DNA from: Microbacterium sp. SORGH_AS_0862
GTDB taxonomy: Bacteria > Actinomycetota > Actinomycetes > Actinomycetales > Microbacteriaceae
Direction: 5' to 3'
DNA length: 64,000 nt
Assembly (NCBI RefSeq): GCF_030818795.1
Contig: NZ_JAUTAY010000001.1
Coordinates: forward strand, 1,674,001-1,738,000
Program-made: the position numbers and the translations under genes
Shown here: positions 1 to 64,000 of the stretch, in pieces
Layout: the number at the start of each line of letters is the position of its first letter
How positions within the stretch are numbered: position 1 is the first letter of the stretch
Notes under the pieces: model-generated
The model's input: the letters and a program-made list of their open reading frames with translations, nothing else
The model's database searches: none
What the model was told of the DNA's origin: nothing

Positions 1-540
1 CGTGGTCAGATCGCCTGCCTCGGTGTTGACGATCCACACGTAGCTCAGGTTGTAGAGGAACGAGATCGAGCGCTGCGAGAGCGTGAACACGACCGTGTTC
101 TCATCGGGGGTCGCGATGTCCGCGATCGGCCCGAAGCTCGACTTGCGGGCCGACTTCGAGTCGTCCGCGAGGACGGCCTCGACGCTCGCCTTGACGTCGG
201 CGGAGGTCAGCTTCTTGCCGGAGTGGAACTCGACGCCCTCGCGCAGCGTGATCGTGTAGGTCAGGCCGTCGTCACTGACCTCTTCGGACTCGGCGAGCAG
301 CGGCTGGACCTCGCCGTCGTCCGTGAGCTTGTAGAGCCCCTCGTAGACGTTGCCGTTGAAGGCCTCGGTCACGCCCTGACCGCCGCCCTGAGTGTTGCTC
401 AGGTTCTGCGGCTCGTACAGCGAGCCGATCACGATCGTGGCGTCGTCGGCGTTCTCGGTCGTGCCGGAACCGGCGGCGCAGCCGGCCAGCAGCAGGGCTG
501 CGGCAGCGGCGGCCGTCACGGCGAGCAGAGGTCTTCTCAT
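1..540 (-). CDS. ABC transporter substrate-binding lipoprotein, family 5 (partial)
   Basis: N-terminal ~180 residues of a secreted solute-binding lipoprotein; the rest lies left of position 1. The start ATG is at 540. A hydrophobic Ala/Leu-rich signal ends in a lipobox (LLAGC, Cys near residue 21), so the protein is probably lipid-anchored outside the membrane. The mature part has SBP family 5 (DppA/OppA) features: [11 protein letters not shown] near the start, an NVYEGLYKL segment, then [17 protein letters not shown] followed by the SADV stretch. It likely binds peptides or a similar solute for an ABC importer whose permeases would be outside the window. It follows the DUF1684 gene by 54 bp on the same strand. 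Family is clear, substrate unknown. Confidence 0.88.
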
Positions 541-594
541 GCGGGGATACTCCAGGGTGCTGTGGGTGGGGTCGGGATGCTGTGCGCCGCCGCG

Positions 595-1293
595 TCAAGC
601 GGCGTAGATGTCGAAGCCGTCGCGGAAGACGACGGACTTCTCGCCCGCGCGCACCGGAACCTCGAAACGGTTGGATGCGGGAGGAAGCGGGCAGTTGTAC
701 TGAGCGGAGAAGCCGCACGGCGGCACGAAGGCGCGGTTGAAGTCCAGCACGACAGCGTGCGGGTCGCCCTCGACGTGCTGCACGAACAGGAAGCGACCGG
801 GTCCGTAGGTCTCGACGCCGTTGGTGGTGTCGCCGAACACGAGCAGGAGCTTCCCGCCGTCGTCGAAGGCGGCGAGCGTGCGCTCCACCCCGCCGATCGT
901 CGCGGTGATGTCGCCGGGGACGATGAGATCGCGGGTGCCGCCGTTGTCGCGGATGTGCTCGAAGGGCACCGTGCGCGAGGCCTCCACCGGGCGGAATGTG
1001 CCGTCGATGACCCAGGCCGGGTCGTAGTCGTAGGTGTCGATGCGCTCGAAGGCGCCGATGGCGGGGGACGCCGCATCCCAGAACCGCAGGCCGTGCTGCG
1101 GCTCACCCGTGTCGATGTCGGTGCGTTCGATCTCGGTCACCTGCACGGTGGGCGCAGCCGAGGCCTGCGCGGAGCCGAGATCGGTGCGGGAACCGGTCCA
1201 GCGAGTCTCGACGAGGGCGAGGTTGCCGGTGGGGGCGGCGACGGCGCGTTCGCGCGCGGCGTGCCAGCGGGCGTGGTCTTCACGGGCGGACAT
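595..1293 (-). CDS. DUF1684 domain-containing protein
   Basis: 232 residues from ATG at 1293. The C-terminal two thirds carry the DUF1684 hallmarks: [16 protein letters not shown], an [18 protein letters not shown] stretch, [10 protein letters not shown], then [20 protein letters not shown] followed by PLPPASNRF and PVRAGEKS. The conserved Cys pair in [15 protein letters not shown] is present. The biochemical function of the family is not established. The gene precedes the solute-binding lipoprotein on the same strand and is divergent from purA, with about 200 bp between the starts. The much longer open frame that continues upstream of this ATG is antisense to purA and is not real. Confidence 0.85.
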
Positions 1294-1403
1294 GATGCGT
1301 CCATTCTCGGAACTCGGGGGTGTGGTGCCCAATCGGGCGTCACGGAAGGCAATGCGCCGGACGATCGGGATATTCCCCGCGCGCCCGCGCAGGACCGGCT
1401 CGA

Positions 1404-1409
1404 TAGACT
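1404..1409 (+). promoter_or_regulatory. candidate purA -10 box
   Basis: TAGACT sits in the 200-bp divergent region between the DUF1684 gene and purA and fits the TANNNT pattern of actinobacterial -10 boxes. It would give a leader of roughly 80 nt; the purA ribosome-binding site GAGGGA follows at 1482-1487. No good -35 is visible. Confidence 0.35.
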
Positions 1410-1494
1410 GCCGGGAGACCTCCCGCTCGGCGGGTTCACGTCTTCCGGTGCCGTCAGGCGCCGTCATCAGCCACCCGATTCGAGGGAGCCACCC

Positions 1495-2781
1495 ATGCCA
1501 GGCATCGTGATCGTCGGCGTCCAGTGGGGCGACGAGGGCAAGGGCAAGGCCACCGATCTGCTCGGCTCGCGCACCGACTGGGTCGTCAAGTTCAACGGCG
1601 GCAACAACGCCGGGCACACCGTGGTGATCGGCGACGAGAAGTACGCCCTGCACCTGCTGCCGTCCGGCATCCTCTCGCCCGGCGTGAACGCCGTCATCGG
1701 GAACGGCGTCGTCGTCGACCTCGAGGTGCTCTTCTATGAGCTCGAGGCGCTCCAGGCCCGCGGCGTCGACACGTCGCGCCTGCGGGTGAGCGCCAACGCG
1801 CACGTGATCACGCAGTACCACCGCACGCTCGACAAGGTCACCGAGCGCTTCCTCGGCAAGCGTCAGATCGGCACCACCGGGCGCGGGATCGGCCCCGCCT
1901 ACGCCGACAAGATCAACCGCGTCGGCATCCGCATCCAGGACCTGTTCGACGAGAACATCCTGCGTCAGAAGGTCGAGGGCGCCCTCGACCAGAAGAACCA
2001 CCTTCTCGTGAAGGTCTTCAACCGCCGCGCCATCACGGTCGATGAGATCGTGGAGGACCTGCTCTCGTATGCGGAGCGACTGCGCCCCATGGTCTGCGAC
2101 ACCGGACTGCTGCTGAACGATGCGCTGGATGCGGGAGACGTCGTGGTCTTCGAGGGCGGCCAGGCCACGATGCTCGACGTCGACCACGGCACGTACCCGT
2201 TCGTGACCTCCTCGTCGGCGACCGCCGGCGGCGCCGCGACCGGCTCGGGCGTCGGCCCCAACCGGCTCGACCGCATCGTCGGCATCGTGAAGGCGTACAC
2301 GACGCGTGTCGGGTCCGGGCCCTTCCCGACCGAGCTCTTCGACGAGCAGGGCGAGTGGCTGCGTTCGCGCGGGTTCGAGTTCGGCACCACGACGGGCCGT
2401 CCGCGCCGCGTCGGCTGGTACGACGCTCCCATCACGCGTTACGCCACGCGCATCAACGGCATCACCGATCTCGTGCTCACCAAGCTCGACATCCTGACCG
2501 GCCTCGAGCAGATCCCGGTCTGCGTCGCCTACGACGTCGACGGGGTGCGCTTCGACGAGGTCCCGGTGAACCAGACCGAGTTCCACCACGCCAAGCCGAT
2601 CCTCGAGTACCTGCCGGGCTGGTCGGAGGACATCTCGACCGCGCGCACGTTCGAGGAGCTCCCGCAGACGGCGCAGGACTACGTGCTGGCGCTCGAGCGC
2701 CTGAGCGGTACCCGCATCTCGGTGATCGGCGTGGGCGCCGCCCGCGACGCCGTCATCGTGCGCCACGACCTCGTCGACTGA
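1495..2781 (+). CDS. purA: adenylosuccinate synthetase
   Basis: 428 residues, the normal length for bacterial PurA. It joins IMP and aspartate using GTP in the first committed step to AMP, in the cytosol. The GTP-binding [11 protein letters not shown] segment with catalytic Asp is at residues ~11-20; [11 protein letters not shown] with catalytic His at ~38-48; [15 protein letters not shown] at ~130; the [20 protein letters not shown] block at ~225; and [11 protein letters not shown] at ~300. ATG at 1495 is preceded by GAGGGA and starts directly with the family-typical [13 protein letters not shown] long upstream extension of the open frame is not supported. The next gene begins one base after the stop codon. 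Confidence 0.98.
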
Positions 2782-2782
2782 C

Positions 2783-3973
2783 GTGCGGCTGCTCACCGGC
2801 GGCTACGGCGCCGAGATGGACGGCATCGGCGAAGGCATCGGCGAGTTGCATGCCGGCGCCGCCGACCACTCGATCGCGGGTTCGGCGCTCGCCTTCGCCG
2901 GCGTGGTCGCCCCCGTCCACGGGTCGCCCTCGTGGGTCGCGCGCCACCCCACCCTCGATGTCGTCTACGCGGCTCTCGAATCGGCCGGTGCGGTGCAGGC
3001 CTTCCGTCGCACGGGTGAGTCCCGGTACGAGCGTCTCGGGCCTGCGGTCCCCGCGGGCGAGGCCGTCTGCCACATCGCCGTCGCGCCCGACGGCGCCTGG
3101 CTCATGGCGACGTGCTGGGGGGACGGCCGTGTGGTGCGGATGACGCTGGACGCCACCGGGCGTCCGTCGCGACCCTCTCTCGCTCCGGCACCCGTCGATC
3201 CGTATGCCGGTTCGGGAATGTCGGTGTCGACCGCCGTCGCGGAGGCGGCCGACGTGAGTCTCGAGGCGGCGGCCCGTGCCCTGAGGGAGGCGGCCGGCGA
3301 GGAGTACGCGCACCTCATCCCGCACCTGGGGGAGTCGGAGGCGCCCGTCGCCCCCGAGCTCGATACCCCGGTGCTGGAGCGCACGCCGCACGCCCACCAG
3401 AGCATCCTTCTTCCCGGCGGTGCCGTGGCCACGACCGACATGGGTTTCGATCTCGTGCGGTTCTGGCGCCCCTCCGGCGACGGGCTGCGTGCGGCGGGGC
3501 AGGTCGTGCTTCCCCGGGGCAGCGGCCCGCGCCACGGCGTGTGGCATCCGAGCGGGCATCTCTATGTCGTGGCGGAGCTCTCGCGCGAGGTGTTCGTGCT
3601 GGCGCCGGATGCGTCGGGCGCCTGGCATCTGGCCGGCGGTGTCCAGCTGGCGGGGACCCTCGACGGCGATACCGCGGCCGAGCTCGCCGCATCCTCCGAC
3701 GGCTCGTTCCTCGTCGCGGGCGTGCGCGGCAGCAACACGCTCGCCACCGTGCGGGTGGCCGGCGCGGGGGAGCAGCTGCAGTTCGTCGCGCTCGCCGACA
3801 GCGGCGTGGACTGGCCGCGCCATCACGTCGTCTCCCGCGACACGGTCCTTGTCGCCGGTCAGCGTTCGGACGAGGTCACGTCCGTCTCACTGGATCTCCG
3901 CACCGGAATCGCGGGGCGCGTGCGCTCCCGCGTGGCCGTGCCGTCCCCGACCTGCCTGCTGCCCATCCGCTGA
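2783..3973 (+). CDS. lactonase-family beta-propeller protein
   Basis: 396 residues starting with GTG one base after purA stops, so probably co-transcribed. The sequence has the repeating blade pattern of the 7-bladed lactonase/6-phosphogluconolactonase-like family (PF10282): HPTLDVVYAALES, GEAVCHIAVAPDGAWL, the HQSILLPGGAVATTDMG block, GSGPRHGVWHPSGHLYVV and ELAASSDGSFLVAGVRG. Family members hydrolyse 6-phosphogluconolactone or simply use the fold; true substrate here is unknown. No signal peptide is seen, so it is likely cytosolic. The start could alternatively be a few codons downstream. Confidence 0.82.
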   Translation: MRLLTGGYGAEMDGIGEGIGELHAGAADHSIAGSALAFAGVVAPVHGSPSWVARHPTLDVVYAALESAGAVQAFRRTGESRYERLGPAVPAGEAVCHIAVAPDGAWLMATCWGDGRVVRMTLDATGRPSRPSLAPAPVDPYAGSGMSVSTAVAEAADVSLEAAARALREAAGEEYAHLIPHLGESEAPVAPELDTPVLERTPHAHQSILLPGGAVATTDMGFDLVRFWRPSGDGLRAAGQVVLPRGSGPRHGVWHPSGHLYVVAELSREVFVLAPDASGAWHLAGGVQLAGTLDGDTAAELAASSDGSFLVAGVRGSNTLATVRVAGAGEQLQFVALADSGVDWPRHHVVSRDTVLVAGQRSDEVTSVSLDLRTGIAGRVRSRVAVPSPTCLLPIR

Positions 3974-4004
3974 GCGAGCGAAGCGAGCCGAGACGCCGGC
4001 GCTC

Positions 4005-5129
4005 TCAGGCGTCCGGATGCAGCTTCGCGTCCTGCTTGGGGATGATGATCTGCTTGACGATGAGCAGGATCGAGGCGGTGACGGGGATCGCGACCAGCGC
4101 CCCCAGCAGCCCGAGCAGGGTGCCGCCCACGAGCGCGCCGATCACGACGAGTGATCCCGGGATCGAGATCGTGCGGTTCATGACGCGGGGTGTCAGCAGG
4201 TATGCCTCGAGCTGCATGTAGACGAGATAGGCGATCGCGAACACGAGCGCGCCCATCGGGCTCGCGAACAGGGCGAACACCGAGCCGATCACCCAGAACA
4301 GCACCGTTCCGACGAGAGGGATGAGGGTGATGCAGAACGCGACCACCGCGAACAGCTGCGGGAAGGGCAGACCCAGCACCAGGAACATGATCAGCACGAA
4401 CACGGCGTTGCACAGGGCGAGCACGACCATGCCGCGCAGGTACCCTCCGATGGAGTCCGCGATCTCCTCGGTGAGCGAGGCGACCTTGGTGCGCGAGTAG
4501 GCGGGGGCGAGCGAGAGGAGCGACTTCTTCATCGTCGGCAGGGAGGCCGTGAAGTAGAGGCTCAGGACCAGGACGATGATCCCACCGGAGATCCCGGTGA
4601 CGATCGAGACGCCGACCTTGAGCACACCGCCGCTGATGGAGGCGATGTTGGTCGGGTTGGTGATGAAGTCCTGCACGTGCGACAGGATGTCGGGCAGTGC
4701 GCTGCCGAAGGTGTCGTGGAGTGTGCGGTACAGGTCGCTGCGCTGGAACGTCGTGAACAGCTGCGGCACGCTGTTGAAGAACTCCGCGATCTGCTGCACC
4801 ACGGTCGGGATGATGAGCAGCAGCACCCCGGCCAGCACGATCGCGAAGCTGACGAACACGATCACGATGCCCCAGACGCGTGCGACGCCGCGCTTCTCGA
4901 AGAATCGCACGAGCGGGTCGAGGCCGAGGGCGGCGAACAGGGCGAAAGCCACGTAGATCAGCACCGTGGACAGGTTCGAGACCGCGAGTCCGAGCACCAG
5001 GGCGAGCAGGCCGCCGAGGGTCACGAAGAACCCGAGGGCGAACGGATGGTGCACGGCGCGCCAGCGAAGGCCCGTGGCGGTGGGCGGGGCGGATGCGGGA
5101 TCGACGGACCCAGCCGATTCATCGGTCAT
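4005..5129 (-). CDS. AI-2E family transporter (permease)
   Basis: 374 residues from ATG at 5129 (an in-frame GTG two codons earlier is possible). Strongly hydrophobic with about eight membrane spans: a pair near residues 35-80, one near 95-120, then four to five in the C-terminal half. Family features include LDPLVRFFEKRGVARVWGI, the NPTNIASISGG region, GGYLRGMVVLALCNAVFVLI and LVGTVLFWVIGSVFALFA. The family (PF01594, YhhQ/TqsA-like) is linked to small-molecule or ion export; substrate cannot be assigned. It converges on the lactonase gene and is divergent from the chorismate mutase gene. Confidence 0.9.
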   Translation of the reverse strand: MTDESAGSVDPASAPPTATGLRWRAVHHPFALGFFVTLGGLLALVLGLAVSNLSTVLIYVAFALFAALGLDPLVRFFEKRGVARVWGIVIVFVSFAIVLAGVLLLIIPTVVQQIAEFFNSVPQLFTTFQRSDLYRTLHDTFGSALPDILSHVQDFITNPTNIASISGGVLKVGVSIVTGISGGIIVLVLSLYFTASLPTMKKSLLSLAPAYSRTKVASLTEEIADSIGGYLRGMVVLALCNAVFVLIMFLVLGLPFPQLFAVVAFCITLIPLVGTVLFWVIGSVFALFASPMGALVFAIAYLVYMQLEAYLLTPRVMNRTISIPGSLVVIGALVGGTLLGLLGALVAIPVTASILLIVKQIIIPKQDAKLHPDA

Positions 5130-5183
5130 GACCACACTCTAGGGCGCGGCCCGCGCGGTAGTGTCGAGCGCGAGGAGGACGCC

Positions 5184-5486
5184 ATGACCGAGCCCGTCGA
5201 CCCGATCTCCACCCTCCAGGGGCTGCGCGCCAGCATCGACAACATCGATGCGGCGCTGACCTTCATGCTGGCGGAGCGTTTCCGCTGCACGAAGGCCGTC
5301 GGAGCACTGAAGGCGGAGCACGGCCTGCCTCCCTCCGACCCAGCTCGTGAGGAGCGACAGCTCGCGCGGCTGCGCAGTCTCGCGCTGCAGGCGGACCTCG
5401 ACCCGGCGTTCGCCGAGAAGTGGTTCAACTTCGTCGTGGCCGAGGTGATCCGCCACCACGAGGCCGCCGCATCCGCCACCGACTGA
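5184..5486 (+). CDS. chorismate mutase (AroQ fold)
   Basis: 100 residues starting at ATG 5184 behind a strong GAGGA site (5172-5177). All-helical AroQ pattern: LRASIDNIDAAL (helix 1 with the chorismate-binding Arg), LAERFRCTKAVGALKAEHGL (Arg and Lys), DPAREERQLARL, then DPAFAEKWFNFVVAEVIRHH. It converts chorismate to prephenate, the entry to Phe/Tyr synthesis; actinobacterial forms of this size often need a complex with DAHP synthase for full activity. It is a single gene, convergent with the MalY-type aminotransferase that ends 32 bp away. Confidence 0.93.
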   Translation: MTEPVDPISTLQGLRASIDNIDAALTFMLAERFRCTKAVGALKAEHGLPPSDPAREERQLARLRSLALQADLDPAFAEKWFNFVVAEVIRHHEAAASATD

Positions 5487-5518
5487 TCCTCGTCAGCGCG
5501 GACAGTCGGCCCCGGCCT

Positions 5519-6697
5519 TCACGCCGCTGAACGCGCGCGCAGCGAGGCGCCGAGGCGGCGGACGACCTCCTGAAGCACCGGAGTCGGGGTCGCGAAGATG
5601 AGCCGCGCGAAACCGGTGCCGGCGACACCGCACATGGTTCCCTCCGTGAGCTGGACGGACGCCTCCCGCTGGAAGAAATCGGCGGGCGCGTCGCCGAGGC
5701 CGGCGTCGCGGAAGTCGATCCATCCGACGTAGGTTCCCTCGGGCTTCGGCATCCATGCCCCCGGGATCTCCTCGGCGACGAGGTCCCGCAGGACGTCCCG
5801 ATTGCGTTCGAGGTACGGCACGAGCTCGGCGAGCCAGTCGTCGCCGTCGCGGTACGCCACGGCGTTGGCGACGGCGCCCAGGTTGCTGGTGCCGTGGCCG
5901 CCGAACGGGCCGATCTTCGCCCACCTCTCACGGTCGGCGTCGCTCGTGAGGACGAGCTGAGCGCACTTGAGTCCGGGCAGGTTCCACGCCTTGGACGCGC
6001 TCATCGCCGTGATCGTGTGCTGAGCGGCGGCCTCGGAGATCGACGCGTACGGGATGTGGGTCGATCCGCTGAAGACGAGCGGAGCCCAGATCTCGTCGGA
6101 GAACACGTGTCCGCCGTTGCGGTCGACGACCTCGGAGACGGCGACGAGCTCTTCGCGGCTGAAGACGCGGCCGACCGGGTTGTACGGGTTGCACAGGAGC
6201 AGGAGGTTCCCGCCCTCGTCGAATGCGCGCTGGAGCGCGTCGAGGTCGAACTCGTAGCGGCCGTCACGGACGGCGAGCGGTACTTCGATGACCTCACGCC
6301 CCCGCATCGGCGGCACGAACAGGAACGGCATGTACGAGGGCGTCGGCACGATGATCTTGGAGCCCGGAGCCGAGCAGTGCTCCATCGCGAGTTCGAGACC
6401 GACGATGACATCCGGAACGCCCCACACATCCGATGCCGGAACCTGCCAGCCGTAGCGACGCCCGACGAACTCCGCGGTCGCCTCGGAGAGATCCGCCGCG
6501 ATCCCCCGCGGCATGTAGCCGAACGACCCGGCTTCCACGGCTCGGTGCAGCGCCTCGGTGATCTTGCGATCGATGCCGAAGTCCATCTCGGCGACGAACG
6601 CGCCCAGCGTCCCGTCCTCCGCCGACCACTTCGTGGCCCCGGTGGATCGCAGCTGATCGATGGTGATGGCATCGACGCGTCGTGCGAACTCGCTCAT
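5519..6697 (-). CDS. MalY/PatB-type PLP-dependent aminotransferase (C-S lyase)
   Basis: 392 residues from ATG at 6697 with GAGGAG just upstream. Fold type I aminotransferase of the MalY/PatB group: GFVAEMDFGIDRKI-type N-terminus (here GAFVAEMDFG), GVPDVIVGLELAMEHC, LLLLCNPYNPVGRVFSREEL, HVFSDEIWAPLVFSG and the PLP lysine in AMSASKAWNLPGLKCAQLV. Relatives cleave cystathionine or other cysteine conjugates, or transaminate. It lies 71 bp after the ABC permease gene and may be the last gene of the GntR-ABC operon, though a functional link is not obvious. Confidence 0.9.
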   Translation of the reverse strand: MSEFARRVDAITIDQLRSTGATKWSAEDGTLGAFVAEMDFGIDRKITEALHRAVEAGSFGYMPRGIAADLSEATAEFVGRRYGWQVPASDVWGVPDVIVGLELAMEHCSAPGSKIIVPTPSYMPFLFVPPMRGREVIEVPLAVRDGRYEFDLDALQRAFDEGGNLLLLCNPYNPVGRVFSREELVAVSEVVDRNGGHVFSDEIWAPLVFSGSTHIPYASISEAAAQHTITAMSASKAWNLPGLKCAQLVLTSDADRERWAKIGPFGGHGTSNLGAVANAVAYRDGDDWLAELVPYLERNRDVLRDLVAEEIPGAWMPKPEGTYVGWIDFRDAGLGDAPADFFQREASVQLTEGTMCGVAGTGFARLIFATPTPVLQEVVRRLGASLRARSAA

Positions 6698-6768
6698 GCT
6701 GTTCTCCTCGTCAAGGGCGTGATCCCAACTCCGATCCGGGATCGCGCCCCCTCCATCATCCGCCGTTC

Positions 6769-7464
6769 TCAGGGGGTGGCGCGCCGCAGCGTCGGGAAGG
6801 CGATGGCTGCCAGCAGTGCGGCGATGCCCGCGATCAGCAGCGTGACGCCTCCGAACCCGATCGACACGAACCAGTCGACGACCGACGGCCAGGCGTCCAT
6901 ACGCGTGACGGCGAACAGCGCGAGCACGATCACGGCGGCGACCGCGACGAGGGTGACGATCAGCCACAACGTGCCGAAGCGCTTGAAGATCGTGGCGCCC
7001 CAGAAGCCGGAGACGAAGAACAACAGGGCGAGCACGAAGTAGAAGACCCCCGCCAGCGTCGCTCCCGATTCCCAGACGACCCCGACGGCGAAGAAGTAGC
7101 CGTTGAGTCCCCAGCCGCCGGTCGCCGTTTCGATGAGCCCGCCGATGACGAAGATGACGGCGAGCATGACGGCGGTGAGCACCGCGGTCAGCATCGTGCC
7201 GATGAAGAACTCGCGGCGCGTCACGCTCATCGCCTGCGAGAACGGGAAGGTCATGGTCAGCGCTTGGGCGCCGATGACCGCGAAGTACCAGAGGGGCGCC
7301 TGCGCGCCGCCGCCGTAGAAGGCGCCGGTCACTCCGGCGCTGAAGAGGATGCCGTAGACCGCGAGGCTGAGGCCGAAGGCTCCGCCCAGCACGATGAGAG
7401 GCACCCAGACGAAAGTCTGCTTGTTGGTCAGCTGCATGCGGACGACCTTGAGGATGCGGTTCAT
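6769..7464 (-). CDS. ABC exporter permease
   Basis: 231 residues with six predicted membrane segments (about residues 20-42, 57-75, 88-110, 125-150, 165-185, 200-222). It begins MNRILKVVRMQLTNKQTF and contains FSQAMSVTRREFFIGTML, a pattern seen in permeases of YtrA-regulated exporters. Its start overlaps the end of the ATPase gene by four bases, so the two are translationally coupled and form one exporter. The substrate is unknown; relatives respond to cell-wall antibiotics. Confidence 0.85.
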   Translation of the reverse strand: MNRILKVVRMQLTNKQTFVWVPLIVLGGAFGLSLAVYGILFSAGVTGAFYGGGAQAPLWYFAVIGAQALTMTFPFSQAMSVTRREFFIGTMLTAVLTAVMLAVIFVIGGLIETATGGWGLNGYFFAVGVVWESGATLAGVFYFVLALLFFVSGFWGATIFKRFGTLWLIVTLVAVAAVIVLALFAVTRMDAWPSVVDWFVSIGFGGVTLLIAGIAALLAAIAFPTLRRATP

Positions 7465-8363
7465 CGCACGACTCCGTTCTCGAGAGCGGGGGACTCGACG
7501 CGCTTGGTGAGGCGCACGACGAGCTGTTGCAGGGACACGGGCGCGAGCTCGAGGCCCGCATCCCGCATGCGTGCGCGTTCATCCGGGGTGACCGCGCCGA
7601 GCACGGTGACGGATGCGACGCGGCCGAGGCTCTCGCGGTGCAGCACCTCCCGGCCGGCGACGAAGGCGTCGACCGCATCGGCGTCGCCGACGACGCTCGT
7701 CGCGCGCTCACGCAGCGCCTCGGTGTCCTCATCCAGCAGAACGCGACCGCCCTCGACGACGATGACCTTCTCGAGGAGGTTCGACACCTCGTCGATGAGG
7801 TGGCTCGAGAGGATGATGGTGCGGGGGTGTTCGGCGTAGTCCTCGAGGAGCCGGTCGTAGAAGATCTGGCGGGCGACCGCATCCAGTCCGAGATACGGCT
7901 CGTCGAAGAATGTGATCTCGGCGCGGGAGGCGATGCCGATGATGACGCCGACCGCGGAGAGCTGTCCGCGCGAGAGCTTCTTGATGCGTGTCTTCATCGG
8001 CAGGCGGAAGTCCGCGACGAGCCGCTCGGCGAGCTCCTGGTCCCAGTTCGGGAAGAAGAGCCTGGCGATGCGGAACGCATGAGCGGGGAGGGCGTCGTCG
8101 GGGTAGCGCTGGCTCTCACGGACGAAGCAGACCCGCGAGAGCACGTGGGCGTTCTCGTAGGGGTCCTCGCCGAACACGCGCACCTGTCCCGAGGTGGCGA
8201 AGTTCTGCGCGGTGAGGATCGACATGATCGTCGTCTTGCCCGCGCCGTTGCGTCCGAGGAGGCCGTAGATGGCGTCCTTCTCGATGCGGAAGCTGACGTC
8301 GTCGATCGCGACGGTGTCGTGGTACCGCTTGGTCAGTGCGCTGACCTCGATCACGGCGGTCAC
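7461..8363 (-). CDS. ABC transporter ATP-binding protein
   Basis: 300 residues with a GTG start inside the stop of the GntR gene (GTGA overlap). Walker A GRNGAGKTTIM is near residues 38-48, the Q-loop region at ITAQNF, a signature LSRGQLSAV, Walker B ITFFDEPYLGLD and the switch His in ILSSHLIDEV. The signature is LSRGQ rather than LSGGQ, common in this exporter type. The C-terminal ~80 residues form a regulatory tail. It pairs with the downstream permease as an exporter controlled by the GntR protein. Confidence 0.92.
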   Translation of the reverse strand: MTAVIEVSALTKRYHDTVAIDDVSFRIEKDAIYGLLGRNGAGKTTIMSILTAQNFATSGQVRVFGEDPYENAHVLSRVCFVRESQRYPDDALPAHAFRIARLFFPNWDQELAERLVADFRLPMKTRIKKLSRGQLSAVGVIIGIASRAEITFFDEPYLGLDAVARQIFYDRLLEDYAEHPRTIILSSHLIDEVSNLLEKVIVVEGGRVLLDEDTEALRERATSVVGDADAVDAFVAGREVLHRESLGRVASVTVLGAVTPDERARMRDAGLELAPVSLQQLVVRLTKRVESPALENGVVR

Positions 8364-8761
8364 TGGTTCGCTCCTTCGTTGGTGTTGGCGTTGGCGTCGG
8401 GGGTGTTGGCGGCGCGGTCCGTGATGAGATGGGTGATGTCCTCCGGGCCGAGTCCGAGCCGGCGGGCCTCGGCCAGCAGCGGCTCGACGAAGCGGTCGGC
8501 GAACGCGGTGCGGCGCTCGTTCAGGAGCACCTCGCGGGCGCCGGGGGCGACGAACATGCCCACCCCCCGGCGCTTGTAGAGCACGCCCTTGTCGACGAGC
8601 ATGTTGACTCCTTTGGCTGCGGTGGCGGGATTGATGCGGTGGAACGCGGCGAGTTCGTTGGTCGACGGCGCCTGGTCCTCCTCGCGGAGGCTGCCGTCGA
8701 CGATCGCGTCCTCGACGCTCTCCGCGATCTGCAGGAAGAGCGGTCTGCCCTCTTCGATCAC
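8360..8761 (-). CDS. GntR-family (YtrA subfamily) transcriptional regulator
   Basis: 133 residues; GTG at 8761. Winged helix: PLFLQIAESVEDAIVDGSL, EEDQAPSTNELAAFHRINP, ATAAKGVNMLVDKGVLYKRRG and the G-MFVAPGAR wing. Only a short helical tail follows, without a large effector domain, which is the YtrA layout. The gene heads an overlapping ABC exporter operon, so it very likely autoregulates that operon. The tail repeats TPDANANTNEGANQ, a small low-complexity stretch. A palindrome lies immediately upstream (see separate entry). Confidence 0.9.
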   Translation of the reverse strand: MIEEGRPLFLQIAESVEDAIVDGSLREEDQAPSTNELAAFHRINPATAAKGVNMLVDKGVLYKRRGVGMFVAPGAREVLLNERRTAFADRFVEPLLAEARRLGLGPEDITHLITDRAANTPDANANTNEGANQ

Positions 8762-8777
8762 TGGGTCCCCGTTCGGT

Positions 8778-8801
8778 GGTTCATTACTTGACTAACTAAC
8801 C
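8778..8801 (-). promoter_or_regulatory. candidate YtrA-type operator
   Basis: A 24-bp AT-rich imperfect palindrome, GGTT at one end and AACC at the other with matching TTA cores, lies 17 bp upstream of the GntR gene start. YtrA-like regulators usually bind such sites over their own promoter. Base composition contrasts sharply with the GC-rich surroundings. Read by eye; no binding evidence. Confidence 0.5.
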
Positions 8802-8911
8802 ATGCAACGACGAGTGTGGCGGCGTCAAGTACGCGGATCGACGTGCGCGTCAGGACTCGGATCGCACCGCATCGCGCGTCCGAGATGGACCGGAGCGCGT
8901 ACGCGTCGCTG

Positions 8912-9268
8912 TCAGACGATGAAGACGCTCTGTCCGTGCCCGATCTGGAAGGACTCGTACTCGTCGGAGCTGTCGATGACGCGAACGCGCAGTCCGCCCT
9001 CGAAGGTCATCGAGAGACTGCGATCGTCGTCGACCACGACGTCCGCGACGAGAGTTCCCAGCGCGGCGACGAGAGTCGCCGCGGCGTCGCGGGTGTCGTC
9101 GACCACGGTCTCCTCAGAATCCGTTTGCTGCACCCCCAACTGGCCCTCCACGGACACGTAGATGCCCTCGTCGAAGCGCATGATCAGTTGATAGCGCCCG
9201 AAGCACAGCTGGTCGAGTGAGCGTCCGCGCAGAAAGTCGAACGTCTCGCCGGCGGGGATTCGGTACAT
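8912..9268 (-). CDS. small conserved protein, DUF6188-like
   Basis: 118 residues, ATG at 9268. Not confidently recognised. The pattern is a small alpha/beta protein: GRSLDQLCFGRYQLIMRFDE, VSVEGQLGVQ, an acidic stretch VADVVVDDDRSLSMTFEGG and IDSSDEYESFQIGHG. This order (GRxLDQLCFGRYQL...LxMxFExGxxLxVxD...YESFQI) resembles the DUF6188 family of unknown function. No signal peptide or membrane segment. It is a single gene between the GntR block and the betaine operon, transcribed away from the latter. Confidence 0.65.
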   Translation of the reverse strand: MYRIPAGETFDFLRGRSLDQLCFGRYQLIMRFDEGIYVSVEGQLGVQQTDSEETVVDDTRDAAATLVAALGTLVADVVVDDDRSLSMTFEGGLRVRVIDSSDEYESFQIGHGQSVFIV

Positions 9269-9638
9269 GGTGTGAACCTACTCCCGCAGAGCACCCGCGC
9301 GGAGCCGGTATTCACGCCGCATGTGCGCACGGGCGCGACGTTTGATATCACGCGGGCGCGGTAGCGCGATCGGTCGGATGCGGCAACCGCGGGGGCCGAC
9401 TTGCGAACCCCGAAAACGCATGACACGTTGGAAAAGGCCCGTCGCCGGGCCCCACGACCAGTCCGCGGTCGCCTGATGCCCCTCCGGGAGCGCGTCGGCG
9501 AGCGTACGGTCGGCGACCGTGCCCGGGCCCTATGCCCGGTGCCCGTGCGTGTTGCGCCTCCCGACGCGACCGCCTGTGGTCGTCCACCCGGGCGTGACCG
9601 ATGCAGTCTGTGCACCGGACTGCCGAGGTGCAATCCAC
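9269..9638 (+). promoter_or_regulatory. 370-bp divergent region / structured leader of the betaine operon
   Basis: No gene is seen. Inverted pairs suggest a folded leader on the + strand: GGCCCG/CGGGCC at 9436-9441 and 9446-9451, and CGGTCGCC/GGCGACCG at 9466-9473 and 9512-9519. The proV ribosome-binding site GAGGTG is at 9625-9630. I could not match it to a known riboswitch class. Confidence 0.35.
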
Positions 9639-10937
9639 GTGAGTGTCGAACATGCCATTGAGGCGCGGAACCTGTTCAAGGTCTTCGGTAAGAATCCCAA
9701 GTCCGTCATCGAGCAGTTGCGCGCGGGCAAGACCCGAGCCGAGGTGTCGGACCGCGGCACGGCCGCGGTGATCGACGCGAGCTTCACCGTCGACCCGGGC
9801 GAGATCTTCGTGATCATGGGCCTCTCCGGCTCCGGCAAGTCCACGATCATCCGGATGCTCAATGGACTGCTGCCCCCGAGCGCCGGCGAGGTACTCGTGC
9901 AGGGCCAGAACGTGACCACGGCGTCGGCCGCGCAGCTGCGCCGCATCCGACGCTCGTCGATCTCGATGGTGTTCCAGCACTTCGCGCTTCTGCCGCACCG
10001 CACGGTGCTCGACAACGCCGCGTACGCGCTGGAGATCCAGGGCGTCGGCACGCAGGAGCGCCGCGAGCGCGCCCGCGAGATCCTCGACAAGGTCGGCCTC
10101 GGCGATCGGGTCGACGCGATGCCCGGTGAGCTCTCCGGCGGAATGCGCCAGCGCGTCGGCCTCGCCCGCGCCCTCACCTCCGGCACCGACATCCTCCTCA
10201 TGGACGAGGCGTTCTCGGCCCTCGACCCCCTCATCCGCCGCGAGATGCAGGAGCAGCTCATCGAGCTGCAGCAGGAGCTCGGGCGCACGATCGTCTTCAT
10301 CACGCACGACCTGAACGAGGCCATGTTCCTCGGCGACCGCATCGCTGTCATGCGCGACGGGCGCATCGTGCAGAACGGCACCCCGGAGGAGATCCTCACC
10401 GACCCGGCGAACGACTACGTCGCCCAGTTCGTGCAGGACGTCGACCGGGCCCGCGTGCTGACCGCATCGTCCGTGATGGCGCCGCCGCAGGCGACGACGC
10501 CCGTGTCGGCCGGGATGCGGGGCGCCCTGCGCGTCATGCGTGACCTCCAGGCCGGAGCGGTGGCCGTCGTCGAGAACCGCCGCTATCTCGGGGCCGTGAC
10601 CGACCGCGCCGTGATCCGCGCGGTCAAGGCGGGCGAGACCGACCTCCGCCGCATCGTGCAGCGCGCGCAGCAGGTGGTCGGACCCGATGACCCGCTGACG
10701 GATGTCGTCGAGCACTCCGTCGAGTCGCCCTACCCCGTCGCCGTGGTCGACGAGCGTCAGCGCCTCATCGGCGTGATCCCCCGCGTCACCCTCCTGGCCG
10801 CCCTCGGCAACGTTCCCACCGTCACGCGCGAGAACCCGATCATCGACGTCCCCGCATCCGTGCCCGCGAGCGTGCTCACCGAGACGCTCGCCGTCGTCGA
10901 CCAACCCGCCGCCACGACCACGGGAGGTGCGCGGTGA
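9639..10937 (+). CDS. proV: glycine betaine/proline ABC transporter ATP-binding protein
   Basis: 432 residues; GTG at 9639 behind GAGGTG. It has the ProV/OpuAA N-terminal extension (NLFKVFGKNP), Walker A GLSGSGKST, Q-loop VFQHFALLPHRTVLDN, signature ELSGGMRQRVGLARAL, Walker B ILLMDEAFSALDPLIR and H-loop ITHDLNEAMFLGDRIAVM. Two C-terminal CBS-like segments follow (~residues 290-400, e.g. RRYLGAVTDRAVIRAV and SPYPVAVVDERQRLIGV), the ionic-strength sensor of the OpuA type. It energises uptake of betaine under osmotic stress. It overlaps proW by four bases. Confidence 0.96.
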   Translation: MSVEHAIEARNLFKVFGKNPKSVIEQLRAGKTRAEVSDRGTAAVIDASFTVDPGEIFVIMGLSGSGKSTIIRMLNGLLPPSAGEVLVQGQNVTTASAAQLRRIRRSSISMVFQHFALLPHRTVLDNAAYALEIQGVGTQERRERAREILDKVGLGDRVDAMPGELSGGMRQRVGLARALTSGTDILLMDEAFSALDPLIRREMQEQLIELQQELGRTIVFITHDLNEAMFLGDRIAVMRDGRIVQNGTPEEILTDPANDYVAQFVQDVDRARVLTASSVMAPPQATTPVSAGMRGALRVMRDLQAGAVAVVENRRYLGAVTDRAVIRAVKAGETDLRRIVQRAQQVVGPDDPLTDVVEHSVESPYPVAVVDERQRLIGVIPRVTLLAALGNVPTVTRENPIIDVPASVPASVLTETLAVVDQPAATTTGGAR

Positions 10938-11812
10938 ACGATCTCTTCCGCCTTCCCCTCGGCGACGTCGTCGAGACCGCCGTCCGCTGGATCATCAAGA
11001 CCTTCTCCTGGCTCTTCGACGGGATCAGCGTCGCCTTCCGTGCCCTCTACGACGGGCTCGACACCGTGCTGTCCGGCCCGCCGTTCTGGGTGATCATCGC
11101 TGTATTCGTCGCGCTCGCGTTCTTCGCGAAGGGGTGGAGACTGGCCCTGGGCACGGCGATCGGGCTCCTGCTGATCGTCACGATCGATCAATGGGATGCG
11201 GCCATGGACACCCTCGCGCTCGTGATCATCGCCGCCGTCATCGCGGTCGCCATCGCCCTTCCCTTGGGCATCTGGGCCGCTCGCAGCGATCGCGTCTCCG
11301 CCGTCGTGCGGCCCGTGCTCGACTTCCTCCAGACGATGCCCGCCTTCGTCTACCTGATCCCCGCGCTCATCATGTTCAGCGTGGGCCCCGTGCCGGGCAT
11401 CGTCGCCACCATCGTCTTCGCGATGTCTCCCGGTGTGCGACTGACGGAGCTCGGCATCCGCGGTGTGGACACCGAGGTCGTCGAGGCCGGTCACGCCTTC
11501 GGCGCCTCGCCCGGCCGCATCCTGCGCCAGATCCAGCTGCCCCTGGCGCTTCCGAGCATCATGGCCGGCGTGAACCAGGTCATCATGCTGAGCCTGTCGA
11601 TGGTCGTCATCGCCGGCATGGTGGGAGCGGGCGGGCTCGGCGGTCAGATCGTGCAGGCCCTCAGCCGGATCGACATCGCGCTGGGCGTGGAGGCGGGTCT
11701 CGCCGTCGTCATCATCGCGATGATCCTCGACCGCGTCACCTCGAGCTTCGCGGGCCCCCGCCCGAAGCGGGCGCTCCTCAGCCGACGCCGTGAGCTCGCC
11801 CGCGCGGCCTGA
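10934..11812 (+). CDS. proW: glycine betaine/proline ABC transporter permease
   Basis: 292 residues, GTG at 10934 within the proV stop. An amphipathic N-terminus precedes about six to seven membrane helices. The EAA-type coupling motif GHAFGASPGRILRQIQLPLALP and the upstream FLQTMPAFVYLIPALIMFSVGPVPG are typical of ProW/OpuAB. It forms the membrane channel of the betaine importer with ProV and the lipoprotein ProX encoded next. Ends RRRELARAA, a short basic tail. Confidence 0.96.
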   Translation: MNDLFRLPLGDVVETAVRWIIKTFSWLFDGISVAFRALYDGLDTVLSGPPFWVIIAVFVALAFFAKGWRLALGTAIGLLLIVTIDQWDAAMDTLALVIIAAVIAVAIALPLGIWAARSDRVSAVVRPVLDFLQTMPAFVYLIPALIMFSVGPVPGIVATIVFAMSPGVRLTELGIRGVDTEVVEAGHAFGASPGRILRQIQLPLALPSIMAGVNQVIMLSLSMVVIAGMVGAGGLGGQIVQALSRIDIALGVEAGLAVVIIAMILDRVTSSFAGPRPKRALLSRRRELARAA

Positions 11813-11926
11813 GCGCGCGCCGGCCCATCCGAGAACTTGCGAGCTCATCACTCGCGAGCGGCCGTCGACACTCGACGTGCCGTACCGACCTTGTCCGCGA
11901 CAGCACGCGGACGGAGAGGACTGCAG

Positions 11927-12823
11927 ATGACTGTCACCAAGAAGAACCTGACCGCCGGAATCGCCCTCGCGGGCGTCGCCGCCCTCGCCCTGACCGGCTG
12001 CTCTGCTGCCGGCGACGCGGGCGAAGGGTCGGGCGAGCGTCCCATCACGATCGCCGTGTTCAACGGCTGGGACGAGGGCATCGCCGCGTCCGAGCTGTGG
12101 AAGAACGTGCTCGAGGAGCAGGGCTACGAGGTCGAGCTCGAGTACGCGGACCCGGCAGCGGTCTACACCGGTATCGCGAACGGCGACTACGACCTGACGC
12201 TGGACACCTGGCTGCCGCTGACCCACGCCCAGTACATGGAGACCTACGGCGACGACCTCGTCGACCTCGGCGCCTGGAACGACGAGGCCAAGCTGACGAT
12301 CGCCGTCAACGAGGACGCTCCCATCGACTCGCTCACCGAGCTCGCCGACAACGCCGACGTCTTCGGCAACCGTCTCGTCGGCATCGAGGCGGGATCCGGT
12401 CTCGTGACCGTCACGCAGGACGAGGTCATCCCCGGCTACGGTCTGGAAGGACTCGACTTCGTCACGTCCTCGACGCCGGCGATGCTCACCGAGCTTCAGG
12501 CGGCGACGGATGCGGGCAAGGACATCGCCGTGACCCTGTGGCGTCCGCACTGGGCCTACAACGCCTTCCCGCTCAAGGACCTCGAGGATCCTGATGGCTT
12601 GCTCGGCGACGCCGAGGGCATCCACACGGTGACGTCGGCGAGCTTCAAGGACGACTTCCCCGAGGTGAACGACTGGCTCGCGTCGTTCAAGATGGACAAC
12701 GACACCCTGTACTCGCTCGAGGATGCGATGTTCAACTCCGGCGGCAGCGGCAACGACTACGCCCCGGCGGTCACCGACTGGATCGCCGAGAACCAGGCGT
12801 GGGTGGACGCGCTGACGTCCTGA
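11927..12823 (+). CDS. proX: glycine betaine-binding lipoprotein
   Basis: 298 residues from ATG 11927 behind GGAGAGGA. Lipoprotein signal with lipobox ALTGC (Cys near residue 25). The mature OpuAC-type domain starts ITIAVFNGWDEGIAASELWK and contains aromatic ligand-binding regions TWLPLTHAQYMETYG and VTLWRPHWAYNAFPL, consistent with a Trp cage for quaternary ammonium compounds. It captures betaine or similar osmolytes outside the membrane. It is 114 bp after proW and closes the operon; a strong terminator follows. Confidence 0.95.
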   Translation: MTVTKKNLTAGIALAGVAALALTGCSAAGDAGEGSGERPITIAVFNGWDEGIAASELWKNVLEEQGYEVELEYADPAAVYTGIANGDYDLTLDTWLPLTHAQYMETYGDDLVDLGAWNDEAKLTIAVNEDAPIDSLTELADNADVFGNRLVGIEAGSGLVTVTQDEVIPGYGLEGLDFVTSSTPAMLTELQAATDAGKDIAVTLWRPHWAYNAFPLKDLEDPDGLLGDAEGIHTVTSASFKDDFPEVNDWLASFKMDNDTLYSLEDAMFNSGGSGNDYAPAVTDWIAENQAWVDALTS

Positions 12824-12832
12824 CGATCGTCG

Positions 12833-12872
12833 CCGGAACGCGCCGCATCCTTCGGGGTGCGGCGCGTTCCGG
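12833..12872 (+). terminator. intrinsic-type hairpin after proX
   Basis: A perfect 15-bp stem (12833-12847 with 12858-12872) closes a 10-nt loop nine bases after the proX stop. There is no clear T-run, as is common in high-GC actinobacteria. It also lies 54 bp beyond the end of the converging TetR gene, so it may work in both directions. Confidence 0.8.
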
Positions 12873-12926
12873 CATTCGGTGCGTGCTGGTTCTCACTGCG
12901 CTCTCGCGCTCAGCGCATTCTGGCGT

Positions 12927-13559
12927 TCAGTGCGCGCTCTCCTCGGCGAGCAGGGCGAGCTTGCGGACCGAATCGCGGAACGCCGCCTCGGTGGCTTCCA
13001 CGTCGCCCGCGCCGGTCATGTCGGAGATGAGCGATTGGAACGCGGAGACGGTCACGAGCACCGTCAGCGATGCCTCACGCACGATCGACGTGTCATCGCC
13101 GGCGAGCCGCCGGCACTCGGGGTGCGCCGCGAGCCACGGCGCGAGGAACGCCGTGAGCTCCGTGGTCAGCGAGAGGAAGGGCGCGAGGATCGCGGCCTGC
13201 GTATCGGGCTGTTCCAGCAGCATCCGATTGCGTCCCTCCGCCACCACCGCGTTGATCTGCGCGTGGCCGATCGAGGCGATGATCAGCCGGAAGACCGCGG
13301 TGGTGAGCGGGACGTCCGCCGACATCTCGATGATGACGGCCGCCTGGTCGGCCGGCAGCAGGTGCAGCGAGCGTCCGAAGAGCGCGGTCTCGCGGGAGCT
13401 CATGTAGTTGAAGAACGTGCTGCGCGACACGTCGGCGCGCTCGCAGATGTCGGCGACCGTGACATTCGCGTGGCCGCGCTCGAGGGCGAGCTCGACGGCC
13501 GCGATCTCGATCGCGTTCTCGGTGTCGCGCTTCTTGCGTGCGCGCAGTGACTCGGCCAT
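12927..13559 (-). CDS. TetR-family transcriptional regulator
   Basis: 210 residues, ATG at 13559. N-terminal HTH: AIEIAAVELALERGHANVTV, ADICERADVSRSTFFNYMSS, RETALFGRSLHLL. The remainder is a helical effector domain of unknown ligand, ending RDSVRKLALLAEESAH. No target gene is divergently adjacent; the upstream neighbour is a frameshifted membrane protein gene on the same strand. A 13-nt palindrome 36 bp upstream suggests autoregulation. Confidence 0.9.
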   Translation of the reverse strand: MAESLRARKKRDTENAIEIAAVELALERGHANVTVADICERADVSRSTFFNYMSSRETALFGRSLHLLPADQAAVIIEMSADVPLTTAVFRLIIASIGHAQINAVVAEGRNRMLLEQPDTQAAILAPFLSLTTELTAFLAPWLAAHPECRRLAGDDTSIVREASLTVLVTVSAFQSLISDMTGAGDVEATEAAFRDSVRKLALLAEESAH

Positions 13560-13594
13560 GGCTCCTGAAGTGAAAGATGGGCGTGGTATATCTT

Positions 13595-13607
13595 TGGACG
13601 GCGTCCA
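13595..13607 (-). promoter_or_regulatory. candidate TetR operator
   Basis: TGGACGGCGTCCA is a perfect 6-1-6 palindrome 36 bp before the TetR start. On the minus strand it lies just upstream of a GATATAC sequence (13586-13592 region) that could be the -10 box, the usual place for a TetR autorepression site. Confidence 0.5.
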
Positions 13608-13641
13608 CGTTAGGCGATTGCCTGAGACGACGCGGCCTGCG

Positions 13642-14455
13642 TTATGGATGTGAGTGTCGCTGGGGGGCGTCGCGGGGGCCCGGGGGCATCGGCGGTTCGC
13701 GCCGGTGCCCCTCTTCATCCGACCCGGTCGTGGATGCCGGGGGACCGGCCTCCGCCGCATCGGCCCCGTTCCAGGCGGCGGTGGCAGGAAGCTCGAGGGC
13801 GACGCGTCGCTCGAGCTCGTCGATCGCCGCATCGGAGAGCGAGATCAACCCGTCGAGTTCTTCGCGCACCCGGCGATACGCGAGCTGTCGCTCGGCGGGA
13901 GTCGCCGCCTCGTCTACCGCGACCGAGAGCAGCTGCTGCGCGGTGTCGAGGCGTTTGCGCTCGGACGGCGTGAACCCGGCATCGCGTACGCGTCGCGCCT
14001 CGCGTTCGGCGACGTCGAAGGCCACCTCGTAGTCCGTGACGGGCGTTCTGGTACGCGGCGAGCTCTGCCGCGGTGATCCTCGCATCCGCCGATGCCGGCC
14101 GCATCCGGTCCGCGACCCGCTTGGCGCGCAGGAACGCGGCCGTGAGCTCCTGGCGCCCGTCGCTCATGGCGGGGTAGGCGATCATCTTGGCGACGTCGAG
14201 CTCGTACTCGAGCCAGCGCGCCGTGGTCGCGTCGTGTTCGGCGAGCGTGCGTTCGAGCGCGGATGCCACAGGCTCCGGCCGCGGCTCGACGGGCGCCTGT
14301 GGGACCGCTCCGCTCCTGGCGCGGATCAGTTCGAGTCGCCTCTCATGCCGCCGTTTCGCGCCTCGTTCCCACGCGCGGGCGACGCCGCCGGCGACGCCGA
14401 TGAGGGGGAAGGCGAGCCACCAGTTGTGCTGGAGGAACGCGAACAGCTGATCCAC
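13642..14455 (-). pseudogene. membrane-anchored coiled-coil protein, frameshifted (paralog of 15740-16603)
   Basis: ATG at 14455 opens MDQLFAFLQHNWWLAFPLIG, an N-terminal membrane anchor, followed by a charged helical region with EHDATTARWLEYELDVAKM and AELAAYQNA. At the GGG run 14041-14043 the frame changes: the continuation VTDYEVAFDVAEREARR through a second coiled segment (QQLLSVAVDEAATPAERQ) is in another frame and ends at TAA 13642. Removing one base gives a 270-residue protein. The downstream paralog shows the same order (EHDTIAARWLEYETDV ... YVAYAAAVRELNDAF), which fixes where the frames should join. Either a true lesion or a base-calling error; function unknown. Confidence 0.72.
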
Positions 14456-14492
14456 TTCTCCATGTTAGGAGCCGCGGTGCTCCGATCGCGGG

Positions 14493-14768
14493 TCAGGAGG
14501 CCAGAGTTCGTCGTGTCCCGGGCGCTGCGCCGGCCGCATCCGCCCAGAGCTCGTCGAGTGACAGGCCGATGACCGACGCTACGGCGGCGACCGTGGAGAA
14601 TGCGGGCGTGGCGACGCGACCCGACTCGATCTTTCGCAGCGTCTCGGGGGAGATGCCGGCGTCGAGCGCCACTTCGAGCATCGAGCGCTCGCCCCGCGCT
14701 CGCCGCAGAGCTGCGCCGAGGCGTCGGCCGCGCTCCATCTCGACGGGTGTCAGAGGGAGTCGGACCAT
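14493..14768 (-). CDS. XRE-type helix-turn-helix regulator
   Basis: 91 residues from ATG 14768 (an adjacent ATG at 14771 is equally possible; the longer open frame is not preferred because it would run through the divergent promoter). HTH_3 domain: RRLGAALRRARGERSMLEVALDAGISPETLRKIE in two helices, then SGRVATPAFSTVAAVASVIGLSLDELWA. It is a small DNA-binding protein with no effector domain. It is divergent from map with only ~45 bp between starts, so both promoters overlap and the protein may control map or itself. Confidence 0.85.
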   Translation of the reverse strand: MVRLPLTPVEMERGRRLGAALRRARGERSMLEVALDAGISPETLRKIESGRVATPAFSTVAAVASVIGLSLDELWADAAGAAPGTRRTLAS

Positions 14769-14801
14769 CATGCGCCCACGATAGCGGTATTTCTCGACCG
14801 G

Positions 14802-14807
14802 TATAGT
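14802..14807 (+). promoter_or_regulatory. -10 box of map, leaderless
   Basis: TATAGT lies 7 nt before the map ATG at 14815, so transcription should start at or next to the start codon and give a leaderless mRNA. A CGGTAT hexamer occurs twice nearby (14785-14790 and 14799-14804) and may be a shared regulatory repeat of this divergent promoter. Confidence 0.6.
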
Positions 14808-14814
14808 TATTTTC

Positions 14815-15585
14815 ATGATCGAGATCTTCACGCCCGCCGAGGTCGACCGCGCACGCCGTACGGGTGCCCTCGTCGGTCAGATCCTCGATACGATCCGCTC
14901 GCGCGTCGTGCCGGGCACCAACCTGCTCGAGATCGACGCCTGGGCGAAGGAGATGATCCTGGGCGCCGGTGCCGTGTCGTGCTACGTCGACTACGCGCCC
15001 TCGTTCGGCCGTGGGCCGTTCGGCCATTACATCTGCACCGCCGTCAACGACGCCGTCCTGCACGGCATGCCGCATGACGAGCGCGTCGCCGACGGCGACC
15101 TGCTGACCCTCGACCTCGCCGTCACGCTCGACGGCATCTCCGCGGATGCGGCGGTGAGCTTCATCGTCGGCGAGACCCGCCCCGCCGAGAGCGTCGCGCT
15201 GATCGACGCGACCGAGCGCGCCCTCGCCGCGGGTATCGCGGCCGCGAAGCCGGGCGCCAAGGTGGGCGATCTGTCTCGCGCGATCGGCACCGTGCTCAAG
15301 CAGGCCGGCTACTCCGTGAACGTCGAGTTCGGTGGCCACGGCATCGGCACGACGATGCACCAGGATCCGCACGTCCCGAACGCCGGGCGTCCCGGGCGCG
15401 GCTTCGTGCTGCGTCCGGGCCTCCTGCTCGCGCTCGAGCCGTGGGTCATGGTCGACACGGATCAACTGGTGATCGACGACGACGGCTGGACGCTGCGCAG
15501 CGCCACCGGATGCCGCACGGCCCACACCGAGCACACGATCGCCATCACGGAGACCGGCGCGGAGATCCTGACGCTGCCGCGCTGA
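14815..15585 (+). CDS. map: methionine aminopeptidase, type I
   Basis: 256 residues. It removes the initiator methionine from new proteins, using two metal ions. Metal ligands are visible: Asp in LLTLDLAVTLDG, Asp in GISADAAVSF, His in FGGHGIGTTMHQDP, Glu in LLALEPWVM and Glu in AHTEHTIAIT. The family motif is usually YCGHGIG; here it reads VEFGGHGIG, seen in secondary actinobacterial copies. N-terminus MIEIFTPAEVDRARRTGALV is family-like. It stands alone rather than in the adk-infA context, so it is probably a second map copy. Confidence 0.95.
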   Translation: MIEIFTPAEVDRARRTGALVGQILDTIRSRVVPGTNLLEIDAWAKEMILGAGAVSCYVDYAPSFGRGPFGHYICTAVNDAVLHGMPHDERVADGDLLTLDLAVTLDGISADAAVSFIVGETRPAESVALIDATERALAAGIAAAKPGAKVGDLSRAIGTVLKQAGYSVNVEFGGHGIGTTMHQDPHVPNAGRPGRGFVLRPGLLLALEPWVMVDTDQLVIDDDGWTLRSATGCRTAHTEHTIAITETGAEILTLPR

Positions 15586-15622
15586 CGCCGGGGGACACCG
15601 CACTGCCCGCTCCCCTCGGCCG

Positions 15623-15704
15623 CGACGTCCGCACGATCGCCGGAGCCGGTGTGTGGTCCGGGGCCCGCGAGGCGGGCAGATCGGGGTCGGTCGTGCAGAT
15701 GGCG
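15623..15704. repeat. 84-bp inverted-end element, copy A
   Basis: 82-bp intergenic element. Left end CGACGTCCGCACGA and right end TCGTGCAGATGGCG are near-complementary and match the ends of copies B-D at 16685, 53360 and 56711. It sits between the converging map and coiled-coil genes. Copy A is the most diverged of the four. Confidence 0.6.
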
Positions 15705-15739
15705 CCACTCCGAGACGCCGGGCGCGCGTGCTCGCCGGC

Positions 15740-16603
15740 TCAGGACCGCGGGTCGCGACCGGCGCCACCGGAGCGGCGCGGCACGGGCCAGACGGTGCGG
15801 ACGACCCCCTCGGCCGTTCCGGACGACTCCGGCGTGCGCGGCGCGGGCTTCCGCGTCTCCGGTGCGGGCCGCGCGGGCTCGGTGCGGATGACGCGAGGCG
15901 GATCGGATGCCGACGCGCTCTCGCGCGGCGGAACCTCGGGATGCCGACGCCCGCGCTCCGCGGAGGCCCGCAGGGCCGCGGTCTCCGCGGCGGCGAACGC
16001 ATCGTTCAGCTCACGGACCGCAGCGGCGTAGGCCACGTAGTCCGCGGGATCCATGCGCGTCGCGCCGTTCGGCGGGCGCAGCCACTGCGCCCGTTGCATC
16101 GCCTGCAGGTAGGCGGCTGTCGCCGGATGGTGGGGGTCGCTCATCTGGGGCACGGCGATCGCGAGCTCGACGTCTGTCTCGTACTCGAGCCAGCGCGCGG
16201 CGATCGTGTCGTGCTCGCGCACGATCCGCGCGAGCGGGAGTTCGGCGTCGCGGGCGGCCAGCTGCGCGCGTTCCGCCTTCACCCGCGTGCGCGCGGCGCG
16301 CAGAAGCAGCGTGGCTGTGCGCTGCGCCTCGCGTGCCTGGTTCAGCGCGCGGCGCGCCTCGGAGTGCGAGGCGCTGCGGGTGGCACGGGCGGCCTGCACC
16401 TCGGCCTGCGCGGCACGCGTGCGGGCCCGGGCGCCGAGCAGCTCACGGACCGCATGCTGTTCCTGGTGCCGCGCCGCATCCAGCGCCAGACGACGCGCCC
16501 GGCGCCGCCCGGTCGTGGCCGCGACGTATCCGACGGTGCCGGCGCCCGCCGCAGCGGGGGCGGTCCACCACCAGACCGCGAGGAACTCGAGCAGGGGTCC
16601 CAC
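15740..16603 (-). CDS. membrane-anchored coiled-coil protein of unknown function
   Basis: 287 residues; GTG at 16603 chosen because it gives a short N-terminal anchor (LLEFLAVWWWTAPAAAGAG) that aligns with the start of the paralog at 14455. Then a long Ala/Arg/Glu-rich helical region (about residues 35-150) typical of a coiled coil, the paralog-shared core EHDTIAARWLEYETDVELAI and MDPADYVAYAAAVRELNDAF, and a Pro-rich tail with RPAPETRKPAPRTPESS. Not recognised as a named family. A weak ribosome-binding site (GATGGGA) precedes the start. Confidence 0.72.
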   Translation of the reverse strand: MGPLLEFLAVWWWTAPAAAGAGTVGYVAATTGRRRARRLALDAARHQEQHAVRELLGARARTRAAQAEVQAARATRSASHSEARRALNQAREAQRTATLLLRAARTRVKAERAQLAARDAELPLARIVREHDTIAARWLEYETDVELAIAVPQMSDPHHPATAAYLQAMQRAQWLRPPNGATRMDPADYVAYAAAVRELNDAFAAAETAALRASAERGRRHPEVPPRESASASDPPRVIRTEPARPAPETRKPAPRTPESSGTAEGVVRTVWPVPRRSGGAGRDPRS

Positions 16604-16684
16604 ATTCCCATCGTACGGCGCGACAGGACGGACGGCCGAGGGGATGCGGCGGACACAGGCACAGCCGGGGCGGCTCAGTCGGTC

Positions 16685-16768
16685 CGACATGTGCACGGCG
16701 GACACCGTGAATCCCGCCTCATCCGCCTCGCGAGTTCACGTCCGCACCACGAGTCGTGCAGATGTCGC
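16685..16768. repeat. 84-bp inverted-end element, copy B
   Basis: 84 bp between CGACATGTGCACGG and CGTGCAGATGTCGC ends, lying between the purL-linked small gene and the coiled-coil gene. An internal GCACCAC precedes the right end, as in copy D. No coding capacity. Confidence 0.65.
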
Positions 16769-16819
16769 ACTAGGACCCCCAGGACCCCGCAGCATCCGAA
16801 CGGACCGCGCCGATCCGCT

Positions 16820-16953
16820 TCAGCCGAAGAGCAGCGCGAGGACGGTCGAGCCGCCGCCGACGAGCACGAGAGCGATGATCACCACCCAGGCGACGACCTT
16901 CATGCGCATCTGGCGCTTGTCGGCGAAGCCCTCGTACTCCTCGTCGTCGTTCA

Positions 16954-16954
<1 letters not shown>
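16820..16954 (-). CDS. small membrane protein coupled to purL
   Basis: 44 residues (MNDDEEYEGFADKRQMRMK then VVAWVVIIALVLVGGGSTVL and ALLFG). An acidic N-terminus is followed by one basic patch and a single membrane helix. Its ATG shares one base with the purL stop (TGATG), so it is translationally coupled to purL. Function is unknown. Confidence 0.75.
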
Positions 16955-19284
<2,330 letters not shown>

Positions 19285-19325
19285 GCGGCTGAGCTCCAGG
19301 GATCGGGGTGCCGGACCTGCTCAGT

Positions 19326-19958
19326 CTAGTTGTGCGGTGCCGTATCCGCGTCCGCTGCGGGCGCGGCCAGCAGTGCGGCCACGGCGCCGTCCAGGCGCAT
19401 ACGCAGCTCGTTCGTCGGGAGGGTGTCGTAGCTCAGCTGCGTCGCGACGCCCTGGGTCAGTGCCAGCACCGCCCACGCGGTGGCCTCCGGGTCGATGTGG
19501 GCGGGGATCTCCCGCTCCTCACGGGCGCGCAGGACGAGCGAGGCGAGCAGGCCCCGCAGCTGCGCGTCGCTCTCGGAGACCGCCGCGCGGATCGTGGAAT
19601 CGGATGCGGCGCCGTGCGCGAACGCCTCGCACTGGCGCTGCGCGGAGCGTCGGTGCTCGTCGAGCGGCAGGATGTTGAGGATCAGCGAGACGAGCCAGCT
19701 CCGCAGGGTCGGTCGACCCGGAGCGTCGGGCGGGAGCGCGACGGACTGCTCGCGCAGCCGGGCGAACGCGGCCGCGAGCATGCGCTCCTTGCGCGGGAAG
19801 GCCTTCTGCACCGCCCCGAGGGAGCAGCCGGCCTCGGCCGCCACCGAACGGAACGACAGCGCCGCCATCCCGTCGCGCGCGATGATCGTGAGCGCGGCGT
19901 CCGCCAGCTCGATCTGGCGCGCGGTCAGCTCCCGTCCGCCCAGGGACGCCGCCGTCAT
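19326..19958 (-). CDS. TetR-family transcriptional regulator
   Basis: 210 residues, ATG at 19958. HTH: LADAALTIIARDGMAALSFR, SVAAEAGCSLGAVQKAFPRK, ERMLAAAFARLREQSV. The C-terminal domain resembles TetR_C_6-like helical domains (IDPEATAWAVLALTQGVATQ). Its start overlaps the stop of the damaged CPBP-like gene by four bases (ATGA), so both belonged to one transcript. Confidence 0.88.
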   Translation of the reverse strand: MTAASLGGRELTARQIELADAALTIIARDGMAALSFRSVAAEAGCSLGAVQKAFPRKERMLAAAFARLREQSVALPPDAPGRPTLRSWLVSLILNILPLDEHRRSAQRQCEAFAHGAASDSTIRAAVSESDAQLRGLLASLVLRAREEREIPAHIDPEATAWAVLALTQGVATQLSYDTLPTNELRMRLDGAVAALLAAPAADADTAPHN

Positions 19959-20410
19959 CGCCGCGCCCCCGAGGCGGCGCCGGCCGAGATCCGGCGGCCG
20001 AGCACGAGCGAGTACATGATGAGCACGACGACAGCGGCACCGATTCCGGTCAACGCCTCGGGCGTGGAGAGGTTGCCGCCCACGGTGTTCGTGAAGTCCC
20101 ACAGTGCGTGCCAGGCGATCACGGGCCACAGGCTGTCCGTGAGCACGACCAGCTGAGCGGCCACCAGGCCGAACACGGCCGTGAACACCACCTGCGTCCA
20201 GGTCGCCGCCGGGCTCTCGCCGCCGGTGAGGAGGACGATCAGCCCGAGCGCCGCGGAGAGCATGGTCGTGCCCGTCAGCACCAGGGAGGCGGATGCGGGA
20301 TCGAGCGCGAGCACCAGCGCCCCCCGCGGTGAAGACCACGGGAACGAGGGCGAATCCGACGGCCGTGGCCCAGCGGCGAAGACGAGATGCGGGGCGGGCG
20401 CGGTGACCAC
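19955..20410 (-). pseudogene. CPBP-family membrane protein remnant, frameshifted
   Basis: The C-terminal two thirds read as a CPBP (Abi) domain: TMLSAALGLIVLLTGGESPA, TWTQVVFTAVFGLVAAQLV, DSLWPVIAWHALWDFTN. Upstream of the C6 run 20320-20325 the hydrophobic sequence RRWATAVGFALVPVVFTAG lies in a different frame, so one extra C seems to split the gene; the GTG at 20410 with AAGGAA before it gives an unlikely Pro/Ser-rich start. The EExxxR motif is missing and the FxxxH position reads LGLIV, so no protease activity is expected. Exact 5' end is uncertain. Confidence 0.55.
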
Positions 20411-20479
20411 GACTGTATTCCTTCCGGCGCAACGGGCGACTCGGTTCGCCTCTTCTGGTCGCTCCGTTCGGTGGTCGGG

Positions 20480-21370
20480 TCACTCCATCGCCGCGACGAT
20501 CTGGGCCGCGGTGGGCAGATCCGCACCGACGCGCTGCACGGTCAACGCCGCCGCCGCGACCGCGTACGCCCCGGCCTCCGCGATCGCGGAGCGCTCGGGT
20601 GCGTCGAGGATGCGGGGCGTCGCCCGCACGCGCTGGATGAGCGCGGTCATGAAGGTGTCGCCTGCGCCGACGGTGTCGCGTACGGCAACCGACGGGGCGC
20701 CCTGCTGCACCGACACGCCCGCCGCATGCAGCAGCGCGCCGGCGCCGCCGCGGGTCGTCGCGACCAGGCGAGGGCCGCAGCGCCGTACGCGCTCTGCGAC
20801 GCGGTCGAGCGGCAGGGAGGGGTACAGCCACTGTGCGTCCTCGTCGCTGAGCTTGACGACGTCCGACACCGCGGCGAGGCGTTCGAACCCCGCCACCGAC
20901 GCCTCGCGGTCCGCGAGCAGCGCGGGACGGATGTTGGGGTCGAACGTCACGAGGGTGCTCTCGTCACGGCGCTCCAGCCATCGCTCGAGGGTGGTCGCGC
21001 CGGGCTCCAGGAACGCGCCGACCGAGCCGATGTGCACGAGATCGGCGGGCTCCAGCCGGTCGGTCTGAGGCAGCGTCCAGTCGAGGTCGAAGACGTACTC
21101 GGCCGACCCGTCGCCCCGGATGCGGGCATGCGCCGTCGACGTCGTCGACAGCGACCACGAGGAGTCGAGGATCTCGACGCCCGCCGCGCGCAGGTGCGCG
21201 CCGATCCGCTCGCCCCGCGCATCGCGGCCCAGAGCGGTGAGCAGCCGCACCGGCACCTGCTGCCGTGCGAGTCCGAGGGCCACGTTGGCGGGGGAGTCGC
21301 CCGCGACCTCCGTCGTGCGAGGGCCCGCATCCGTCACGATGTCGATGAGGCTCTCGCCGACGACGAGCAC
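20480..21370 (-). CDS. PfkB-family carbohydrate kinase (fructokinase-like), start damaged
   Basis: Ribokinase/fructokinase fold: LVVGESLIDIVTDAG, the sugar-binding GDSPANVALGLARQ, FDPNIRPALLADR, VVKLSDEDAQWLYP, and the catalytic DTVGAGDTFMTALIQR. It phosphorylates a sugar, probably fructose given the GH32 and lacI remnants upstream. A good ribosome site (GGAGG) serves an ATG at 21381, but the frame from there breaks at the C-run 21370-21373; one added base would give MSTGVLVVGESL. Without that, GTG at 21370 is the only start (296 residues). It overlaps the GH32 remnant by 37 bases. Confidence 0.8.
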   Translation of the reverse strand: MLVVGESLIDIVTDAGPRTTEVAGDSPANVALGLARQQVPVRLLTALGRDARGERIGAHLRAAGVEILDSSWSLSTTSTAHARIRGDGSAEYVFDLDWTLPQTDRLEPADLVHIGSVGAFLEPGATTLERWLERRDESTLVTFDPNIRPALLADREASVAGFERLAAVSDVVKLSDEDAQWLYPSLPLDRVAERVRRCGPRLVATTRGGAGALLHAAGVSVQQGAPSVAVRDTVGAGDTFMTALIQRVRATPRILDAPERSAIAEAGAYAVAAAALTVQRVGADLPTAAQIVAAME

Positions 21371-21831
21371 CCCGTGCTCATCCCCGACACCTCCGGGGCG
21401 ACCACCGAGAGCTCGCGGACGGCCAGGTCGCGGAACACGGCGCTCCCCCCGCGTGCGTAGAAATGGATGCGGTCGTCGCCCGCGAGGGGGAAGACACGGT
21501 GCGACTGTGCGCTGCGACCCTCGTCGACGAACAGCTCGACGCTCGTGCGGTCGACGAGCAGTCGCAGGCTCACCCGTGCGGCGGTGTGCTCGAGCGGCGC
21601 GTGCGTGCGCCCGCCGCCGGGGTTCACCGTGTGCGTGCGGTCGAGGTAGGCGCGGGCGGCGGGTGGCTCGATGCCCGCCGAGACGAAGCGCCCTCCGCCG
21701 GGGGCGCGGCACACCTCGAGGCCGATATCGTTCGCCGCATCCGCTGCAGCCCACTCGAGCGTGCAGGTCAGCTCGTACGACGAGGCGCGCACGTCGAGCT
21801 CGTGTGTGCCGCGGACCTCGAGATCGCCCAT
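21334..21831 (-). pseudogene. GH32 (levanase/invertase) C-terminal fragment
   Basis: About 140 residues matching only the C-terminal beta-sandwich of GH32 fructan hydrolases: ASSYELTCTLEWAAADAAND, GRFVSAGIEPPAARAYLDRT, VSLRLLVDRTSVELFVDEGR and RVFPLAGDDRIHFYARGG. The five-bladed catalytic propeller is absent. The fragment begins next to the truncated lacI gene, so an internal deletion joined the two. Its end overlaps the pfkB kinase start, as expected for an old sucrose/fructan operon. Confidence 0.75.
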
Positions 21832-21880
21832 CTCGTGGGTACGCGTCGGACGCGAGGGCGCGGGCGGCCGCGTGGGGGCG

Positions 21881-22033
21881 TTACCCCAGCTCCGTCACGG
21901 CTTCCCAGACGCGGCGCTCGGTGTGCTCCACGATGCGGATGTCGGTGCGGTCGTTGATGACGAACGACACCGTGCTGCGGCTCAGACCCACGTGGCGGGC
22001 GACATCGTCCATCGAGACACGGCGCGCGGGCAT
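21881..22033 (-). pseudogene. LacI-family regulator, N-terminal fragment
   Basis: 50 residues from ATG 22033: VSMDDVARHVGLSRSTVSFV, INDRTDIRIVEHTERRVWEA, VTELG then TAA at 21881-21883. The frame continues as RPHAAARALASDA, exactly the segment that follows GY in LacI proteins, so TAC (Tyr) has become TAA. The sequence then runs into the GH32 fragment. It is the dead regulator of the former sugar locus. Confidence 0.8.
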
Positions 22034-22053
22034 CCCTCATTGTTTCACTCGGG

Positions 22054-22084
22054 TGCCGGCGCTGCACGGCTCAGCGGTCGAGGG
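22054..22084 (+). repeat. left direct repeat of the 22-32 kb block
   Basis: 31-bp sequence, identical to 32553-32583 over the first 22 bases and 29 of 31 overall. Weaker similarity extends ~30 bp further. It lies in the lacI promoter region, just outside the nucleoside phosphorylase gene. Confidence 0.75.
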
Positions 22085-22118
22085 CGGGGGCTGGAGGCGC
22101 GGGCTCTGCCCGCGCGGT

Positions 22119-22913
22119 CTACGGTCCGAGCCGGTCGGTGGGGGTCAGATTCACCGATGCGTCGAGAGCGACCTGGAGAAGTCGCAGCTGGACGGGCTCG
22201 TAGTCCTCTAGCCATTCGTCGGTGGCTCTGTTGCCGTGTGCGGCGAGCAGCGCCCCATATCGGGCGTTGAGCGCGCGAGCGATCACGAAGACGGTCTCGC
22301 ACTCCATGTCCATTGCGTCTGCGCCGAGTTCGGTGACATGTCGGAGCCGGTCGCGCGCGAAGTCCTCGAATCCGCTGACCGGGCGCCCTTCACCGAGGTA
22401 GTACGAATCGCACGACAGCGTGGACACCGGAAGCAGCGTCTCATCACGAGTCCGGGCTGCGCGCTCGAGCGCGGCGGCCACGGATGGGTCCGCGCTCACC
22501 GGCTCCGTGCTGGAGTCATAGAAGCGCGCTGCCCCACCCTCTCTGAACGTCCTCTGGACCGAGGTGAGGGATCCGGGCGCGACCGAAGGATTCGAAGCGC
22601 CCATCCCACCCACCCGGATGAACGTGCGTACCCCCAATCGGTGCAACTCGATCAGGGCGATCTCCGTGGACGGTCCGCCGATTCCGGTCGAGCAGATGGC
22701 GATGGACGTACCCCTGTACGAACCGACCGCGAGAGTGAACTCTCGCCGCGAGCCGATGATCTCGAAGCTGTCGAAGAGAGGGGCCGCCAAGCCCACCCGC
22801 GCCGGGTCGCCGGGCAGAAGGCACACTTCGGGCAAGGGTGAGCCGTCGGAGGGGATGTGGGGCGGACGCCCGTCGAGCCACGGATCCGCGGCGGAGCGCA
22901 GTGGAATGTTCAA
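22119..22913 (-). CDS. uridine phosphorylase-like nucleoside phosphorylase
   Basis: 264 residues, TTG start at 22913 with AGGAG just upstream. PNP/UDP family 1 signatures: CLLPGDPARVGLAAPLF (phosphate), ICSTGIGGPSTEIALIEL, FIRVGGMGAS and DAMDMECETVFVIA (ribose/base). It cleaves a nucleoside, probably a pyrimidine one, with phosphate to base and ribose-1-phosphate. It is divergent from the ABC importer operon, sharing a 237-bp AT-richer control region, and would supply base or orotidine-type substrates to that pathway. Substrate is inferred from context. Confidence 0.85.
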   Translation of the reverse strand: MNIPLRSAADPWLDGRPPHIPSDGSPLPEVCLLPGDPARVGLAAPLFDSFEIIGSRREFTLAVGSYRGTSIAICSTGIGGPSTEIALIELHRLGVRTFIRVGGMGASNPSVAPGSLTSVQRTFREGGAARFYDSSTEPVSADPSVAAALERAARTRDETLLPVSTLSCDSYYLGEGRPVSGFEDFARDRLRHVTELGADAMDMECETVFVIARALNARYGALLAAHGNRATDEWLEDYEPVQLRLLQVALDASVNLTPTDRLGP

Positions 22914-23150
22914 TTCTCTCCTAGCGGAAGTTGATTCCGATTTCTCCTGCGGGAAGCCGGTACATCCGGCCTCACTACATTAATGGTTGCACCCGGGCTT
23001 GTGCTTGAAATTGAATGCAAGGCCGTTGTAACGTCGCGGAAACACATCCGGTGGAGACTTGCTTTCTCTCGCTCGCCGGGTCGCCGATGCCCCGAAACTC
23101 TGTGCGCAGTTCATGGAAACATACTTTCGCTCAGTGAAAACAAGGAAGCT
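22914..23150 (+). promoter_or_regulatory. divergent control region of the pyrimidine block
   Basis: 237 bp with much lower GC than the flanks. On the + strand TTGAAA (23005-23010) and TGTAAC (23027-23032), 16 bp apart, form a good promoter for the importer operon with a leader of ~110 nt; AAGGA precedes the start at 23151. TTGAAATTGAATGCAA (23005-23020) is a partial palindrome over the -35 and a possible site for the IclR protein encoded in the operon. Confidence 0.5.
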
Positions 23151-23900
23151 ATGACAACTCTGCTCGACATCGACCACGTCACCAAGACCTACCGCCGACG
23201 CGGCAATCCTGATGTGATGGCGCTCAGCGACGTCAGCTTGTCGATCGGAGATCAAGAGATCGTCGCGTTGATCGGACCAAGCGGATGCGGCAAGTCCACG
23301 CTGCTCCGCATGATTGCGGGCCTCGACGACGACTACGTCGGTTCTCTCAAGTGGTCCGTGCCCCCGCGGCCCGGCAAGGACATTGGCTTCGTCTTCCAGG
23401 AGGCCACCCTTCTTCCATGGCGATCCGTGAGCCGCAACGTGGCGCTGGGCCTGGAAAGTCAGCGGATGGACAAGGCTGCCCGCTCGGCGCGAGTGGAAGA
23501 ACTGCTCGAGATGGTCGGACTGCGCGATTTCGCGCAGTCGTATCCCTCACAGCTCTCCGGGGGAATGAAGCAGCGCGTCGGAATCCTGCGAGCGTTGGCG
23601 TACGACCCGCGCGTCCTGCTCATGGACGAGCCCTTCGGTGCGCTCGACGCGATCACCCGCGACAAGCTGCAGGACGACCTTCTCGCCATCTGGGAGCGCA
23701 CGCACAAGACGATCGTGCTCGTCACCCACAGCGTCGAGGAGGCCGCCTACCTCGCCGACCGGGTCGTGGTGATGAGCCCGCGGCCCGGTCGAATCAAGTC
23801 GATCCATGACGTGCCGTTCTCTCGTGAGCGGTCATCCGAAACGCGACAACTCCCGGAGTTCGCGCACTTCACCGGCATGCTCCGCGAGGAACTCGGATGA
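23151..23900 (+). CDS. ABC importer ATP-binding protein, SsuB/TauB type
   Basis: 249 residues, ATG behind AAGGA. Walker A IGPSGCGKSTLLRM, Q-loop FVFQEATLLPWRSV, signature LSGGMKQRVGILRAL, Walker B VLLMDEPFGALDAITR, H-loop LVTHSVEEAAYLADRVVVM and a SPRPGRI tail typical of nitrate/sulfonate/pyrimidine importers. First gene of the orotate-type operon; it overlaps the permease by four bases and must energise both permeases of the system. Confidence 0.93.
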   Translation: MTTLLDIDHVTKTYRRRGNPDVMALSDVSLSIGDQEIVALIGPSGCGKSTLLRMIAGLDDDYVGSLKWSVPPRPGKDIGFVFQEATLLPWRSVSRNVALGLESQRMDKAARSARVEELLEMVGLRDFAQSYPSQLSGGMKQRVGILRALAYDPRVLLMDEPFGALDAITRDKLQDDLLAIWERTHKTIVLVTHSVEEAAYLADRVVVMSPRPGRIKSIHDVPFSRERSSETRQLPEFAHFTGMLREELG

Positions 23901-24697
23901 CGACGACCGAGCTGGCCGAAGTGTCGCGGCCGCGCATCACCTCGCGGCCGCTCATGCTTGTCGGGCGGGCGCTCGCATATGTCGTCGTCATCATCGCGCT
24001 GTGGTGGGCGTACGTCACGATCGCGAATGTCCCGCAGTACTTGCTTCCCAGCCCGGGCGCTGTCGGAGAGGCGCTCGTCGGCTTGACGGTCAGCGGTGAG
24101 CTCTGGGTGCACCTCGGATACACCCTGCGCAACATCGCACTGGGCTTCATCGGCGGAGTCGTGATCGGATGCGGCCTCGGATACGTGCTGTGGCGTTCTC
24201 GGTGGGCGCGAGACATCGCAAATCCGTACATCCTCGTGCTCCAGGCAGCCCCCAAGATCGCGATCGCCCCACTGCTCGTGCTGTGGTTCGGGCTCGGCCT
24301 CGAGTCGCAGCTCGTGCTCATCCTCACGCTGACGTTCTTCCCGATGATGATCGCGATGCAGCTCGGACTGTCGTCCACACCACCCGCCTTCGGCGACCTC
24401 GGCCGCATCCTCGGCGTCGGCCGCGGTCGCTACTTCTTCCAGTTTCAGCTGCCGCACGCCATGCCGGAGCTGTTCGCGGGGGCAAAGATCGCGATCGTCG
24501 ACGCGATGACCGGCGCGTTCCTGGCGGAGTTCATCTCCGCCCAAGAGGGGCTCGGCTATCTCATGGTCCTCGGCAATACCTCGTACAACAGCTCGCTGCT
24601 CATCGCAGCCGTCATCGTCACGATCGTCACCGGTTTGGCCGGCTTCGGCGTGATCTCGTTCGCCGAACGCCGCATCCTGCGGTGGCGAGCGATCTGA
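23897..24697 (+). CDS. ABC importer permease 1
   Basis: 266 residues, ATGA overlap with the ATPase gene. Six membrane helices; LLPSPGAVGEALVGL near the N-terminus and the EAA loop LGRILGVGRGRYFFQFQLPHAMPELFAGAKI are standard for the BPD_transp_1 NitT/TauT family. Its substrate should be the small heterocycle degraded by the operon. Similar in sequence to the second permease at 25758 (LPSPGEV..., QVTPKISIAPLLILWIGLG versus QAAPKIAIAPLLVLWFGLG), so the pair is a heterodimer. Confidence 0.93.
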   Translation: MTTTELAEVSRPRITSRPLMLVGRALAYVVVIIALWWAYVTIANVPQYLLPSPGAVGEALVGLTVSGELWVHLGYTLRNIALGFIGGVVIGCGLGYVLWRSRWARDIANPYILVLQAAPKIAIAPLLVLWFGLGLESQLVLILTLTFFPMMIAMQLGLSSTPPAFGDLGRILGVGRGRYFFQFQLPHAMPELFAGAKIAIVDAMTGAFLAEFISAQEGLGYLMVLGNTSYNSSLLIAAVIVTIVTGLAGFGVISFAERRILRWRAI

Positions 24698-24733
24698 CCT
24701 GCACCACCCGACACACACCCGCAAAGGAAAAGC

Positions 24734-25768
24734 ATGTCACGCAAGAACATCGCCGCGCTCGTCGCGGCAACCGCTGCGGCGGCTCTCTTGATCACCGGCT
24801 GTAGCCCCGCCGACGTCGCGAACAACAGCGGCGGATCCGCCGCTGGCGGCGAGACGACGAAGGTCACCCTTCAGATCGACGGCGCCGCAGTGCCCTACTA
24901 CGCGCCGCTCTATGAAGCCGTCGAGCAGGGCTACTTCGCGGACGAGGGAATCGATGTCGAGTTCACCTATGCCGAAGGCTCCGCGATCCTACAGAACGTT
25001 GCGGCCGGCAACGTGCAGTTCGGATTCCCCAACGGTGACTCCGTCATCACGGCGAAGGCCAAGGGTGTGGATGTCGACATCGTCCACACGACGTATCAGC
25101 AGGGGATCGGCGCCATCCTGTTCAACAAGGACACTGCAGGCATCACCTCACCGGCGGACCTGGCAGGCAAGCGCATCGCGGTCACCGACCTCGGCAGCCC
25201 GAACTACATCCAGCTGCAGGCCATCCTCCAGTCGGCAGGGCTGACGGTCAACGACGTGCAGGTGTCGACAGTAGGGTCCGGGGCCATCGTCCAGGCTCTC
25301 CAGAACGGCGAGGTGGACGCGATCGCCTTCTCGCGCATTCGCTACTATGCTCTCCAGGCCGCAGGCTTCCCCGTCGGCCAGATCCTCAGCGACGAGTACC
25401 TTCCCTCGTTCGGTAACGTCCTGGTGACGAGCCCGTCCTTCCGCGAGTCGAAGCCGGAGGTCGTTCGCGGATTCGTCTCGGCGTTGGATAAGGGCATCGA
25501 GTACGTGATCGCTCATCCCGCCGACTCCGTCGCGCAGGTCATCCCCGCTTACGCCGATACCTTCGCGGGCCAGGAGAAGACAGTGACCGATGTGATCCAG
25601 AACGTCTTCATCCCGGACCTGTGGACGTCGGACGCGACGAAGGCGAACGGTCTCGGTTACGGTGATCTCGATCGCTGGCAGGCCTCCATCGACAATCAGG
25701 CGGAGTACGGCATCATCCCGAAGGCCTTCGACGCCTCCGATCTGGTGGTGGAGCCCGGTGACCTCTGA
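24734..25768 (+). CDS. ABC importer substrate-binding lipoprotein, NMT1/THI5-like
   Basis: 344 residues, ATG 24734 behind AAAGGA. Lipobox LLITGC (Cys near residue 23). NMT1/SsuA-type fold: KVTLQIDGAAVPYYAPLYEA, VEQGYFADEGIDVEFTYAEG, NVQFGFPNGDSVITAKAKG, DLAGKRIAVTDLGSPNYIQL, GEVDAIAFSRIRYYALQAAG. The family binds thiamine pyrimidine precursors, riboflavin, sulfonates and similar. In this operon a pyrimidine such as orotate is the best guess. It lies between the two permease genes and overlaps the second by 11 bases. Confidence 0.9.
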   Translation: MSRKNIAALVAATAAAALLITGCSPADVANNSGGSAAGGETTKVTLQIDGAAVPYYAPLYEAVEQGYFADEGIDVEFTYAEGSAILQNVAAGNVQFGFPNGDSVITAKAKGVDVDIVHTTYQQGIGAILFNKDTAGITSPADLAGKRIAVTDLGSPNYIQLQAILQSAGLTVNDVQVSTVGSGAIVQALQNGEVDAIAFSRIRYYALQAAGFPVGQILSDEYLPSFGNVLVTSPSFRESKPEVVRGFVSALDKGIEYVIAHPADSVAQVIPAYADTFAGQEKTVTDVIQNVFIPDLWTSDATKANGLGYGDLDRWQASIDNQAEYGIIPKAFDASDLVVEPGDL

Positions 25769-26531
25769 CGCCTCTACCGCGTCGCGAGTGAGGTCGCTCC
25801 TTGTCGGAGCGGCCTCACTCGCCACCGGCCTCTTCGCGTGGTGGGCGCTCGCCGAGTACGGCGGTCTGCCTACTTATGTCCTCCCGTCGCCCGGCGAGGT
25901 GCTGGCGCGCGCGCAGTCGCTCCTCGGGAGCGGGTCTTTGCAGCTGAACACGGCGCAGACTCTGGCCGAGGTTCTGCAGGGCGCTGTCATCGGTGCTCTG
26001 GCGGGCGTCGTGCTCGCGATGCTCTTCTATCGTGTCCCCGTCATCCGCCGTCTGCTCTTGCCGGTGGTCGTCGTGATGCAGGTGACTCCCAAGATCTCGA
26101 TCGCGCCGTTGCTCATTCTGTGGATCGGTCTCGGTATCGGCTCCAAGATCACTCTCGTGGCTCTCGTTGTCTTCTACCCGGTGCTCATCACGATGCTCGC
26201 CCGTCTCGACGCACTGCCCTCTGCGATGTTGGACCTCGCGAAGATCCTGAACATGGGAGCGATGCGCCGCGCCGTGCGCATGGAACTGCCCTTCACGCTC
26301 CCCGCACTCGCGTCCGGTCTCGGAATCGGCATGCTGGCGGGCGTGACGGCTGCGGTGATCGGTGAGTTCATCGGTGCGACGGCCGGCTTGGGCTTCCTCG
26401 AGAAGCAGGGGCAGGACAATGACGACGTGGCACTGGTGATCGTCGCCTTGCTCATACTGTCCTTCATCGGTTGGGCCCTGTTCCAGTCCGTCAGGGTGGC
26501 CGAACGGCTTCTCACACGGAGGTATGCGTGA
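25758..26531 (+). CDS. ABC importer permease 2
   Basis: 257 residues; GTG at 25758 chosen because it overlaps the lipoprotein stop and gives a short N-terminus (VTSDASTASRVRSLL) before helix 1. Six helices, YVLPSPGEVLARAQSLLG, PKISIAPLLILWIGLGIGSK and the coupling loop LAKILNMGAMRRAVRMELPF. The open frame extends upstream into the lipoprotein gene but that part is not real. It overlaps the dehydrogenase gene by four bases, tying import to the enzymes. Confidence 0.92.
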   Translation: MTSDASTASRVRSLLVGAASLATGLFAWWALAEYGGLPTYVLPSPGEVLARAQSLLGSGSLQLNTAQTLAEVLQGAVIGALAGVVLAMLFYRVPVIRRLLLPVVVVMQVTPKISIAPLLILWIGLGIGSKITLVALVVFYPVLITMLARLDALPSAMLDLAKILNMGAMRRAVRMELPFTLPALASGLGIGMLAGVTAAVIGEFIGATAGLGFLEKQGQDNDDVALVIVALLILSFIGWALFQSVRVAERLLTRRYA

Positions 26532-27460
26532 TCTCTCCTGTTCTGACCGACCCTCCGGCGGTCGGTGTCGATCTGAGCGTACGCATCGGTTCGCTCGTGC
26601 TGAACAATCCCGTGATGCCGGCGTCTGGATGCTTCGGGCCGGAGCTCGCGCCCTTGTTGGCGTGCCAGCGGTTGGGTGCCGTGGTCACCAAGACGGTGTT
26701 CGCCGAAGCGCGGGGCGGGAACGCACCGCACCGCCTGAGCGAGATACCGGCGGGAATGATCAACAGCGTCGGGATCCCCAGCCTGGGTCCGACCGGATAC
26801 CTGAAGAGTCTGCATCCCGCCTACCGTGCGTTGGGCACGTCGGTGATCGTCAGTGTCGGAGGGCACCGCGAAGGGGATTATGCTCCCGTCGTCGCGGAAC
26901 TGGGCAACGCGGCCGACGCGTACGAACTGAATGTCTCCTGCCCGAATCTGGACGCCGACGGCAGAGACATCGGCTCGGATCCGTCGGCGATCATGACCGT
27001 CGTCGCGCAGACTCGGCGAGAGACCGATCGGCCGCTCATCGTCAAACTCCCGCCCATGGTCGCCTCGATCGCCGAGTGCGCGGGGGCCGCCGAAGCGGCG
27101 GGAGCGGACGCGGTCTGTGTGTCCAACTCCCTGCCCGTGCTGGCCCTGGACGAGCGCACGCGTCGTCCCATCCTCGGCAACGTCGTGGGTGGGCTCACGG
27201 GTCCGTCGATCAAACCCATCGTCCAGCGGCTCGTGTGGCAGAGCGCGCGAGCCGTGCGGATTCCTGTGGTCGCGTGCGGGGGGATCATGACGGCCGATGA
27301 CGCCCTCGACTACATGAGTCTCGGCGCGTCGGCCGTGCAAGTGGGAACTGCCACCTTCTCCCGGCCCTCATCGATGGTAGACATCGTGGACGAGCTACGG
27401 TCTCGTGTCATCGCGAACGGTGCGCGCGGGCTCGACGAACTAGTGGGGGCTGTTGCATGA
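26528..27460 (+). CDS. pyrD: dihydroorotate dehydrogenase, class 1B PyrD-like
   Basis: 310 residues, GTG at 26528 inside the permease stop. FMN TIM-barrel: LNNPVMPASGCFG, AVVTKTVFAEARGGN, MINSVGIPSLGPTGYL, the orotate-binding and catalytic ELNVSCPNLDADGRD (Cys base, Asn), VKLPPMVASIAECA, CVSNSLPVLALD and VACGGIMTADDALDYMSLGA. SCPN, not the SCPHG of dihydropyrimidine dehydrogenases, argues for orotate rather than uracil. With the PyrK-like subunit at 30442 it should run NAD(P)H-linked, here probably toward dihydroorotate. A PyrD outside the usual pyr operon. Confidence 0.9.
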   Translation: MISPVLTDPPAVGVDLSVRIGSLVLNNPVMPASGCFGPELAPLLACQRLGAVVTKTVFAEARGGNAPHRLSEIPAGMINSVGIPSLGPTGYLKSLHPAYRALGTSVIVSVGGHREGDYAPVVAELGNAADAYELNVSCPNLDADGRDIGSDPSAIMTVVAQTRRETDRPLIVKLPPMVASIAECAGAAEAAGADAVCVSNSLPVLALDERTRRPILGNVVGGLTGPSIKPIVQRLVWQSARAVRIPVVACGGIMTADDALDYMSLGASAVQVGTATFSRPSSMVDIVDELRSRVIANGARGLDELVGAVA

Positions 27461-28299
27461 CCGAAGAAACACGGGCGGGCGGCACTGCGGGTCTCACGGG
27501 CATCACCCGGGCCCTCAGGGTGCTGAGCCACCTGGCAGATGCTCCCGCGGGGCTGCCGATGAAAGCCATCCATTCTGAGCTCGGGATCCCCTTCGCCACC
27601 GTTCACCGGCTTCTCGCGGCGCTCGAATCAGAGGGGTGGGTCGTTCGCTCGCCCACGACGAAGCGATACCGGTTGGGTCCGGAGGCCGTCCGGCTCGGGC
27701 GGAGCCACGGCCGCACCGAAACGATCGTCGCACCCCCTGATGCGCTGCGGGTGGCCTCGGTTGCGACGGGGGAGACGGTGTTTCTCACCCGAATGTACGA
27801 CACCCGCGTCATCTGCATCTCGCTGGTCGAAGGCCGCCATCCGCTGCGTCTGTTCGTCCGTGCAGGTCAGGAGATGCCGCTTCATGCCGCCGCTTCGGCG
27901 CGGACGATCTTGGCCTATCAGGACCCGATGTTCGTCGAGCACCTCCTCACTGCGGCGCCACGCGACGCTTTCACCCCCGGCACGATCCGGGAGGTGAACC
28001 GCGTCATCGATCATCTCGCCAAGGTTCGCGGCTTCGGCTTCGACGTGTGCGACAACGAACTAGACGACGATGTCTGGGCTGTCGCCGCGCCCGTCTACGA
28101 GGCCGATGGCCGCGTGGACGTCGCCGTCACGATCGCCGCCGCTGCGGCGCGCATGGATTCAGCGGAGTCGAGAGTGAAGGCTGCGCAGAGCGTCATCGCC
28201 GCTGGACGTGCTCTCTCCCTCGCCAACGGATACATCGCCGCAGACGACCAAGACCTCACAGCCGAGCGGCTGATGACGCAGATGGGAGAGCTGCGATGA
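27457..28299 (+). CDS. IclR-family transcriptional regulator
   Basis: 280 residues, ATGA overlap with pyrD. Winged HTH: GITRALRVLSHLADAPAGLP, MKAIHSELGIPFATVHRLLA, ALESEGWVVRSPTTKRYRLG. Effector domain: PLRLFVRAGQEMPLHAAASA, RTILAYQD, FGFDVCDNELDDDVWAVAAP, VDVAVTIAAA. It sits inside the catabolic operon, as IclR proteins often do, and probably senses a pathway compound to control the divergent promoters at 22914-23150. Confidence 0.93.
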   Translation: MTEETRAGGTAGLTGITRALRVLSHLADAPAGLPMKAIHSELGIPFATVHRLLAALESEGWVVRSPTTKRYRLGPEAVRLGRSHGRTETIVAPPDALRVASVATGETVFLTRMYDTRVICISLVEGRHPLRLFVRAGQEMPLHAAASARTILAYQDPMFVEHLLTAAPRDAFTPGTIREVNRVIDHLAKVRGFGFDVCDNELDDDVWAVAAPVYEADGRVDVAVTIAAAAARMDSAESRVKAAQSVIAAGRALSLANGYIAADDQDLTAERLMTQMGELR

Positions 28300-28736
28300 G
28301 CGGCGACTGGATCGACGACCCCCTCCGACTCCAGGAACTACGAGCAGATCTCCTGGCCGACGGTGCAGCGCTCGCGGGGGTCGGCACGCCGGCGTGGATC
28401 CACCGACCTTCGACGCTGCGTCGTGTGGCCAGCGAACTCGCCCGCGCCCTGCCGCCTCACTTCGACAGGATCGTCGCGACCGGCGACGGCGCCGAGGCTC
28501 TGGGAGCCGCCGTCTCGCTGGCGACCGGTGTCGCCTTCGGTAAGGAGGGCGACATGGTCGTTCCGGGCGAGCAGATCGTCGTCGTTGCTGCACGCGCAGC
28601 CGATGCGCACGCGTATCAGAACGATGCGGTGACAGTGGTCGCCCGGCGCGCCGTGTGGGCGATGCCTCCTGGCGCGGATGCGTTGTTCACGTTGCCGTCG
28701 AGCCCGATCATCAGCCCACGAGAGGATCTGTCATGA
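28296..28736 (+). CDS. degenerate phosphoribosyltransferase-like protein 1
   Basis: 146 residues, ATGA overlap on both sides. Layout resembles a short orotate phosphoribosyltransferase: LQELRADLLADGAALAGVG, WIHRPSTLRRVASELARALP, DRIVATGDGAEALGAAVSLA then TGVAFGKEGD. The expected PRPP loop (DDVxTxG after a hydrophobic strand) is absent; that place reads QIVVVAARAADAHAYQND. It therefore probably binds a ligand without transferase activity, but this is an inference from eye alignment. Neighbouring gene encodes a second such protein. Confidence 0.65.
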   Translation: MSGDWIDDPLRLQELRADLLADGAALAGVGTPAWIHRPSTLRRVASELARALPPHFDRIVATGDGAEALGAAVSLATGVAFGKEGDMVVPGEQIVVVAARAADAHAYQNDAVTVVARRAVWAMPPGADALFTLPSSPIISPREDLS

Positions 28737-29179
28737 CTCCCATTGCACACAACATCCGCAAGATCACGTCCGGACACGAGCGGGCTCGTCTTCACCCCGA
28801 GAAGGACCCGCGAGCTGCTCGTGAGGTCGCTGCGGAGGTGGCGCGCGCTTTGAGCGGGCTCGACGCTGACATCACAGCCATCGCCTGCTGGACCAGTCCG
28901 GAGAACCTGATACTCGCTTTCGCGGTCGCCGACGCTTCGGGGGTGCCGGCCGTGCAGCTGTCCGAGGACGAGGGCCTGCTGTACCTGAGCTGGGAGATAC
29001 CGCCCGCTCGCGTGGGCTTGGTGTCGGCATCGGCCGAGTCGGCACGACAGATCGACGTCGCCGCGGAAGCGCTGGCCGGAGCCGGTCACACGTGCGTCGC
29101 GGTGGCGCAGCTCACCCCGGCAGAGGGCGACCGGGACGGTCTGCTGACTGCGCGTACGCTCGGGGACTCCGAGCGATGA
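28733..29179 (+). CDS. degenerate phosphoribosyltransferase-like protein 2
   Basis: 148 residues, ATGA overlaps on both sides. PRTase-type order: REVAAEVARALSGLDADITA, AIACWTSPENLILAFAVADA, SGVPAVQLSEDEGLLYLSWE, ARVGLVSASAESARQIDVAA then EALAGAGHTCVAVAQL. The last segment occupies the place of the PRPP loop, but the acidic pair and TxG are replaced by SASAESARQ. With protein 1 it may form a non-catalytic pair. Function is unknown; it could help bind orotate or a nucleotide. Confidence 0.65.
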   Translation: MTPIAHNIRKITSGHERARLHPEKDPRAAREVAAEVARALSGLDADITAIACWTSPENLILAFAVADASGVPAVQLSEDEGLLYLSWEIPPARVGLVSASAESARQIDVAAEALAGAGHTCVAVAQLTPAEGDRDGLLTARTLGDSER

Positions 29180-30445
29180 GAACGGCTGTGCTGCCGGTTC
29201 ATCCCGCCGAGGCCTCGAGGCTCACCGCTGATCTGAGCGCATTCGCGGCCTTCACGGAGGCAGGTGACGGGGTGACGCGGCTGGCGTATTCCGCTCTCGA
29301 ACGCCGTGCTCATGCCTTCTTCGAGGAACGGATGCGGGAGTTGGGCTGCGCCGTGCACACGGATGCAGCCGGCAACACCGTTGCAGAACTCGCTCCGACG
29401 GCAGACACCGACGTCGCAGGTGCGATCGGTACCGGGTCGCATCTGGACAGCGTCGTTCACGGCGGTCGATTCGACGGTATCGCAGGTGTGGTCGCAGCGA
29501 TGGAGGTCGCCCGTCTCGCGGTGGGGAGCTCGATCGCGCGGCGGCGACCGTGGCGTTTCGTCGCCTTCGCCGCGGAGGAGGGCGCCAGGTTCGGCCAGGC
29601 CTGCAACGGATCACGGATGATCGCCGGCCTGACCTCCGTGGAGGACACTCGGCATCTGCGAGACGTAGACGGCGTTTCCATGTATCAGGCCATGTGTGAT
29701 GTCGGGCTCGCGCCTGACGAGCTCCTCTCGCACGTGTGGGATCCCGCTCAGTGGCACGCCTTCGTGGAGCTTCATGTGGAGCAGGGGGCGGTGCTTCAGG
29801 ATGCGGGCGTCGCCATCGGAGTGGTGGACTCCATCTCGGGGAGCACCCGCCTGCATGTCGTGGTCGATGGGACGGCATCGCACACGGGTGCCACTCCCAT
29901 GCACCGGCGGCGTGATGCGCTCGTCGCCGCCGCATCGTGCGTCATCGCAGGCAACAGCATCGCGAACGATTCCGCTCACCACGGCACCAGGGTCACCGTC
30001 GGCCGTCTCGATGTGTCGCCGGGGGCCATCACGACGATCCCCCGGACGCGTCGATTTCGTTGTGGATGTGCGAGACGTCGACAGTGATCGACAGAGGGCC
30101 ACTGTCGACCAGCTCGTCTCCGCGTACCGGGCTGCCGCGGAGGCGGAAGGCACAGACGTCTCGGTGAAGGTGATCGCCGACACATCGCCGGTCGTGCTGC
30201 CCGCGATCGTCAAGGATCATCTCGTCGCTGCGGCGGCTGAGCATGGGCTGGCGTACCGACTGCTCTCCAGCGGCGCCAGCCATGATGCCCAACAGGTGAA
30301 CAGGGTCACCCCGACGGGCATGATCTTCGTTCCGAGCGTCGACGGACTCAGCCATGTCCCCGAAGAGCACACCGAGGCGAGCGACCTCGCCAGCGGTGTG
30401 GATGTGCTCCTCGCCGCGCTCTATCGGCTGGACGTCGACGCGTGA
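29176..30445 (+). CDS. M20 N-carbamoyl amidohydrolase (ureidosuccinase-type), frameshifted
   Basis: Starts at ATG 29176 overlapping the previous stop. Zinc hydrolase of the AllC/HyuC/beta-ureidopropionase group: GTGSHLDSVVHGGRFDGIAG (zinc His/Asp), FVAFAAEEGARFGQACNGSR (catalytic Glu), FVELHVEQGAVLQDAGV, GTASHTGATPMHRRRDALVA. At the C5 run 30039-30043 the frame breaks; dropping one C gives ITTIPGRVDFVVDVRDVDS and a 422-residue protein ending EEHTEASDLASGVDVL... at 30445. Expected role: hydrolyse N-carbamoyl-aspartate to aspartate, CO2 and NH3. Either a recent lesion or a base-call error. Confidence 0.85.
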
Positions 30446-31287
30446 TCCCCGACGCCCTCGCGGATCAGCTTCGTGCGCAGGCCGTCCCGTTCTCGCTCCC
30501 GGAACCGGTGTCGGTGTCGGCACGGGTCCTCCGTCACGAAACGGTCAGTCAGACCTACCGACGCCTCGTCCTGGAGGCGCCGGCGATCGCGGAACGCGCC
30601 CAATCAGGTCAATTCGTCATGGTCACTGTCCCCGGTGCTGAACGCGTTCTCCTTCCGCGACCGATGGCGATCCACCGGCGACGCGTCGACGACGGCACGA
30701 TCGAGCTCATCTACGGGCAGGTAGGCAGGGGTACCCGCATCCTCTCGCAGGCCGAGGCGGGTTCCTCGCTTCTAGCTACCGGTCCCCTGGGGCGCGGCTA
30801 CAGCATTCCCGACGGGCCCGGACCGATTCTGCTCATGGGGAGAGGGATCGGCATCTGCGCGTTCATGACTGTGGCCGAGGACGCGAGGACGCGCGCGATC
30901 CCGGCCGTCGCGGTGTTGAGTGCGCGCACGGCTCAGCGCGTCATCGGCGAGTCGGATGCCGCGGAGTTGGGCGTTCAGGCCATTGCCGTGCACGATGCGA
31001 ACGGTTCGAGTGAGATCGCAGCGGTCGAGCAGCTGCTCGAGGGGCGCTTCGACACTCTTCCTCCGCGCGCCATTTTCGTCTGCGGGTCATCGCGGCTGGC
31101 GCTGTTGGCGAGGCGCCTCGGGGATCGCTGGGGGAGCATGGTCCAGGTGTCCCTCGAGGCTCACATGGCATGCGGCCTCGGTTATTGTCATGGCTGCGCG
31201 GCTCCGATGCGCTCCGACCCCGCCTCAGAGGGCCCCCTCGTCTGCGTCGACGGCCCCGTCTTCGATCTGCGTGGAGCGCTCAAATGA
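30442..31287 (+). CDS. pyrK: dihydroorotate dehydrogenase electron-transfer subunit, PyrK-like
   Basis: 281 residues, GTG overlapping the amidohydrolase stop. FAD domain with LLPRPMAIHRRRVDDGTIEL (RPxxI motif), LIYGQVGRGTRILSQ, NAD(P) site LLMGRGIGICAFMTVAED, and C-terminal 2Fe-2S cysteines in HMACGLGYCHGCAAPM and GPLVCVDGPVFD (four Cys). It links NAD(P)H to the FMN of PyrD. In the pathway proposed here electrons flow from NADH to orotate. GRGIG replaces the more common GGGIG. Confidence 0.92.
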   Translation: MIPDALADQLRAQAVPFSLPEPVSVSARVLRHETVSQTYRRLVLEAPAIAERAQSGQFVMVTVPGAERVLLPRPMAIHRRRVDDGTIELIYGQVGRGTRILSQAEAGSSLLATGPLGRGYSIPDGPGPILLMGRGIGICAFMTVAEDARTRAIPAVAVLSARTAQRVIGESDAAELGVQAIAVHDANGSSEIAAVEQLLEGRFDTLPPRAIFVCGSSRLALLARRLGDRWGSMVQVSLEAHMACGLGYCHGCAAPMRSDPASEGPLVCVDGPVFDLRGALK

Positions 31288-32522
31288 TCCTGGAGGCCGT
31301 CCGTCTGTCGCACGCGCCGCAGCGTGTCGTCGACGTTCGCGTGGAGAGGGGGCGCATAGCGTCCATATGCGACTCCGTTTCGCGGCGGAGCGACCTCGTT
31401 CTCCTTCCGGGGCTGGTCGATCTGCACACACATCTTCGTGAGCCTGGCGGGGAGGGAGCGGAGGACATCGCTTCGGGCACGCGTGCGGCCGTCGCCGGCG
31501 GGTACACCGACGTGTTCGCGATGCCGAACACCGAGCCCGCGGTAGACAGCGTCCAGCATGTGCTTCTCCAGCGCGAGCTCGCCCGCGGCGCGAGCTCGCG
31601 CGTGCACACGATCGCTGCGGCGACGATGGGACGCCGGGGGCGGGAGCTCGTCGACGTGGCGGCGCTGCGGGCGCAGGGGGTGCATGTCTTCTCCGATGAC
31701 GGGGCGTGTGTCGACGACCCCGCTGTCGTCGAGGCGCTTCTTCGATCGCTCGCCGTGCTGGGCGGTGTCTTCGCTCAGCACGCGCAGAGCGCGTCTCTTG
31801 CAGAGCGGGGTGTCGCGAACGCGCGGGTCGCTTCCAGCCTCGGAGTGGAGCCGTGGCCGGTCGAGGCGGAAGAAGCGGTCGTCGCGCGTGATATCGACCT
31901 CGCAGCGGCCACGGGTGGACGCTTGCACATCTGCCACGTGTCGACGGCGGGGACGGTTGCGCTCGTGCGCGCCGCCAAGGCACGCGGGGTCCCCGTGACG
32001 GCGGAGGTCGCACCGCACCACCTGCTCCTCACCGACTCCCTGCTTCAGGCGGAGAACGGTGTCTTCAAGGTGAACCCCCCGTTGAGGGCCGAGGCTGACG
32101 TCGAGGCGCTGCGGCTCGGGCTACGCGATGGAACGATCGACATCGTCGCGACCGATCACGCCCCTCATTCGAAGGCGAAGAAGCTCGCTCCGCTCGCGGA
32201 CGCCGCTTTCGGCTTCACCGGACTGGAGACGGCGCTCTCGATCGTGGCAGATGTGTTCGAGGATGCGGACGGCAGGGTCGATTGGTCCCGCGTTGCGGAC
32301 GTTCTCGCCCACCGCCCGGCTGCCATCGGCGGAGTGGCGTCTGTGGCGGGGCGTCCGCTCATTGTGGGAGAGCCCGCCACCTTCGCGCTCGTCCGTGCGG
32401 GGGCGACGTACGCCGTCGACGGAGCCGATCACATGAGCGCATCCGCGAACACGCCCTTCCAAGGGCGGACATTGCGACACCGGGTCGAGTCGGTGTGGAT
32501 CGAGGGAGTCCCGGCTCGTTGA
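31284..32522 (+). CDS. pyrC: dihydroorotase, class I PyrC-like
   Basis: 412 residues, ATGA overlap with pyrK. Amidohydrolase barrel: LLPGLVDLHTHLREPGGEGA (zinc His pair; Arg for the substrate carboxylate), GGYTDVFAMPNTEPAVD (Asn for the carboxylate), FSDDGACVDDP, FAQHAQSASL, HICHVSTAGTVALV and IVATDHAPHSKAKK (catalytic Asp). Presence of both carboxylate-binding residues supports dihydroorotate as substrate rather than hydantoin or dihydrouracil. It would open dihydroorotate to N-carbamoyl-aspartate for the M20 enzyme. Last gene of the operon; the right direct repeat begins 31 bp after its stop. Confidence 0.92.
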   Translation: MILEAVRLSHAPQRVVDVRVERGRIASICDSVSRRSDLVLLPGLVDLHTHLREPGGEGAEDIASGTRAAVAGGYTDVFAMPNTEPAVDSVQHVLLQRELARGASSRVHTIAAATMGRRGRELVDVAALRAQGVHVFSDDGACVDDPAVVEALLRSLAVLGGVFAQHAQSASLAERGVANARVASSLGVEPWPVEAEEAVVARDIDLAAATGGRLHICHVSTAGTVALVRAAKARGVPVTAEVAPHHLLLTDSLLQAENGVFKVNPPLRAEADVEALRLGLRDGTIDIVATDHAPHSKAKKLAPLADAAFGFTGLETALSIVADVFEDADGRVDWSRVADVLAHRPAAIGGVASVAGRPLIVGEPATFALVRAGATYAVDGADHMSASANTPFQGRTLRHRVESVWIEGVPAR

Positions 32523-32552
32523 CGCCGACATCGGAGCTGAGCGAGATGAGGA

Positions 32553-32583
32553 TGCCGGCGCTGCACGGCTCAGCCGTTGAGGG
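32553..32583 (+). repeat. right direct repeat of the 22-32 kb block
   Basis: Partner of 22054-22084 in the same orientation (29 of 31 bases). It starts 31 bp after the dihydroorotase stop and 85 bp before the ArsR gene, i.e. at the exact right edge of the lower-GC gene block. Confidence 0.75.
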
Positions 32584-32657
32584 GCAGTGCGCGCGTCTGC
32601 GTGGGTTCTGCCGGACGTGCGCCCACCCCCTTGTGCACCCCGCATCCGCGCGCTAAC

Positions 32658-32677
32658 GTGCAACCAAATGGTTGTAC
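32658..32677 (+). promoter_or_regulatory. ArsR operator over start codon
   Basis: Inverted arms (CAACCA ... TGGTTG, extended by GT/AC ends, 9 bp per arm with one mismatch) centre on the ArsR start codon at 32668. TAACGT at 32654-32659 is a likely -10, 8 nt before ATG, so the transcript is probably leaderless. A repressor bound here would block its own transcription. Confidence 0.65.
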
Positions 32678-33006
32678 AAACGGAACTCAGCGACGCCGAG
32701 GTGGACCGGATCTTCCGGGCCCTCGCCGATCGCACACGCCGCGACATCCTGCGGCGCACGATCGAGGCCGAGCAGTCGGTCTCCGCCCTCGCGGCCGTGT
32801 ACGACGTGTCGTTCGCGGCCGTCCAGAAGCACGTCGCCGTGCTCGAGACCGCGCGCCTGGTCACCAAGCGCGCCGAAGGAAGGGAGCGGCTCGTGAGCGC
32901 CGATCCCGCAATGATCGCCCGCGCCCGCCTGCTGCTCGCCGAGTACGAGAAGCTCTGGCGATCGCGCATCTCCCGCCTCGACGATCTGCTCGCCGAAGAG
33001 CCCTGA
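32668..33006 (+). CDS. ArsR-family transcriptional regulator
   Basis: 112 residues from ATG 32668 (MVVQTELSDAEVDRIFRALA). Winged HTH: LADRTRRDILRRTIEAEQSV, SALAAVYDVSFAAVQKHVAV, LETARLVTKRAEGRERLVS. No metal-binding cysteines, so not an arsenic sensor. ArsR genes of this type are regularly paired with SRPBCC (AHSA1) genes, as here with 48 bp spacing. Start chosen by the operator/-10 arrangement; the open frame upstream is not coding. Confidence 0.92.
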   Translation: MVVQTELSDAEVDRIFRALADRTRRDILRRTIEAEQSVSALAAVYDVSFAAVQKHVAVLETARLVTKRAEGRERLVSADPAMIARARLLLAEYEKLWRSRISRLDDLLAEEP

Positions 33007-33054
33007 CCCGGATGCGGCACCGGCCGCATCCGCCGAACCCACCTGGAGATCCCC

Positions 33055-34035
33055 ATGCCCGTCACCGCCGTCACGCACGACCCCGAAGCGCTCACCATGA
33101 CGCTCGTCGCCGATGTCGACGCCCCCGTCGAGCGCCTGTGGCGTGCCCTCACCGACCCGCGTCAGCTGGAGCGCTTCTGGGGCCCGCCCGGCTATCCCGC
33201 ATCCTTCTCCGTGTTCGACTTCGCCGTGGGCGGGACCGCGCGCTACACGATGACCAGCCCCCAGGGCGAGCCGTACAGCGGGGCGTGGGAGTTCGTGGCG
33301 ATCGACGAGCCCACGATGTTCGAGGTGCGTGACATGTTCACGGATGCGGACGGCGTCCCCGTCGAGGGCATGCCGGTGCAGCACATGACCTTCACCTTCG
33401 CGTCGACCGAGGCCGGATCGCGGCTGACGAACGTCTCGCACTTCGACTCGATCGAGGCGCTCAAGCAGGTCATCGCGATGGGCGCCGTCGAGGGATCGAA
33501 GCTGGCGTTCAACCAGCTCGACGCGGTGCTGCAGGACCTGCGTGCCTACGCCGAGGGCAAGGGCACACGCACCGAGATCCTCAGCGATCAGCACGTGCGC
33601 ATCACCCGGCTCATCGATGGTCCGCGCGACCTCGTCTGGCGGGCGCACACCGAGCCCGACCTCGTGCGCCGCTGGCTGCTCGGCCCCGAGGGCTGGACCA
33701 TGACCACGTGCGAGATCGACCTCGTCGCCGGCGGCGACTACCTCTACGCGTGGGCGCCCGGCGCGGGTGTCGTCGGCGAGCCGTTCGGCTTCGACGGGCA
33801 GACGCAGCTCGTCGTGCCCGAGCGGCGCTGGGTGACGACCGAGCACATGACCGGGACCGATTTCCCCTCGACCACGAACGACCTCTCGCTCTACGAGGAG
33901 GACGGCGCGACGCTGCTCACCCTCCTCATCGGGTATCCGGATGCGGCCACGCGCGACATGGTGCTCGCGACCGGCATGACCGAGGGCATGGAGGCCAGCT
34001 ACGCCCGCCTCGAGCGCGAGGTGCTCGGCGGCTGA
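33055..34035 (+). CDS. tandem SRPBCC (AHSA1/START-like) protein
   Basis: 326 residues containing two SRPBCC domains: first from ADVDAPVERLWRALTDPRQL with ERFWGPPGYPASFSVFDFAVGG, second from RLIDGPRDLVWRAHTEPDLV with RRWLLGPEGWTMTTCEIDLV. Each ends in the long C-terminal helix (SKLAFNQLDAVLQDL; MEASYARLEREVL). The family binds hydrophobic ligands; the two-domain form may arise from fusion of neighbouring genes. Encoded directly after the ArsR regulator and followed by a hairpin terminator. Confidence 0.92.
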   Translation: MPVTAVTHDPEALTMTLVADVDAPVERLWRALTDPRQLERFWGPPGYPASFSVFDFAVGGTARYTMTSPQGEPYSGAWEFVAIDEPTMFEVRDMFTDADGVPVEGMPVQHMTFTFASTEAGSRLTNVSHFDSIEALKQVIAMGAVEGSKLAFNQLDAVLQDLRAYAEGKGTRTEILSDQHVRITRLIDGPRDLVWRAHTEPDLVRRWLLGPEGWTMTTCEIDLVAGGDYLYAWAPGAGVVGEPFGFDGQTQLVVPERRWVTTEHMTGTDFPSTTNDLSLYEEDGATLLTLLIGYPDAATRDMVLATGMTEGMEASYARLEREVLGG

Positions 34036-34048
34036 GACGGCGGACGAC

Positions 34049-34085
34049 GGACCGGGCTGCGCGGCATCGACCGCCGGCCCGGTCC
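34049..34085 (+). terminator. hairpin after the SRPBCC gene
   Basis: Outer stem GGACCGGGC/GCCCGGTCC (34049-34057 with 34077-34085) encloses an inner GCGG/CCGC stem, starting 14 bases after the stop codon; followed by TGTCTTGTTGGG. A convincing transcription end. Confidence 0.65.
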
Positions 34086-34317
34086 TGTCTTGTTGGGCGG
34101 GAGCACCGCGAGAAGACCGGCGCTTGCCGCATCCGGAATGCACCCGCGTCCACCGGTGTTAGGGTTGTGTGTCGCCTTCGGGCGGCTGCGTCGTCGATAC
34201 GCGTGCTCCGCCTCCGGGCGCTGGGCCCTCTTCTCGAGCGGCGAACCGATGCGCGAATCCGCGCCGTCGCCCCGTCTTGCGATCACGATCGATCGCCTCA
34301 TCCGAAAGCACTTCTTC
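34086..34317 (+). promoter_or_regulatory. upstream region of the DEAD-box gene
   Basis: ~230 bp without a gene. The open frame here is continuous with the helicase but lacks coding character. TTAGGGT near 34158-34164 may be a -10, leaving a leader of ~150 nt; long leaders are usual for cold-shock type helicases. No clear ribosome-binding site precedes ATG 34318. Confidence 0.3.
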
Positions 34318-36039
34318 ATGCCTTCCTTCCTTGATCTCGGCGTGCCCGCGCCGCTGGCTTCCGTCCTCGCCGCCTCCGGCAAGACCGAGCCGTTCCCCAT
34401 CCAGCAGGACACCCTGCCCGACGCGCTTGCCGGTCGCGATGTGCTGGGCCGCGGCCGCACCGGCAGCGGCAAGACGATCGCGTTCTCGCTGCCGATGGTG
34501 GCGCGCCTCACAGGCGTCTCGCGCACCGCCGGTCGCCCGACCGGCCTCGTGCTCGCCCCCACCCGTGAGCTCGCGACGCAGATCGCCGCGACCCTCGCGC
34601 CGCTCGCGGCCGCCGTGGGCCTGAACGTCACCACGATCTTCGGCGGCGTGAGCCAGAAGCCGCAGGAACAGGCGCTGCGCGCAGGCGTCGACATCGTCGT
34701 GGCCTGCCCGGGTCGCCTCGAAGACCTCATGAAGCAGGGCGTCATCCGTCTCGACCGCGTGCAGGTCGCCGTGCTGGACGAGGCCGACCACATGGCCGAC
34801 CTGGGCTTCCTGCCGGGCGTCACCCGCATCCTCGGCGCGACACCGACCGGTGGCCAGCGACTGCTCTTCAGCGCGACGCTCGACCGCGGCGTCGACACGC
34901 TGGTGCGCAAGTTCCTCCAGAACGAGGTGCGCCACGAGGTCGACGAGTCCAGCGTCCCCGCAGCCGCGATGACCCACCGGGTCTTCCACGTCTCCGACGA
35001 CGACAAGAACGATCTCGTCGAGCGCCTGGCGTCCGGGCGCGGTCGCCGCATCCTCTTCACGCGCACCAAGCACCAGGCGAAGAAGCTCGCCAAGAAGCTG
35101 ACGTCTGCCGGCATCCCCTCGGTCGATCTGCACGGCAACCTTTCGCAGAACGCGCGCGAGCGCAACCTCGCCGCCTTCGGCGCGGATCCGGATGCGGGCG
35201 GCGTGCGCGTTCTCGTCGCCACTGACGTCGCCGCCCGCGGTGTGCACGTCGACAACGTCGAGCTCGTCGTGCACGTCGACCCGCCCGCCGAGCACAAGGC
35301 GTACCTGCACCGCTCCGGCCGCACCGCGCGCGCCGGCGCCGAGGGCACGGTCGTCACCGTCGTCCTTGACTCGCAGCGCCGCGACCTGGCCGATATGCTC
35401 CGCAAGGCCTCGATCTCTGCTCCTCTCGAGCGCGTGGATGCGTCGCACGCCGCCGTCTCCGAGCTCGTCGGCACACCGGCGCCGCTTGTGAAGCCGTCGC
35501 CCGTCACCGCACCCGCTCAGGGCGGTCGCTCCGGCGGTTCGCGTTCGGGCGGCGCGTCGGGACGGTCCGGTGGTGCGGGCCGTTCGGGCGCTGCTCCGGC
35601 TCGTTCGGGCGCCGCATCCGGTCGGTCGGGCGCCGCATCCGGTCGGTCGGCCGGCGCAGGCCGTTCGGGCGCTGCGGCTGGTCGCTCCGCGGGCGCTGCT
35701 GCCGGTGCGGGCCGTGCCGGTGGTCGTACGGATGCTCCCGTCCGGGGTGCCGCTCCGGTCGAGGCGCGTCACAGCGCCGCGGCCGAGCGCACGCCGAACC
35801 GTCGCGCCGGACGCCCCCAGGGCCACACGGCCGAGAACGTGGCGCCGCGCGGCGGACGCACGATCGGCGACTCCGTGAGCGAGCAGCAGCGCGCCTGGGT
35901 GGAGTCGCTCGCACGGGGCGGCGATGCCGCATCCGGTCGTTCGGGCTCCGAGCGCTCCGCCGCGGGTGCGGGTTCGGCTGACGCGCCGCGCCGCCGCCGT
36001 CGCGGTGGCCGCGGGCGCTCCGGAGGCTCCGCCGCCTGA
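34318..36039 (+). CDS. DEAD-box RNA helicase
   Basis: 573 residues from ATG 34318 (MPSFLDLGVPAPLASVLAAS). Q motif FPIQQDTLPDALAGRD; motif I GRGRTGSGKTIAF; Ia PTRELATQIA; II LDEADHMADLG; III LLFSATLD; IV RRILFTRTKHQAKKL; V ATDVAARGVHVDNVELVVHVD; VI YLHRSGRTARAG. It unwinds RNA, probably in ribosome assembly or mRNA turnover. From residue ~400 a low-complexity RSG/GAA-rich tail (SGRSGGAGRSGAAPARSGAA, repeated) and a basic end RRRRRGGRGRSGG give a disordered RNA-binding region. Part of the tail is encoded by a 21-bp tandem DNA repeat near 35614-35660. Confidence 0.95.
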   Translation: MPSFLDLGVPAPLASVLAASGKTEPFPIQQDTLPDALAGRDVLGRGRTGSGKTIAFSLPMVARLTGVSRTAGRPTGLVLAPTRELATQIAATLAPLAAAVGLNVTTIFGGVSQKPQEQALRAGVDIVVACPGRLEDLMKQGVIRLDRVQVAVLDEADHMADLGFLPGVTRILGATPTGGQRLLFSATLDRGVDTLVRKFLQNEVRHEVDESSVPAAAMTHRVFHVSDDDKNDLVERLASGRGRRILFTRTKHQAKKLAKKLTSAGIPSVDLHGNLSQNARERNLAAFGADPDAGGVRVLVATDVAARGVHVDNVELVVHVDPPAEHKAYLHRSGRTARAGAEGTVVTVVLDSQRRDLADMLRKASISAPLERVDASHAAVSELVGTPAPLVKPSPVTAPAQGGRSGGSRSGGASGRSGGAGRSGAAPARSGAASGRSGAASGRSAGAGRSGAAAGRSAGAAAGAGRAGGRTDAPVRGAAPVEARHSAAAERTPNRRAGRPQGHTAENVAPRGGRTIGDSVSEQQRAWVESLARGGDAASGRSGSERSAAGAGSADAPRRRRRGGRGRSGGSAA

Positions 36040-36117
36040 GCCACGGGCTGTTGCTCGTTCTGCTGAGCCTTATCACGGGCGGGCCCGTTTCACGGCGCTC
36101 GCTGGGTTTGTCTCCGT

Positions 36118-36189
36118 AACCGCGCCACTTCTCCGCATCCGCCGCAGTCGTTCACTGTCGCGGATGCGGAGAAGTGGCGCGGTTGCGCA
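36118..36189. repeat. palindromic repeat copy 1 (perfect 25-bp arms)
   Basis: Arms 36118-36142 and 36160-36184 are perfectly complementary over 25 bp around a 17-nt loop that itself holds CAGT/ACTG. The GGTTGCGCA tail is shared with copies 2 and 3. It lies 78 bp after the helicase stop and can act as its terminator. Confidence 0.8.
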
Positions 36190-36262
36190 TGTGTGGCGTG
36201 ACTTGGGCGGAGGCCGGGTCGGGGCGGACTCGGGCAGGTTCAGGCGCGGTGGTGCCTCTTGT

Positions 36263-36330
36263 GCCACAGCTTTCCGCATCCGCCGCAGTCGTTGACTGTC
36301 GCTGTTGCGCAGAAGTGGCGCGGTTGCGCA
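36263..36330. repeat. palindromic repeat copy 2
   Basis: Shares the CGCATCCGCC, CAGTCGTTGACTGTCGC and AAGTGGCGCGGTTGCGCA blocks with copy 1, but the arms pair imperfectly. About 145 bp from copy 1. Confidence 0.75.
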
Positions 36331-36418
36331 TATGGGGCGCGGTTCGACACTGAGGCACCACGGGCGGGCTCGGGCATCTGCCTCTGCCTTGCCCCGCTGC
36401 TGGGTGGGGCCCCGGTCT

Positions 36419-36486
36419 GCCACACTTCTCCGCATCCGCCACAGTCGTTGACTGTCGCTGTTGCGCATAGGTGTGGCGGTTGCGCA
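36419..36486. repeat. palindromic repeat copy 3
   Basis: Third member, about 156 bp after copy 2, with CAGTCGTTGACTGTCGC and GGCGGTTGCGCA blocks; arms CCACAC/GTGTGG pair. It lies 67 bp downstream of the sufU stop and could end that transcript. Between copies 1-3 no coding sequence is evident. Confidence 0.75.
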
Positions 36487-36552
36487 GATGCGTCGCAACT
36501 CGGGCACCGCAGGATCAGACCCGAGCCACAGGTGGCGCAGCAGCCCTGAGAA

Positions 36553-38297
<1,745 letters not shown>

Positions 38298-38340
38298 CTA
38301 GTTGTGCCGCGGGCACCCGGCTCCGTGCCGGCGCTGCGGA

Positions 38341-38383
38341 TGCGGGACCGGTCGGATGCGGCTGCAGGACCGGACGGATGCGG
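38341..38383. repeat. 22-bp tandem duplication containing GGATGCGG
   Basis: Two 21-bp units (38341-38361 and 38363-38383) differ at two positions; each ends CGGATGCGG. Located in the 124-bp gap between sufS and the KimA-like gene. CCGGTC/GACCGG could form a small stem that ends the KimA transcript. Confidence 0.6.
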
Positions 38384-38412
38384 GCGTGGAACGCGGGCGC
38401 GCCCGCTCCGCG

Positions 38413-40503
38413 TCAGTTCCGGCTCTGCCCCTCGCCGCCGTGGCGCGCGACGCTGACGGTGCGCGTGGTGGGGCGTCCCGCACGTTCCTGACCGGGGAGC
38501 GGGCGGGAGCGGCGGCCGTAGATGACCTCGGACGAGTCCAGCAGCCACGGCACGAGGGTGATCGTGACCCCGTGCACGAGCATGAGCTGCTGCGCGATGC
38601 GGCGCGCGCGGCGGTTGTGCAGGAAGCTCTCCCACCAGTGACCGACGATGTACTGCGGCAGGTAGACCGTGACGACCGCGGACCCGTGCTTCTCCCGGTA
38701 CTTCTCGATGAAGGCGATGACCGGCTGGGCATAGGTCCGGTAGGGAGACTCGACGATCACGAGCGGCACGGGCGGACGGTGGTCCTCCCACTCCTTCTGC
38801 ACCGCATCCGCCGACTCCTTCGTGACGGCGACGTGCAGGGCGATCGTCTTGTCGTGCCGTGCGGCGAGGGCGTAGTCGATGGCCTTCGCGACCGGCTTCT
38901 GGAGGCGCCCCACCAGAACGATGGCGATGTCGCCGGCGGCGCCGAAGTGGGTGTCGTCGTCGTAGGTGATCTCGTGCTCGACGTCGCGGTAGTAGCGGTG
39001 CACGCCGATCATCAGGATCGACAGCACCGGGATCGCGAGGAAAACCAGCCAGGCGCCGTGCGTGAACTTGGTGATCGTGACGATGATGAACACCGCCGCC
39101 GTCAGGCCCGCGCCGAGCGAGTTGATGATCAGACCCGAGATGATCTCTCGCCGCTCGAAGCGCCCCGACTTCTGGTTGCGGGCTGCGGTGGGCAACTGGT
39201 TCAGCGCGCGGAGCTCGCGCCGCCAGTGGCGCACCATGCCGATCTGTCCGAGTGAGAACGACACGAACACGCCGATGATGTAGAGCTGGATGAGGGTCGT
39301 CAGGTTGGCCTGTGAGGCGATCAGCACCACGATCGCCGCGAGACCCAACAGGATCATGCCGTTGGAGAACACGAGGCGGTCGCCGCGCGTGTTCATGGCC
39401 TTCGGGGCGTATCCATCGCGCGCGAGCACGGCGCCCAGCAGCGGGAAGCCGTTGAACGCGGTGTTGGCCGCGAGCAGCAGGACGCAGGCAGTGGCCGCCT
39501 GAATGATGAAGAAGGGGATCGAGTTCATCCCGAAGGTGGCGGCCGCGACCTGCGCCATGAGGCTCGGCTGGGGCTGCGTGCAGTCGAACCCGATGAGGTG
39601 GCACGGATTCTCGGCGTAGTGCACGCCCGCGACGAGCGCGAGGATCGTCAGACCGGAGAAGAGCAGGATGGCGACGGCGCCCATCGCGACGAGGGTGCGC
39701 TGCGCGTTCTTCACCTTGGGGCGGCGGAACGCGGGCACGCCGTTGGAGACGGCCTCGACGCCGGTGAGGGCGGAACAGCCGCTGGAGAACGCGCGCAGGA
39801 TCAGCAGGATGACGGCCGCCTGCGTGAGGCTCTCGGCCTGCACGGAGAACGCGCTGCTGGAGGCGACCGGCGGGTCGCCGAGGATCCAGCGGATGATGCC
39901 GGTCACGATCATGAGCGCGACGGATCCGATGAAGATGTACGTCGGCAGCGCGAAGGCGCGCGAGGCTTCGCGCACGCCGCGGAGGTTGACGATCACGATC
40001 AGGATGACGAAGCCGACCGCCAGCTCGATGCGCCAGGGGTTCAGCCCCGGCAGCGCGGAGATGATGTTGTCGACGCCGGACGCGACCGAGACGGCGACCG
40101 TCAGGATGTAGTCGACCAGCAGTGCCGAGGCGACGATGACGCCGGGGATCTCGCCCAGGTTCGTTCGTGCCACCTCGTAGTCGCCGCCCCCGGACGGGTA
40201 TGCCTTGATGAGCTGGCGGTACGAGAGCACCACCACGATGAGCAGCACGACGACGGCGGCCGCGATCCAGGGGCTGAAGGCCAGGAACGACAGTCCGCCG
40301 ATCATCAGGATCATGAGCAGTTCCTGCGGCGCGTAGGCCACGGAGCTCAGCGCGTCGGACGCGAAAATGGGCAGCGCCATGCGCTTGCGCAGAAGATGAT
40401 CGTCCGCATCCGTGGATGCGAGAGGGTCCCCGATCAGCAGGCGTTTCGCGATCGGAGTCTCGGGCGCCGGCTCGGCGCTGTCGTTTGCCACGACGCGCGA
40501 CAC
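38413..40503 (-). CDS. APC-family permease, KimA-like (potassium importer type)
   Basis: 696 residues, about 12 membrane helices followed by a ~210-residue soluble tail. The N-terminal half closely follows KimA-type proteins: LIGDPLASTDADDHLLRKRM, ALPIFASDALSSVAYAPQEL, YPSGGGDYEVARTNLGEIPG, SGCSALTGVEAVSNGVPAFR, LLLAANTAFNGFPLLGAVLA, ARDGYAPKAMNTRGDRLVFS. The C-terminal domain (AAGDIAIVLVGRLQKPVAKA; IVESPYRTYAQPVIAFIEKY) is the cytosolic domain also present in KimA. KimA imports potassium with protons and is shut by c-di-AMP in Bacillus; the substrate here is inferred. GTG start; a nearby in-frame GTG is possible. Confidence 0.85.
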   Translation of the reverse strand: MSRVVANDSAEPAPETPIAKRLLIGDPLASTDADDHLLRKRMALPIFASDALSSVAYAPQELLMILMIGGLSFLAFSPWIAAAVVVLLIVVVLSYRQLIKAYPSGGGDYEVARTNLGEIPGVIVASALLVDYILTVAVSVASGVDNIISALPGLNPWRIELAVGFVILIVIVNLRGVREASRAFALPTYIFIGSVALMIVTGIIRWILGDPPVASSSAFSVQAESLTQAAVILLILRAFSSGCSALTGVEAVSNGVPAFRRPKVKNAQRTLVAMGAVAILLFSGLTILALVAGVHYAENPCHLIGFDCTQPQPSLMAQVAAATFGMNSIPFFIIQAATACVLLLAANTAFNGFPLLGAVLARDGYAPKAMNTRGDRLVFSNGMILLGLAAIVVLIASQANLTTLIQLYIIGVFVSFSLGQIGMVRHWRRELRALNQLPTAARNQKSGRFERREIISGLIINSLGAGLTAAVFIIVTITKFTHGAWLVFLAIPVLSILMIGVHRYYRDVEHEITYDDDTHFGAAGDIAIVLVGRLQKPVAKAIDYALAARHDKTIALHVAVTKESADAVQKEWEDHRPPVPLVIVESPYRTYAQPVIAFIEKYREKHGSAVVTVYLPQYIVGHWWESFLHNRRARRIAQQLMLVHGVTITLVPWLLDSSEVIYGRRSRPLPGQERAGRPTTRTVSVARHGGEGQSRN

Positions 40504-40594
40504 TACGCCGATCGCTCAGGCCGCGCAACGCGAGCGGGGGGTTGTTTGCCATGCCGTCATCGTTCCGTGATGATCGACGGTTCGTGCGCCGACC

Positions 40595-40600
40595 TACGAT
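40595..40600 (+). promoter_or_regulatory. -10 box of Pr6Pr gene, leaderless
   Basis: TACGAT ends 7 nt before ATG 40608; no ribosome-binding site is present. The arrangement matches other leaderless starts in this window. Confidence 0.5.
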
Positions 40601-40607
40601 GTAGCGC

Positions 40608-41330
40608 ATGCATGTGTCCGATCGCCGCCTCGCTCTCGCCTATCGCCTCGTCGCGGCGGTGCTCATGGCGTGGGGGATCGGGAGGGTCACCGGCATCCTG
40701 GACGGACGACCCAGCCCCGTCGAGTTCCTCTACTACACGGTGCTCAGCAACCTGCTCTGCCTCGTCTGGATGGTGGTCCTCGCCGTTCGCACCGTCGCTG
40801 ACCTTCGCTCGGACGGACCGCGTGGGGCGTCGACGCCCTCCCCGCGATTCTCGCTCGCCGTCGCCTTCGCGATCACGGTGACGATGCTGATCTACCTGAT
40901 CGTGCTCGTGCCCGAGACATACACGCAGGGCAACGGCTACGAGCCGTTCACGCTGACCGACAACCTGATCCACATCATCACGCCCTCGCTGGCGATCGCC
41001 GACTGGCTGCTGTTCGTGCCCAAAGGTCGCAGCCGCTGGTTCGATCCGCCCCTGTGGACACTCATCCCTTACGTGTACCTCGCGTTCGCGTTCGTCTACG
41101 GCGCTGCCGGCGGCCGGTTCGCCGGCGGCGGCCAGTACCCGTATCCGTTCATGAATGTCGAGCGCAACGGGCTGGACGGTGTCGTGCTCTGGATCGTCGG
41201 TCTGACCCTCGCGCTCGAGGTCGTCGCCTACGTCTACATCCTCATCGACAAGGGACTCGGAGTGCTGGAGCGGCGGATGCGGAAGCCGGCCGCCGTCCGC
41301 GCGACGGTGGATGCGGGCGCCGGGCACTGA
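40608..41330 (+). CDS. Pr6Pr family integral membrane protein
   Basis: 240 residues with six membrane helices. Family features: LAYRLVAAVLMAWGIGRVTG, FLYYTVLSNLLCLVWMVVLA, LTDNLIHIITPSLAIADWLL (conserved His-Pro-type centre), PLWTLIPYVYLAFAFVYGAA and YPYPFMNVERNGLDGVVLWI. Distant relatives are FAR-17a/AIG1 proteins, some of which hydrolyse fatty-acid esters; bacterial role unknown. Its stop meets the convergent gene with no gap. Confidence 0.85.
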   Translation: MHVSDRRLALAYRLVAAVLMAWGIGRVTGILDGRPSPVEFLYYTVLSNLLCLVWMVVLAVRTVADLRSDGPRGASTPSPRFSLAVAFAITVTMLIYLIVLVPETYTQGNGYEPFTLTDNLIHIITPSLAIADWLLFVPKGRSRWFDPPLWTLIPYVYLAFAFVYGAAGGRFAGGGQYPYPFMNVERNGLDGVVLWIVGLTLALEVVAYVYILIDKGLGVLERRMRKPAAVRATVDAGAGH

Positions 41331-42220
41331 TCAGCGCAACGCGGCGAGGATGATCGATGCGCCACCCGCCACGACGCCACCGGCCAGGACCAGCGCCCAC
41401 ACCACCCAGGTGCGCCGGAAGTTGACGGCGAGTTCGTTCGAGCGCATGGGGAGTGACGCCGGCTGGGGGACGCGGGCCCTATCCGTGGCGCTCGCGGGCG
41501 GGACCGGTGCGCTGACGTAGGGCGGCTCATTCGGGACGGGCGGGCCGGGCGACGCGATGGGGGCGTCCGGCTCGGGGAGACGACCGCCGAGACGGGTGCG
41601 CAGCGCGCTGATGAGGGCGATCAGACGCTGCCAGACGGCGGGGTCGGGGACGGTGAGCGGATGCGGCGCGTAGAGGAAGAGCGACCCGGGTGCGATCTCG
41701 ACGTGGAAGCCGAGTGTTCCGTCGTCGAGGAGCGCTTGCACCTCGTCGTCGAACAGCCAGTCCGCCCACGCGAATGCGCCGGGGTCTGCGTAGAGCAGGA
41801 ATCGGTCCTGCTCCTTGAACGGCATGGGTGTGACGTCGGGGAGGGAGGGCAGCGGTGAGCGGGGGGCGAGCCGCTGGTTCACGAGAACGAGAGGCGGCGC
41901 CGGCGCATCCAGCTGTAGAGCGACGTAGCCCCAGCTCTGGGTGAACTGATTGCCCACCGCGATCTCGGTGTAGAAGCTGTTGCCGATCTCGGTCAGCGGC
42001 GGTCCGGGGATGCGCACGATGTTGACCGAACGCTGCATGGAGCGCGGCTTGCCGTCGCGCTCCCGAAAGACGACACCGGGAAGCGGCTGACGGACCGCGA
42101 GCGGGTAGTACGGCCACCCGTTGTCCTCCGCGAAGATCTGCACGATCTGCGCGAGCGGGTTCCAGTCCTCGACCGGCGCGGGCGGCTCGTAGAGGGGGTG
42201 TAGTCCACCGGTGCGGTCAT
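41331..42220 (-). CDS. hypothetical protein with C-terminal membrane anchor, frameshifted near start
   Basis: From ~42190 down, EDWNPLAQIVQIFAEDNGWP, YYPLAVRQPLPGVVFRERDG, ADPGAFAWADWLFDDEVQAL, FHVEIAPGSLFLYAPHPLTV reads as one coherent protein that ends with a Pro-rich linker and one membrane helix (WVVWALVLAGGVVAGGASII). Its only good start is ATG 42220 behind AGGAGG (MTAPVDYTP), in a different frame; one added base in the G5 run 42194-42198 joins them as MTAPVDYTPLYEPPAPVEDW. Family not recognised. The shorter in-frame start near 42143 lacks a ribosome site. Confidence 0.7.
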
Positions 42221-42294
42221 CGCGCCCTCCTGTCCGTGATGTTGTATGACATCCGTGCCGGCGACCGCGCCGTGTTCGTAACGCTGACGTCGAC

Positions 42295-42316
42295 GTGGTC
42301 CATCATCGTGGACCAC
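42295..42316 (-). terminator. hairpin after the M20 gene
   Basis: Perfect 8-bp stem GTGGTCCA/TGGACCAC with a 6-nt loop, 25 bp past the M20 stop in its direction of transcription. Confidence 0.55.
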
Positions 42317-42340
42317 GAGCGCGACGCCCTCAGATCCCGG

Positions 42341-43556
42341 TCAGACCAGCCACTCGCGCGCGGCGATGACGAGGTTCTCGACGCCGCGTTCGATCGTCGG
42401 ATGGAGCACCGGGGCGAAGAAGGGCGAATGGTTCGTCGGCACGTCGCGGTCGATCGTCCCCTCGGCGCTCGCGCGGGCGAACAACTGCGGGTCGACGCCG
42501 CCCCAGAACCAGAACACGAGCGGCACGCCGGCCTCGCGCGCGAAACCACGAGACGTCCTCGCTGCCGGTGAACATGCCGGGGTCGACGACCGCCGCGTCG
42601 CCGTAGGCGCGTCGGAACGCGTCGGCGAGTCGAGCGGTCGCGTCGGCATCGTTGATCGTGGGAGGCAGCGTGTGGTCGTTGACGATCGTGGGCGTCACCT
42701 CTGCGCCGGAGGCGTCGGCCTCCGCCCGGATGATCCGCTCGACCCGTTCGAGCACGCGCTCCCGCATCCCGTCGTCCGCGTAGCGGAGGCTGAGCTGCAG
42801 CGTCGCCTCGGCGGGGATGATGTTGTGCTTGAGGCCGGCGTGGACCGATCCCACCGTGACCACGGCGACCTCGCGCGGGTCGACCTCGCGCGCGGCGACG
42901 GTCTGCAGACGCATGATGGTCGCGGCGGCCATGACGATCGGGTCGATGGTGGCGTGGGGGCGCGACCCGTGCCCGCCGCGTCCGTGCAGGGTGACGGTGA
43001 GGCCGTCCGAGGCCGCCATCTGGGTTCCGGGTCGCACGCCGATCGTCCCCGCAGGCAAGGGCGTCACGTGCTGACCGAGCACGATGTCCGGGCGCGGGAA
43101 GCGATCCAGCACACCGTCCGCGATCATCGCCTTCGAACCGGCGCCGAACTCCTCGGCGGGCTGGAAGACGGCGACGACCGTTCCCGACCACTCGGATGCG
43201 GTCGCCACGAGTCGTTCCAGCGCACCGAGCAGTGCGGTCACGTGCATGTCGTGGCCGCACGCGTGCATCACCGGCACGTCCGCCCCCTGCGGGTCGACGC
43301 CGCGCGCCGTGCTCGCGTAGGGGAGTCCGGTGCGCTCCGCGACCGGCAGGCCGTCCATATCGGCACGCAACCAGACGACCGGCCCCTCTCCGTTGGCGAG
43401 CGTCGCCACAACGCCGGTGCGCCCGACGCCCTCGGTGAAGGGGATCCCGAGTGTCTCCAGCGTGCGGGCGACCACGCCCGCGGTGCGCGTCTCCTGGAAC
43501 GACAGCTCGGGGTGGCGGTGCAGGTCGATGTACAGCGCTTCGAGGTCCAGGGTCAT
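42341..43556 (-). CDS. M20 amidohydrolase (hippurate hydrolase-like), frameshifted
   Basis: Starts MTLDLEALYIDLHRHPELSF. M20D features: VVWLRADMDGLPVAERTGLP, VMHACGHDMHVTALLGALER (zinc ligands), FQPAEEFGAGSKAMI (catalytic Glu), GQHVTPLPAGTIGVRPGTQM, LHGRGGHGSRPHATIDPIVM, GSVHAGLKHNIIPAEATLQL. After GSEDVSWF the frame breaks at AAA 42543-42545 (TTT in the coding strand); one base fewer gives AREAGVPLVFWFWGGVDPQL, then the normal FFAPVLHPTIERGVENLVIA and a stop at 42341 (404 residues). It probably deacylates N-acyl amino acids. True lesion or base-call error. Confidence 0.85.
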
Positions 43557-43590
43557 GTCCCGACCCTACTCGGGAGCCCTGAGCGGAGAA

Positions 43591-43668
43591 GTCCCCGCAG
43601 GCGCGAGCGCGCCTGGGTACCCGCAGACGTGAGCGCGCCGAGGTCCCCGCGCACACGAGCACGCCGGC
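43591..43668. repeat. 26-bp tandem repeat, three units
   Basis: Units 43591-43616, 43617-43642, 43643-43668 share the pattern GTCCCCGC..(A/G)CG.GAGC(G/A)CGCC with a few changes each. The third unit forms part of the glucosidase terminator stem. Confidence 0.65.
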
Positions 43669-43693
43669 GACCCGGGAGGGCGCGCCGGCGTGC
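43659..43693 (-). terminator. hairpin after the glucosidase gene
   Basis: Perfect 11-bp stem GCACGCCGGCG/CGCCGGCGTGC (43659-43669 with 43683-43693), 15 bp past the glucosidase stop. No T-run. Confidence 0.6.
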
Positions 43694-43707
43694 GTCGGGC
43701 GTGACGA

Positions 43708-45381
43708 TCAGGCGTCGGCGAGCCACACCGCCGTGTCGGCGGGAAGCAGACGTTCCTCGAGCGGCTCGCTCGAGACGAGGATCTCCCCGGCCGGCAGGTC
43801 GATCGCGTCGGTGCCGAGGTTGGCGATCACGGTGACGTCGCCGCTGCGGAAGGCGAGCACCGTCTCGGGGTAGCCGTCGAGCCATGTGAAGGGGGCCGCG
43901 CCGAGGCCGTGCGCCTTCCGCGCCTGGAGCAGCTGCGTGTAGAGCGCGAGCGTCGAGTCGGGATCGCGCTGCTCCACGTCGCGCGCGTGCTGCGCCCACT
44001 CCGCGGGCTGCGGCAGCCACGATGCGCCCGTGCCGTTGAAGCCGTAGGCGGGGGATGCGGCCTCCCACGGGATCGGGACGCGGCATCCGTCGCGGCCGTA
44101 CTTCTCGTGGTTCGTGCGGAACCAGGTCGGATCCTGGCGTGCGTCGTCGGGGATGTCGATGACCTCGGGGAGCCCGAGCTCCTCGCCCTGGTAGATGTAG
44201 GCGGAACCGGGCAGGGCGAGCATCACCGCGGTGGCCGCGCGGGCGCGGCGCAGGCCGAGCGCGGGGATGGGCTGGGCCTCGGACAGCGGTCCGATGCCTT
44301 CGCCCTGAGGGCTCTCGGCCGACAGCGCGAGACGCGAGGCATGACGGATCACGTCGTGGTTCGAGAGCACCCAGGTGGCCGGGGCCCCGACCGCGGGGAA
44401 GGCGCGCAGCGAGTCGCTGATGACCGTGCGGAGGGCGTCCGCATCCCACGCCGTCGTCAGGTACGGGAAGTTGAACGCCTGGTGCATCTCGTCGGGGCGC
44501 ACCCAGAGCGCCGTCTTGTCCGGTGTGGGCAGCCACGCCTCGGCGCACAGAGCGCGGTCGCCGTCGTACTCGGCCAGCACCTTGTGCCAGTCGCGGTAGA
44601 TGTCGTGGACGCCGGGCTGGCCCCAGTACGGCACGTCGTCGTCGTCGCCGCCCATCGAGTCGCCGTCGGCGGGAGGCGTGTAGTCCGGCAGGCCGTCCTT
44701 CTTGATCATGCCGTGGGCGACATCCACCCGGAATCCGTCGACGCCCCGGTCGAGCCAGAACCGCAGCACGCCGCGGAAGTACTCCTGCACCTCGGGGTTG
44801 GTCCAGTCGAAGTCGGCCTGGCTCACGTCGAAGATGTGCAGGTACCACTGGCCCGGGGTGCCGTCTGCCTCGACGACGCGCTCCCACATCCCCCCGCCGA
44901 ACACGGACTCCCAGTTGTTGGGCGGCAGCTCGCCGTTCTCGCCCTTGCCGTCGCGGAAGATGTACCGCGCGCGCTCCGGGCTGCCGGGGGCGGCGGCGAG
45001 GGCCTGCTGGAACCAGACGTGCTGGTCGGAGGAGTGGTTGGGCACGAGGTCGACGATCACGCGGATGCCGAGGCCGTGCGCCTTGGCCAGCATGGCGTCG
45101 AAATCGTCGAGCGTGCCGAACAGCGGGTCGACGTCGCAGTAGTCGGCGACGTCGTAGCCGGCATCCTTCTGGGGCGAGACCATGAACGGGCTCAGCCAGA
45201 TCGCGTCGATGCCCAGCTCGGCGAGCGAGTCGAGGCGGGCGGTGATGCCGGGGAGGTCGCCGATGCCGTCGCCGTTGGCGTCCGCGAACGAGCGCGGATA
45301 GATCTGGTAGATCACGGCGGTGCGCCACCATTCGGATCCGGGCGCGGCGATCAAGGTCGAAGCATCGTGCGTCGAGGTCAT
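43708..45381 (-). CDS. GH13 alpha-glucosidase (oligo-1,6-glucosidase/sucrose-type)
   Basis: 557 residues. GH13 subfamily 23/30-like layout: WWRTAVIYQIYPRSFADANG, region I DLVPNHSSDQHVWF, region II GFRVDVAHGM (nucleophile Asp), region III ALCAEAWL (acid Glu), region IV TWVLSNHDVIRHASRLAL (transition-state Asp), plus YIYQGEELGLPEV and a C-terminal beta domain. The Ala after the catalytic Asp (DVAHG) is found in enzymes for alpha-1,4-linked maltose-like substrates. Cytosolic, no signal peptide. No transporter neighbour; a CGATCGTATCG palindrome upstream (45402-45412 region) may bind a LacI-type regulator. Confidence 0.93.
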   Translation of the reverse strand: MTSTHDASTLIAAPGSEWWRTAVIYQIYPRSFADANGDGIGDLPGITARLDSLAELGIDAIWLSPFMVSPQKDAGYDVADYCDVDPLFGTLDDFDAMLAKAHGLGIRVIVDLVPNHSSDQHVWFQQALAAAPGSPERARYIFRDGKGENGELPPNNWESVFGGGMWERVVEADGTPGQWYLHIFDVSQADFDWTNPEVQEYFRGVLRFWLDRGVDGFRVDVAHGMIKKDGLPDYTPPADGDSMGGDDDDVPYWGQPGVHDIYRDWHKVLAEYDGDRALCAEAWLPTPDKTALWVRPDEMHQAFNFPYLTTAWDADALRTVISDSLRAFPAVGAPATWVLSNHDVIRHASRLALSAESPQGEGIGPLSEAQPIPALGLRRARAATAVMLALPGSAYIYQGEELGLPEVIDIPDDARQDPTWFRTNHEKYGRDGCRVPIPWEAASPAYGFNGTGASWLPQPAEWAQHARDVEQRDPDSTLALYTQLLQARKAHGLGAAPFTWLDGYPETVLAFRSGDVTVIANLGTDAIDLPAGEILVSSEPLEERLLPADTAVWLADA

Positions 45382-45487
45382 GCCTCGATGTTACTCGGTG
45401 CGATCGTATCGATTCGAAGCCCGGTTTTCCGTAGGCGTCCATCGGTCGCCCCGGTCTCGATCGCTGCGGCGTCCACGGTGCGCCGAC

Positions 45488-45493
45488 TACCAT
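45488..45493 (+). promoter_or_regulatory. -10 box of apt, leaderless
   Basis: TACCAT ends 6 nt before the GTG at 45500 and there is no ribosome-binding site, consistent with a leaderless transcript. Confidence 0.5.
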
Positions 45494-45499
45494 CGATGG

Positions 45500-46033
45500 G
45501 TGACCCCCTCGAATTCCGCCGCGCTCGAGCGCGCCGAAAAGCTCATCGCCGTCATCCCCGATTATCCGGAGCCCGGCGTGCTCTTCCGCGACATCGCCCC
45601 GCTGCTCGCCGACGGTGAAGGCCTCCGTGCGGTCATCGATGCGATGCTCGAGCCGTTCGCGGGCACCTACGACGTGGTCGCCGGTATCGAGGCGCGAGGT
45701 TTCCTGCTGGCCGGCGCCGCGGCCATCGCTGCGGGCGTGGGCCTGGTGCCGATCCGCAAGGCGGGCAAGCTGCCGCGGCCGGCCGCATCCGTCGACTACG
45801 CGCTCGAGTACGGCACCGCGACGATCGAGATGCACGACGACATCGCTCCGGGAACCCGCGTGCTGCTGCTGGACGACGTCCTCGCGACGGGCGGCACGAT
45901 CGCCGCGGCGCGCGACCTGGTGGAGCGGATCGGATGCTCGGTGGCCGGCGTTGCCGTGCTCATGGAGCTCGACGCGCTGGGTGGCCGCTCGGTCGCCGGG
46001 CACGACGACCTGCACTCGGTCTTCCACGCCTGA
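45500..46033 (+). CDS. apt: adenine phosphoribosyltransferase
   Basis: 177 residues with GTG start at 45500 (MTPSNSAALERAEKLIAVIP). It salvages adenine to AMP using PRPP. Seen: IPDYPEPGVLFRDIAPLLAD, VAGIEARGFLLAGAAAIAAG, VPIRKAGKLPRPAASVDYAL and the PRPP loop VLLLDDVLATGGTIAAARDL. Length and motifs are standard. In other actinobacteria apt lies next to relA/secDF; here it stands alone. The long upstream extension of the frame is not coding. Confidence 0.96.
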   Translation: MTPSNSAALERAEKLIAVIPDYPEPGVLFRDIAPLLADGEGLRAVIDAMLEPFAGTYDVVAGIEARGFLLAGAAAIAAGVGLVPIRKAGKLPRPAASVDYALEYGTATIEMHDDIAPGTRVLLLDDVLATGGTIAAARDLVERIGCSVAGVAVLMELDALGGRSVAGHDDLHSVFHA

Positions 46034-46133
46034 GCGCCGCGGTTCGCCCGCATCGGATCGGCACTCGCGGTCGCCGGGCCGGTGCGTCTGTCTCGCGATG
46101 CTCGGGCGAGGAGCACGAGGCGCGACTTCGTGA

Positions 46134-46460
46134 TCAGGCGGCGAAGAGGATGCTGCGGAACAGCAGATAGCCGCCGACGATGACGGCGCTGCCCACCAGT
46201 GGAGCCCACGACCGTGCTCGTTGCCTCGTGTAGCCGGTCACGATCCCCGCCAGCGTAATCCCCCAGCCGAGGACCAAGGCTCCGGTGAGCACCCAGCGCG
46301 CGGTCCGCACAGTGGGGAAGCACTCGGCGCAGCCGATCTGGGAGAACGCGTCCCAGAATGCGAACAACAGGACGAAGCCGGTCGCGACGATCTGTAGGGC
46401 TGCGAGCCCGATGGCGGGTGCGACGACGCGGATGTCCCGCGCGCGCTCGTTCGGCGTCAT
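46134..46460 (-). CDS. small membrane protein, four helices
   Basis: 108 residues from ATG 46460 (MTPNERARDIRVVAPAIGLA). Four hydrophobic segments at about residues 12-32, 50-75 and 80-105 region, with GCAECFPTVRTARW between the first two, a short loop with two cysteines. Not recognised. It converges on apt and is divergent from the 61-residue gene at 46573. Confidence 0.65.
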   Translation of the reverse strand: MTPNERARDIRVVAPAIGLAALQIVATGFVLLFAFWDAFSQIGCAECFPTVRTARWVLTGALVLGWGITLAGIVTGYTRQRARSWAPLVGSAVIVGGYLLFRSILFAA

Positions 46461-46572
46461 GCTGCCGAGTATGGGCCCTTGCATCCGGCGCGCGCAGCAT
46501 CCATCGCTCGCATGGCTGGGGTGCTCGTGTGAACCTTGCCGGGGACGCTCGATGTCGTCTTATCGTCAGTGC

Positions 46573-46758
46573 ATGGATGCCGTTTCGCCCGACGTGCCCG
46601 CCTGGCTTCGCGTCGCGGTCTGGTCGCTCGCGCTCGGACTCGCTCTGCTCGGCGTCGCGCTCGCCTTGGCCGCCGCGAACTGGTGGCCGCTTGTCGCTTT
46701 CCTCGGGCTTGCCGTCCCGCTCCTCCCGATTTCGAGGCGCACGGCTACGGGTCGCTGA
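46573..46758 (+). CDS. small two-helix membrane protein
   Basis: 61 residues, MDAVSPDVPAWLRVAVWSLA then two hydrophobic helices (SLALGLALLGVALALAAANW; PLVAFLGLAVPLLPI). ATG 46573 is chosen because TATCGT (46561-46566) ends 6 nt before it, a leaderless layout; ATG 46552 is an alternative. The end SRRTATGR may be altered by a frameshift, since another frame continues openly through the tandem repeat beyond the stop. Confidence 0.5.
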   Translation: MDAVSPDVPAWLRVAVWSLALGLALLGVALALAAANWWPLVAFLGLAVPLLPISRRTATGR

Positions 46759-46764
46759 CGTCCG

Positions 46765-46836
46765 GCTCTGCTCTGACGCCTGGCTCTGCTCTGACGCCTG
46801 GCTCTGCTTTGGCGCCTGGCCCTGCGCTGGCGCCTG
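46765..46836. repeat. 18-bp tandem repeat, four units
   Basis: Units start at 46765, 46783, 46801 and 46819; the first two are identical (GCTCTGCTCTGACGCCTG), the others differ at 2-5 bases. Period is a multiple of three. In the ~220-bp space between the small membrane protein and the HNH gene. Confidence 0.75.
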
Positions 46837-46979
46837 GCCGAGCAGCCGCGTGGCTCTTCGTTGACGGCCGGCTCCTCGTCGCCGCGTCCGCTCCTGGTCG
46901 CCGAGCGCTCCTCGCAGCCGCGCAGCGCCGAGTAGCCGCATGCGGGCAACAGTTGCGCAGGACAGCAGGCGACTCGGGT

Positions 46980-48350
46980 TCAGAACGGCGGGGGTGGACC
47001 CGCGGGTGGGTGATCGGCCTCGGGCGACCGGAACTCGGGGACGAAGTGCACGCTCGGCGCTGGTGGTTCGTCGATGTAGGTGTAGCCGAGCGGTGAGGTC
47101 CAGGCGAGGGCGCCCCCGTGGACTTGCTTCACGCGCCAGCCGGTGAACTGCTTCATGGAGTGGTGGCGTTGACACAGCCCCTCGAGGTTCTCGAGCGTGG
47201 TGCGCCCGCCCAAAGCATGATCGTGCGTGTGATCGTGCTCGTGGCGGATGGCGGGCACGCGACATCCGGGGAATCGGCAGTGCGCGTCGCGGGCGCGCAG
47301 CCGGCGTCGAAGGTCGGGGGTGGGCTGATAGCGGTCGGTGGCGAGCACCTGGCCGGACGCGGGATCGGTCAGGAGGCGATCCCAGCCCGGTGCCGCCCCG
47401 GCCAGGAGTCGGGCGGTGTCGGCGTCGATCGGCGCGCGTCCGGCGAGGTCGGCCGGGTGCTCGGATGCGTGCAGCAGAGTGAGCGCGGGCACGACGACCT
47501 GCACGTGGGCGCGAATGGCGCCGAGAGCGCCGGGCTGGTCGCCGCTCGCGGTGGGGTCGATCGACGGGGCCGCGCTCAGGAGGAGATCGGTGAAGACGTC
47601 CGCACGCACCTGATCCATCGTCCGCGCGTCTGAGGCGACGATCTCGTCTGTTCGGTCGCCGCCCGCGCGCAGGCGCTGCGCGGCGGCGCCCCGGGCGTCG
47701 TGGATGACGCCAGCCATCCGGGTCAGGCGGTCGTGGATCGCGTCGCCCAGCAGCAGGGGGATGGTGGCGGTCAGCTCACACATCCCGTCGTCGAGCGGCT
47801 GCACGGTCACCGCGCGCATCTCGGCCGCCTCGCGGTGGCGCTCCGTGAGCGTGCGCGGATGCAGCCGCTCGGCGATCATCTGCACGCTGGTGCGCACGCG
47901 GCCCGCGGTGTCTTCCTCGCACCGTACGAGCGCGTGCTGCTCGAATTCCGCCCGCGTGTGCGCGGGAAGACTTCCGCCGCTCTCGCTGATCACGCGGACG
48001 TGCGCCTGCGTGATCAGTCCCGCCTCCCACGCGTCGACGGTTGCGGAATAGCTCGTCACGAGCTCGGCGGCCTCGGCCATCCGGCGCTGCATCGTGCGGT
48101 CGGAGATCCGCAGTGGCACCGCCAGTTCGCTCGCGATCGCGCGGTGGGCTATGTCCGCGCCGCGCGCCGAGCGACTCTGCCCGTCGCTCATCCGGCATGC
48201 GAGTTCCTCTGCGCGGGCGAGAGCGCGTACCAGACGCGCTTGCGCTGCGGCGAGGTCTGCCTGCGCCGCGTCCACCTGGTGTGCGATGGAGGCGAGCGCC
48301 GCCGCATCCGCGTCGGAGAGACCGACGACACCCGCAACCTTCGAAGACAT
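46980..48350 (-). CDS. DUF222 / HNH endonuclease domain protein
   Basis: 456 residues. The N-terminal ~300 residues form the helical DUF222 region (LRISDRTMQRRMAEAAELVT; AWEAGLITQAHVRVISESGG; LTERHREAAEMRAVTVQPLD). The C-terminal HNH nuclease has RRRLRARDAHCRFPGCRVPA, IRHEHDHTHDHALGGRTTLE and NLEGLCQRHHSMKQFTGWRV. Such genes occur in many copies in Microbacteriaceae and are often linked to mobile 13E12-type repeats; function uncertain. A single nuclease, no neighbouring partner. Confidence 0.92.
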   Translation of the reverse strand: MSSKVAGVVGLSDADAAALASIAHQVDAAQADLAAAQARLVRALARAEELACRMSDGQSRSARGADIAHRAIASELAVPLRISDRTMQRRMAEAAELVTSYSATVDAWEAGLITQAHVRVISESGGSLPAHTRAEFEQHALVRCEEDTAGRVRTSVQMIAERLHPRTLTERHREAAEMRAVTVQPLDDGMCELTATIPLLLGDAIHDRLTRMAGVIHDARGAAAQRLRAGGDRTDEIVASDARTMDQVRADVFTDLLLSAAPSIDPTASGDQPGALGAIRAHVQVVVPALTLLHASEHPADLAGRAPIDADTARLLAGAAPGWDRLLTDPASGQVLATDRYQPTPDLRRRLRARDAHCRFPGCRVPAIRHEHDHTHDHALGGRTTLENLEGLCQRHHSMKQFTGWRVKQVHGGALAWTSPLGYTYIDEPPAPSVHFVPEFRSPEADHPPAGPPPPF

Positions 48351-48561
48351 GTTCTAAGAGTACGAGGGGCCTCCGACATCGCGACGTCGGCCCGCGAGCG
48401 CCGCATCTCGTTCGACCCGCTGCACCGCCGACGCCCTGCGACCGTTGCTTCGTGAGGCCACCGCGCAGCCCAGCACCCCGGCAGGAGCCGCGCGCTCCAG
48501 GGCCGGGAGAATTGAGAATCGATCTCGGATCCTTGCCTCCGGGGGCGGGCGTAGCCTGACG

Positions 48562-48596
48562 ATGCGCACGGTTACATACGTGCGCATTGAGTTTTT
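48562..48596 (+). promoter_or_regulatory. hairpin plus T-run before the alcohol dehydrogenase gene
   Basis: ATGCGCAC (48562-48569) pairs with GTGCGCAT (48580-48587) across a 10-nt loop and is followed by TGAGTTTTTT, ending just before the AGGAGG ribosome site. TAGCCT at 48552-48557 could be the -10. It looks like an attenuator, or the palindrome is an operator. Confidence 0.55.
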
Positions 48597-48610
48597 TCAG
48601 GAGGTTTGCC

Positions 48611-49717
48611 ATGTCCACCACCGCCCTCGCAGCCGTACTCAACGGAGTCGACGAGTCGTTCGTCTTCGAAGACGTCGTACTCCAGGATCCCCGTCCCGAC
48701 GAGCTGCTCGTCCGCATCGTCGCGGCCGGCCTGTGCCACACCGACCTCGCCGTGCAGCACGGCCACATCCCGAGCGCCTTCCCGCGCGTGCTGGGCCATG
48801 AAGGCGCCGGCGTCGTCGAGCGGGTCGGTGCCGACGTGACCGGCTTCGCGGAGGGCGACCACGTCGCCGTGTCATTCGCCTCGTGCGGTCGCTGCGAGAA
48901 CTGTCTCGCGGGACGCCCGGCGTACTGCCTGCAGTTCATGCTCCTCAATATCGGCGGCGTACGCGCCGACGGAACCGGCACGATGGCTCTCTCCGACGGC
49001 GGCGAGGTCGTCGGCAGCTTCTTCGGACAGTCGTCCTTCGCGACGCATGCCCTCGTCGCGGCGCGCAACGCGGTGAAGATCGACGAAGACGTCCCCCTCG
49101 AGCTCGTGGGTCCGCTCGGATGCGGCATCCAGACCGGCGCGGGAACCGTGCTCAACTCGCTCGGCGTCGGCGCGGGTGACGCGCTCGTGGTCAGCGGAAC
49201 GGGTGCCGTCGGGCTCTCGGCGATCATGGCCGCGAAGGCCGCGGGCGCGACCACGATCGTCGCCGTCGACGTCCTCCCCGAGCGCCTCGAAGTCGCGAAG
49301 CGCCTCGGCGCCACGCATCTCGTCGACGGCAAGGCGGACGACGTCGTCGACCAGATCAAGGCAGCCACCGGCGGCGTCGGTGCCGAGTACGCGCTCGACA
49401 CGACGGCGATCCCCGCGGTCATCGGCAACCTCATCGCGTCGGCCCGCTTCGGCGCGAAGATCGCCACGGTCGGCGTTCCGAAGCCTGATGCGGTCGCCCC
49501 CGTCGCGCTGTTCTCGGGCTCCGGCGTGACGCTCGTCGGCGCGATCGAGGGCGACGCCGTGCCGCAGACCTTCATCCCGAAGCTGCTCGCCATGTACAAG
49601 GCGGGCGAGTTCCCGTTCGACACGCTCGTGACGACCTACCCGTTCGACGAGATCGAGAAGGCGATCGCCGACACGCAGTCCGGCGCGGCGGTCAAGGCTG
49701 TCCTGGTCATGCCCTGA
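48611..49717 (+). CDS. zinc-dependent aryl-alcohol-type dehydrogenase
   Basis: 368 residues, strong ribosome site AGGAGG. MDR class III/aryl-alcohol form: AAGLCHTDLAVQHGHIP (catalytic zinc Cys), VLGHEGAGVVERVG (zinc His/Glu), structural zinc cysteines in FASCGRCENCLAGRPAYC, GPLGCGIQTGAGTVLNSLGV (third catalytic Cys), the NAD fold VSGTGAVGLSAIMAAKAAGA and VAVDVLPERLEVAKRLGATH. It oxidises alcohols or reduces aldehydes with NAD. Alone in its transcription unit, between an upstream attenuator-like hairpin and a strong terminator. Confidence 0.93.
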   Translation: MSTTALAAVLNGVDESFVFEDVVLQDPRPDELLVRIVAAGLCHTDLAVQHGHIPSAFPRVLGHEGAGVVERVGADVTGFAEGDHVAVSFASCGRCENCLAGRPAYCLQFMLLNIGGVRADGTGTMALSDGGEVVGSFFGQSSFATHALVAARNAVKIDEDVPLELVGPLGCGIQTGAGTVLNSLGVGAGDALVVSGTGAVGLSAIMAAKAAGATTIVAVDVLPERLEVAKRLGATHLVDGKADDVVDQIKAATGGVGAEYALDTTAIPAVIGNLIASARFGAKIATVGVPKPDAVAPVALFSGSGVTLVGAIEGDAVPQTFIPKLLAMYKAGEFPFDTLVTTYPFDEIEKAIADTQSGAAVKAVLVMP

Positions 49718-49726
49718 TCGCCCCAG

Positions 49727-49763
49727 GCTCGGGCGACCGGTGGCTTCAGCCGGTCGCCCGAGC
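49727..49763 (+). terminator. 14-bp-stem hairpin after the dehydrogenase
   Basis: GCTCGGGCGACCGG (49727-49740) pairs perfectly with CCGGTCGCCCGAGC (49750-49763) around a 9-nt loop, 10 bases after the stop codon. Confidence 0.8.
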
Positions 49764-49818
49764 GGCCCCCGGGGAGATGTCGCGCCGCAGCGTCGGGACC
49801 TCCTGGGATCGTGGCCGA

Positions 49819-50241
49819 ATGATCACGCTGTTCGATTTCGGGCGGAAGCCCACATCCGCCGACGTGAAGACGTACGCCTCGCTCTCGGCAGAGGAACGCC
49901 TGCAGATGCGCATCGCGCTCGCAGGCAAGGCCCAGACGAACACGGCGGTCGCTGTCTCGGCCACCGCTCTGGTCGTGGCCACGATGGGCTTCGTTCCCCG
50001 GCTCACCGAGAGCTGGTCGCTGCCGAACCTGGTGTTCGTCCTGGTCTTCTGCATGGTGGTCATCACCTTCGCGGGCATGGCCGTCGTGTTCGCGGGCCTC
50101 GACCCGCAGCGGACGCGTCGCGCCTGGCGGGAGGTCTTCGACTACGTCGATGCCCACCGTCCACCGGCTCCGGATGCGGATCCGGAACGGTCGATCCTCA
50201 CGCGGTGGCGGAGGCGCCTCGCGTCGATGCGCGCCCGGTGA
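49819..50241 (+). CDS. hypothetical two-helix membrane protein
   Basis: 140 residues from ATG 49819. A polar N-terminus (ITLFDFGRKPTSADVKTYAS; LSAEERLQMRIALAGKAQTN) precedes two membrane helices (TAVAVSATALVVATMGF; LVFVLVFCMVVITFAGMAVV) and a basic cytosolic tail (ARRAW-type, ILTRWRRRLASMRAR). Not recognised. It converges on the MmyB-type regulator 39 bp away. The start could also be a GTG a few codons earlier. Confidence 0.6.
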   Translation: MITLFDFGRKPTSADVKTYASLSAEERLQMRIALAGKAQTNTAVAVSATALVVATMGFVPRLTESWSLPNLVFVLVFCMVVITFAGMAVVFAGLDPQRTRRAWREVFDYVDAHRPPAPDADPERSILTRWRRRLASMRAR

Positions 50242-50280
50242 ATCGAGCGGCTCGGGCGCTCGGCGACCTGCGCGGGGCGG

Positions 50281-51123
50281 TCACTCGACGCGGCGGAACT
50301 CCTGGACGCCGACCACATCCAGCAGCCGCAGCTTCTCCTCGTCGCTCGACCCGGGCGCCGCGGTGAGTACGAGGAGGGACTGCGACTGGTCCTCGGTGAA
50401 CAGCACCTGGCAGTCCACCTCGATCGGTCCGATCTCGGGGTGCAGGAGCACCTTGTGATCGCTGAACCGGCGCGCGACCTCCTGCCTCTCCCAGAGGGCG
50501 GAGAACTCCTCGCTGACCCGGAGCAGCTCGCCGACGAGCGCCTGAGCGCGTGCCCCCTCGACGGCCATCACGGCGCGGAGCCCCGATACGAGCGCGCGCG
50601 ACTGCCGTTCGTGGTCGTCACGCGGATAGCGGGCGCGTGCCACGTCCGGATGCGCGAACCAGCGGTACGCCTCGTACCGCTCCCATCCGCTCGCCCCCGC
50701 GTGATCGCCGAGCAGCGCCGCACCCATCCGGTTCTGCAGCAGCGTCTCGCCCAGCGACGAGATGATCACCGCCGGCGTATCGCCGAGGCGGTCGAACACG
50801 CGCTGCAGCGGGGGCGCGACATGGTCTCGCGCCAGAATGCGGTCGGGAGCGTTGTGCCCGGTGACGCGGAACAGGTAGTCGCGCTCATCCGCCGACAACC
50901 GCAGTGCCCGCGCGAGCGAGGCGAGCATCTGCGTGCTCGGCTGCGGGCCGCGCTGCTGCTCGAGGCGCGTGTAGTAGTCGGTCGACATCGCCGCGAGCTG
51001 CGCGACCTCCTCGCGGCGGAGCCCCGTCGCGCGCCGGCGGGGCCCTGTCGGCAGCCCCGCGTCGCCGGGGCGCAGCCGTTCGCGGCGTGAGCGGAGGAAG
51101 TCGGCGAGGGCGGCGCGATCCAT
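50281..51123 (-). CDS. XRE regulator with MmyB ligand-binding domain
   Basis: 280 residues. HTH: ALADFLRSRRERLRPGDAGL, GLRREEVAQLAAMSTDYYTR, LEQQRGPQPSTQMLASLARA, LRLSADERDYLF. Then the MmyB-like PAS-type domain: VIISSLGETLLQNRMGAALL, RWFAHPDVARARYPRDDHER, HPEIGPIEVDCQVLFTEDQS with QSLLVLTAAPGSSDEEKL. These regulators usually lie beside an SDR or fatty-acid gene that they control; the SDR at 52584 is close but not adjacent. Confidence 0.92.
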   Translation of the reverse strand: MDRAALADFLRSRRERLRPGDAGLPTGPRRRATGLRREEVAQLAAMSTDYYTRLEQQRGPQPSTQMLASLARALRLSADERDYLFRVTGHNAPDRILARDHVAPPLQRVFDRLGDTPAVIISSLGETLLQNRMGAALLGDHAGASGWERYEAYRWFAHPDVARARYPRDDHERQSRALVSGLRAVMAVEGARAQALVGELLRVSEEFSALWERQEVARRFSDHKVLLHPEIGPIEVDCQVLFTEDQSQSLLVLTAAPGSSDEEKLRLLDVVGVQEFRRVE

Positions 51124-51229
51124 GCGTCCATTGTGTGCGGAGCGCCGTATCCGGAACCAGGGATCGACGATCCGTCCGCCACGTCAACGGAGCTCGTGGG
51201 AGGGCTTGAGCGGGTCCGGGTGCCATGGT

Positions 51230-51235
51230 TAAGGT
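51230..51235 (+). promoter_or_regulatory. -10 box of the VOC gene, leaderless
   Basis: TAAGGT ends 7 nt before ATG 51243 with no ribosome-binding site; leaderless layout as for map, apt and allB. Confidence 0.45.
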
Positions 51236-51242
51236 CCCGCGC

Positions 51243-51608
51243 ATGACCGATCGAGCGGTACCCCACCTCCCGTCCCGTGACTTCGAGGCGACGGTCGCGT
51301 TCTACGGCGGATTCGGGTTCCAGCCCACGTATCGCGACCGCGAGTGGCTGATCATCGAACGCGGCGACCTGCAGCTCGAGTTCTTCCCCGCTGCCGATCT
51401 GGATCCGACGCAGAGCTCCTTCATGTGCGGCCTGCGCGTCGACGATCTCGACACGCTCTACGACGCCATCCGGGCGAGCGGTGTGGCTGAGCGGACCCAG
51501 GGGCACCCGCGGCTGCACGCCCCGCTCCGTCAGACCTGGGGGCGTCGGGTCGCGCACCTCATCGACCTCGACGGCACGCAGGTGAATCTCATCGAGAACG
51601 AGCCCTAG
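51243..51608 (+). CDS. VOC-family (bleomycin resistance-like) protein
   Basis: 121 residues. Single glyoxalase/bleomycin-resistance fold: AVPHLPSRDFEATVAFYGGF, GFQPTYRDREWLIIERGDLQ, LEFFPAADLDPTQSSFMCGL, RVDDLDTLYDAIRASGV and HLIDLDGTQVNLIENEP. It resembles BLMA/BLMT drug-binding proteins, which sequester bleomycin without metal catalysis; the actual ligand is unknown. Its TAG stop shares the CTAG with the stop of the converging gene. Confidence 0.9.
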   Translation: MTDRAVPHLPSRDFEATVAFYGGFGFQPTYRDREWLIIERGDLQLEFFPAADLDPTQSSFMCGLRVDDLDTLYDAIRASGVAERTQGHPRLHAPLRQTWGRRVAHLIDLDGTQVNLIENEP

Positions 51609-52126
51609 GCGAGCTCGGCGCGCTGGAACAGGCGCCACGACCGCGCGCCCAGAAGGAGCGCGACGGCCACCACCACGGCGGGGACCACGAGCCACTCTGC
51701 GCCTCCGGACCAGCCGATGCCGATGCCGTCCGGGTTCGAGAACGCGATGACGGGGACGAAGAGGAAGTGCGCCTGGGCGCTCATGGGCGCGGCCGCATCG
51801 ACGACCGCCAGCATCCCTCCTGCGAAGGCAAGGAAGATCACCCAGTACGTGAAGAGAGCAGCCGTGGCGGTGAGCACGCCGATCGACCAGAGCGGCCTCA
51901 TCCGTCCTCCCTCTGCGTACCGCGACGCGAGCGTGCGCGGCGACCCGAGGTCGGCCAGTGCCGCCTCGAGGGGCCGCGGATCCTGGTCGATCTCGTCGCG
52001 CAAGGAGCGCAGGATGCGTCGCCGCTCGGATGCCGGCACCACGCCCTCCAGGTGCCACTCGAGGCGGGTCAGATACAGCGAGGCGCGCAGCCCCGTCGAG
52101 CGCCGGGTGAGTCGTGAGCCGGTCAT
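51605..52126 (-). CDS. HAAS-domain membrane protein (PadR partner)
   Basis: 173 residues from ATG 52126, overlapping the PadR stop by four bases. The N-terminal HAAS/DUF1700-like helical part (YLTRLEWHLEGVVPASERRR; ILRSLRDEIDQDPRPLEAAL; LGSPRTLASRYAEG) is followed by four membrane helices. Such proteins are typically co-encoded with PadR regulators; the role may be signalling or sigma/antisigma-like, but is unknown. Confidence 0.82.
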   Translation of the reverse strand: MTGSRLTRRSTGLRASLYLTRLEWHLEGVVPASERRRILRSLRDEIDQDPRPLEAALADLGSPRTLASRYAEGGRMRPLWSIGVLTATAALFTYWVIFLAFAGGMLAVVDAAAPMSAQAHFLFVPVIAFSNPDGIGIGWSGGAEWLVVPAVVVAVALLLGARSWRLFQRAELA

Positions 52127-52470
52127 GCGCGTTCCTTTCCGGGGGCGAGGGCCAGATCGACGGCCGCTGCCGCCTGTTCCCACTGGATGCGCGCGTCGGC
52201 CAGTGCCGAGGCCCCCGCCGGTGTGAGCGTGAAGTACTTCCGCGGCGGACCGCTCGGCGAGGGCTTGGAGGTCGTCGTCACCCAGCCGTCGCGTTCCATC
52301 CGGTTCAACACCGGGTAGACGAGACCCGTGCTCGCGTCCAGGCCGAGCGCAGCGAGCCGCTCGACGAGCTCGTAGCCGTACGACTCGTGCGCATCGATGA
52401 GCTGCAGCGTGATCAGCGGAAGCACCGCTCGCGTGAGCTGCGCATCCTGCCGCGCCTGTATCCGTGACAC
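52123..52470 (-). CDS. PadR-family transcriptional regulator
   Basis: 115 residues; GTG at 52470 gives MSRIQARQDAQLTRAVLPLI. Winged HTH: LQLIDAHESYGYELVERLAA, GLDASTGLVYPVLNRMERDG, WVTTTSKPSPSGPPRKYFTL then TPAGASALADARIQWEQAAA. Two-gene operon with the HAAS membrane protein. A palindrome covers its start, indicating autoregulation. Confidence 0.88.
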   Translation of the reverse strand: MSRIQARQDAQLTRAVLPLITLQLIDAHESYGYELVERLAALGLDASTGLVYPVLNRMERDGWVTTTSKPSPSGPPRKYFTLTPAGASALADARIQWEQAAAAVDLALAPGKERA

Positions 52471-52480
52471 ACTAATAGTG
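52470..52480 (-). promoter_or_regulatory. candidate PadR operator
   Basis: CACTAATAGTG is a perfect 11-nt palindrome touching the start codon of the PadR gene and overlapping a TATTAG that could be the -10. AT-rich, unlike its surroundings. Confidence 0.5.
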
Positions 52481-52512
52481 AAACACGAATAGCGGGCATT
52501 CGCCATCCCTGT

Positions 52513-52539
52513 CATCGGGGGACCGGCGATCCCCCGATG
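52513..52539. promoter_or_regulatory. 27-bp inverted repeat between PadR and SDR genes
   Basis: CATCGGGGGA (52513-52522) and TCCCCCGATG (52530-52539) are perfect arms around 7 nt, between divergent genes and 45 bp before the SDR start. A terminator is unlikely at this place, so an operator is the better reading. Confidence 0.5.
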
Positions 52540-52583
52540 ACCACTTCCTTCTCGGATGCGGTGACTCCGGCGACGCTCGACAC

Positions 52584-53354
52584 ATGGACATCACCGGAAA
52601 CGCCGTCTTCATTCCCGGCGCGACCAGCGGCATCGGCCTGGCACTCGCGCTCCCCCTGCAGGAGGCGGGCAACACCGTCATCGTCGGCGGCCGGCGCCGG
52701 CAGCTCCTCGAGAAGATCGCGGAGGCACACCCCGGCATCGACACCGTCGAGATCGACACGGCGGATGCGGCATCCGTGCGCTCAGCCGCCGCATCCGTCA
52801 TCGCACGTCACCCCTCTTTGAACGTGCTCGTCACGATGGCGGGCATCATGCACGTCGAGGACTGGAGCACGCCCGACGGCTTCCTCGCCTCGGCCGAGCA
52901 GACCGTCACGACAAACGTGCTCGGCCCGATCCGGCTCATCGCCGCCGTCATCGATCAGCTGCGCGCGCAGCCGTCCGCGACGATCGTCACCGTCTCGTCC
53001 GGGCTCGCCTTCGCCCCGCTCGCCGCGACCCCGAGCTACAACGCGTCGAAGGCGGCCATCCACATGCTGAGCGAGTCGCTGCGCCTGCAGCTGGCGGGAA
53101 CGTCCGTCGCGGTGAAGGAGCTCGAGCCGCCCTCCGTGGCGACCGACCTCCTTCCGGGCCAGCGCGAGAGCGCGTTCGCGATGCCGCTCGATGCGTTCGC
53201 CGACGAGGTCATGCAGCTGCTCCGCGACGAACCCGACGCGCCGGAGATCCAGGTCGAACGTGTCAAGTTCCTGCGGTACGGCGAGGCGCGCGGCGACTAC
53301 GACCAGGTCGTTCAGACGCTCAACCAGTCCGATCCGCACGGCAAGCAGGGGTGA
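52584..53354 (+). CDS. short-chain dehydrogenase/reductase (DltE-like)
   Basis: 256 residues. Rossmann fold: GNAVFIPGATSGIGLALALP (cofactor motif; the usual TGG/TGA reads PGA), TVIVGGRRRQLLEKI, NVLVTMAGIMHVEDW (NAG replaced by MAG), TIVTVSSGLAFAPLAATPSY (Ser) and the catalytic YNASKAAIHMLSESLR (Tyr, Lys). SDRs of this DltE-like type are often controlled by MmyB-like regulators such as that at 50281. Substrate unknown. Confidence 0.92.
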   Translation: MDITGNAVFIPGATSGIGLALALPLQEAGNTVIVGGRRRQLLEKIAEAHPGIDTVEIDTADAASVRSAAASVIARHPSLNVLVTMAGIMHVEDWSTPDGFLASAEQTVTTNVLGPIRLIAAVIDQLRAQPSATIVTVSSGLAFAPLAATPSYNASKAAIHMLSESLRLQLAGTSVAVKELEPPSVATDLLPGQRESAFAMPLDAFADEVMQLLRDEPDAPEIQVERVKFLRYGEARGDYDQVVQTLNQSDPHGKQG

Positions 53355-53359
53355 TGCCG

Positions 53360-53443
53360 CGACATCTGCACGGCGAGCGGGGCGGATGTCGGCCGGCGCG
53401 ACCGCGCGCGCACCACCTGCCCCGTCGATCGTGCAGATGTCGC
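53360..53443. repeat. 84-bp inverted-end element, copy C
   Basis: 84 bp between CGACATCTGCACGG and CGTGCAGATGTCGC ends, only five bases past the SDR stop and between convergent genes. Ends match the family consensus best. Confidence 0.7.
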
Positions 53444-53481
53444 CGCACACGCCTGCGGCGAGGGGGCGGTGGACGTCGTCG

Positions 53482-53673
53482 CTACCCGCGCGACGCGGTC
53501 TCGTCGCGCACGAGCCCGATGATCCCCCGGATCGTCAGCAGCGCGCCGAGCACGAGCGAGAACCAGAGCCAGCCCGTCGGCTCGATGATGAGACCTGCGA
53601 CGGAGACGCCGAGGGCGAGCAGTCCGAAGACGAGCATGAAGATCGCGACGCCGCGTGAGATGGTCCCCAACAT
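53482..53673 (-). CDS. small two-helix membrane protein
   Basis: 63 residues from ATG 53673: MLGTISRGVAIFMLVFGLLA, LGVSVAGLIIEPTGWLWFSL, VLGALLTIRGIIGLVRDETA. Two membrane helices joined by EPTGW. Not recognised; conserved hydrophobic pattern suggests a real gene. It converges on the SDR gene across element copy C. Confidence 0.6.
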   Translation of the reverse strand: MLGTISRGVAIFMLVFGLLALGVSVAGLIIEPTGWLWFSLVLGALLTIRGIIGLVRDETASRG

Positions 53674-53744
53674 GCGGTGAGCGTAGCGCGCCGCGGGCGC
53701 CCGCGGGGTGTTTCGTCTCGATCCGCTCACGATGAGCCCGGCTG

Positions 53745-53767
53745 GATGTCCGGGTTCGTTCGGGATG
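53745..53767 (+). repeat. upstream motif shared by two adjacent genes, copy 1
   Basis: GATGTCCGGGTTCGTTCGGG and the following ATG, 65 bp before the GIY-YIG gene, match the 54705 sequence with three changes in 21 bases. Probably a common regulatory or promoter element. Confidence 0.5.
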
Positions 53768-53778
53768 CGGCCGCGACC

Positions 53779-53828
53779 GCTCCTCGGGCTCCGGCCCGAC
53801 CGTACGCTCGGGCCAGAGCCCGAGGAGC
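53779..53828 (+). promoter_or_regulatory. hairpin that buries the ribosome site of the GIY-YIG gene
   Basis: Arms 53779-53799 and 53808-53828 pair over 21 positions with one mismatch around an 8-nt loop. The 3' arm contains the GAGGAG ribosome site (53822-53827), four bases before the GTG start. In the folded RNA the site would be hidden. Confidence 0.7.
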
Positions 53829-53831
53829 ATC

Positions 53832-54692
53832 GTGATCAGATTCGCCGACTTCATGCCCGTGCCCGCACCCGAGCGCACGAAAGTGAAGTTCAACATCCGT
53901 GCGGGCGTGGGCGGCGCGGCCGCCTACGACCTGCTGATGGCCGACGATCCCGAGCCCTGGCTGGCGATGACCAGGTACCGCTCGCGACAGCAGAACAACA
54001 ATATGGGCCGCGCGGAATATGTCCTCGCGTTCGCGCAGTACTACCCCTACGGGCCGGAGTACTTCATGTTCGGCGGCTTCTTCCGCGTCGAACCGAGCGT
54101 CCCCGAGACGTTCGGCGACGACGGCTATCGGCTCACCCCGCTCGGCCGGTACGCGGAGTACGTCAAGCGCCTCATCGTGAAGCTGAACGAACCCATCGGC
54201 CGCAACCTCTATCTCCGCTCCTATGACAACCTGCAGGACGGCCCGCTCGGCCCGGAGGTGTACGAGCTGGCCCCGGACGTGAAGCTCGGAGCCTTCCCCG
54301 GCTACCAGAACGTGCGGCTGCGGCACCGCGAGCTGCAGCGCATCATCGCGAACGACGAGCCGAGCTGGAAGGACGCCCTCTCCAGCGTCAAGGGCGTGTA
54401 CGTCATCACGGACCTCAGCGACGGACGCCTCTATGTCGGCTCCGCCTCGGGCGAGGCGAACGGCCTGTGGCAGCGGTGGGCGGGCTACGCGCACCTCGGC
54501 AACCTCTCCGGCGGCAACCGGGATCTCGAGCTGCTCAAGCTCACGCGCGGCGACGGTCACATCGTCGAACACTTCCAGTACTCGATCCTCGAGATCTTCG
54601 ACCCCAAGACCCGTGCGGAGACCATCCTGCAGCGCGAGTCGTTCTGGAAGCTCGCCCTCGACAGCCGCGCTCACGGGCTCAACGCGAACTGA
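53832..54692 (+). CDS. GIY-YIG nuclease-family protein
   Basis: 286 residues, GTG start. N-terminal ~170 residues unrecognised (AEYVLAFAQYYPYGPEYFMF; YLRSYDNLQDGPLGPEVYEL; LGAFPGYQNVRLRHRELQRI). C-terminal GIY-YIG domain: VKGVYVITDLSDGRLYVGSA (GVY...YVG), GLWQRWAGYAHLGNLSGGNR (Arg), HFQYSILEIFDPKTRAETIL with QRESFWKLALDSR (Glu). It may be a stand-alone DNA-cutting enzyme; chromosomal role unknown. It shares an upstream motif with the next gene and its ribosome site is sequestered. Confidence 0.85.
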   Translation: MIRFADFMPVPAPERTKVKFNIRAGVGGAAAYDLLMADDPEPWLAMTRYRSRQQNNNMGRAEYVLAFAQYYPYGPEYFMFGGFFRVEPSVPETFGDDGYRLTPLGRYAEYVKRLIVKLNEPIGRNLYLRSYDNLQDGPLGPEVYELAPDVKLGAFPGYQNVRLRHRELQRIIANDEPSWKDALSSVKGVYVITDLSDGRLYVGSASGEANGLWQRWAGYAHLGNLSGGNRDLELLKLTRGDGHIVEHFQYSILEIFDPKTRAETILQRESFWKLALDSRAHGLNAN

Positions 54693-54704
54693 GCGGGCGC
54701 ATCC

Positions 54705-54739
54705 GATGTCCGGATTCGTCCGGGAGTGGCATTCCCGGA
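54705..54739 (+). repeat. upstream motif copy 2 with small hairpin
   Basis: GATGTCCGGATTCGTCCGGG at 54705 matches the motif at 53745; it continues into TCCGGGA/TCCCGGA arms (54719-54725 with 54733-54739). Located 65-99 bp before the 54804 gene. Confidence 0.5.
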
Positions 54740-54803
54740 CGGACTCGACCCTCCGCGGCACCTAGCGTCGAGGCGTCATGACGCACGGCGAGAGGACACG
54801 GGT

Positions 54804-55988
54804 ATGCCGGACGGCAATGTCGACTGGGACTTCTGGGCGCAGATCGCGACGGTGATCGCGGCGTTCGCCGTGCCGATCGCCGTGCTCGCGCTCGTTCTCG
54901 AGATGCGGCGGACGGCTGTCGCCCAGGCCGCTCGCGTGGTCGCCTGGACCGTGGTGCCGCACGACCGCATCCGCTCCGCCGGAGTGCGCGGGATCGTGAT
55001 CGTGAACGAGTCCGAACAGGTCGCCCGCGACGTGCGCATCGATGTGCGTACGGACGGAACGGATGCGGTGACGGCCGTGTACCCGATCGTTCCGCCGGGA
55101 GCGCACTTCCTCACCCTCCAGGAACGCCAGGCGGCCGATGGTGACGGGGAGGCGCCGTGGGTCGGCGAGGGCAACGACTACGTGCTGCTGCCGGTGAATC
55201 AGAAGGACGGCGCGCTCACCATCAGCCTTCGTCACGCGCAGACCTCTCCCGGCGACGAGATGCGCCAGTACGAACTCCTGCCCTGGACCCAGGCCGGCTC
55301 CGGGGCGGAGTCGAGCTTCGCCGCCGCGGTCTTCGAGTACTCCCTCGGGAACACGCGCTGGCGCCGCCGGTCGGATCTCAGCATCCGTCGTCGCCGTCCG
55401 GCGCGGACCAGGGGGTGGCAGCTCTGGCGTCCGCGTCTCTTGGGACAGCCGGAGGTGGGCGAGCGCCGGTTCCCGGAAGTGTCGCTCAACAGCGAGCAGG
55501 CGAGGCTCGTGATCGCCGACACGGAGGACACGTACCAGCAGTCGCGAACGCTGATGGATGCGGTGGGACGCCACCTCGCCGGCGGCATCGATCCTGCCGA
55601 GTCCAAACCGGTGATCGATCGTCGGCTGCTCGATGCCGGCATCGTCGAGATGCGCCGGACGCGCGAGTCGACACGGCAGGGAGAAGTCGGTCGCGGCGCC
55701 TTGGCGTTCGAGTTCTCCTACGCATCCGCGGGAGGAGAGGCCGTGGCCGCGTACTCGTTCGGCGCATCGCAGTACGGCGACGTGCCCGCCTGGTTCGGGC
55801 GCAAGACCGCGAAGGGGGCCGAGTCCGTGTCGTTCAAGAAGCGCGGGTGGTATCCGAAGCGCCGCAAGGCGTCCGACTGGCCCGCGGACGGCGCGGAGCT
55901 CGCGGCGGCCATCGTCGACGCGATCGTGGAAGACCTGCGCGAGCACACACCCTCGATGGACTCCGCCGCATCCGCTGACGCTCGCTGA
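54804..55988 (+). CDS. hypothetical protein with N-terminal membrane anchor
   Basis: 394 residues, ATG 54804 behind AGAGGA. One N-terminal helix (FWAQIATVIAAFAVPIAVLA) then a long soluble domain: VNESEQVARDVRIDVRTDGT, YPIVPPGAHFLTLQERQAAD (a beta-sandwich-like start), TQAGSGAESSFAAAVFEYSL, ending EFSYASAGGEAVAAYSFGAS and WFGRKTAKGAESVSFKKRG. No family recognised. Overlaps the next membrane protein by one base, so they likely act together. Confidence 0.7.
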   Translation: MPDGNVDWDFWAQIATVIAAFAVPIAVLALVLEMRRTAVAQAARVVAWTVVPHDRIRSAGVRGIVIVNESEQVARDVRIDVRTDGTDAVTAVYPIVPPGAHFLTLQERQAADGDGEAPWVGEGNDYVLLPVNQKDGALTISLRHAQTSPGDEMRQYELLPWTQAGSGAESSFAAAVFEYSLGNTRWRRRSDLSIRRRRPARTRGWQLWRPRLLGQPEVGERRFPEVSLNSEQARLVIADTEDTYQQSRTLMDAVGRHLAGGIDPAESKPVIDRRLLDAGIVEMRRTRESTRQGEVGRGALAFEFSYASAGGEAVAAYSFGASQYGDVPAWFGRKTAKGAESVSFKKRGWYPKRRKASDWPADGAELAAAIVDAIVEDLREHTPSMDSAASADAR

Positions 55989-56677
55989 TGGACTCCCTGT
56001 ACCGCCCGCATCCGTCGTGGCTGCCGGCGACCTACCTGCTGCTGGCGACGATCGGGCTCATCGTCTGCCCGCTGTCCGTCATGGGACGGGTGGACGAGGC
56101 GACCATCCTGCTCGTCGGCCTCGTCTACGTCCCGTTCGGCTGGGCGGCGATCACGGTCGCCGCGGCCGTGCGGATCCGGCCGCGGGTGCGATTCGACGCG
56201 CGGCGATGGGTGGGCCTGCTTGCGCTTCCCGCCTGGGGATGGTCCTGGATGTGGACGAGGTTCATGCGCCTCGTGGCCACGCACTTCCTGCGCACCGTCA
56301 TCATCACGTCGATCGTCGTGTGCGTCGGGGTCGTCGTCGGGCTGCTCGCGGGGGGAGTCAGCGGATGGATCGTCCTCGTGATCGGTGTCCTCGCGCTCGG
56401 GGTCCAGATCGGCGGCGTGCGGTGGGCGAACGGCTACGCCTCGGGGTACACCGGGGGCGTGAGCGTGTTCGCGCTCGCGGCGGCCGGCATGTTCGTCATC
56501 GGCTGTCTCGGCTGGGTGTTCGCGCTGGCCGTCGCGGTGTTCTTCCTCGCCCTTCCGGCGCTGCTCGCCTGGTTCGTCCTCGGTGTCCTGGGCGCGCCGG
56601 TGTGGCTCGTGATCGCTGCTGTCGCGGTGGCGCTCGCGAGCTTCGTCGTGCCCTTCATCCTCGAGCTGCGGCGCTGA
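55988..56677 (+). CDS. hypothetical membrane protein
   Basis: 229 residues with about seven hydrophobic segments (LPATYLLLATIGLIVCPLSV; ILLVGLVYVPFGWAAITVAA; VIITSIVVCVGVVVGLLAGG; WIVLVIGVLALGVQIG; VFALAAAGMFVIGCLGWVFA; LAVAVFFLALPALLAWFVLG). Not recognised. ATG overlaps the previous stop (TGATG). Confidence 0.68.
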   Translation: MDSLYRPHPSWLPATYLLLATIGLIVCPLSVMGRVDEATILLVGLVYVPFGWAAITVAAAVRIRPRVRFDARRWVGLLALPAWGWSWMWTRFMRLVATHFLRTVIITSIVVCVGVVVGLLAGGVSGWIVLVIGVLALGVQIGGVRWANGYASGYTGGVSVFALAAAGMFVIGCLGWVFALAVAVFFLALPALLAWFVLGVLGAPVWLVIAAVAVALASFVVPFILELRR

Positions 56678-56710
56678 GTCGTCGCGGTCGCTGCGGAGGG
56701 ATCGCGCGGG

Positions 56711-56794
56711 GAACGTCTGCACGACCGATTGCGCGGAGGGCGCCCCGCCAGCCCCGGACGTTCACACTTGCACCACGCGTCGTGCAGATGTCGC
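56711..56794. repeat. 84-bp inverted-end element, copy D
   Basis: Ends GAACGTCTGCACGA and TCGTGCAGATGTCGC, internal TTGCACCAC as in copy B. Located between a + strand gene end (56677) and the uraH end (56812), again a convergent gap. Confidence 0.7.
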
Positions 56795-56811
56795 GCCCGG
56801 TCGCCGGCGGG

Positions 56812-57144
56812 TCAGCTGCCGCGGTAGGTGGAGTACGCGAACGGGCTCAACAGCAGCGGCACGTGGTAGTGCGGGCGGTCGGCGACCGTGAAGGTCACCG
56901 TCGCGAGCGGATAGAAGGTCTCGACGCCGCGGTCGGCGAAGTACGCGCCGGTCGCGAAGGTCAGCGCGTACATGCCCGCCTCGAGCTGATCCGGGCCGAT
57001 CGCGAGCCGGCCGTCCGCATCCGTGAATCCCTCGGCGACGCTCTCGATCGCACCGCCCTCGTGATGCCGGTGCAGGGTGACCGCGACGTTCGGCGCGGGC
57101 GTTCCGGCGGTCGCGTCGAGGATGTGGGTCGTCAGGTGGCTCAT
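56812..57144 (-). CDS. uraH: 5-hydroxyisourate hydrolase
   Basis: 110 residues, transthyretin-like. MSHLTTHILDATAGTPAPNV (catalytic His), FTDADGRLAIGPDQLEAGMY (Arg), the FYPLATVTF segment and HYHVPLLLSPFAYSTYRGS with the C-terminal YRGS signature. It opens 5-hydroxyisourate made from urate. It overlaps uraD by four bases; the pair is divergent from allB. No uricase gene is present in the window. Confidence 0.97.
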   Translation of the reverse strand: MSHLTTHILDATAGTPAPNVAVTLHRHHEGGAIESVAEGFTDADGRLAIGPDQLEAGMYALTFATGAYFADRGVETFYPLATVTFTVADRPHYHVPLLLSPFAYSTYRGS

Positions 57145-57665
57145 TCCGCCTCCTCCGGTTCGGTCTCGTCGGCCACGATCGTCGAGTCCAGGCGCAGCAG
57201 CGCGATCTCGGCGAGCTGCGCGGTCGCCTCGCGGGCCTCGGTGTCGTCGTCATTGCCGAGTCTGCGGTGCAGCTCGGCGAGCATCTCCTGGGGGCTGCGA
57301 CCCGCGGCGCGGATGAGGAAGACGCGACCGAAGCGCTCCTCGTAGGCCCGGTTTCCCGCGGAGATCGCGGCCGCCACATCGTCCGCAGCGGTCGACATCG
57401 CGGCCTGCTCCTTGCGGGACGCGTCGGCCTCGGCCCCCGACCCCGTCGGCTTCTCTCCGATCCGCGGATGGTGGGCGAGGGCCGCATCCAGGTCGGCGCG
57501 CGACCAGACGCCGGCGAGATCCCCGGCGTAGGAGCGGAGAGCCTCGATGGAGGCGAAGGGGCGCGCGGCGACGATCGCGTCGACCCAGCCCGGCACCGCC
57601 GCCCACACCGACACGAGCAGCGATGCCTCGGCGGCGTCGAGGGCGTTGAATTCGTCCAGTTGCAT
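57141..57665 (-). CDS. uraD: OHCU decarboxylase
   Basis: 174 residues from ATG 57665. All-helical OHCU family: MQLDEFNALDAAEASLLVSV, AHHPRIGEKPTGSGAEADAS (catalytic His and Glu region), SAGNRAYEERFGRVFLIRAA with GRSPQEMLAELHRRLGNDDD. It converts OHCU to S-allantoin, the substrate of AllB encoded divergently. Transcriptionally paired with uraH. Confidence 0.95.
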   Translation of the reverse strand: MQLDEFNALDAAEASLLVSVWAAVPGWVDAIVAARPFASIEALRSYAGDLAGVWSRADLDAALAHHPRIGEKPTGSGAEADASRKEQAAMSTAADDVAAAISAGNRAYEERFGRVFLIRAAGRSPQEMLAELHRRLGNDDDTEAREATAQLAEIALLRLDSTIVADETEPEEAE

Positions 57666-57732
57666 GCGCGTCACCCTACCCAGCCCGCATTGCCGTCGGG
57701 TGACCCGCCGGGGATGTGAGTCCGGAATGTTG

Positions 57733-57755
57733 GTAACAGTTACATTTGCGAAATG
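57733..57755 (+). promoter_or_regulatory. paired palindromes in the uraD-allB intergenic region
   Basis: GTAACAGTTAC (57733-57743) and CATTTGCGAAATG (57743-57755) are perfect palindromes that touch at one base. They lie between the divergent uraHD and allB genes, in an AT-rich stretch, and are likely sites for the ureide-pathway regulator (gene not in the window). Confidence 0.6.
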
Positions 57756-57764
57756 TGGAGCACT

Positions 57765-57770
57765 TAGCGT
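57765..57770 (+). promoter_or_regulatory. -10 box of allB, leaderless
   Basis: TAGCGT ends 7 nt before ATG 57778; no ribosome-binding site. The paired palindromes sit just upstream where -35 contacts would occur. Confidence 0.5.
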
Positions 57771-57777
57771 TGTCGGC

Positions 57778-59124
57778 ATGACGACCCCCGCACCCGCCGT
57801 CATCGCGGCGCGACGCGTGTTCCTCGACGGGGCCTTCCGCCCCGCCACCGTGACCGTGACCGACGGGCGCATCAGCGCGATCGGCGATTTCGATCCGGAT
57901 GCGGAACACGCTCTGCCGGACGACCTCGTGCTGCTGCCGGGCCTCGTCGACTCGCACGTGCATCTGAACGACCCGGGTCGTGCGAGCTGGGAGGGCTTCG
58001 ACACGGGGACCGCGGCGGCCGCGGCGGGCGGAGTCACGACCGTGCTCGACATGCCGCTCAACAGCATTCCGGTCACCACGACCCCGGAAGCCCTGGCCGA
58101 GAAGCGGGCCGCCGCGAGGGGACGCATCGCCGTCGACGTGGGCTACTGGGGCGGCGCCGTGCCGGAGAACATCGGTCGCCTGCGGGAGCTCGCCGATGCG
58201 GGCGTCGTCGGCTTCAAGTGCTTCCTCTCGCCGTCGGGCATCGACGAGTTCGGACACCTCAGCGCCGAGCAGCTCGATGAGGTGCTCACCGAGCTCGCCG
58301 CCTTCGACGGACTGCTCATCGTGCACGCCGAGCACCCCGCGCACCTGCACGCCGACGGCGCGCTCGGCGTGCACTACGCGGACTTCCTCGCCTCCCGGCC
58401 CCCCGCCAGCGAGCGGGCCGCGATCCAGCTCGTGATCGAGACCGCCCGGCGCACGGGTGCGCGTGTGCACATCGTGCACGTCTCCGACGGCACGGCCCTC
58501 GACGACGTCAGGGCGGCCAAGGCCGAGGGCGTGCGGATCACGGTCGAGACGTGTCCGCACTACCTGACCCTGGATGCGGCGGCCGTCCCCGACGGCGCCG
58601 CATCGTTCAAGTGCTGCCCGCCGATCCGCGACCTCGCCAATCAGGACCTGCTCTGGCAGGGCGTGCTCGACGGCACGATCGACGCGATCGTCAGCGACCA
58701 CTCGCCCGCGACCCCGGAGCTCAAGGGCGAACCGGATTTCGGCCTCGCGTGGGGCGGGATCTCGGGCCTGCAGACGGGGCTGTCGAGCGTGCACACGAGA
58801 GCGCGCGAGCGCGGCATCCCGCTGGAGGCGTTCCTGCCGCTCATGACGACGGGGCCGGCGCGCGTGGGCGGACTCGGCTCGCGCGGCACGATCGCGGTCG
58901 GCGGGCCCGCCCATCTGACCGTCTTCGCGCCCGACGAGACGTTCACGGTGGATGCGGCGGCCCTCGAGTACCGCAACCCGCTCTCGCCGTGGGACGGGGC
59001 GAGCCTCACGGGCGTCGTCGCCGAGACGTGGCTGCACGGCGAGCCGGTGTACCGTCGCGGCGAGGGTCTGCTCGCGCGCACCGGACGCGAGCTGATCGCG
59101 GCAATCGACGAGGAGCGCCAGTGA
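57778..59124 (+). CDS. allB: allantoinase
   Basis: 448 residues. Amidohydrolase with dinuclear metal site: LLPGLVDSHVHLNDPGRASW (His pair), GGVTTVLDMPLNSIPVTTTP (allantoinase-type MPLN), FKCFLSPSGIDEFGHL (carboxylated Lys), IVHAEHPAHL, VHIVHVSDGTALDDVR, IDAIVSDHSPATPELK (Asp), LAWGGISGLQTGL. It opens allantoin to allantoate. First gene of a five-gene operon with ATGA/GTGA overlaps. Confidence 0.96.
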   Translation: MTTPAPAVIAARRVFLDGAFRPATVTVTDGRISAIGDFDPDAEHALPDDLVLLPGLVDSHVHLNDPGRASWEGFDTGTAAAAAGGVTTVLDMPLNSIPVTTTPEALAEKRAAARGRIAVDVGYWGGAVPENIGRLRELADAGVVGFKCFLSPSGIDEFGHLSAEQLDEVLTELAAFDGLLIVHAEHPAHLHADGALGVHYADFLASRPPASERAAIQLVIETARRTGARVHIVHVSDGTALDDVRAAKAEGVRITVETCPHYLTLDAAAVPDGAASFKCCPPIRDLANQDLLWQGVLDGTIDAIVSDHSPATPELKGEPDFGLAWGGISGLQTGLSSVHTRARERGIPLEAFLPLMTTGPARVGGLGSRGTIAVGGPAHLTVFAPDETFTVDAAALEYRNPLSPWDGASLTGVVAETWLHGEPVYRRGEGLLARTGRELIAAIDEERQ

Positions 59125-60302
59125 GCACACCCATCCTGCAGCCGGGCGTCGGCGACATCGCGGGCGAGCACTACCTTCCCGCCGCCGTCGAGAACGTCTT
59201 CTGGGGTCGGCTGCCCTGCGCCACCGACGCGCCGGTGCTCCGGATCGAGCCTGGTGCCACCGTGACGGTCGACACCGTCAGCCATGAGGGCATCCTCGAG
59301 GATCAGGGCAAGGACCCCCGCGCCTTCTTCGGGGCGCACGGCGTGGCGACCGAGCAGGTGCTCGACGATGCCGTGGCGATCGCCGCATCCCTCTCGCGCG
59401 ACGTGATGGCCGACGGTCCCCACGTGGTGACCGGCCCCATCCATGTCGCCGGCGCCCAGCCGGGCGATCTGCTGCAGATCACGGTCGTCCGACTCGAGCC
59501 GCGGGTGCCCTACGGCGTGATCAGCAATCGTCACGGGAAGGGCGCGCTCGTGGGCGAGTTGCCCCGCGGTGAGCACAACGTGAGCGTGTTCACCCCCGTC
59601 GTGGAGCAGGACGGCGCTCTCGTGGGCGCGCTGCCTCTGGTCGAGGGGGGACCGGCGGCGGTGGCCTTCCCGCTCGCACCGTTCCTCGGCACGATGGGGG
59701 TGGCGGTCGCAGGCTCCGACCGCCCGCACTCCGTGCCGCCGGGCGCCCATGGCGGCAACATCGACATCAAGCTGTTGACCGAGGGCGCCGTGCTCTACCT
59801 GCCGGTGCAGGTCGCGGGCGCACTCGCGTACGTCGGCGATCCGCACTTCGCCCAGGGCGACGGCGAGGTCGCACTCACCGCGCTCGAGGCGTCGCTGCGG
59901 GCCACGCTGCGGTTCGACGTCGTGCCGCGCTCGGTCGCGCTGGCCGAGTTCGGCGAGCTCCTCGGCCCGCTCGTGCGCACCGACGAGTACCTCGTTCCGA
60001 CGGGGCTCGATCCCGATCTCGGCGAGGCGATGCGCCGCTGCGTGCGCGCGGCGCTCACCCTGCTCCAAGCGCGGTACGGCATGGCCGAGCACCTCGCCTA
60101 CGCGTACCTCTCCGCCGCGACCGACTTCGACATCTCCCAGGTCGTGGACATCGTGTGCGGTGTGCACGCCCGCATCCGGGAGGCCGACTTCGCGGGAGCC
60201 CCGGTTTCCGGCGCCGCTTCCGCAGGAGATCTCCCCCCATCAGGAGATTCCGCGCCGGATTCTCCTGCGCAGGCGACGACGGATGCGGAGGGCCGGGCAT
60301 GA
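59121..60302 (+). CDS. acetamidase/formamidase family protein (candidate oxamate amidase)
   Basis: 393 residues, GTG overlapping the allB stop. FmdA/AmdA-type features: ENVFWGRLPCATDAPVLRIE, VTVDTVSHEGILEDQGKD, VTGPIHVAGAQPGDLLQITV, VPPGAHGGNIDIKLLTEGAV, YLPVQVAGALAYVGDPHFAQ (conserved GD.H), QGDGEVALTALEASL. The ~30 C-terminal residues are Ser/Ala/Pro-rich and encoded by a stretch of AGGAGAT-type repeats. Relatives hydrolyse formamide, acetamide or short amides. Inside a ureide operon, oxamate from the amidase step is a plausible substrate; inference only. Confidence 0.85.
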   Translation: MSTPILQPGVGDIAGEHYLPAAVENVFWGRLPCATDAPVLRIEPGATVTVDTVSHEGILEDQGKDPRAFFGAHGVATEQVLDDAVAIAASLSRDVMADGPHVVTGPIHVAGAQPGDLLQITVVRLEPRVPYGVISNRHGKGALVGELPRGEHNVSVFTPVVEQDGALVGALPLVEGGPAAVAFPLAPFLGTMGVAVAGSDRPHSVPPGAHGGNIDIKLLTEGAVLYLPVQVAGALAYVGDPHFAQGDGEVALTALEASLRATLRFDVVPRSVALAEFGELLGPLVRTDEYLVPTGLDPDLGEAMRRCVRAALTLLQARYGMAEHLAYAYLSAATDFDISQVVDIVCGVHARIREADFAGAPVSGAASAGDLPPSGDSAPDSPAQATTDAEGRA

Positions 60303-61867
60303 GCGAGATCCCCGCCGACCTCCGCGCCGCCTTCGACCGCTACGAGCGGGCCATCCTCGACAACGACCTCGCGGTGCTCGACGAGATGTTCGCGCCCGGC
60401 GACGAGACGCTGCGCGGGGATGCGGCGGGGCTCCTCGTCGGCCACGACGTGATCAGCGCCTTCCGGGGCGTGCGGGGCGGAGTCGCGCCGCGGACGATCC
60501 AGCGGATCGAGTACCGTCCGCTCGCCGACGACCTCGCCCTGCTCGTCTCGGTGTCGCGCTTCACCGGGGGCGGCACGGGGCTGCAGACCCAGCTCTGGCG
60601 GCGCGGCGGGAGCGGATGGGTCATCGAGGCCGCGCACGTGACGGGCAAGGCGCAGGCGCTCGACCGGTCGGTCTGGCGCACGGTCGGCGACCCGCTGTGG
60701 CAGGGCGCATGGGAGGGTCCGCTCGAGGGCCTCAACGTCGCCGTCAAAGACCTCTTCGCCATCAAGGGCTACCGCATCGGCGCGGGCAACCCGACCTTCC
60801 TCGAGACGGCGAGGCCCGAGTCCACCACGGCTCCGGCCGTCGCCGATCTGCTGCGCGGCGGGGCGTCGCTGCGCGGCATCGCACGCACCGACGAGTTCGC
60901 CTACTCGATCGCGGGAGACAACGCCCACTACGGCACCCCTCCCAACGGTGCGCTCCCGGGCGCTCTGCCGGGCGGATCGTCGAGCGGACCCGCATCCGCC
61001 GTCGCGACGGGTCAGGCGGAGGTGGGACTCGCCACCGACACCGCGGGATCCGTGCGCGTGCCCGCCTCGTACCAGGGGCTGTGGGGCCTGCGGACGACCC
61101 ACAACCTCGTGCCGCGTCAGGGAATGCTGCCCCTCGCGCAGTCCTTCGACACGATCGGCTGGCTCACGCGCGACGGCAAGACCCTCCAGCGGGTGGTCGA
61201 CTGGTGCCTGAGCTACGACGGCTCGGAGTCGACCGAGAGCGTGTTCGGCGAGTCCGCGGGCGACCTGCCCTGGCGCTTCGTGATCCCCGAGGACGTGCTG
61301 ACCCACGTCGAGCCCGACACCCGCGCGGCGTTCGACTCCTATGTGGAGCGGCTCGCCGCATCCGAGGGCGCGCCGGAGATCGACACGGTCTCGATCGGCG
61401 ACCTCGACGAGTACTTCGATCCGTTCCGCACGGTGCAGGCGGCGGAGGCCTGGCGCAACAACCGCGAGTGGCTCCGCGCCCACCCGGGATCGACGGGGGC
61501 AGCTGTCGCCGAGCGGTTCCGCATCGCCAGCGAGGTCACGGCCGCGGCGGAGCGCGTCGCGCGTCAGGCGCTCGAGCCGCTCCGTGAGCGCGTGCACGCC
61601 CTCCTGCAGAACGCCGTGCTGCTGCTGCCCACCGTGCCCGGCCCCGCGCCCATGCGCACGTCCGATCCGGCGAAGGTGGATGCGGTGCGCCAGGCGACGC
61701 TGCGCATGACGACGCCCGCGGCCGTCGCCGGCACACCCGCCCTCTCGATCCCGCTGCTCACCGTCCGCTCGCAGCTCGGCCCCGCGCCCGTCGGGGTCTG
61801 CCTCGTCTCACGCAGCGGCACCGACATCGCCCTCGTCCGCCTCGGACGCCGCCTCGCCGCGCTCTGA
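60299..61867 (+). CDS. AtzH/HpxZ-like domain fused to an amidase (candidate oxalurate amidohydrolase)
   Basis: 522 residues, ATGA overlap. Residues ~1-130 are an AtzH/DUF3225 (SnoaL-like) domain: LRAAFDRYERAILDNDLAVL, DEMFAPGDETLRGDAAGLLV, TGLQTQLWRRGGSGWVIEAA. Residues ~145-520 are an amidase-signature enzyme: AVKDLFAIKGYRIGAGNPTF (Lys), ALPGGSSSGPASAVATG (Ser), ATDTAGSVRVPASYQGLWGL (nucleophile Ser). In Klebsiella the separate HpxZ and HpxY proteins act on oxalurate; PucG here makes oxalurate. The fusion therefore likely does the same job. Confidence 0.88.
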   Translation: MSEIPADLRAAFDRYERAILDNDLAVLDEMFAPGDETLRGDAAGLLVGHDVISAFRGVRGGVAPRTIQRIEYRPLADDLALLVSVSRFTGGGTGLQTQLWRRGGSGWVIEAAHVTGKAQALDRSVWRTVGDPLWQGAWEGPLEGLNVAVKDLFAIKGYRIGAGNPTFLETARPESTTAPAVADLLRGGASLRGIARTDEFAYSIAGDNAHYGTPPNGALPGALPGGSSSGPASAVATGQAEVGLATDTAGSVRVPASYQGLWGLRTTHNLVPRQGMLPLAQSFDTIGWLTRDGKTLQRVVDWCLSYDGSESTESVFGESAGDLPWRFVIPEDVLTHVEPDTRAAFDSYVERLAASEGAPEIDTVSIGDLDEYFDPFRTVQAAEAWRNNREWLRAHPGSTGAAVAERFRIASEVTAAAERVARQALEPLRERVHALLQNAVLLLPTVPGPAPMRTSDPAKVDAVRQATLRMTTPAAVAGTPALSIPLLTVRSQLGPAPVGVCLVSRSGTDIALVRLGRRLAAL

Positions 61868-61890
61868 CCGCGCTCCCCCAGGAAGCACTC

Positions 61891-63117
61891 ATGACCGACA
61901 CCCTCCCGATCGACCCGCCCGCCCGCCTGCTCATGGGGCCGGGCCCCATCTCCGCCTACCCGTCCGTGCTGCGCGCCATGTCGGCGCCGCTCGTGGGCCA
62001 GTACGACCCGTTCATGACCCACACGATGAACGAGACGCAAGAGCTGTACCGCCAGGTGTGGGCCACCGGGAACGACGCGACCCTGCTCGTCGACGGAACG
62101 TCGCGCGCCGGTATCGAGGCTGCGATCGTGAGCCTCGTGCGCCCCGGCGACCGCGTGCTCGTGCCCGTGTTCGGACGCTTCGGCCACCTGCTCGCCGAGA
62201 TCGCCGAACGCGCGCTCGCCGAGGTGCACACGATCGAGACCGAGTGGGGTCAGGTCTTCACGCCCGCGGCGATCGAGGAGGCCGTCGTGCGCGTCAAGCC
62301 GACGCTCCTCGCGCTGGTGCAGGGCGACACCTCGACCACGATGCTCCAGCCCTTGGAGGAGATCGGCGAGATCTGCCGCGCGCACGGCGTGCTCTTCTAC
62401 TCCGACGCCACCGCATCCCTGGGAGGCAACGCGTTCGAGGCCGATGCCTGGGGACTGGATGCGGCGACCGCCGGTCTGCAGAAGTGCCTGGGCGGCCCGA
62501 GCGGCTCCGCCCCCATCACCCTCAGCGAGCGCGCCGTCGAGGTCATCCGCTCCCGCAAGCGGATCGAGGCCGGCATCCGCGAGGCGGGCGACGAGGACGC
62601 GCCCGACTTCGTCCGCTCCAACTACTTCGACCTCGGCATGATCCTCGACTACTGGGGCCCGCGCCGACTCAACCATCACACCGAGGCGACGAGCATGCTC
62701 TACGGCGCCCGCGAGTGTGCGCGCCTGCTGCTCCTCGAGGGCCGCGAGGCGGTGATCGCCCGGCACGAACTCGCCGGCCGCGCGATGCTCGCCGGCGTCG
62801 AGGCGCTCGGCCTCGCCGTCTTCGGAGACGTCGGGCACAAGATGAGCAACGTCGTGGCCGTGTACATCCCGGACGGGGTGCCCGGCGATGCCGCGCGCAC
62901 CGCGATGCTCGAGGACTTCGCCATCGAGATCGGCACGTCCTTCGGCCCGCTGCACGGCAAGGTGTGGCGCATCGGCACGATGGGCTACAACGCCCGCAAG
63001 GACACCGTGCTCACGACCTTGGCCGCTCTCGAGGCGGTGCTGCGCCGCCACGGCGTCGCGGTTCCCGCCGGCGGCGGCGTGGAGGCCGCATCCGACGTCT
63101 TCGCGGGGCGCGCATGA
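61891..63117 (+). CDS. pucG: (S)-ureidoglycine-glyoxylate aminotransferase
   Basis: 408 residues. Class V aminotransferase: RLLMGPGPISAYPSVLRAMS, LLVDGTSRAGIEAAIVSLVR, LVQGDTSTTMLQPLEEIGEI, FYSDATASLGGNAFEADAWG, the PLP lysine in AGLQKCLGGPSGSAPITL, and IGTMGYNARKDTVLTTLAAL. PucG moves the amino group of ureidoglycine to glyoxylate, giving glycine and oxalurate. Its end overlaps allC by four bases. Confidence 0.92.
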   Translation: MTDTLPIDPPARLLMGPGPISAYPSVLRAMSAPLVGQYDPFMTHTMNETQELYRQVWATGNDATLLVDGTSRAGIEAAIVSLVRPGDRVLVPVFGRFGHLLAEIAERALAEVHTIETEWGQVFTPAAIEEAVVRVKPTLLALVQGDTSTTMLQPLEEIGEICRAHGVLFYSDATASLGGNAFEADAWGLDAATAGLQKCLGGPSGSAPITLSERAVEVIRSRKRIEAGIREAGDEDAPDFVRSNYFDLGMILDYWGPRRLNHHTEATSMLYGARECARLLLLEGREAVIARHELAGRAMLAGVEALGLAVFGDVGHKMSNVVAVYIPDGVPGDAARTAMLEDFAIEIGTSFGPLHGKVWRIGTMGYNARKDTVLTTLAALEAVLRRHGVAVPAGGGVEAASDVFAGRA

Positions 63118-64000
63118 TGTTGGAGGTCTCGCCGGACCGCATCGCGGCCGCCGCGCGGCGCGTGATGGCGAGGTGCGACGAGCTCGCGCGCGTCACAGCG
63201 ACGCCTGGCCGCATCGAGCGGGTCTACCTCTCTCCCGAGCACGCACGGGTGAACCGCCTCGCGGCGGAGTGGATGCGCGAGCTCGGCATGCGCACGCGAC
63301 AGGATGCGGCGGGCAACCAGATCGGCCGACTCGACCGCATCGTCGGCGACACGCTCGACCCGGACGCGCCCGCGCTGATCATCGGCTCGCACCTGGACAC
63401 CGTGCTGGATGCGGGACGCTTCGACGGGATCGTGGGCGTGCTGATGGGGCTCGAGATCGCCCGGCTCCTGCGGACGCCCGTCGGTGACGGGCGCTTCGGC
63501 GTCGCTCTCCCGTTCGCGCTGGAGATCGTCGCGTTCTCGGATGAGGAGGGCACGCGATTCGGCAAGGCCCTGCTCGGCTCCTCGGCGGTCGCGGGACTAT
63601 GGGACGAGGACTGGTGGGCGCTGACGGATGCCGACGGCACGAGCCTGCGGCAGGCGTTCCTCGAGTTCGGGCTCGACCCGGCGCGCATCGCCGAGGCCGC
63701 CCGACGACCGGAAGAGCTGATCGGCTATCTCGAGGCGCACATCGAGCAGGGGCCGGAGCTCGACCGGCGCGGTGAGCCGCTCGCGGTCGTCTCCTCGATC
63801 GCCTCCGCCCGCCGCTTCCAGCTCGTCGTCGAGGGGGAGGCCCGCCATGCGGGTGGCACGCCGTACGACATGCGTCGCGATGCGCTGCTGGGTGCGAGCG
63901 AGGCGGCGCTCGCGGTCGAGCGCATCTGCCGCGACGAGCACCACATCATCGGCACCGTCGGTCAGCTCGAGGCGTACCCGGGTGCGGTCAACGTCGTGCC
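63114..64000 (+). CDS. allC: allantoate amidohydrolase (partial)
   Basis: N-terminal ~295 residues; cut by the window end. ATGATG at 63114, overlapping pucG. M20 zinc enzyme: LIIGSHLDTVLDAGRFDGIV (zinc His/Asp), VAFSDEEGTRFGKALLGSSA (catalytic Glu), LIGYLEAHIEQGPELDRRGE (zinc His), EGEARHAGGTPYDMRRDALL. It releases ureidoglycine from allantoate. The frame is open throughout the visible part. Confidence 0.95.
   Translation, partial: MMLEVSPDRIAAAARRVMARCDELARVTATPGRIERVYLSPEHARVNRLAAEWMRELGMRTRQDAAGNQIGRLDRIVGDTLDPDAPALIIGSHLDTVLDAGRFDGIVGVLMGLEIARLLRTPVGDGRFGVALPFALEIVAFSDEEGTRFGKALLGSSAVAGLWDEDWWALTDADGTSLRQAFLEFGLDPARIAEAARRPEELIGYLEAHIEQGPELDRRGEPLAVVSSIASARRFQLVVEGEARHAGGTPYDMRRDALLGASEAALAVERICRDEHHIIGTVGQLEAYPGAVNVV

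What the first reader, a model, noticed from the sequence alone, without database searches (positions are those of the whole stretch)
22119..32522. Self-contained operon for orotate uptake and degradation
The tightly overlapping genes encode an NMT1-type importer, PyrD, PyrK, PyrC and an M20 carbamoyl hydrolase, plus an IclR regulator and a divergent nucleoside phosphorylase. Biosynthetic pyr genes (pyrB, carAB, pyrE) are absent, and biosynthesis needs neither a carbamoyl-aspartate hydrolase nor an importer. PyrD has SCPN and PyrC keeps the Arg and Asn that hold the orotate carboxylate. Together they fit orotate to dihydroorotate to N-carbamoyl-aspartate to aspartate, the route described in anaerobes such as Clostridium oroticum, here in an actinobacterial importer operon.
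Basis: partly seen in the sequence, partly recalled or inferred. Interest (0 to 1): 0.9.

Follow-up and report, generated by a model that had tools for sequence, protein, structure and literature searches.

The report
Orotate breakdown operon in Microbacteriaceae
Beside its normal pyrimidine-making genes this bacterium carries a second, separate gene set that most likely imports orotate and breaks it down to aspartate and ammonia, together with two unstudied small proteins that look like inactive cousins of the enzyme that normally consumes orotate.

Summary
Class 1B PyrD, PyrK, a dihydroorotase and an M20 carbamoylase sit with an NMT1-type ABC importer and IclR; a separate biosynthetic set lies elsewhere in the genome. 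The order recurs in M. gubbeenense and four other Microbacteriaceae loci, in part in a fifth. Two things were missed. (1) The M20 frame is broken in this assembly; 11 of 11 relatives compared are whole, both halves are under purifying selection, and the genome's own carA and carB are frame-broken too, so assembly error is likeliest. (2) Two small genes fit no known family; their models have the type I phosphoribosyltransferase fold without the PRPP motif. Gene B is in 10 of 10 Microbacteriaceae M20-bearing operon loci, gene A in 8 of 10. PyrK-PyrD-M20-cyclic amidohydrolase recurs in Bacillaceae (with aspartate ammonia-lyase in 5 of 11 clusters) and in an Azospirillaceae MAG with an E. coli-type dihydroorotase. 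These swaps favour orotate, dihydroorotate, carbamoyl-aspartate, aspartate. A TTCCGN5CGGAA operator pair marks the divergent promoter in relatives. No activity or growth was tested.

The parts
22119..22913 (-). divergent nucleoside phosphorylase (PNP_UDP_1), specificity unknown; the GQER stretch of uridine phosphorylases reads GEGR in 6 of 6 operon copies
22914..23150 (.). divergent promoter region; weak (3-mismatch, read by eye) copies of the relatives' operator TTCCGN5CGGAA at 22915-22929 and 23125-23139
23151..23900 (+). ABC transporter ATPase (start chosen by reading)
23897..24697 (+). ABC permease 1
24734..25768 (+). NMT1-type substrate-binding lipoprotein
25758..26531 (+). ABC permease 2 (start chosen by reading)
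26528..27460 (+). PyrD, class 1B dihydroorotate dehydrogenase catalytic subunit (searches used 26534-27460)
27457..28299 (+). IclR-family regulator
28296..28736 (+). gene A: 146 aa, type I phosphoribosyltransferase fold by model, no PRPP motif
28733..29179 (+). gene B: 148 aa, type I phosphoribosyltransferase fold by model, no PRPP motif
29176..30445 (+). M20 hydantoinase/carbamoylase-family amidohydrolase, frame broken near 30040 in this assembly; candidate N-carbamoyl-L-aspartate hydrolase
30442..31287 (+). PyrK, FAD/2Fe-2S electron transfer subunit
31284..32522 (+). PyrC, dihydroorotase (pyrC_multi type)

Best explanation
A regulated catabolic operon for orotate (perhaps also dihydroorotate). 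The ABC importer brings the compound in; PyrD-PyrK reduces orotate to dihydroorotate with NADH; PyrC opens the ring to N-carbamoyl-L-aspartate; the M20 enzyme releases L-aspartate, CO2 and ammonia. IclR controls a divergent promoter, probably through TTCCGN5CGGAA operators. Shown: gene families, a separate biosynthetic set, conserved order, co-occurrence in three phyla, operator motif in relatives. Inferred: direction of flux, ligands of importer and IclR, every enzyme activity. In this assembly the M20 frame is broken, most likely by an assembly error. Genes A and B are phosphoribosyltransferase-fold proteins without the PRPP motif, so accessory (sensing, holding or gating orotate) rather than transferases; that role is inference.
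For: PyrD passes a curated dihydroorotate dehydrogenase cut-off (NF005574, 294 against 269 bits) and is far under PreA's (110.7 against 335); best solved match is a dihydroorotate dehydrogenase B PyrD subunit. PyrC passes TIGR00857 (332 against 279); 33 of the 60 solved rows listed, the best ones, are dihydroorotases or CAD. Biosynthetic set elsewhere: quinone-type PyrD 492 against 433, PyrC 703 against 538, PyrB, CarA/CarB, PyrE. A second strong DHODH in 15 of 16 genomes with operon-type PyrD that were asked (typed as quinone class only in the window's genome; the exception is 81% complete; G956 not asked) and in both distant genomes. Operon-type PyrD and PyrC separate from biosynthetic ones with 100/99 and 100/100 support. 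carA and carB lie with PyrKD in 6 of 6 class-level controls, in 0 of 12 operon-type loci. Dihydroorotase replaced by pyrC_dimer (440.9 against 292.95 bits) with PyrE and TRAP beside it in L016. Full aspartate ammonia-lyase in 5 of 11 clusters of Oceanobacillus and kin. Three importer types: ABC, MFS, TRAP. All genes under purifying selection against M. gubbeenense, dN/dS 0.06-0.36.
Against: No activity or growth data. M20 is a broad family: the best profile is named allantoate amidohydrolase, and ErtE (carbamoyl-glutamate) is close. PyrC misses the actinobacterial dihydroorotase equivalog cut-off (430 against 538), PyrD narrowly misses TIGR01037 (268.5 against 270), PyrK misses every PyrK cut-off listed (86-109 against 219-314). 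The cyclic amidohydrolase of Oceanobacillus passes the allantoinase cut-off (372.1 against 357.85) as well as TIGR00857. L060 has no PyrC match in its 13.4 kb. Five loci keep PyrD-PyrK without M20 or PyrC, which the pathway does not explain. M20 relatives without PyrDK are common (8 of 19 loci of that family). The window's own operator copies are poor (3 mismatches each).
Confidence: 0.8

Rival explanations
1. Reductive uracil/thymine catabolism: PyrD-PyrK act as a dihydropyrimidine dehydrogenase, PyrC as dihydropyrimidinase, M20 as beta-ureidopropionase, and the phosphorylase supplies uracil from uridine.
For: M20 relatives in the PDB include beta-alanine synthases; the phosphorylase is nearest to uridine phosphorylases; the two pathways share their chemistry (PMC4016543, passages).
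Against: PreA 110.7 against 335 and dihydropyrimidinase 125 against 393 bits, while dihydroorotate families are met; an E. coli-type dihydroorotase replaces PyrC in L016; aspartate ammonia-lyase points to aspartate, not beta-alanine.
Confidence: 0.08
2. A salvage operon running forwards: imported carbamoyl-aspartate or dihydroorotate is turned into orotate for nucleotide synthesis.
For: Dihydroorotase and class 1B DHODH are reversible (general knowledge); L016 has PyrE beside its cluster.
Against: The M20 enzyme would destroy the substrate; a separate biosynthetic set exists; aspartate ammonia-lyase beside 5 of 11 clusters; no PyrE or PyrF family match in the operon itself (for pyrE).
Confidence: 0.06
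3. The operon is decaying in this strain: M20 is truly broken and the pathway stops at carbamoyl-aspartate.
For: Frameshift near 30040; weak operator copies; M20 whole in 11 of 11 relatives compared.
Against: dN/dS of the part behind the break is 0.075, like the other genes; carA and carB, needed for biosynthesis, are frame-broken in the same assembly, so the assembly has frame errors.
Confidence: 0.12

Closest known systems
Orotate fermentation route of Clostridium (Zymobacterium) oroticum
   Same: class 1B dihydroorotate dehydrogenase (titles in reference lists, one table row), dihydroorotase; carbamoyl-aspartate and aspartate as products (recalled)
   Different: here an actinobacterial operon with importer, IclR, operators and two phosphoribosyltransferase-like proteins; the C. 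oroticum genome was not examined
Reductive pyrimidine (uracil) catabolism: dihydropyrimidine dehydrogenase, dihydropyrimidinase, beta-ureidopropionase
   Same: same three reactions in the same order: reduce, open ring, remove carbamoyl
   Different: enzyme families are those of orotate metabolism
ErtD/ErtE branch of ergothioneine use (hydantoin-5-propionate, N-carbamoyl-glutamate)
   Same: cyclic amidohydrolase plus M20 carbamoylase; ErtE is among the best M20 profiles
   Different: below the ErtE and ErtD cut-offs (368 against 520 for the M. gubbeenense M20, 126.5 against 650 for PyrC); no PyrDK step named there
Orotate phosphoribosyltransferase (PyrE) and PurR-type phosphoribosyltransferase-fold regulators
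   Same: predicted fold of genes A and B
   Different: no PRPP motif; about 146-148 aa; no DNA-binding domain seen

Membership tests
Class 1B dihydroorotate dehydrogenase | PyrD over a curated cut-off, with the SCPN cysteine | tested here: met
   NF005574 294 against 269; TIGR01037 268.5 against 270, just under; SCPN aligned with 1ep1
Class 1B dihydroorotate dehydrogenase | PyrK partner with 2Fe-2S domain | tested here: met
   PF10418 41.8 against 23.9; NCBIfam PyrK cut-offs not reached
Class 1B dihydroorotate dehydrogenase | NAD-linked activity on orotate/dihydroorotate | not testable with these tools
   needs enzyme assay
Dihydroorotase (pyrC_multi) | TIGR00857 cut-off and HxHLREP...MPNT residues | tested here: met
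   332 against 279; alignment to 3gri; stricter NF006836 not reached (430 against 538)
M20 hydantoinase/carbamoylase family | TIGR01879 cut-off | tested here: met
   5' part alone 240 against 204; intact M. gubbeenense gene 373
M20 hydantoinase/carbamoylase family | intact reading frame in the window | tested here: not met
   broken near 30040; 11 of 11 relatives compared are whole
N-carbamoyl-L-aspartate hydrolase | activity on carbamoyl-aspartate | not testable with these tools
   no named profile for it was matched; inferred from context
Type I phosphoribosyltransferase (genes A, B) | fold | tested here: met
Type I phosphoribosyltransferase (genes A, B) | PRPP-binding motif (acidic pair, TTG; recalled) | tested here: not met
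   absent by eye in 7 of 7 rows of A1 and 12 of 12 rows of A2; present in the genome's PyrE
Uridine phosphorylase (22119-22913) | TIGR01718 cut-off | tested here: not met
   134.7 against 280.3
Reductive uracil pathway | PreA and dihydropyrimidinase cut-offs | tested here: not met
   110.7 against 335; 125 against 393
Orotate catabolic pathway | PyrD/PyrC additional to the biosynthetic ones | tested here: met
Orotate catabolic pathway | growth on, or induction by, orotate | not testable with these tools
   needs culture

The most novel reading that the evidence does not exclude
Genes A and B form a heteromeric, catalytically dead descendant of orotate phosphoribosyltransferase that binds orotate and decides its fate, either by signalling orotate to the IclR-controlled operon or by holding it for PyrDK so that PyrE does not draw it into nucleotide synthesis: a pseudoenzyme gate between the anabolic and catabolic use of one compound.
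Probability: 0.25. Interest if true: 0.78.

Novelty: new variant of a known kind. Interest (0 to 1): 0.62.

Why it matters
Orotate degradation is known biochemically from anaerobes (recalled), but in the listings of my searches of the open-licence library (lists capped in 13, 28 and 58) I saw no paper that names an operon for it. This gives a regulated gene set with a candidate carbamoyl-aspartate hydrolase, recurring in three phyla with different dihydroorotases and importers, so the pathway can be tested directly in a strain held in a collection such as M. gubbeenense DSM 15944. It warns that PyrD, PyrK or PyrC annotations need not mean biosynthesis, and it uncovers two conserved, uncharacterised phosphoribosyltransferase-like protein families tied to this operon.

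Tried and rejected
Sequence-profile link of A and B to PyrE was too weak to use (hhalign probability 7.3 and 1.0, against only two PyrE rows); A against B gave E 2.5e-4, probability 43; the fold comparison carried the point. A TTIP stretch in M20 where solved relatives have N-x-IP holds in 9 of 9 Microbacteriaceae rows but reads SRIP in L016 and NVVP in Oceanobacillus, so I dropped it as a substrate marker. The pyrB query was translated one base out of frame (4 stops) and is ignored. No 10-mer is shared by three or more of the six divergent regions; only the palindrome search showed the operator, whose pattern was read off these same regions. L014 and L015 (Bacteroidota) have PyrK-PyrD without a match to M20; M20 relatives L104, L105 and 8 of the 18 Bacillaceae loci have no PyrDK beside them: M20 homology alone does not mark the pathway. 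M20 against plasmids: three distant matches. First carB/carA query from L074 was in a wrong frame; repeated in the right frame with three controls. Papers: PMC9326563, PMC10395836, PMC4016543 passages only; all others from search listings.
Full report
WHAT IS THERE. The window is bases 1674001-1738000 of a single 3.50 Mb contig. The nearest named relative of the operon is Microbacterium gubbeenense. Between 22119 and 32522 lie a nucleoside phosphorylase on the minus strand and, on the plus strand, ATPase, permease, NMT1-type binding protein, permease, PyrD, IclR, two small genes A and B, M20, PyrK and PyrC. From PyrD to PyrC every junction is a 4-base overlap. G+C is 0.645-0.676 over 22001-30000 against about 0.70 for most of the window, though 4001-10000 is near 0.67 too. 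PyrD of this kind is in 3 of 295 genomes of the genus (E 1e-50) and 15 of 398 of the family sample (E 1e-40): a patchy trait, possibly moved by horizontal transfer (inference).

CORRECTIONS TO THE FINDING. The M20 frame breaks near 30040; 29176-30087 and 29996-30445 match successive parts of the same profiles. The 11 full-length relatives compared (9 Microbacteriaceae, L016, L013) are whole; L066's copy runs off its locus and was not compared. Against M. gubbeenense the parts before and behind the break have dN/dS 0.135 and 0.075, in the range of the other genes (0.06-0.36). In the same assembly the biosynthetic carB is split between two frames at the point that corresponds to residue 334-338 of three control proteins, and carA is split likewise near its start. 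Genes needed for biosynthesis broken in the same way make an assembly error the likeliest reason for the M20 break.

NOT THE BIOSYNTHETIC SET. The same genome has a quinone-type PyrD at 134769-135635 (492 bits, cut-off 433), a dihydroorotase at 3392243-3393466 (703 bits, cut-off 538), PyrB next to it, CarA and CarB nearby, and PyrE at 1394324-1394827. Of 16 genomes with the operon-type PyrD that I asked (G956 was not), 15 hold a second strong DHODH and the sixteenth is 81% complete. Trees place operon-type PyrD (16 rows) apart from six biosynthetic actinobacterial rows and five others (100/99), and operon-type PyrC (9 rows) apart from seven biosynthetic rows, the genome's own among them (100/100); the PyrD tree warns of long branches meeting. 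The six controls have carA and carB beside PyrK-PyrD; 0 of 12 operon-type loci and 0 of 5 PyrD-PyrK-only loci do.

CONSERVATION IN THE FAMILY. The order phosphorylase / ATPase-permease-binding protein-permease-PyrD-IclR-A-B-M20-PyrK-PyrC recurs in M. gubbeenense (L012) and in L057, L063, L064 and (without A) L065; L060 has ATPase to PyrK, is cut by its contig end upstream and has no PyrC match. L017, L067 and L068 have IclR, PyrD, M20, PyrK and PyrC; in L017 and L067 an MFS transporter, nearest to the aromatic acid/H+ symport family but under its cut-off, stands where the ABC importer is missing. L068's transporter was not identified. Of the 14 other family genomes fetched by place, 5 are of the ABC type (L057, L060, L063, L064, L065), 2 as just said (L067, L068), 5 have PyrD-PyrK alone, one (L066) has M20 about 9 kb away, one (L069) has a distant PyrD and PyrK.

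OUTSIDE THE FAMILY. In an Azospirillaceae MAG (L016) PyrK-PyrD-M20 is followed by an E. coli-type dihydroorotase (TIGR00856, 440.9 against 292.95 bits), with a TRAP transporter and an orotate phosphoribosyltransferase (NF001729, 380 against 245) nearby. In Oceanobacillus neutriphilus (L013; Bacillaceae) M20-PyrK-PyrD-cyclic amidohydrolase is followed, one gene on, by aspartate ammonia-lyase. M20 matches at E 1e-90 are in 35 of 159 genomes of that family. I fetched 18 of the 34 besides L013's: 10 of 18 have the four genes together; with L013 that is 11 of 19, with a full aspartate ammonia-lyase in 5 (L013, L088, L089, L098, L101), fragments in one (L087), and a TRAP binding protein in 5 (L089, L097, L101, L102, L103). 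The match in L089's genome contains one stop codon, not looked at further. Of 82 genomes of the Azospirillaceae's order 3 match its M20; the two others show no cluster. L016's and L013's genomes each hold another DHODH. Replacing the dihydroorotase by another subtype and adding aspartate ammonia-lyase is what one expects if the intermediates are dihydroorotate and carbamoyl-aspartate and the product aspartate. Against this, the Oceanobacillus cyclic amidohydrolase also passes the allantoinase cut-off narrowly (372.1 against 357.85).

REGULATION. The divergent regions carry a palindrome TTCCGN5CGGAA: 9 sites with at most 1 mismatch in 5 of 6 regions against 0.087 expected from shuffles; with up to 2 mismatches still 9, against 1.1. 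In four regions two copies lie 190-199 bases apart. The motif was read off these regions, so the excess is descriptive. The window has only 3-mismatch versions. That IclR binds it is inferred.

PHOSPHORYLASE AND IMPORTER. GQER of uridine phosphorylases reads GEGR in 6 of 6 operon copies (residue roles recalled). Orotidine is a natural guess, untested. The binding protein's nearest solved relatives include thiamine-pyrimidine binders, which fits a pyrimidine but proves nothing.

VERDICT. The chemistry is a known kind; the operon form, its regulation and the two phosphoribosyltransferase-like proteins are the new parts.

Noticed in passing
L056, L058, L059, L061, L062 (five genomes of one genus of the family): PyrD-PyrK of the catabolic clade stands alone, without M20 or PyrC, upstream of polynucleotide phosphorylase (typed by profile in L061 only), although each genome has a second strong DHODH; in L058, L059, L061 and L062 a TTCCGN5CGGAA-like palindrome lies about 100-125 bases upstream of the PyrD match.
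   Followed up: partly
G000:C1 about 3387250-3391700 (L019 1258-5700): The genome's own carB and carA each appear split between frames against three control proteins, which suggests frame errors in this assembly.
   Followed up: partly
window 57547-59124 (+): Allantoinase (TIGR03178, 530 against 358 bits), so purine ureide use is encoded in the same window.
   Followed up: no
L065 and L017: Gene A is missing while gene B remains, so B may act without A.
   Followed up: partly
L087: Fragments of aspartate ammonia-lyase and of the neighbouring gene remain beside an intact cluster, suggesting local gene loss.
   Followed up: no
L012 (10,720-base contig): The M. gubbeenense contig begins and ends close to the operon's borders, which may mean repeats or mobile DNA around it.
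   Followed up: no
L066 (G999): PyrD-PyrK and an M20 relative lie about 9 kb apart with transporter genes between; their relation was not worked out.
   Followed up: no
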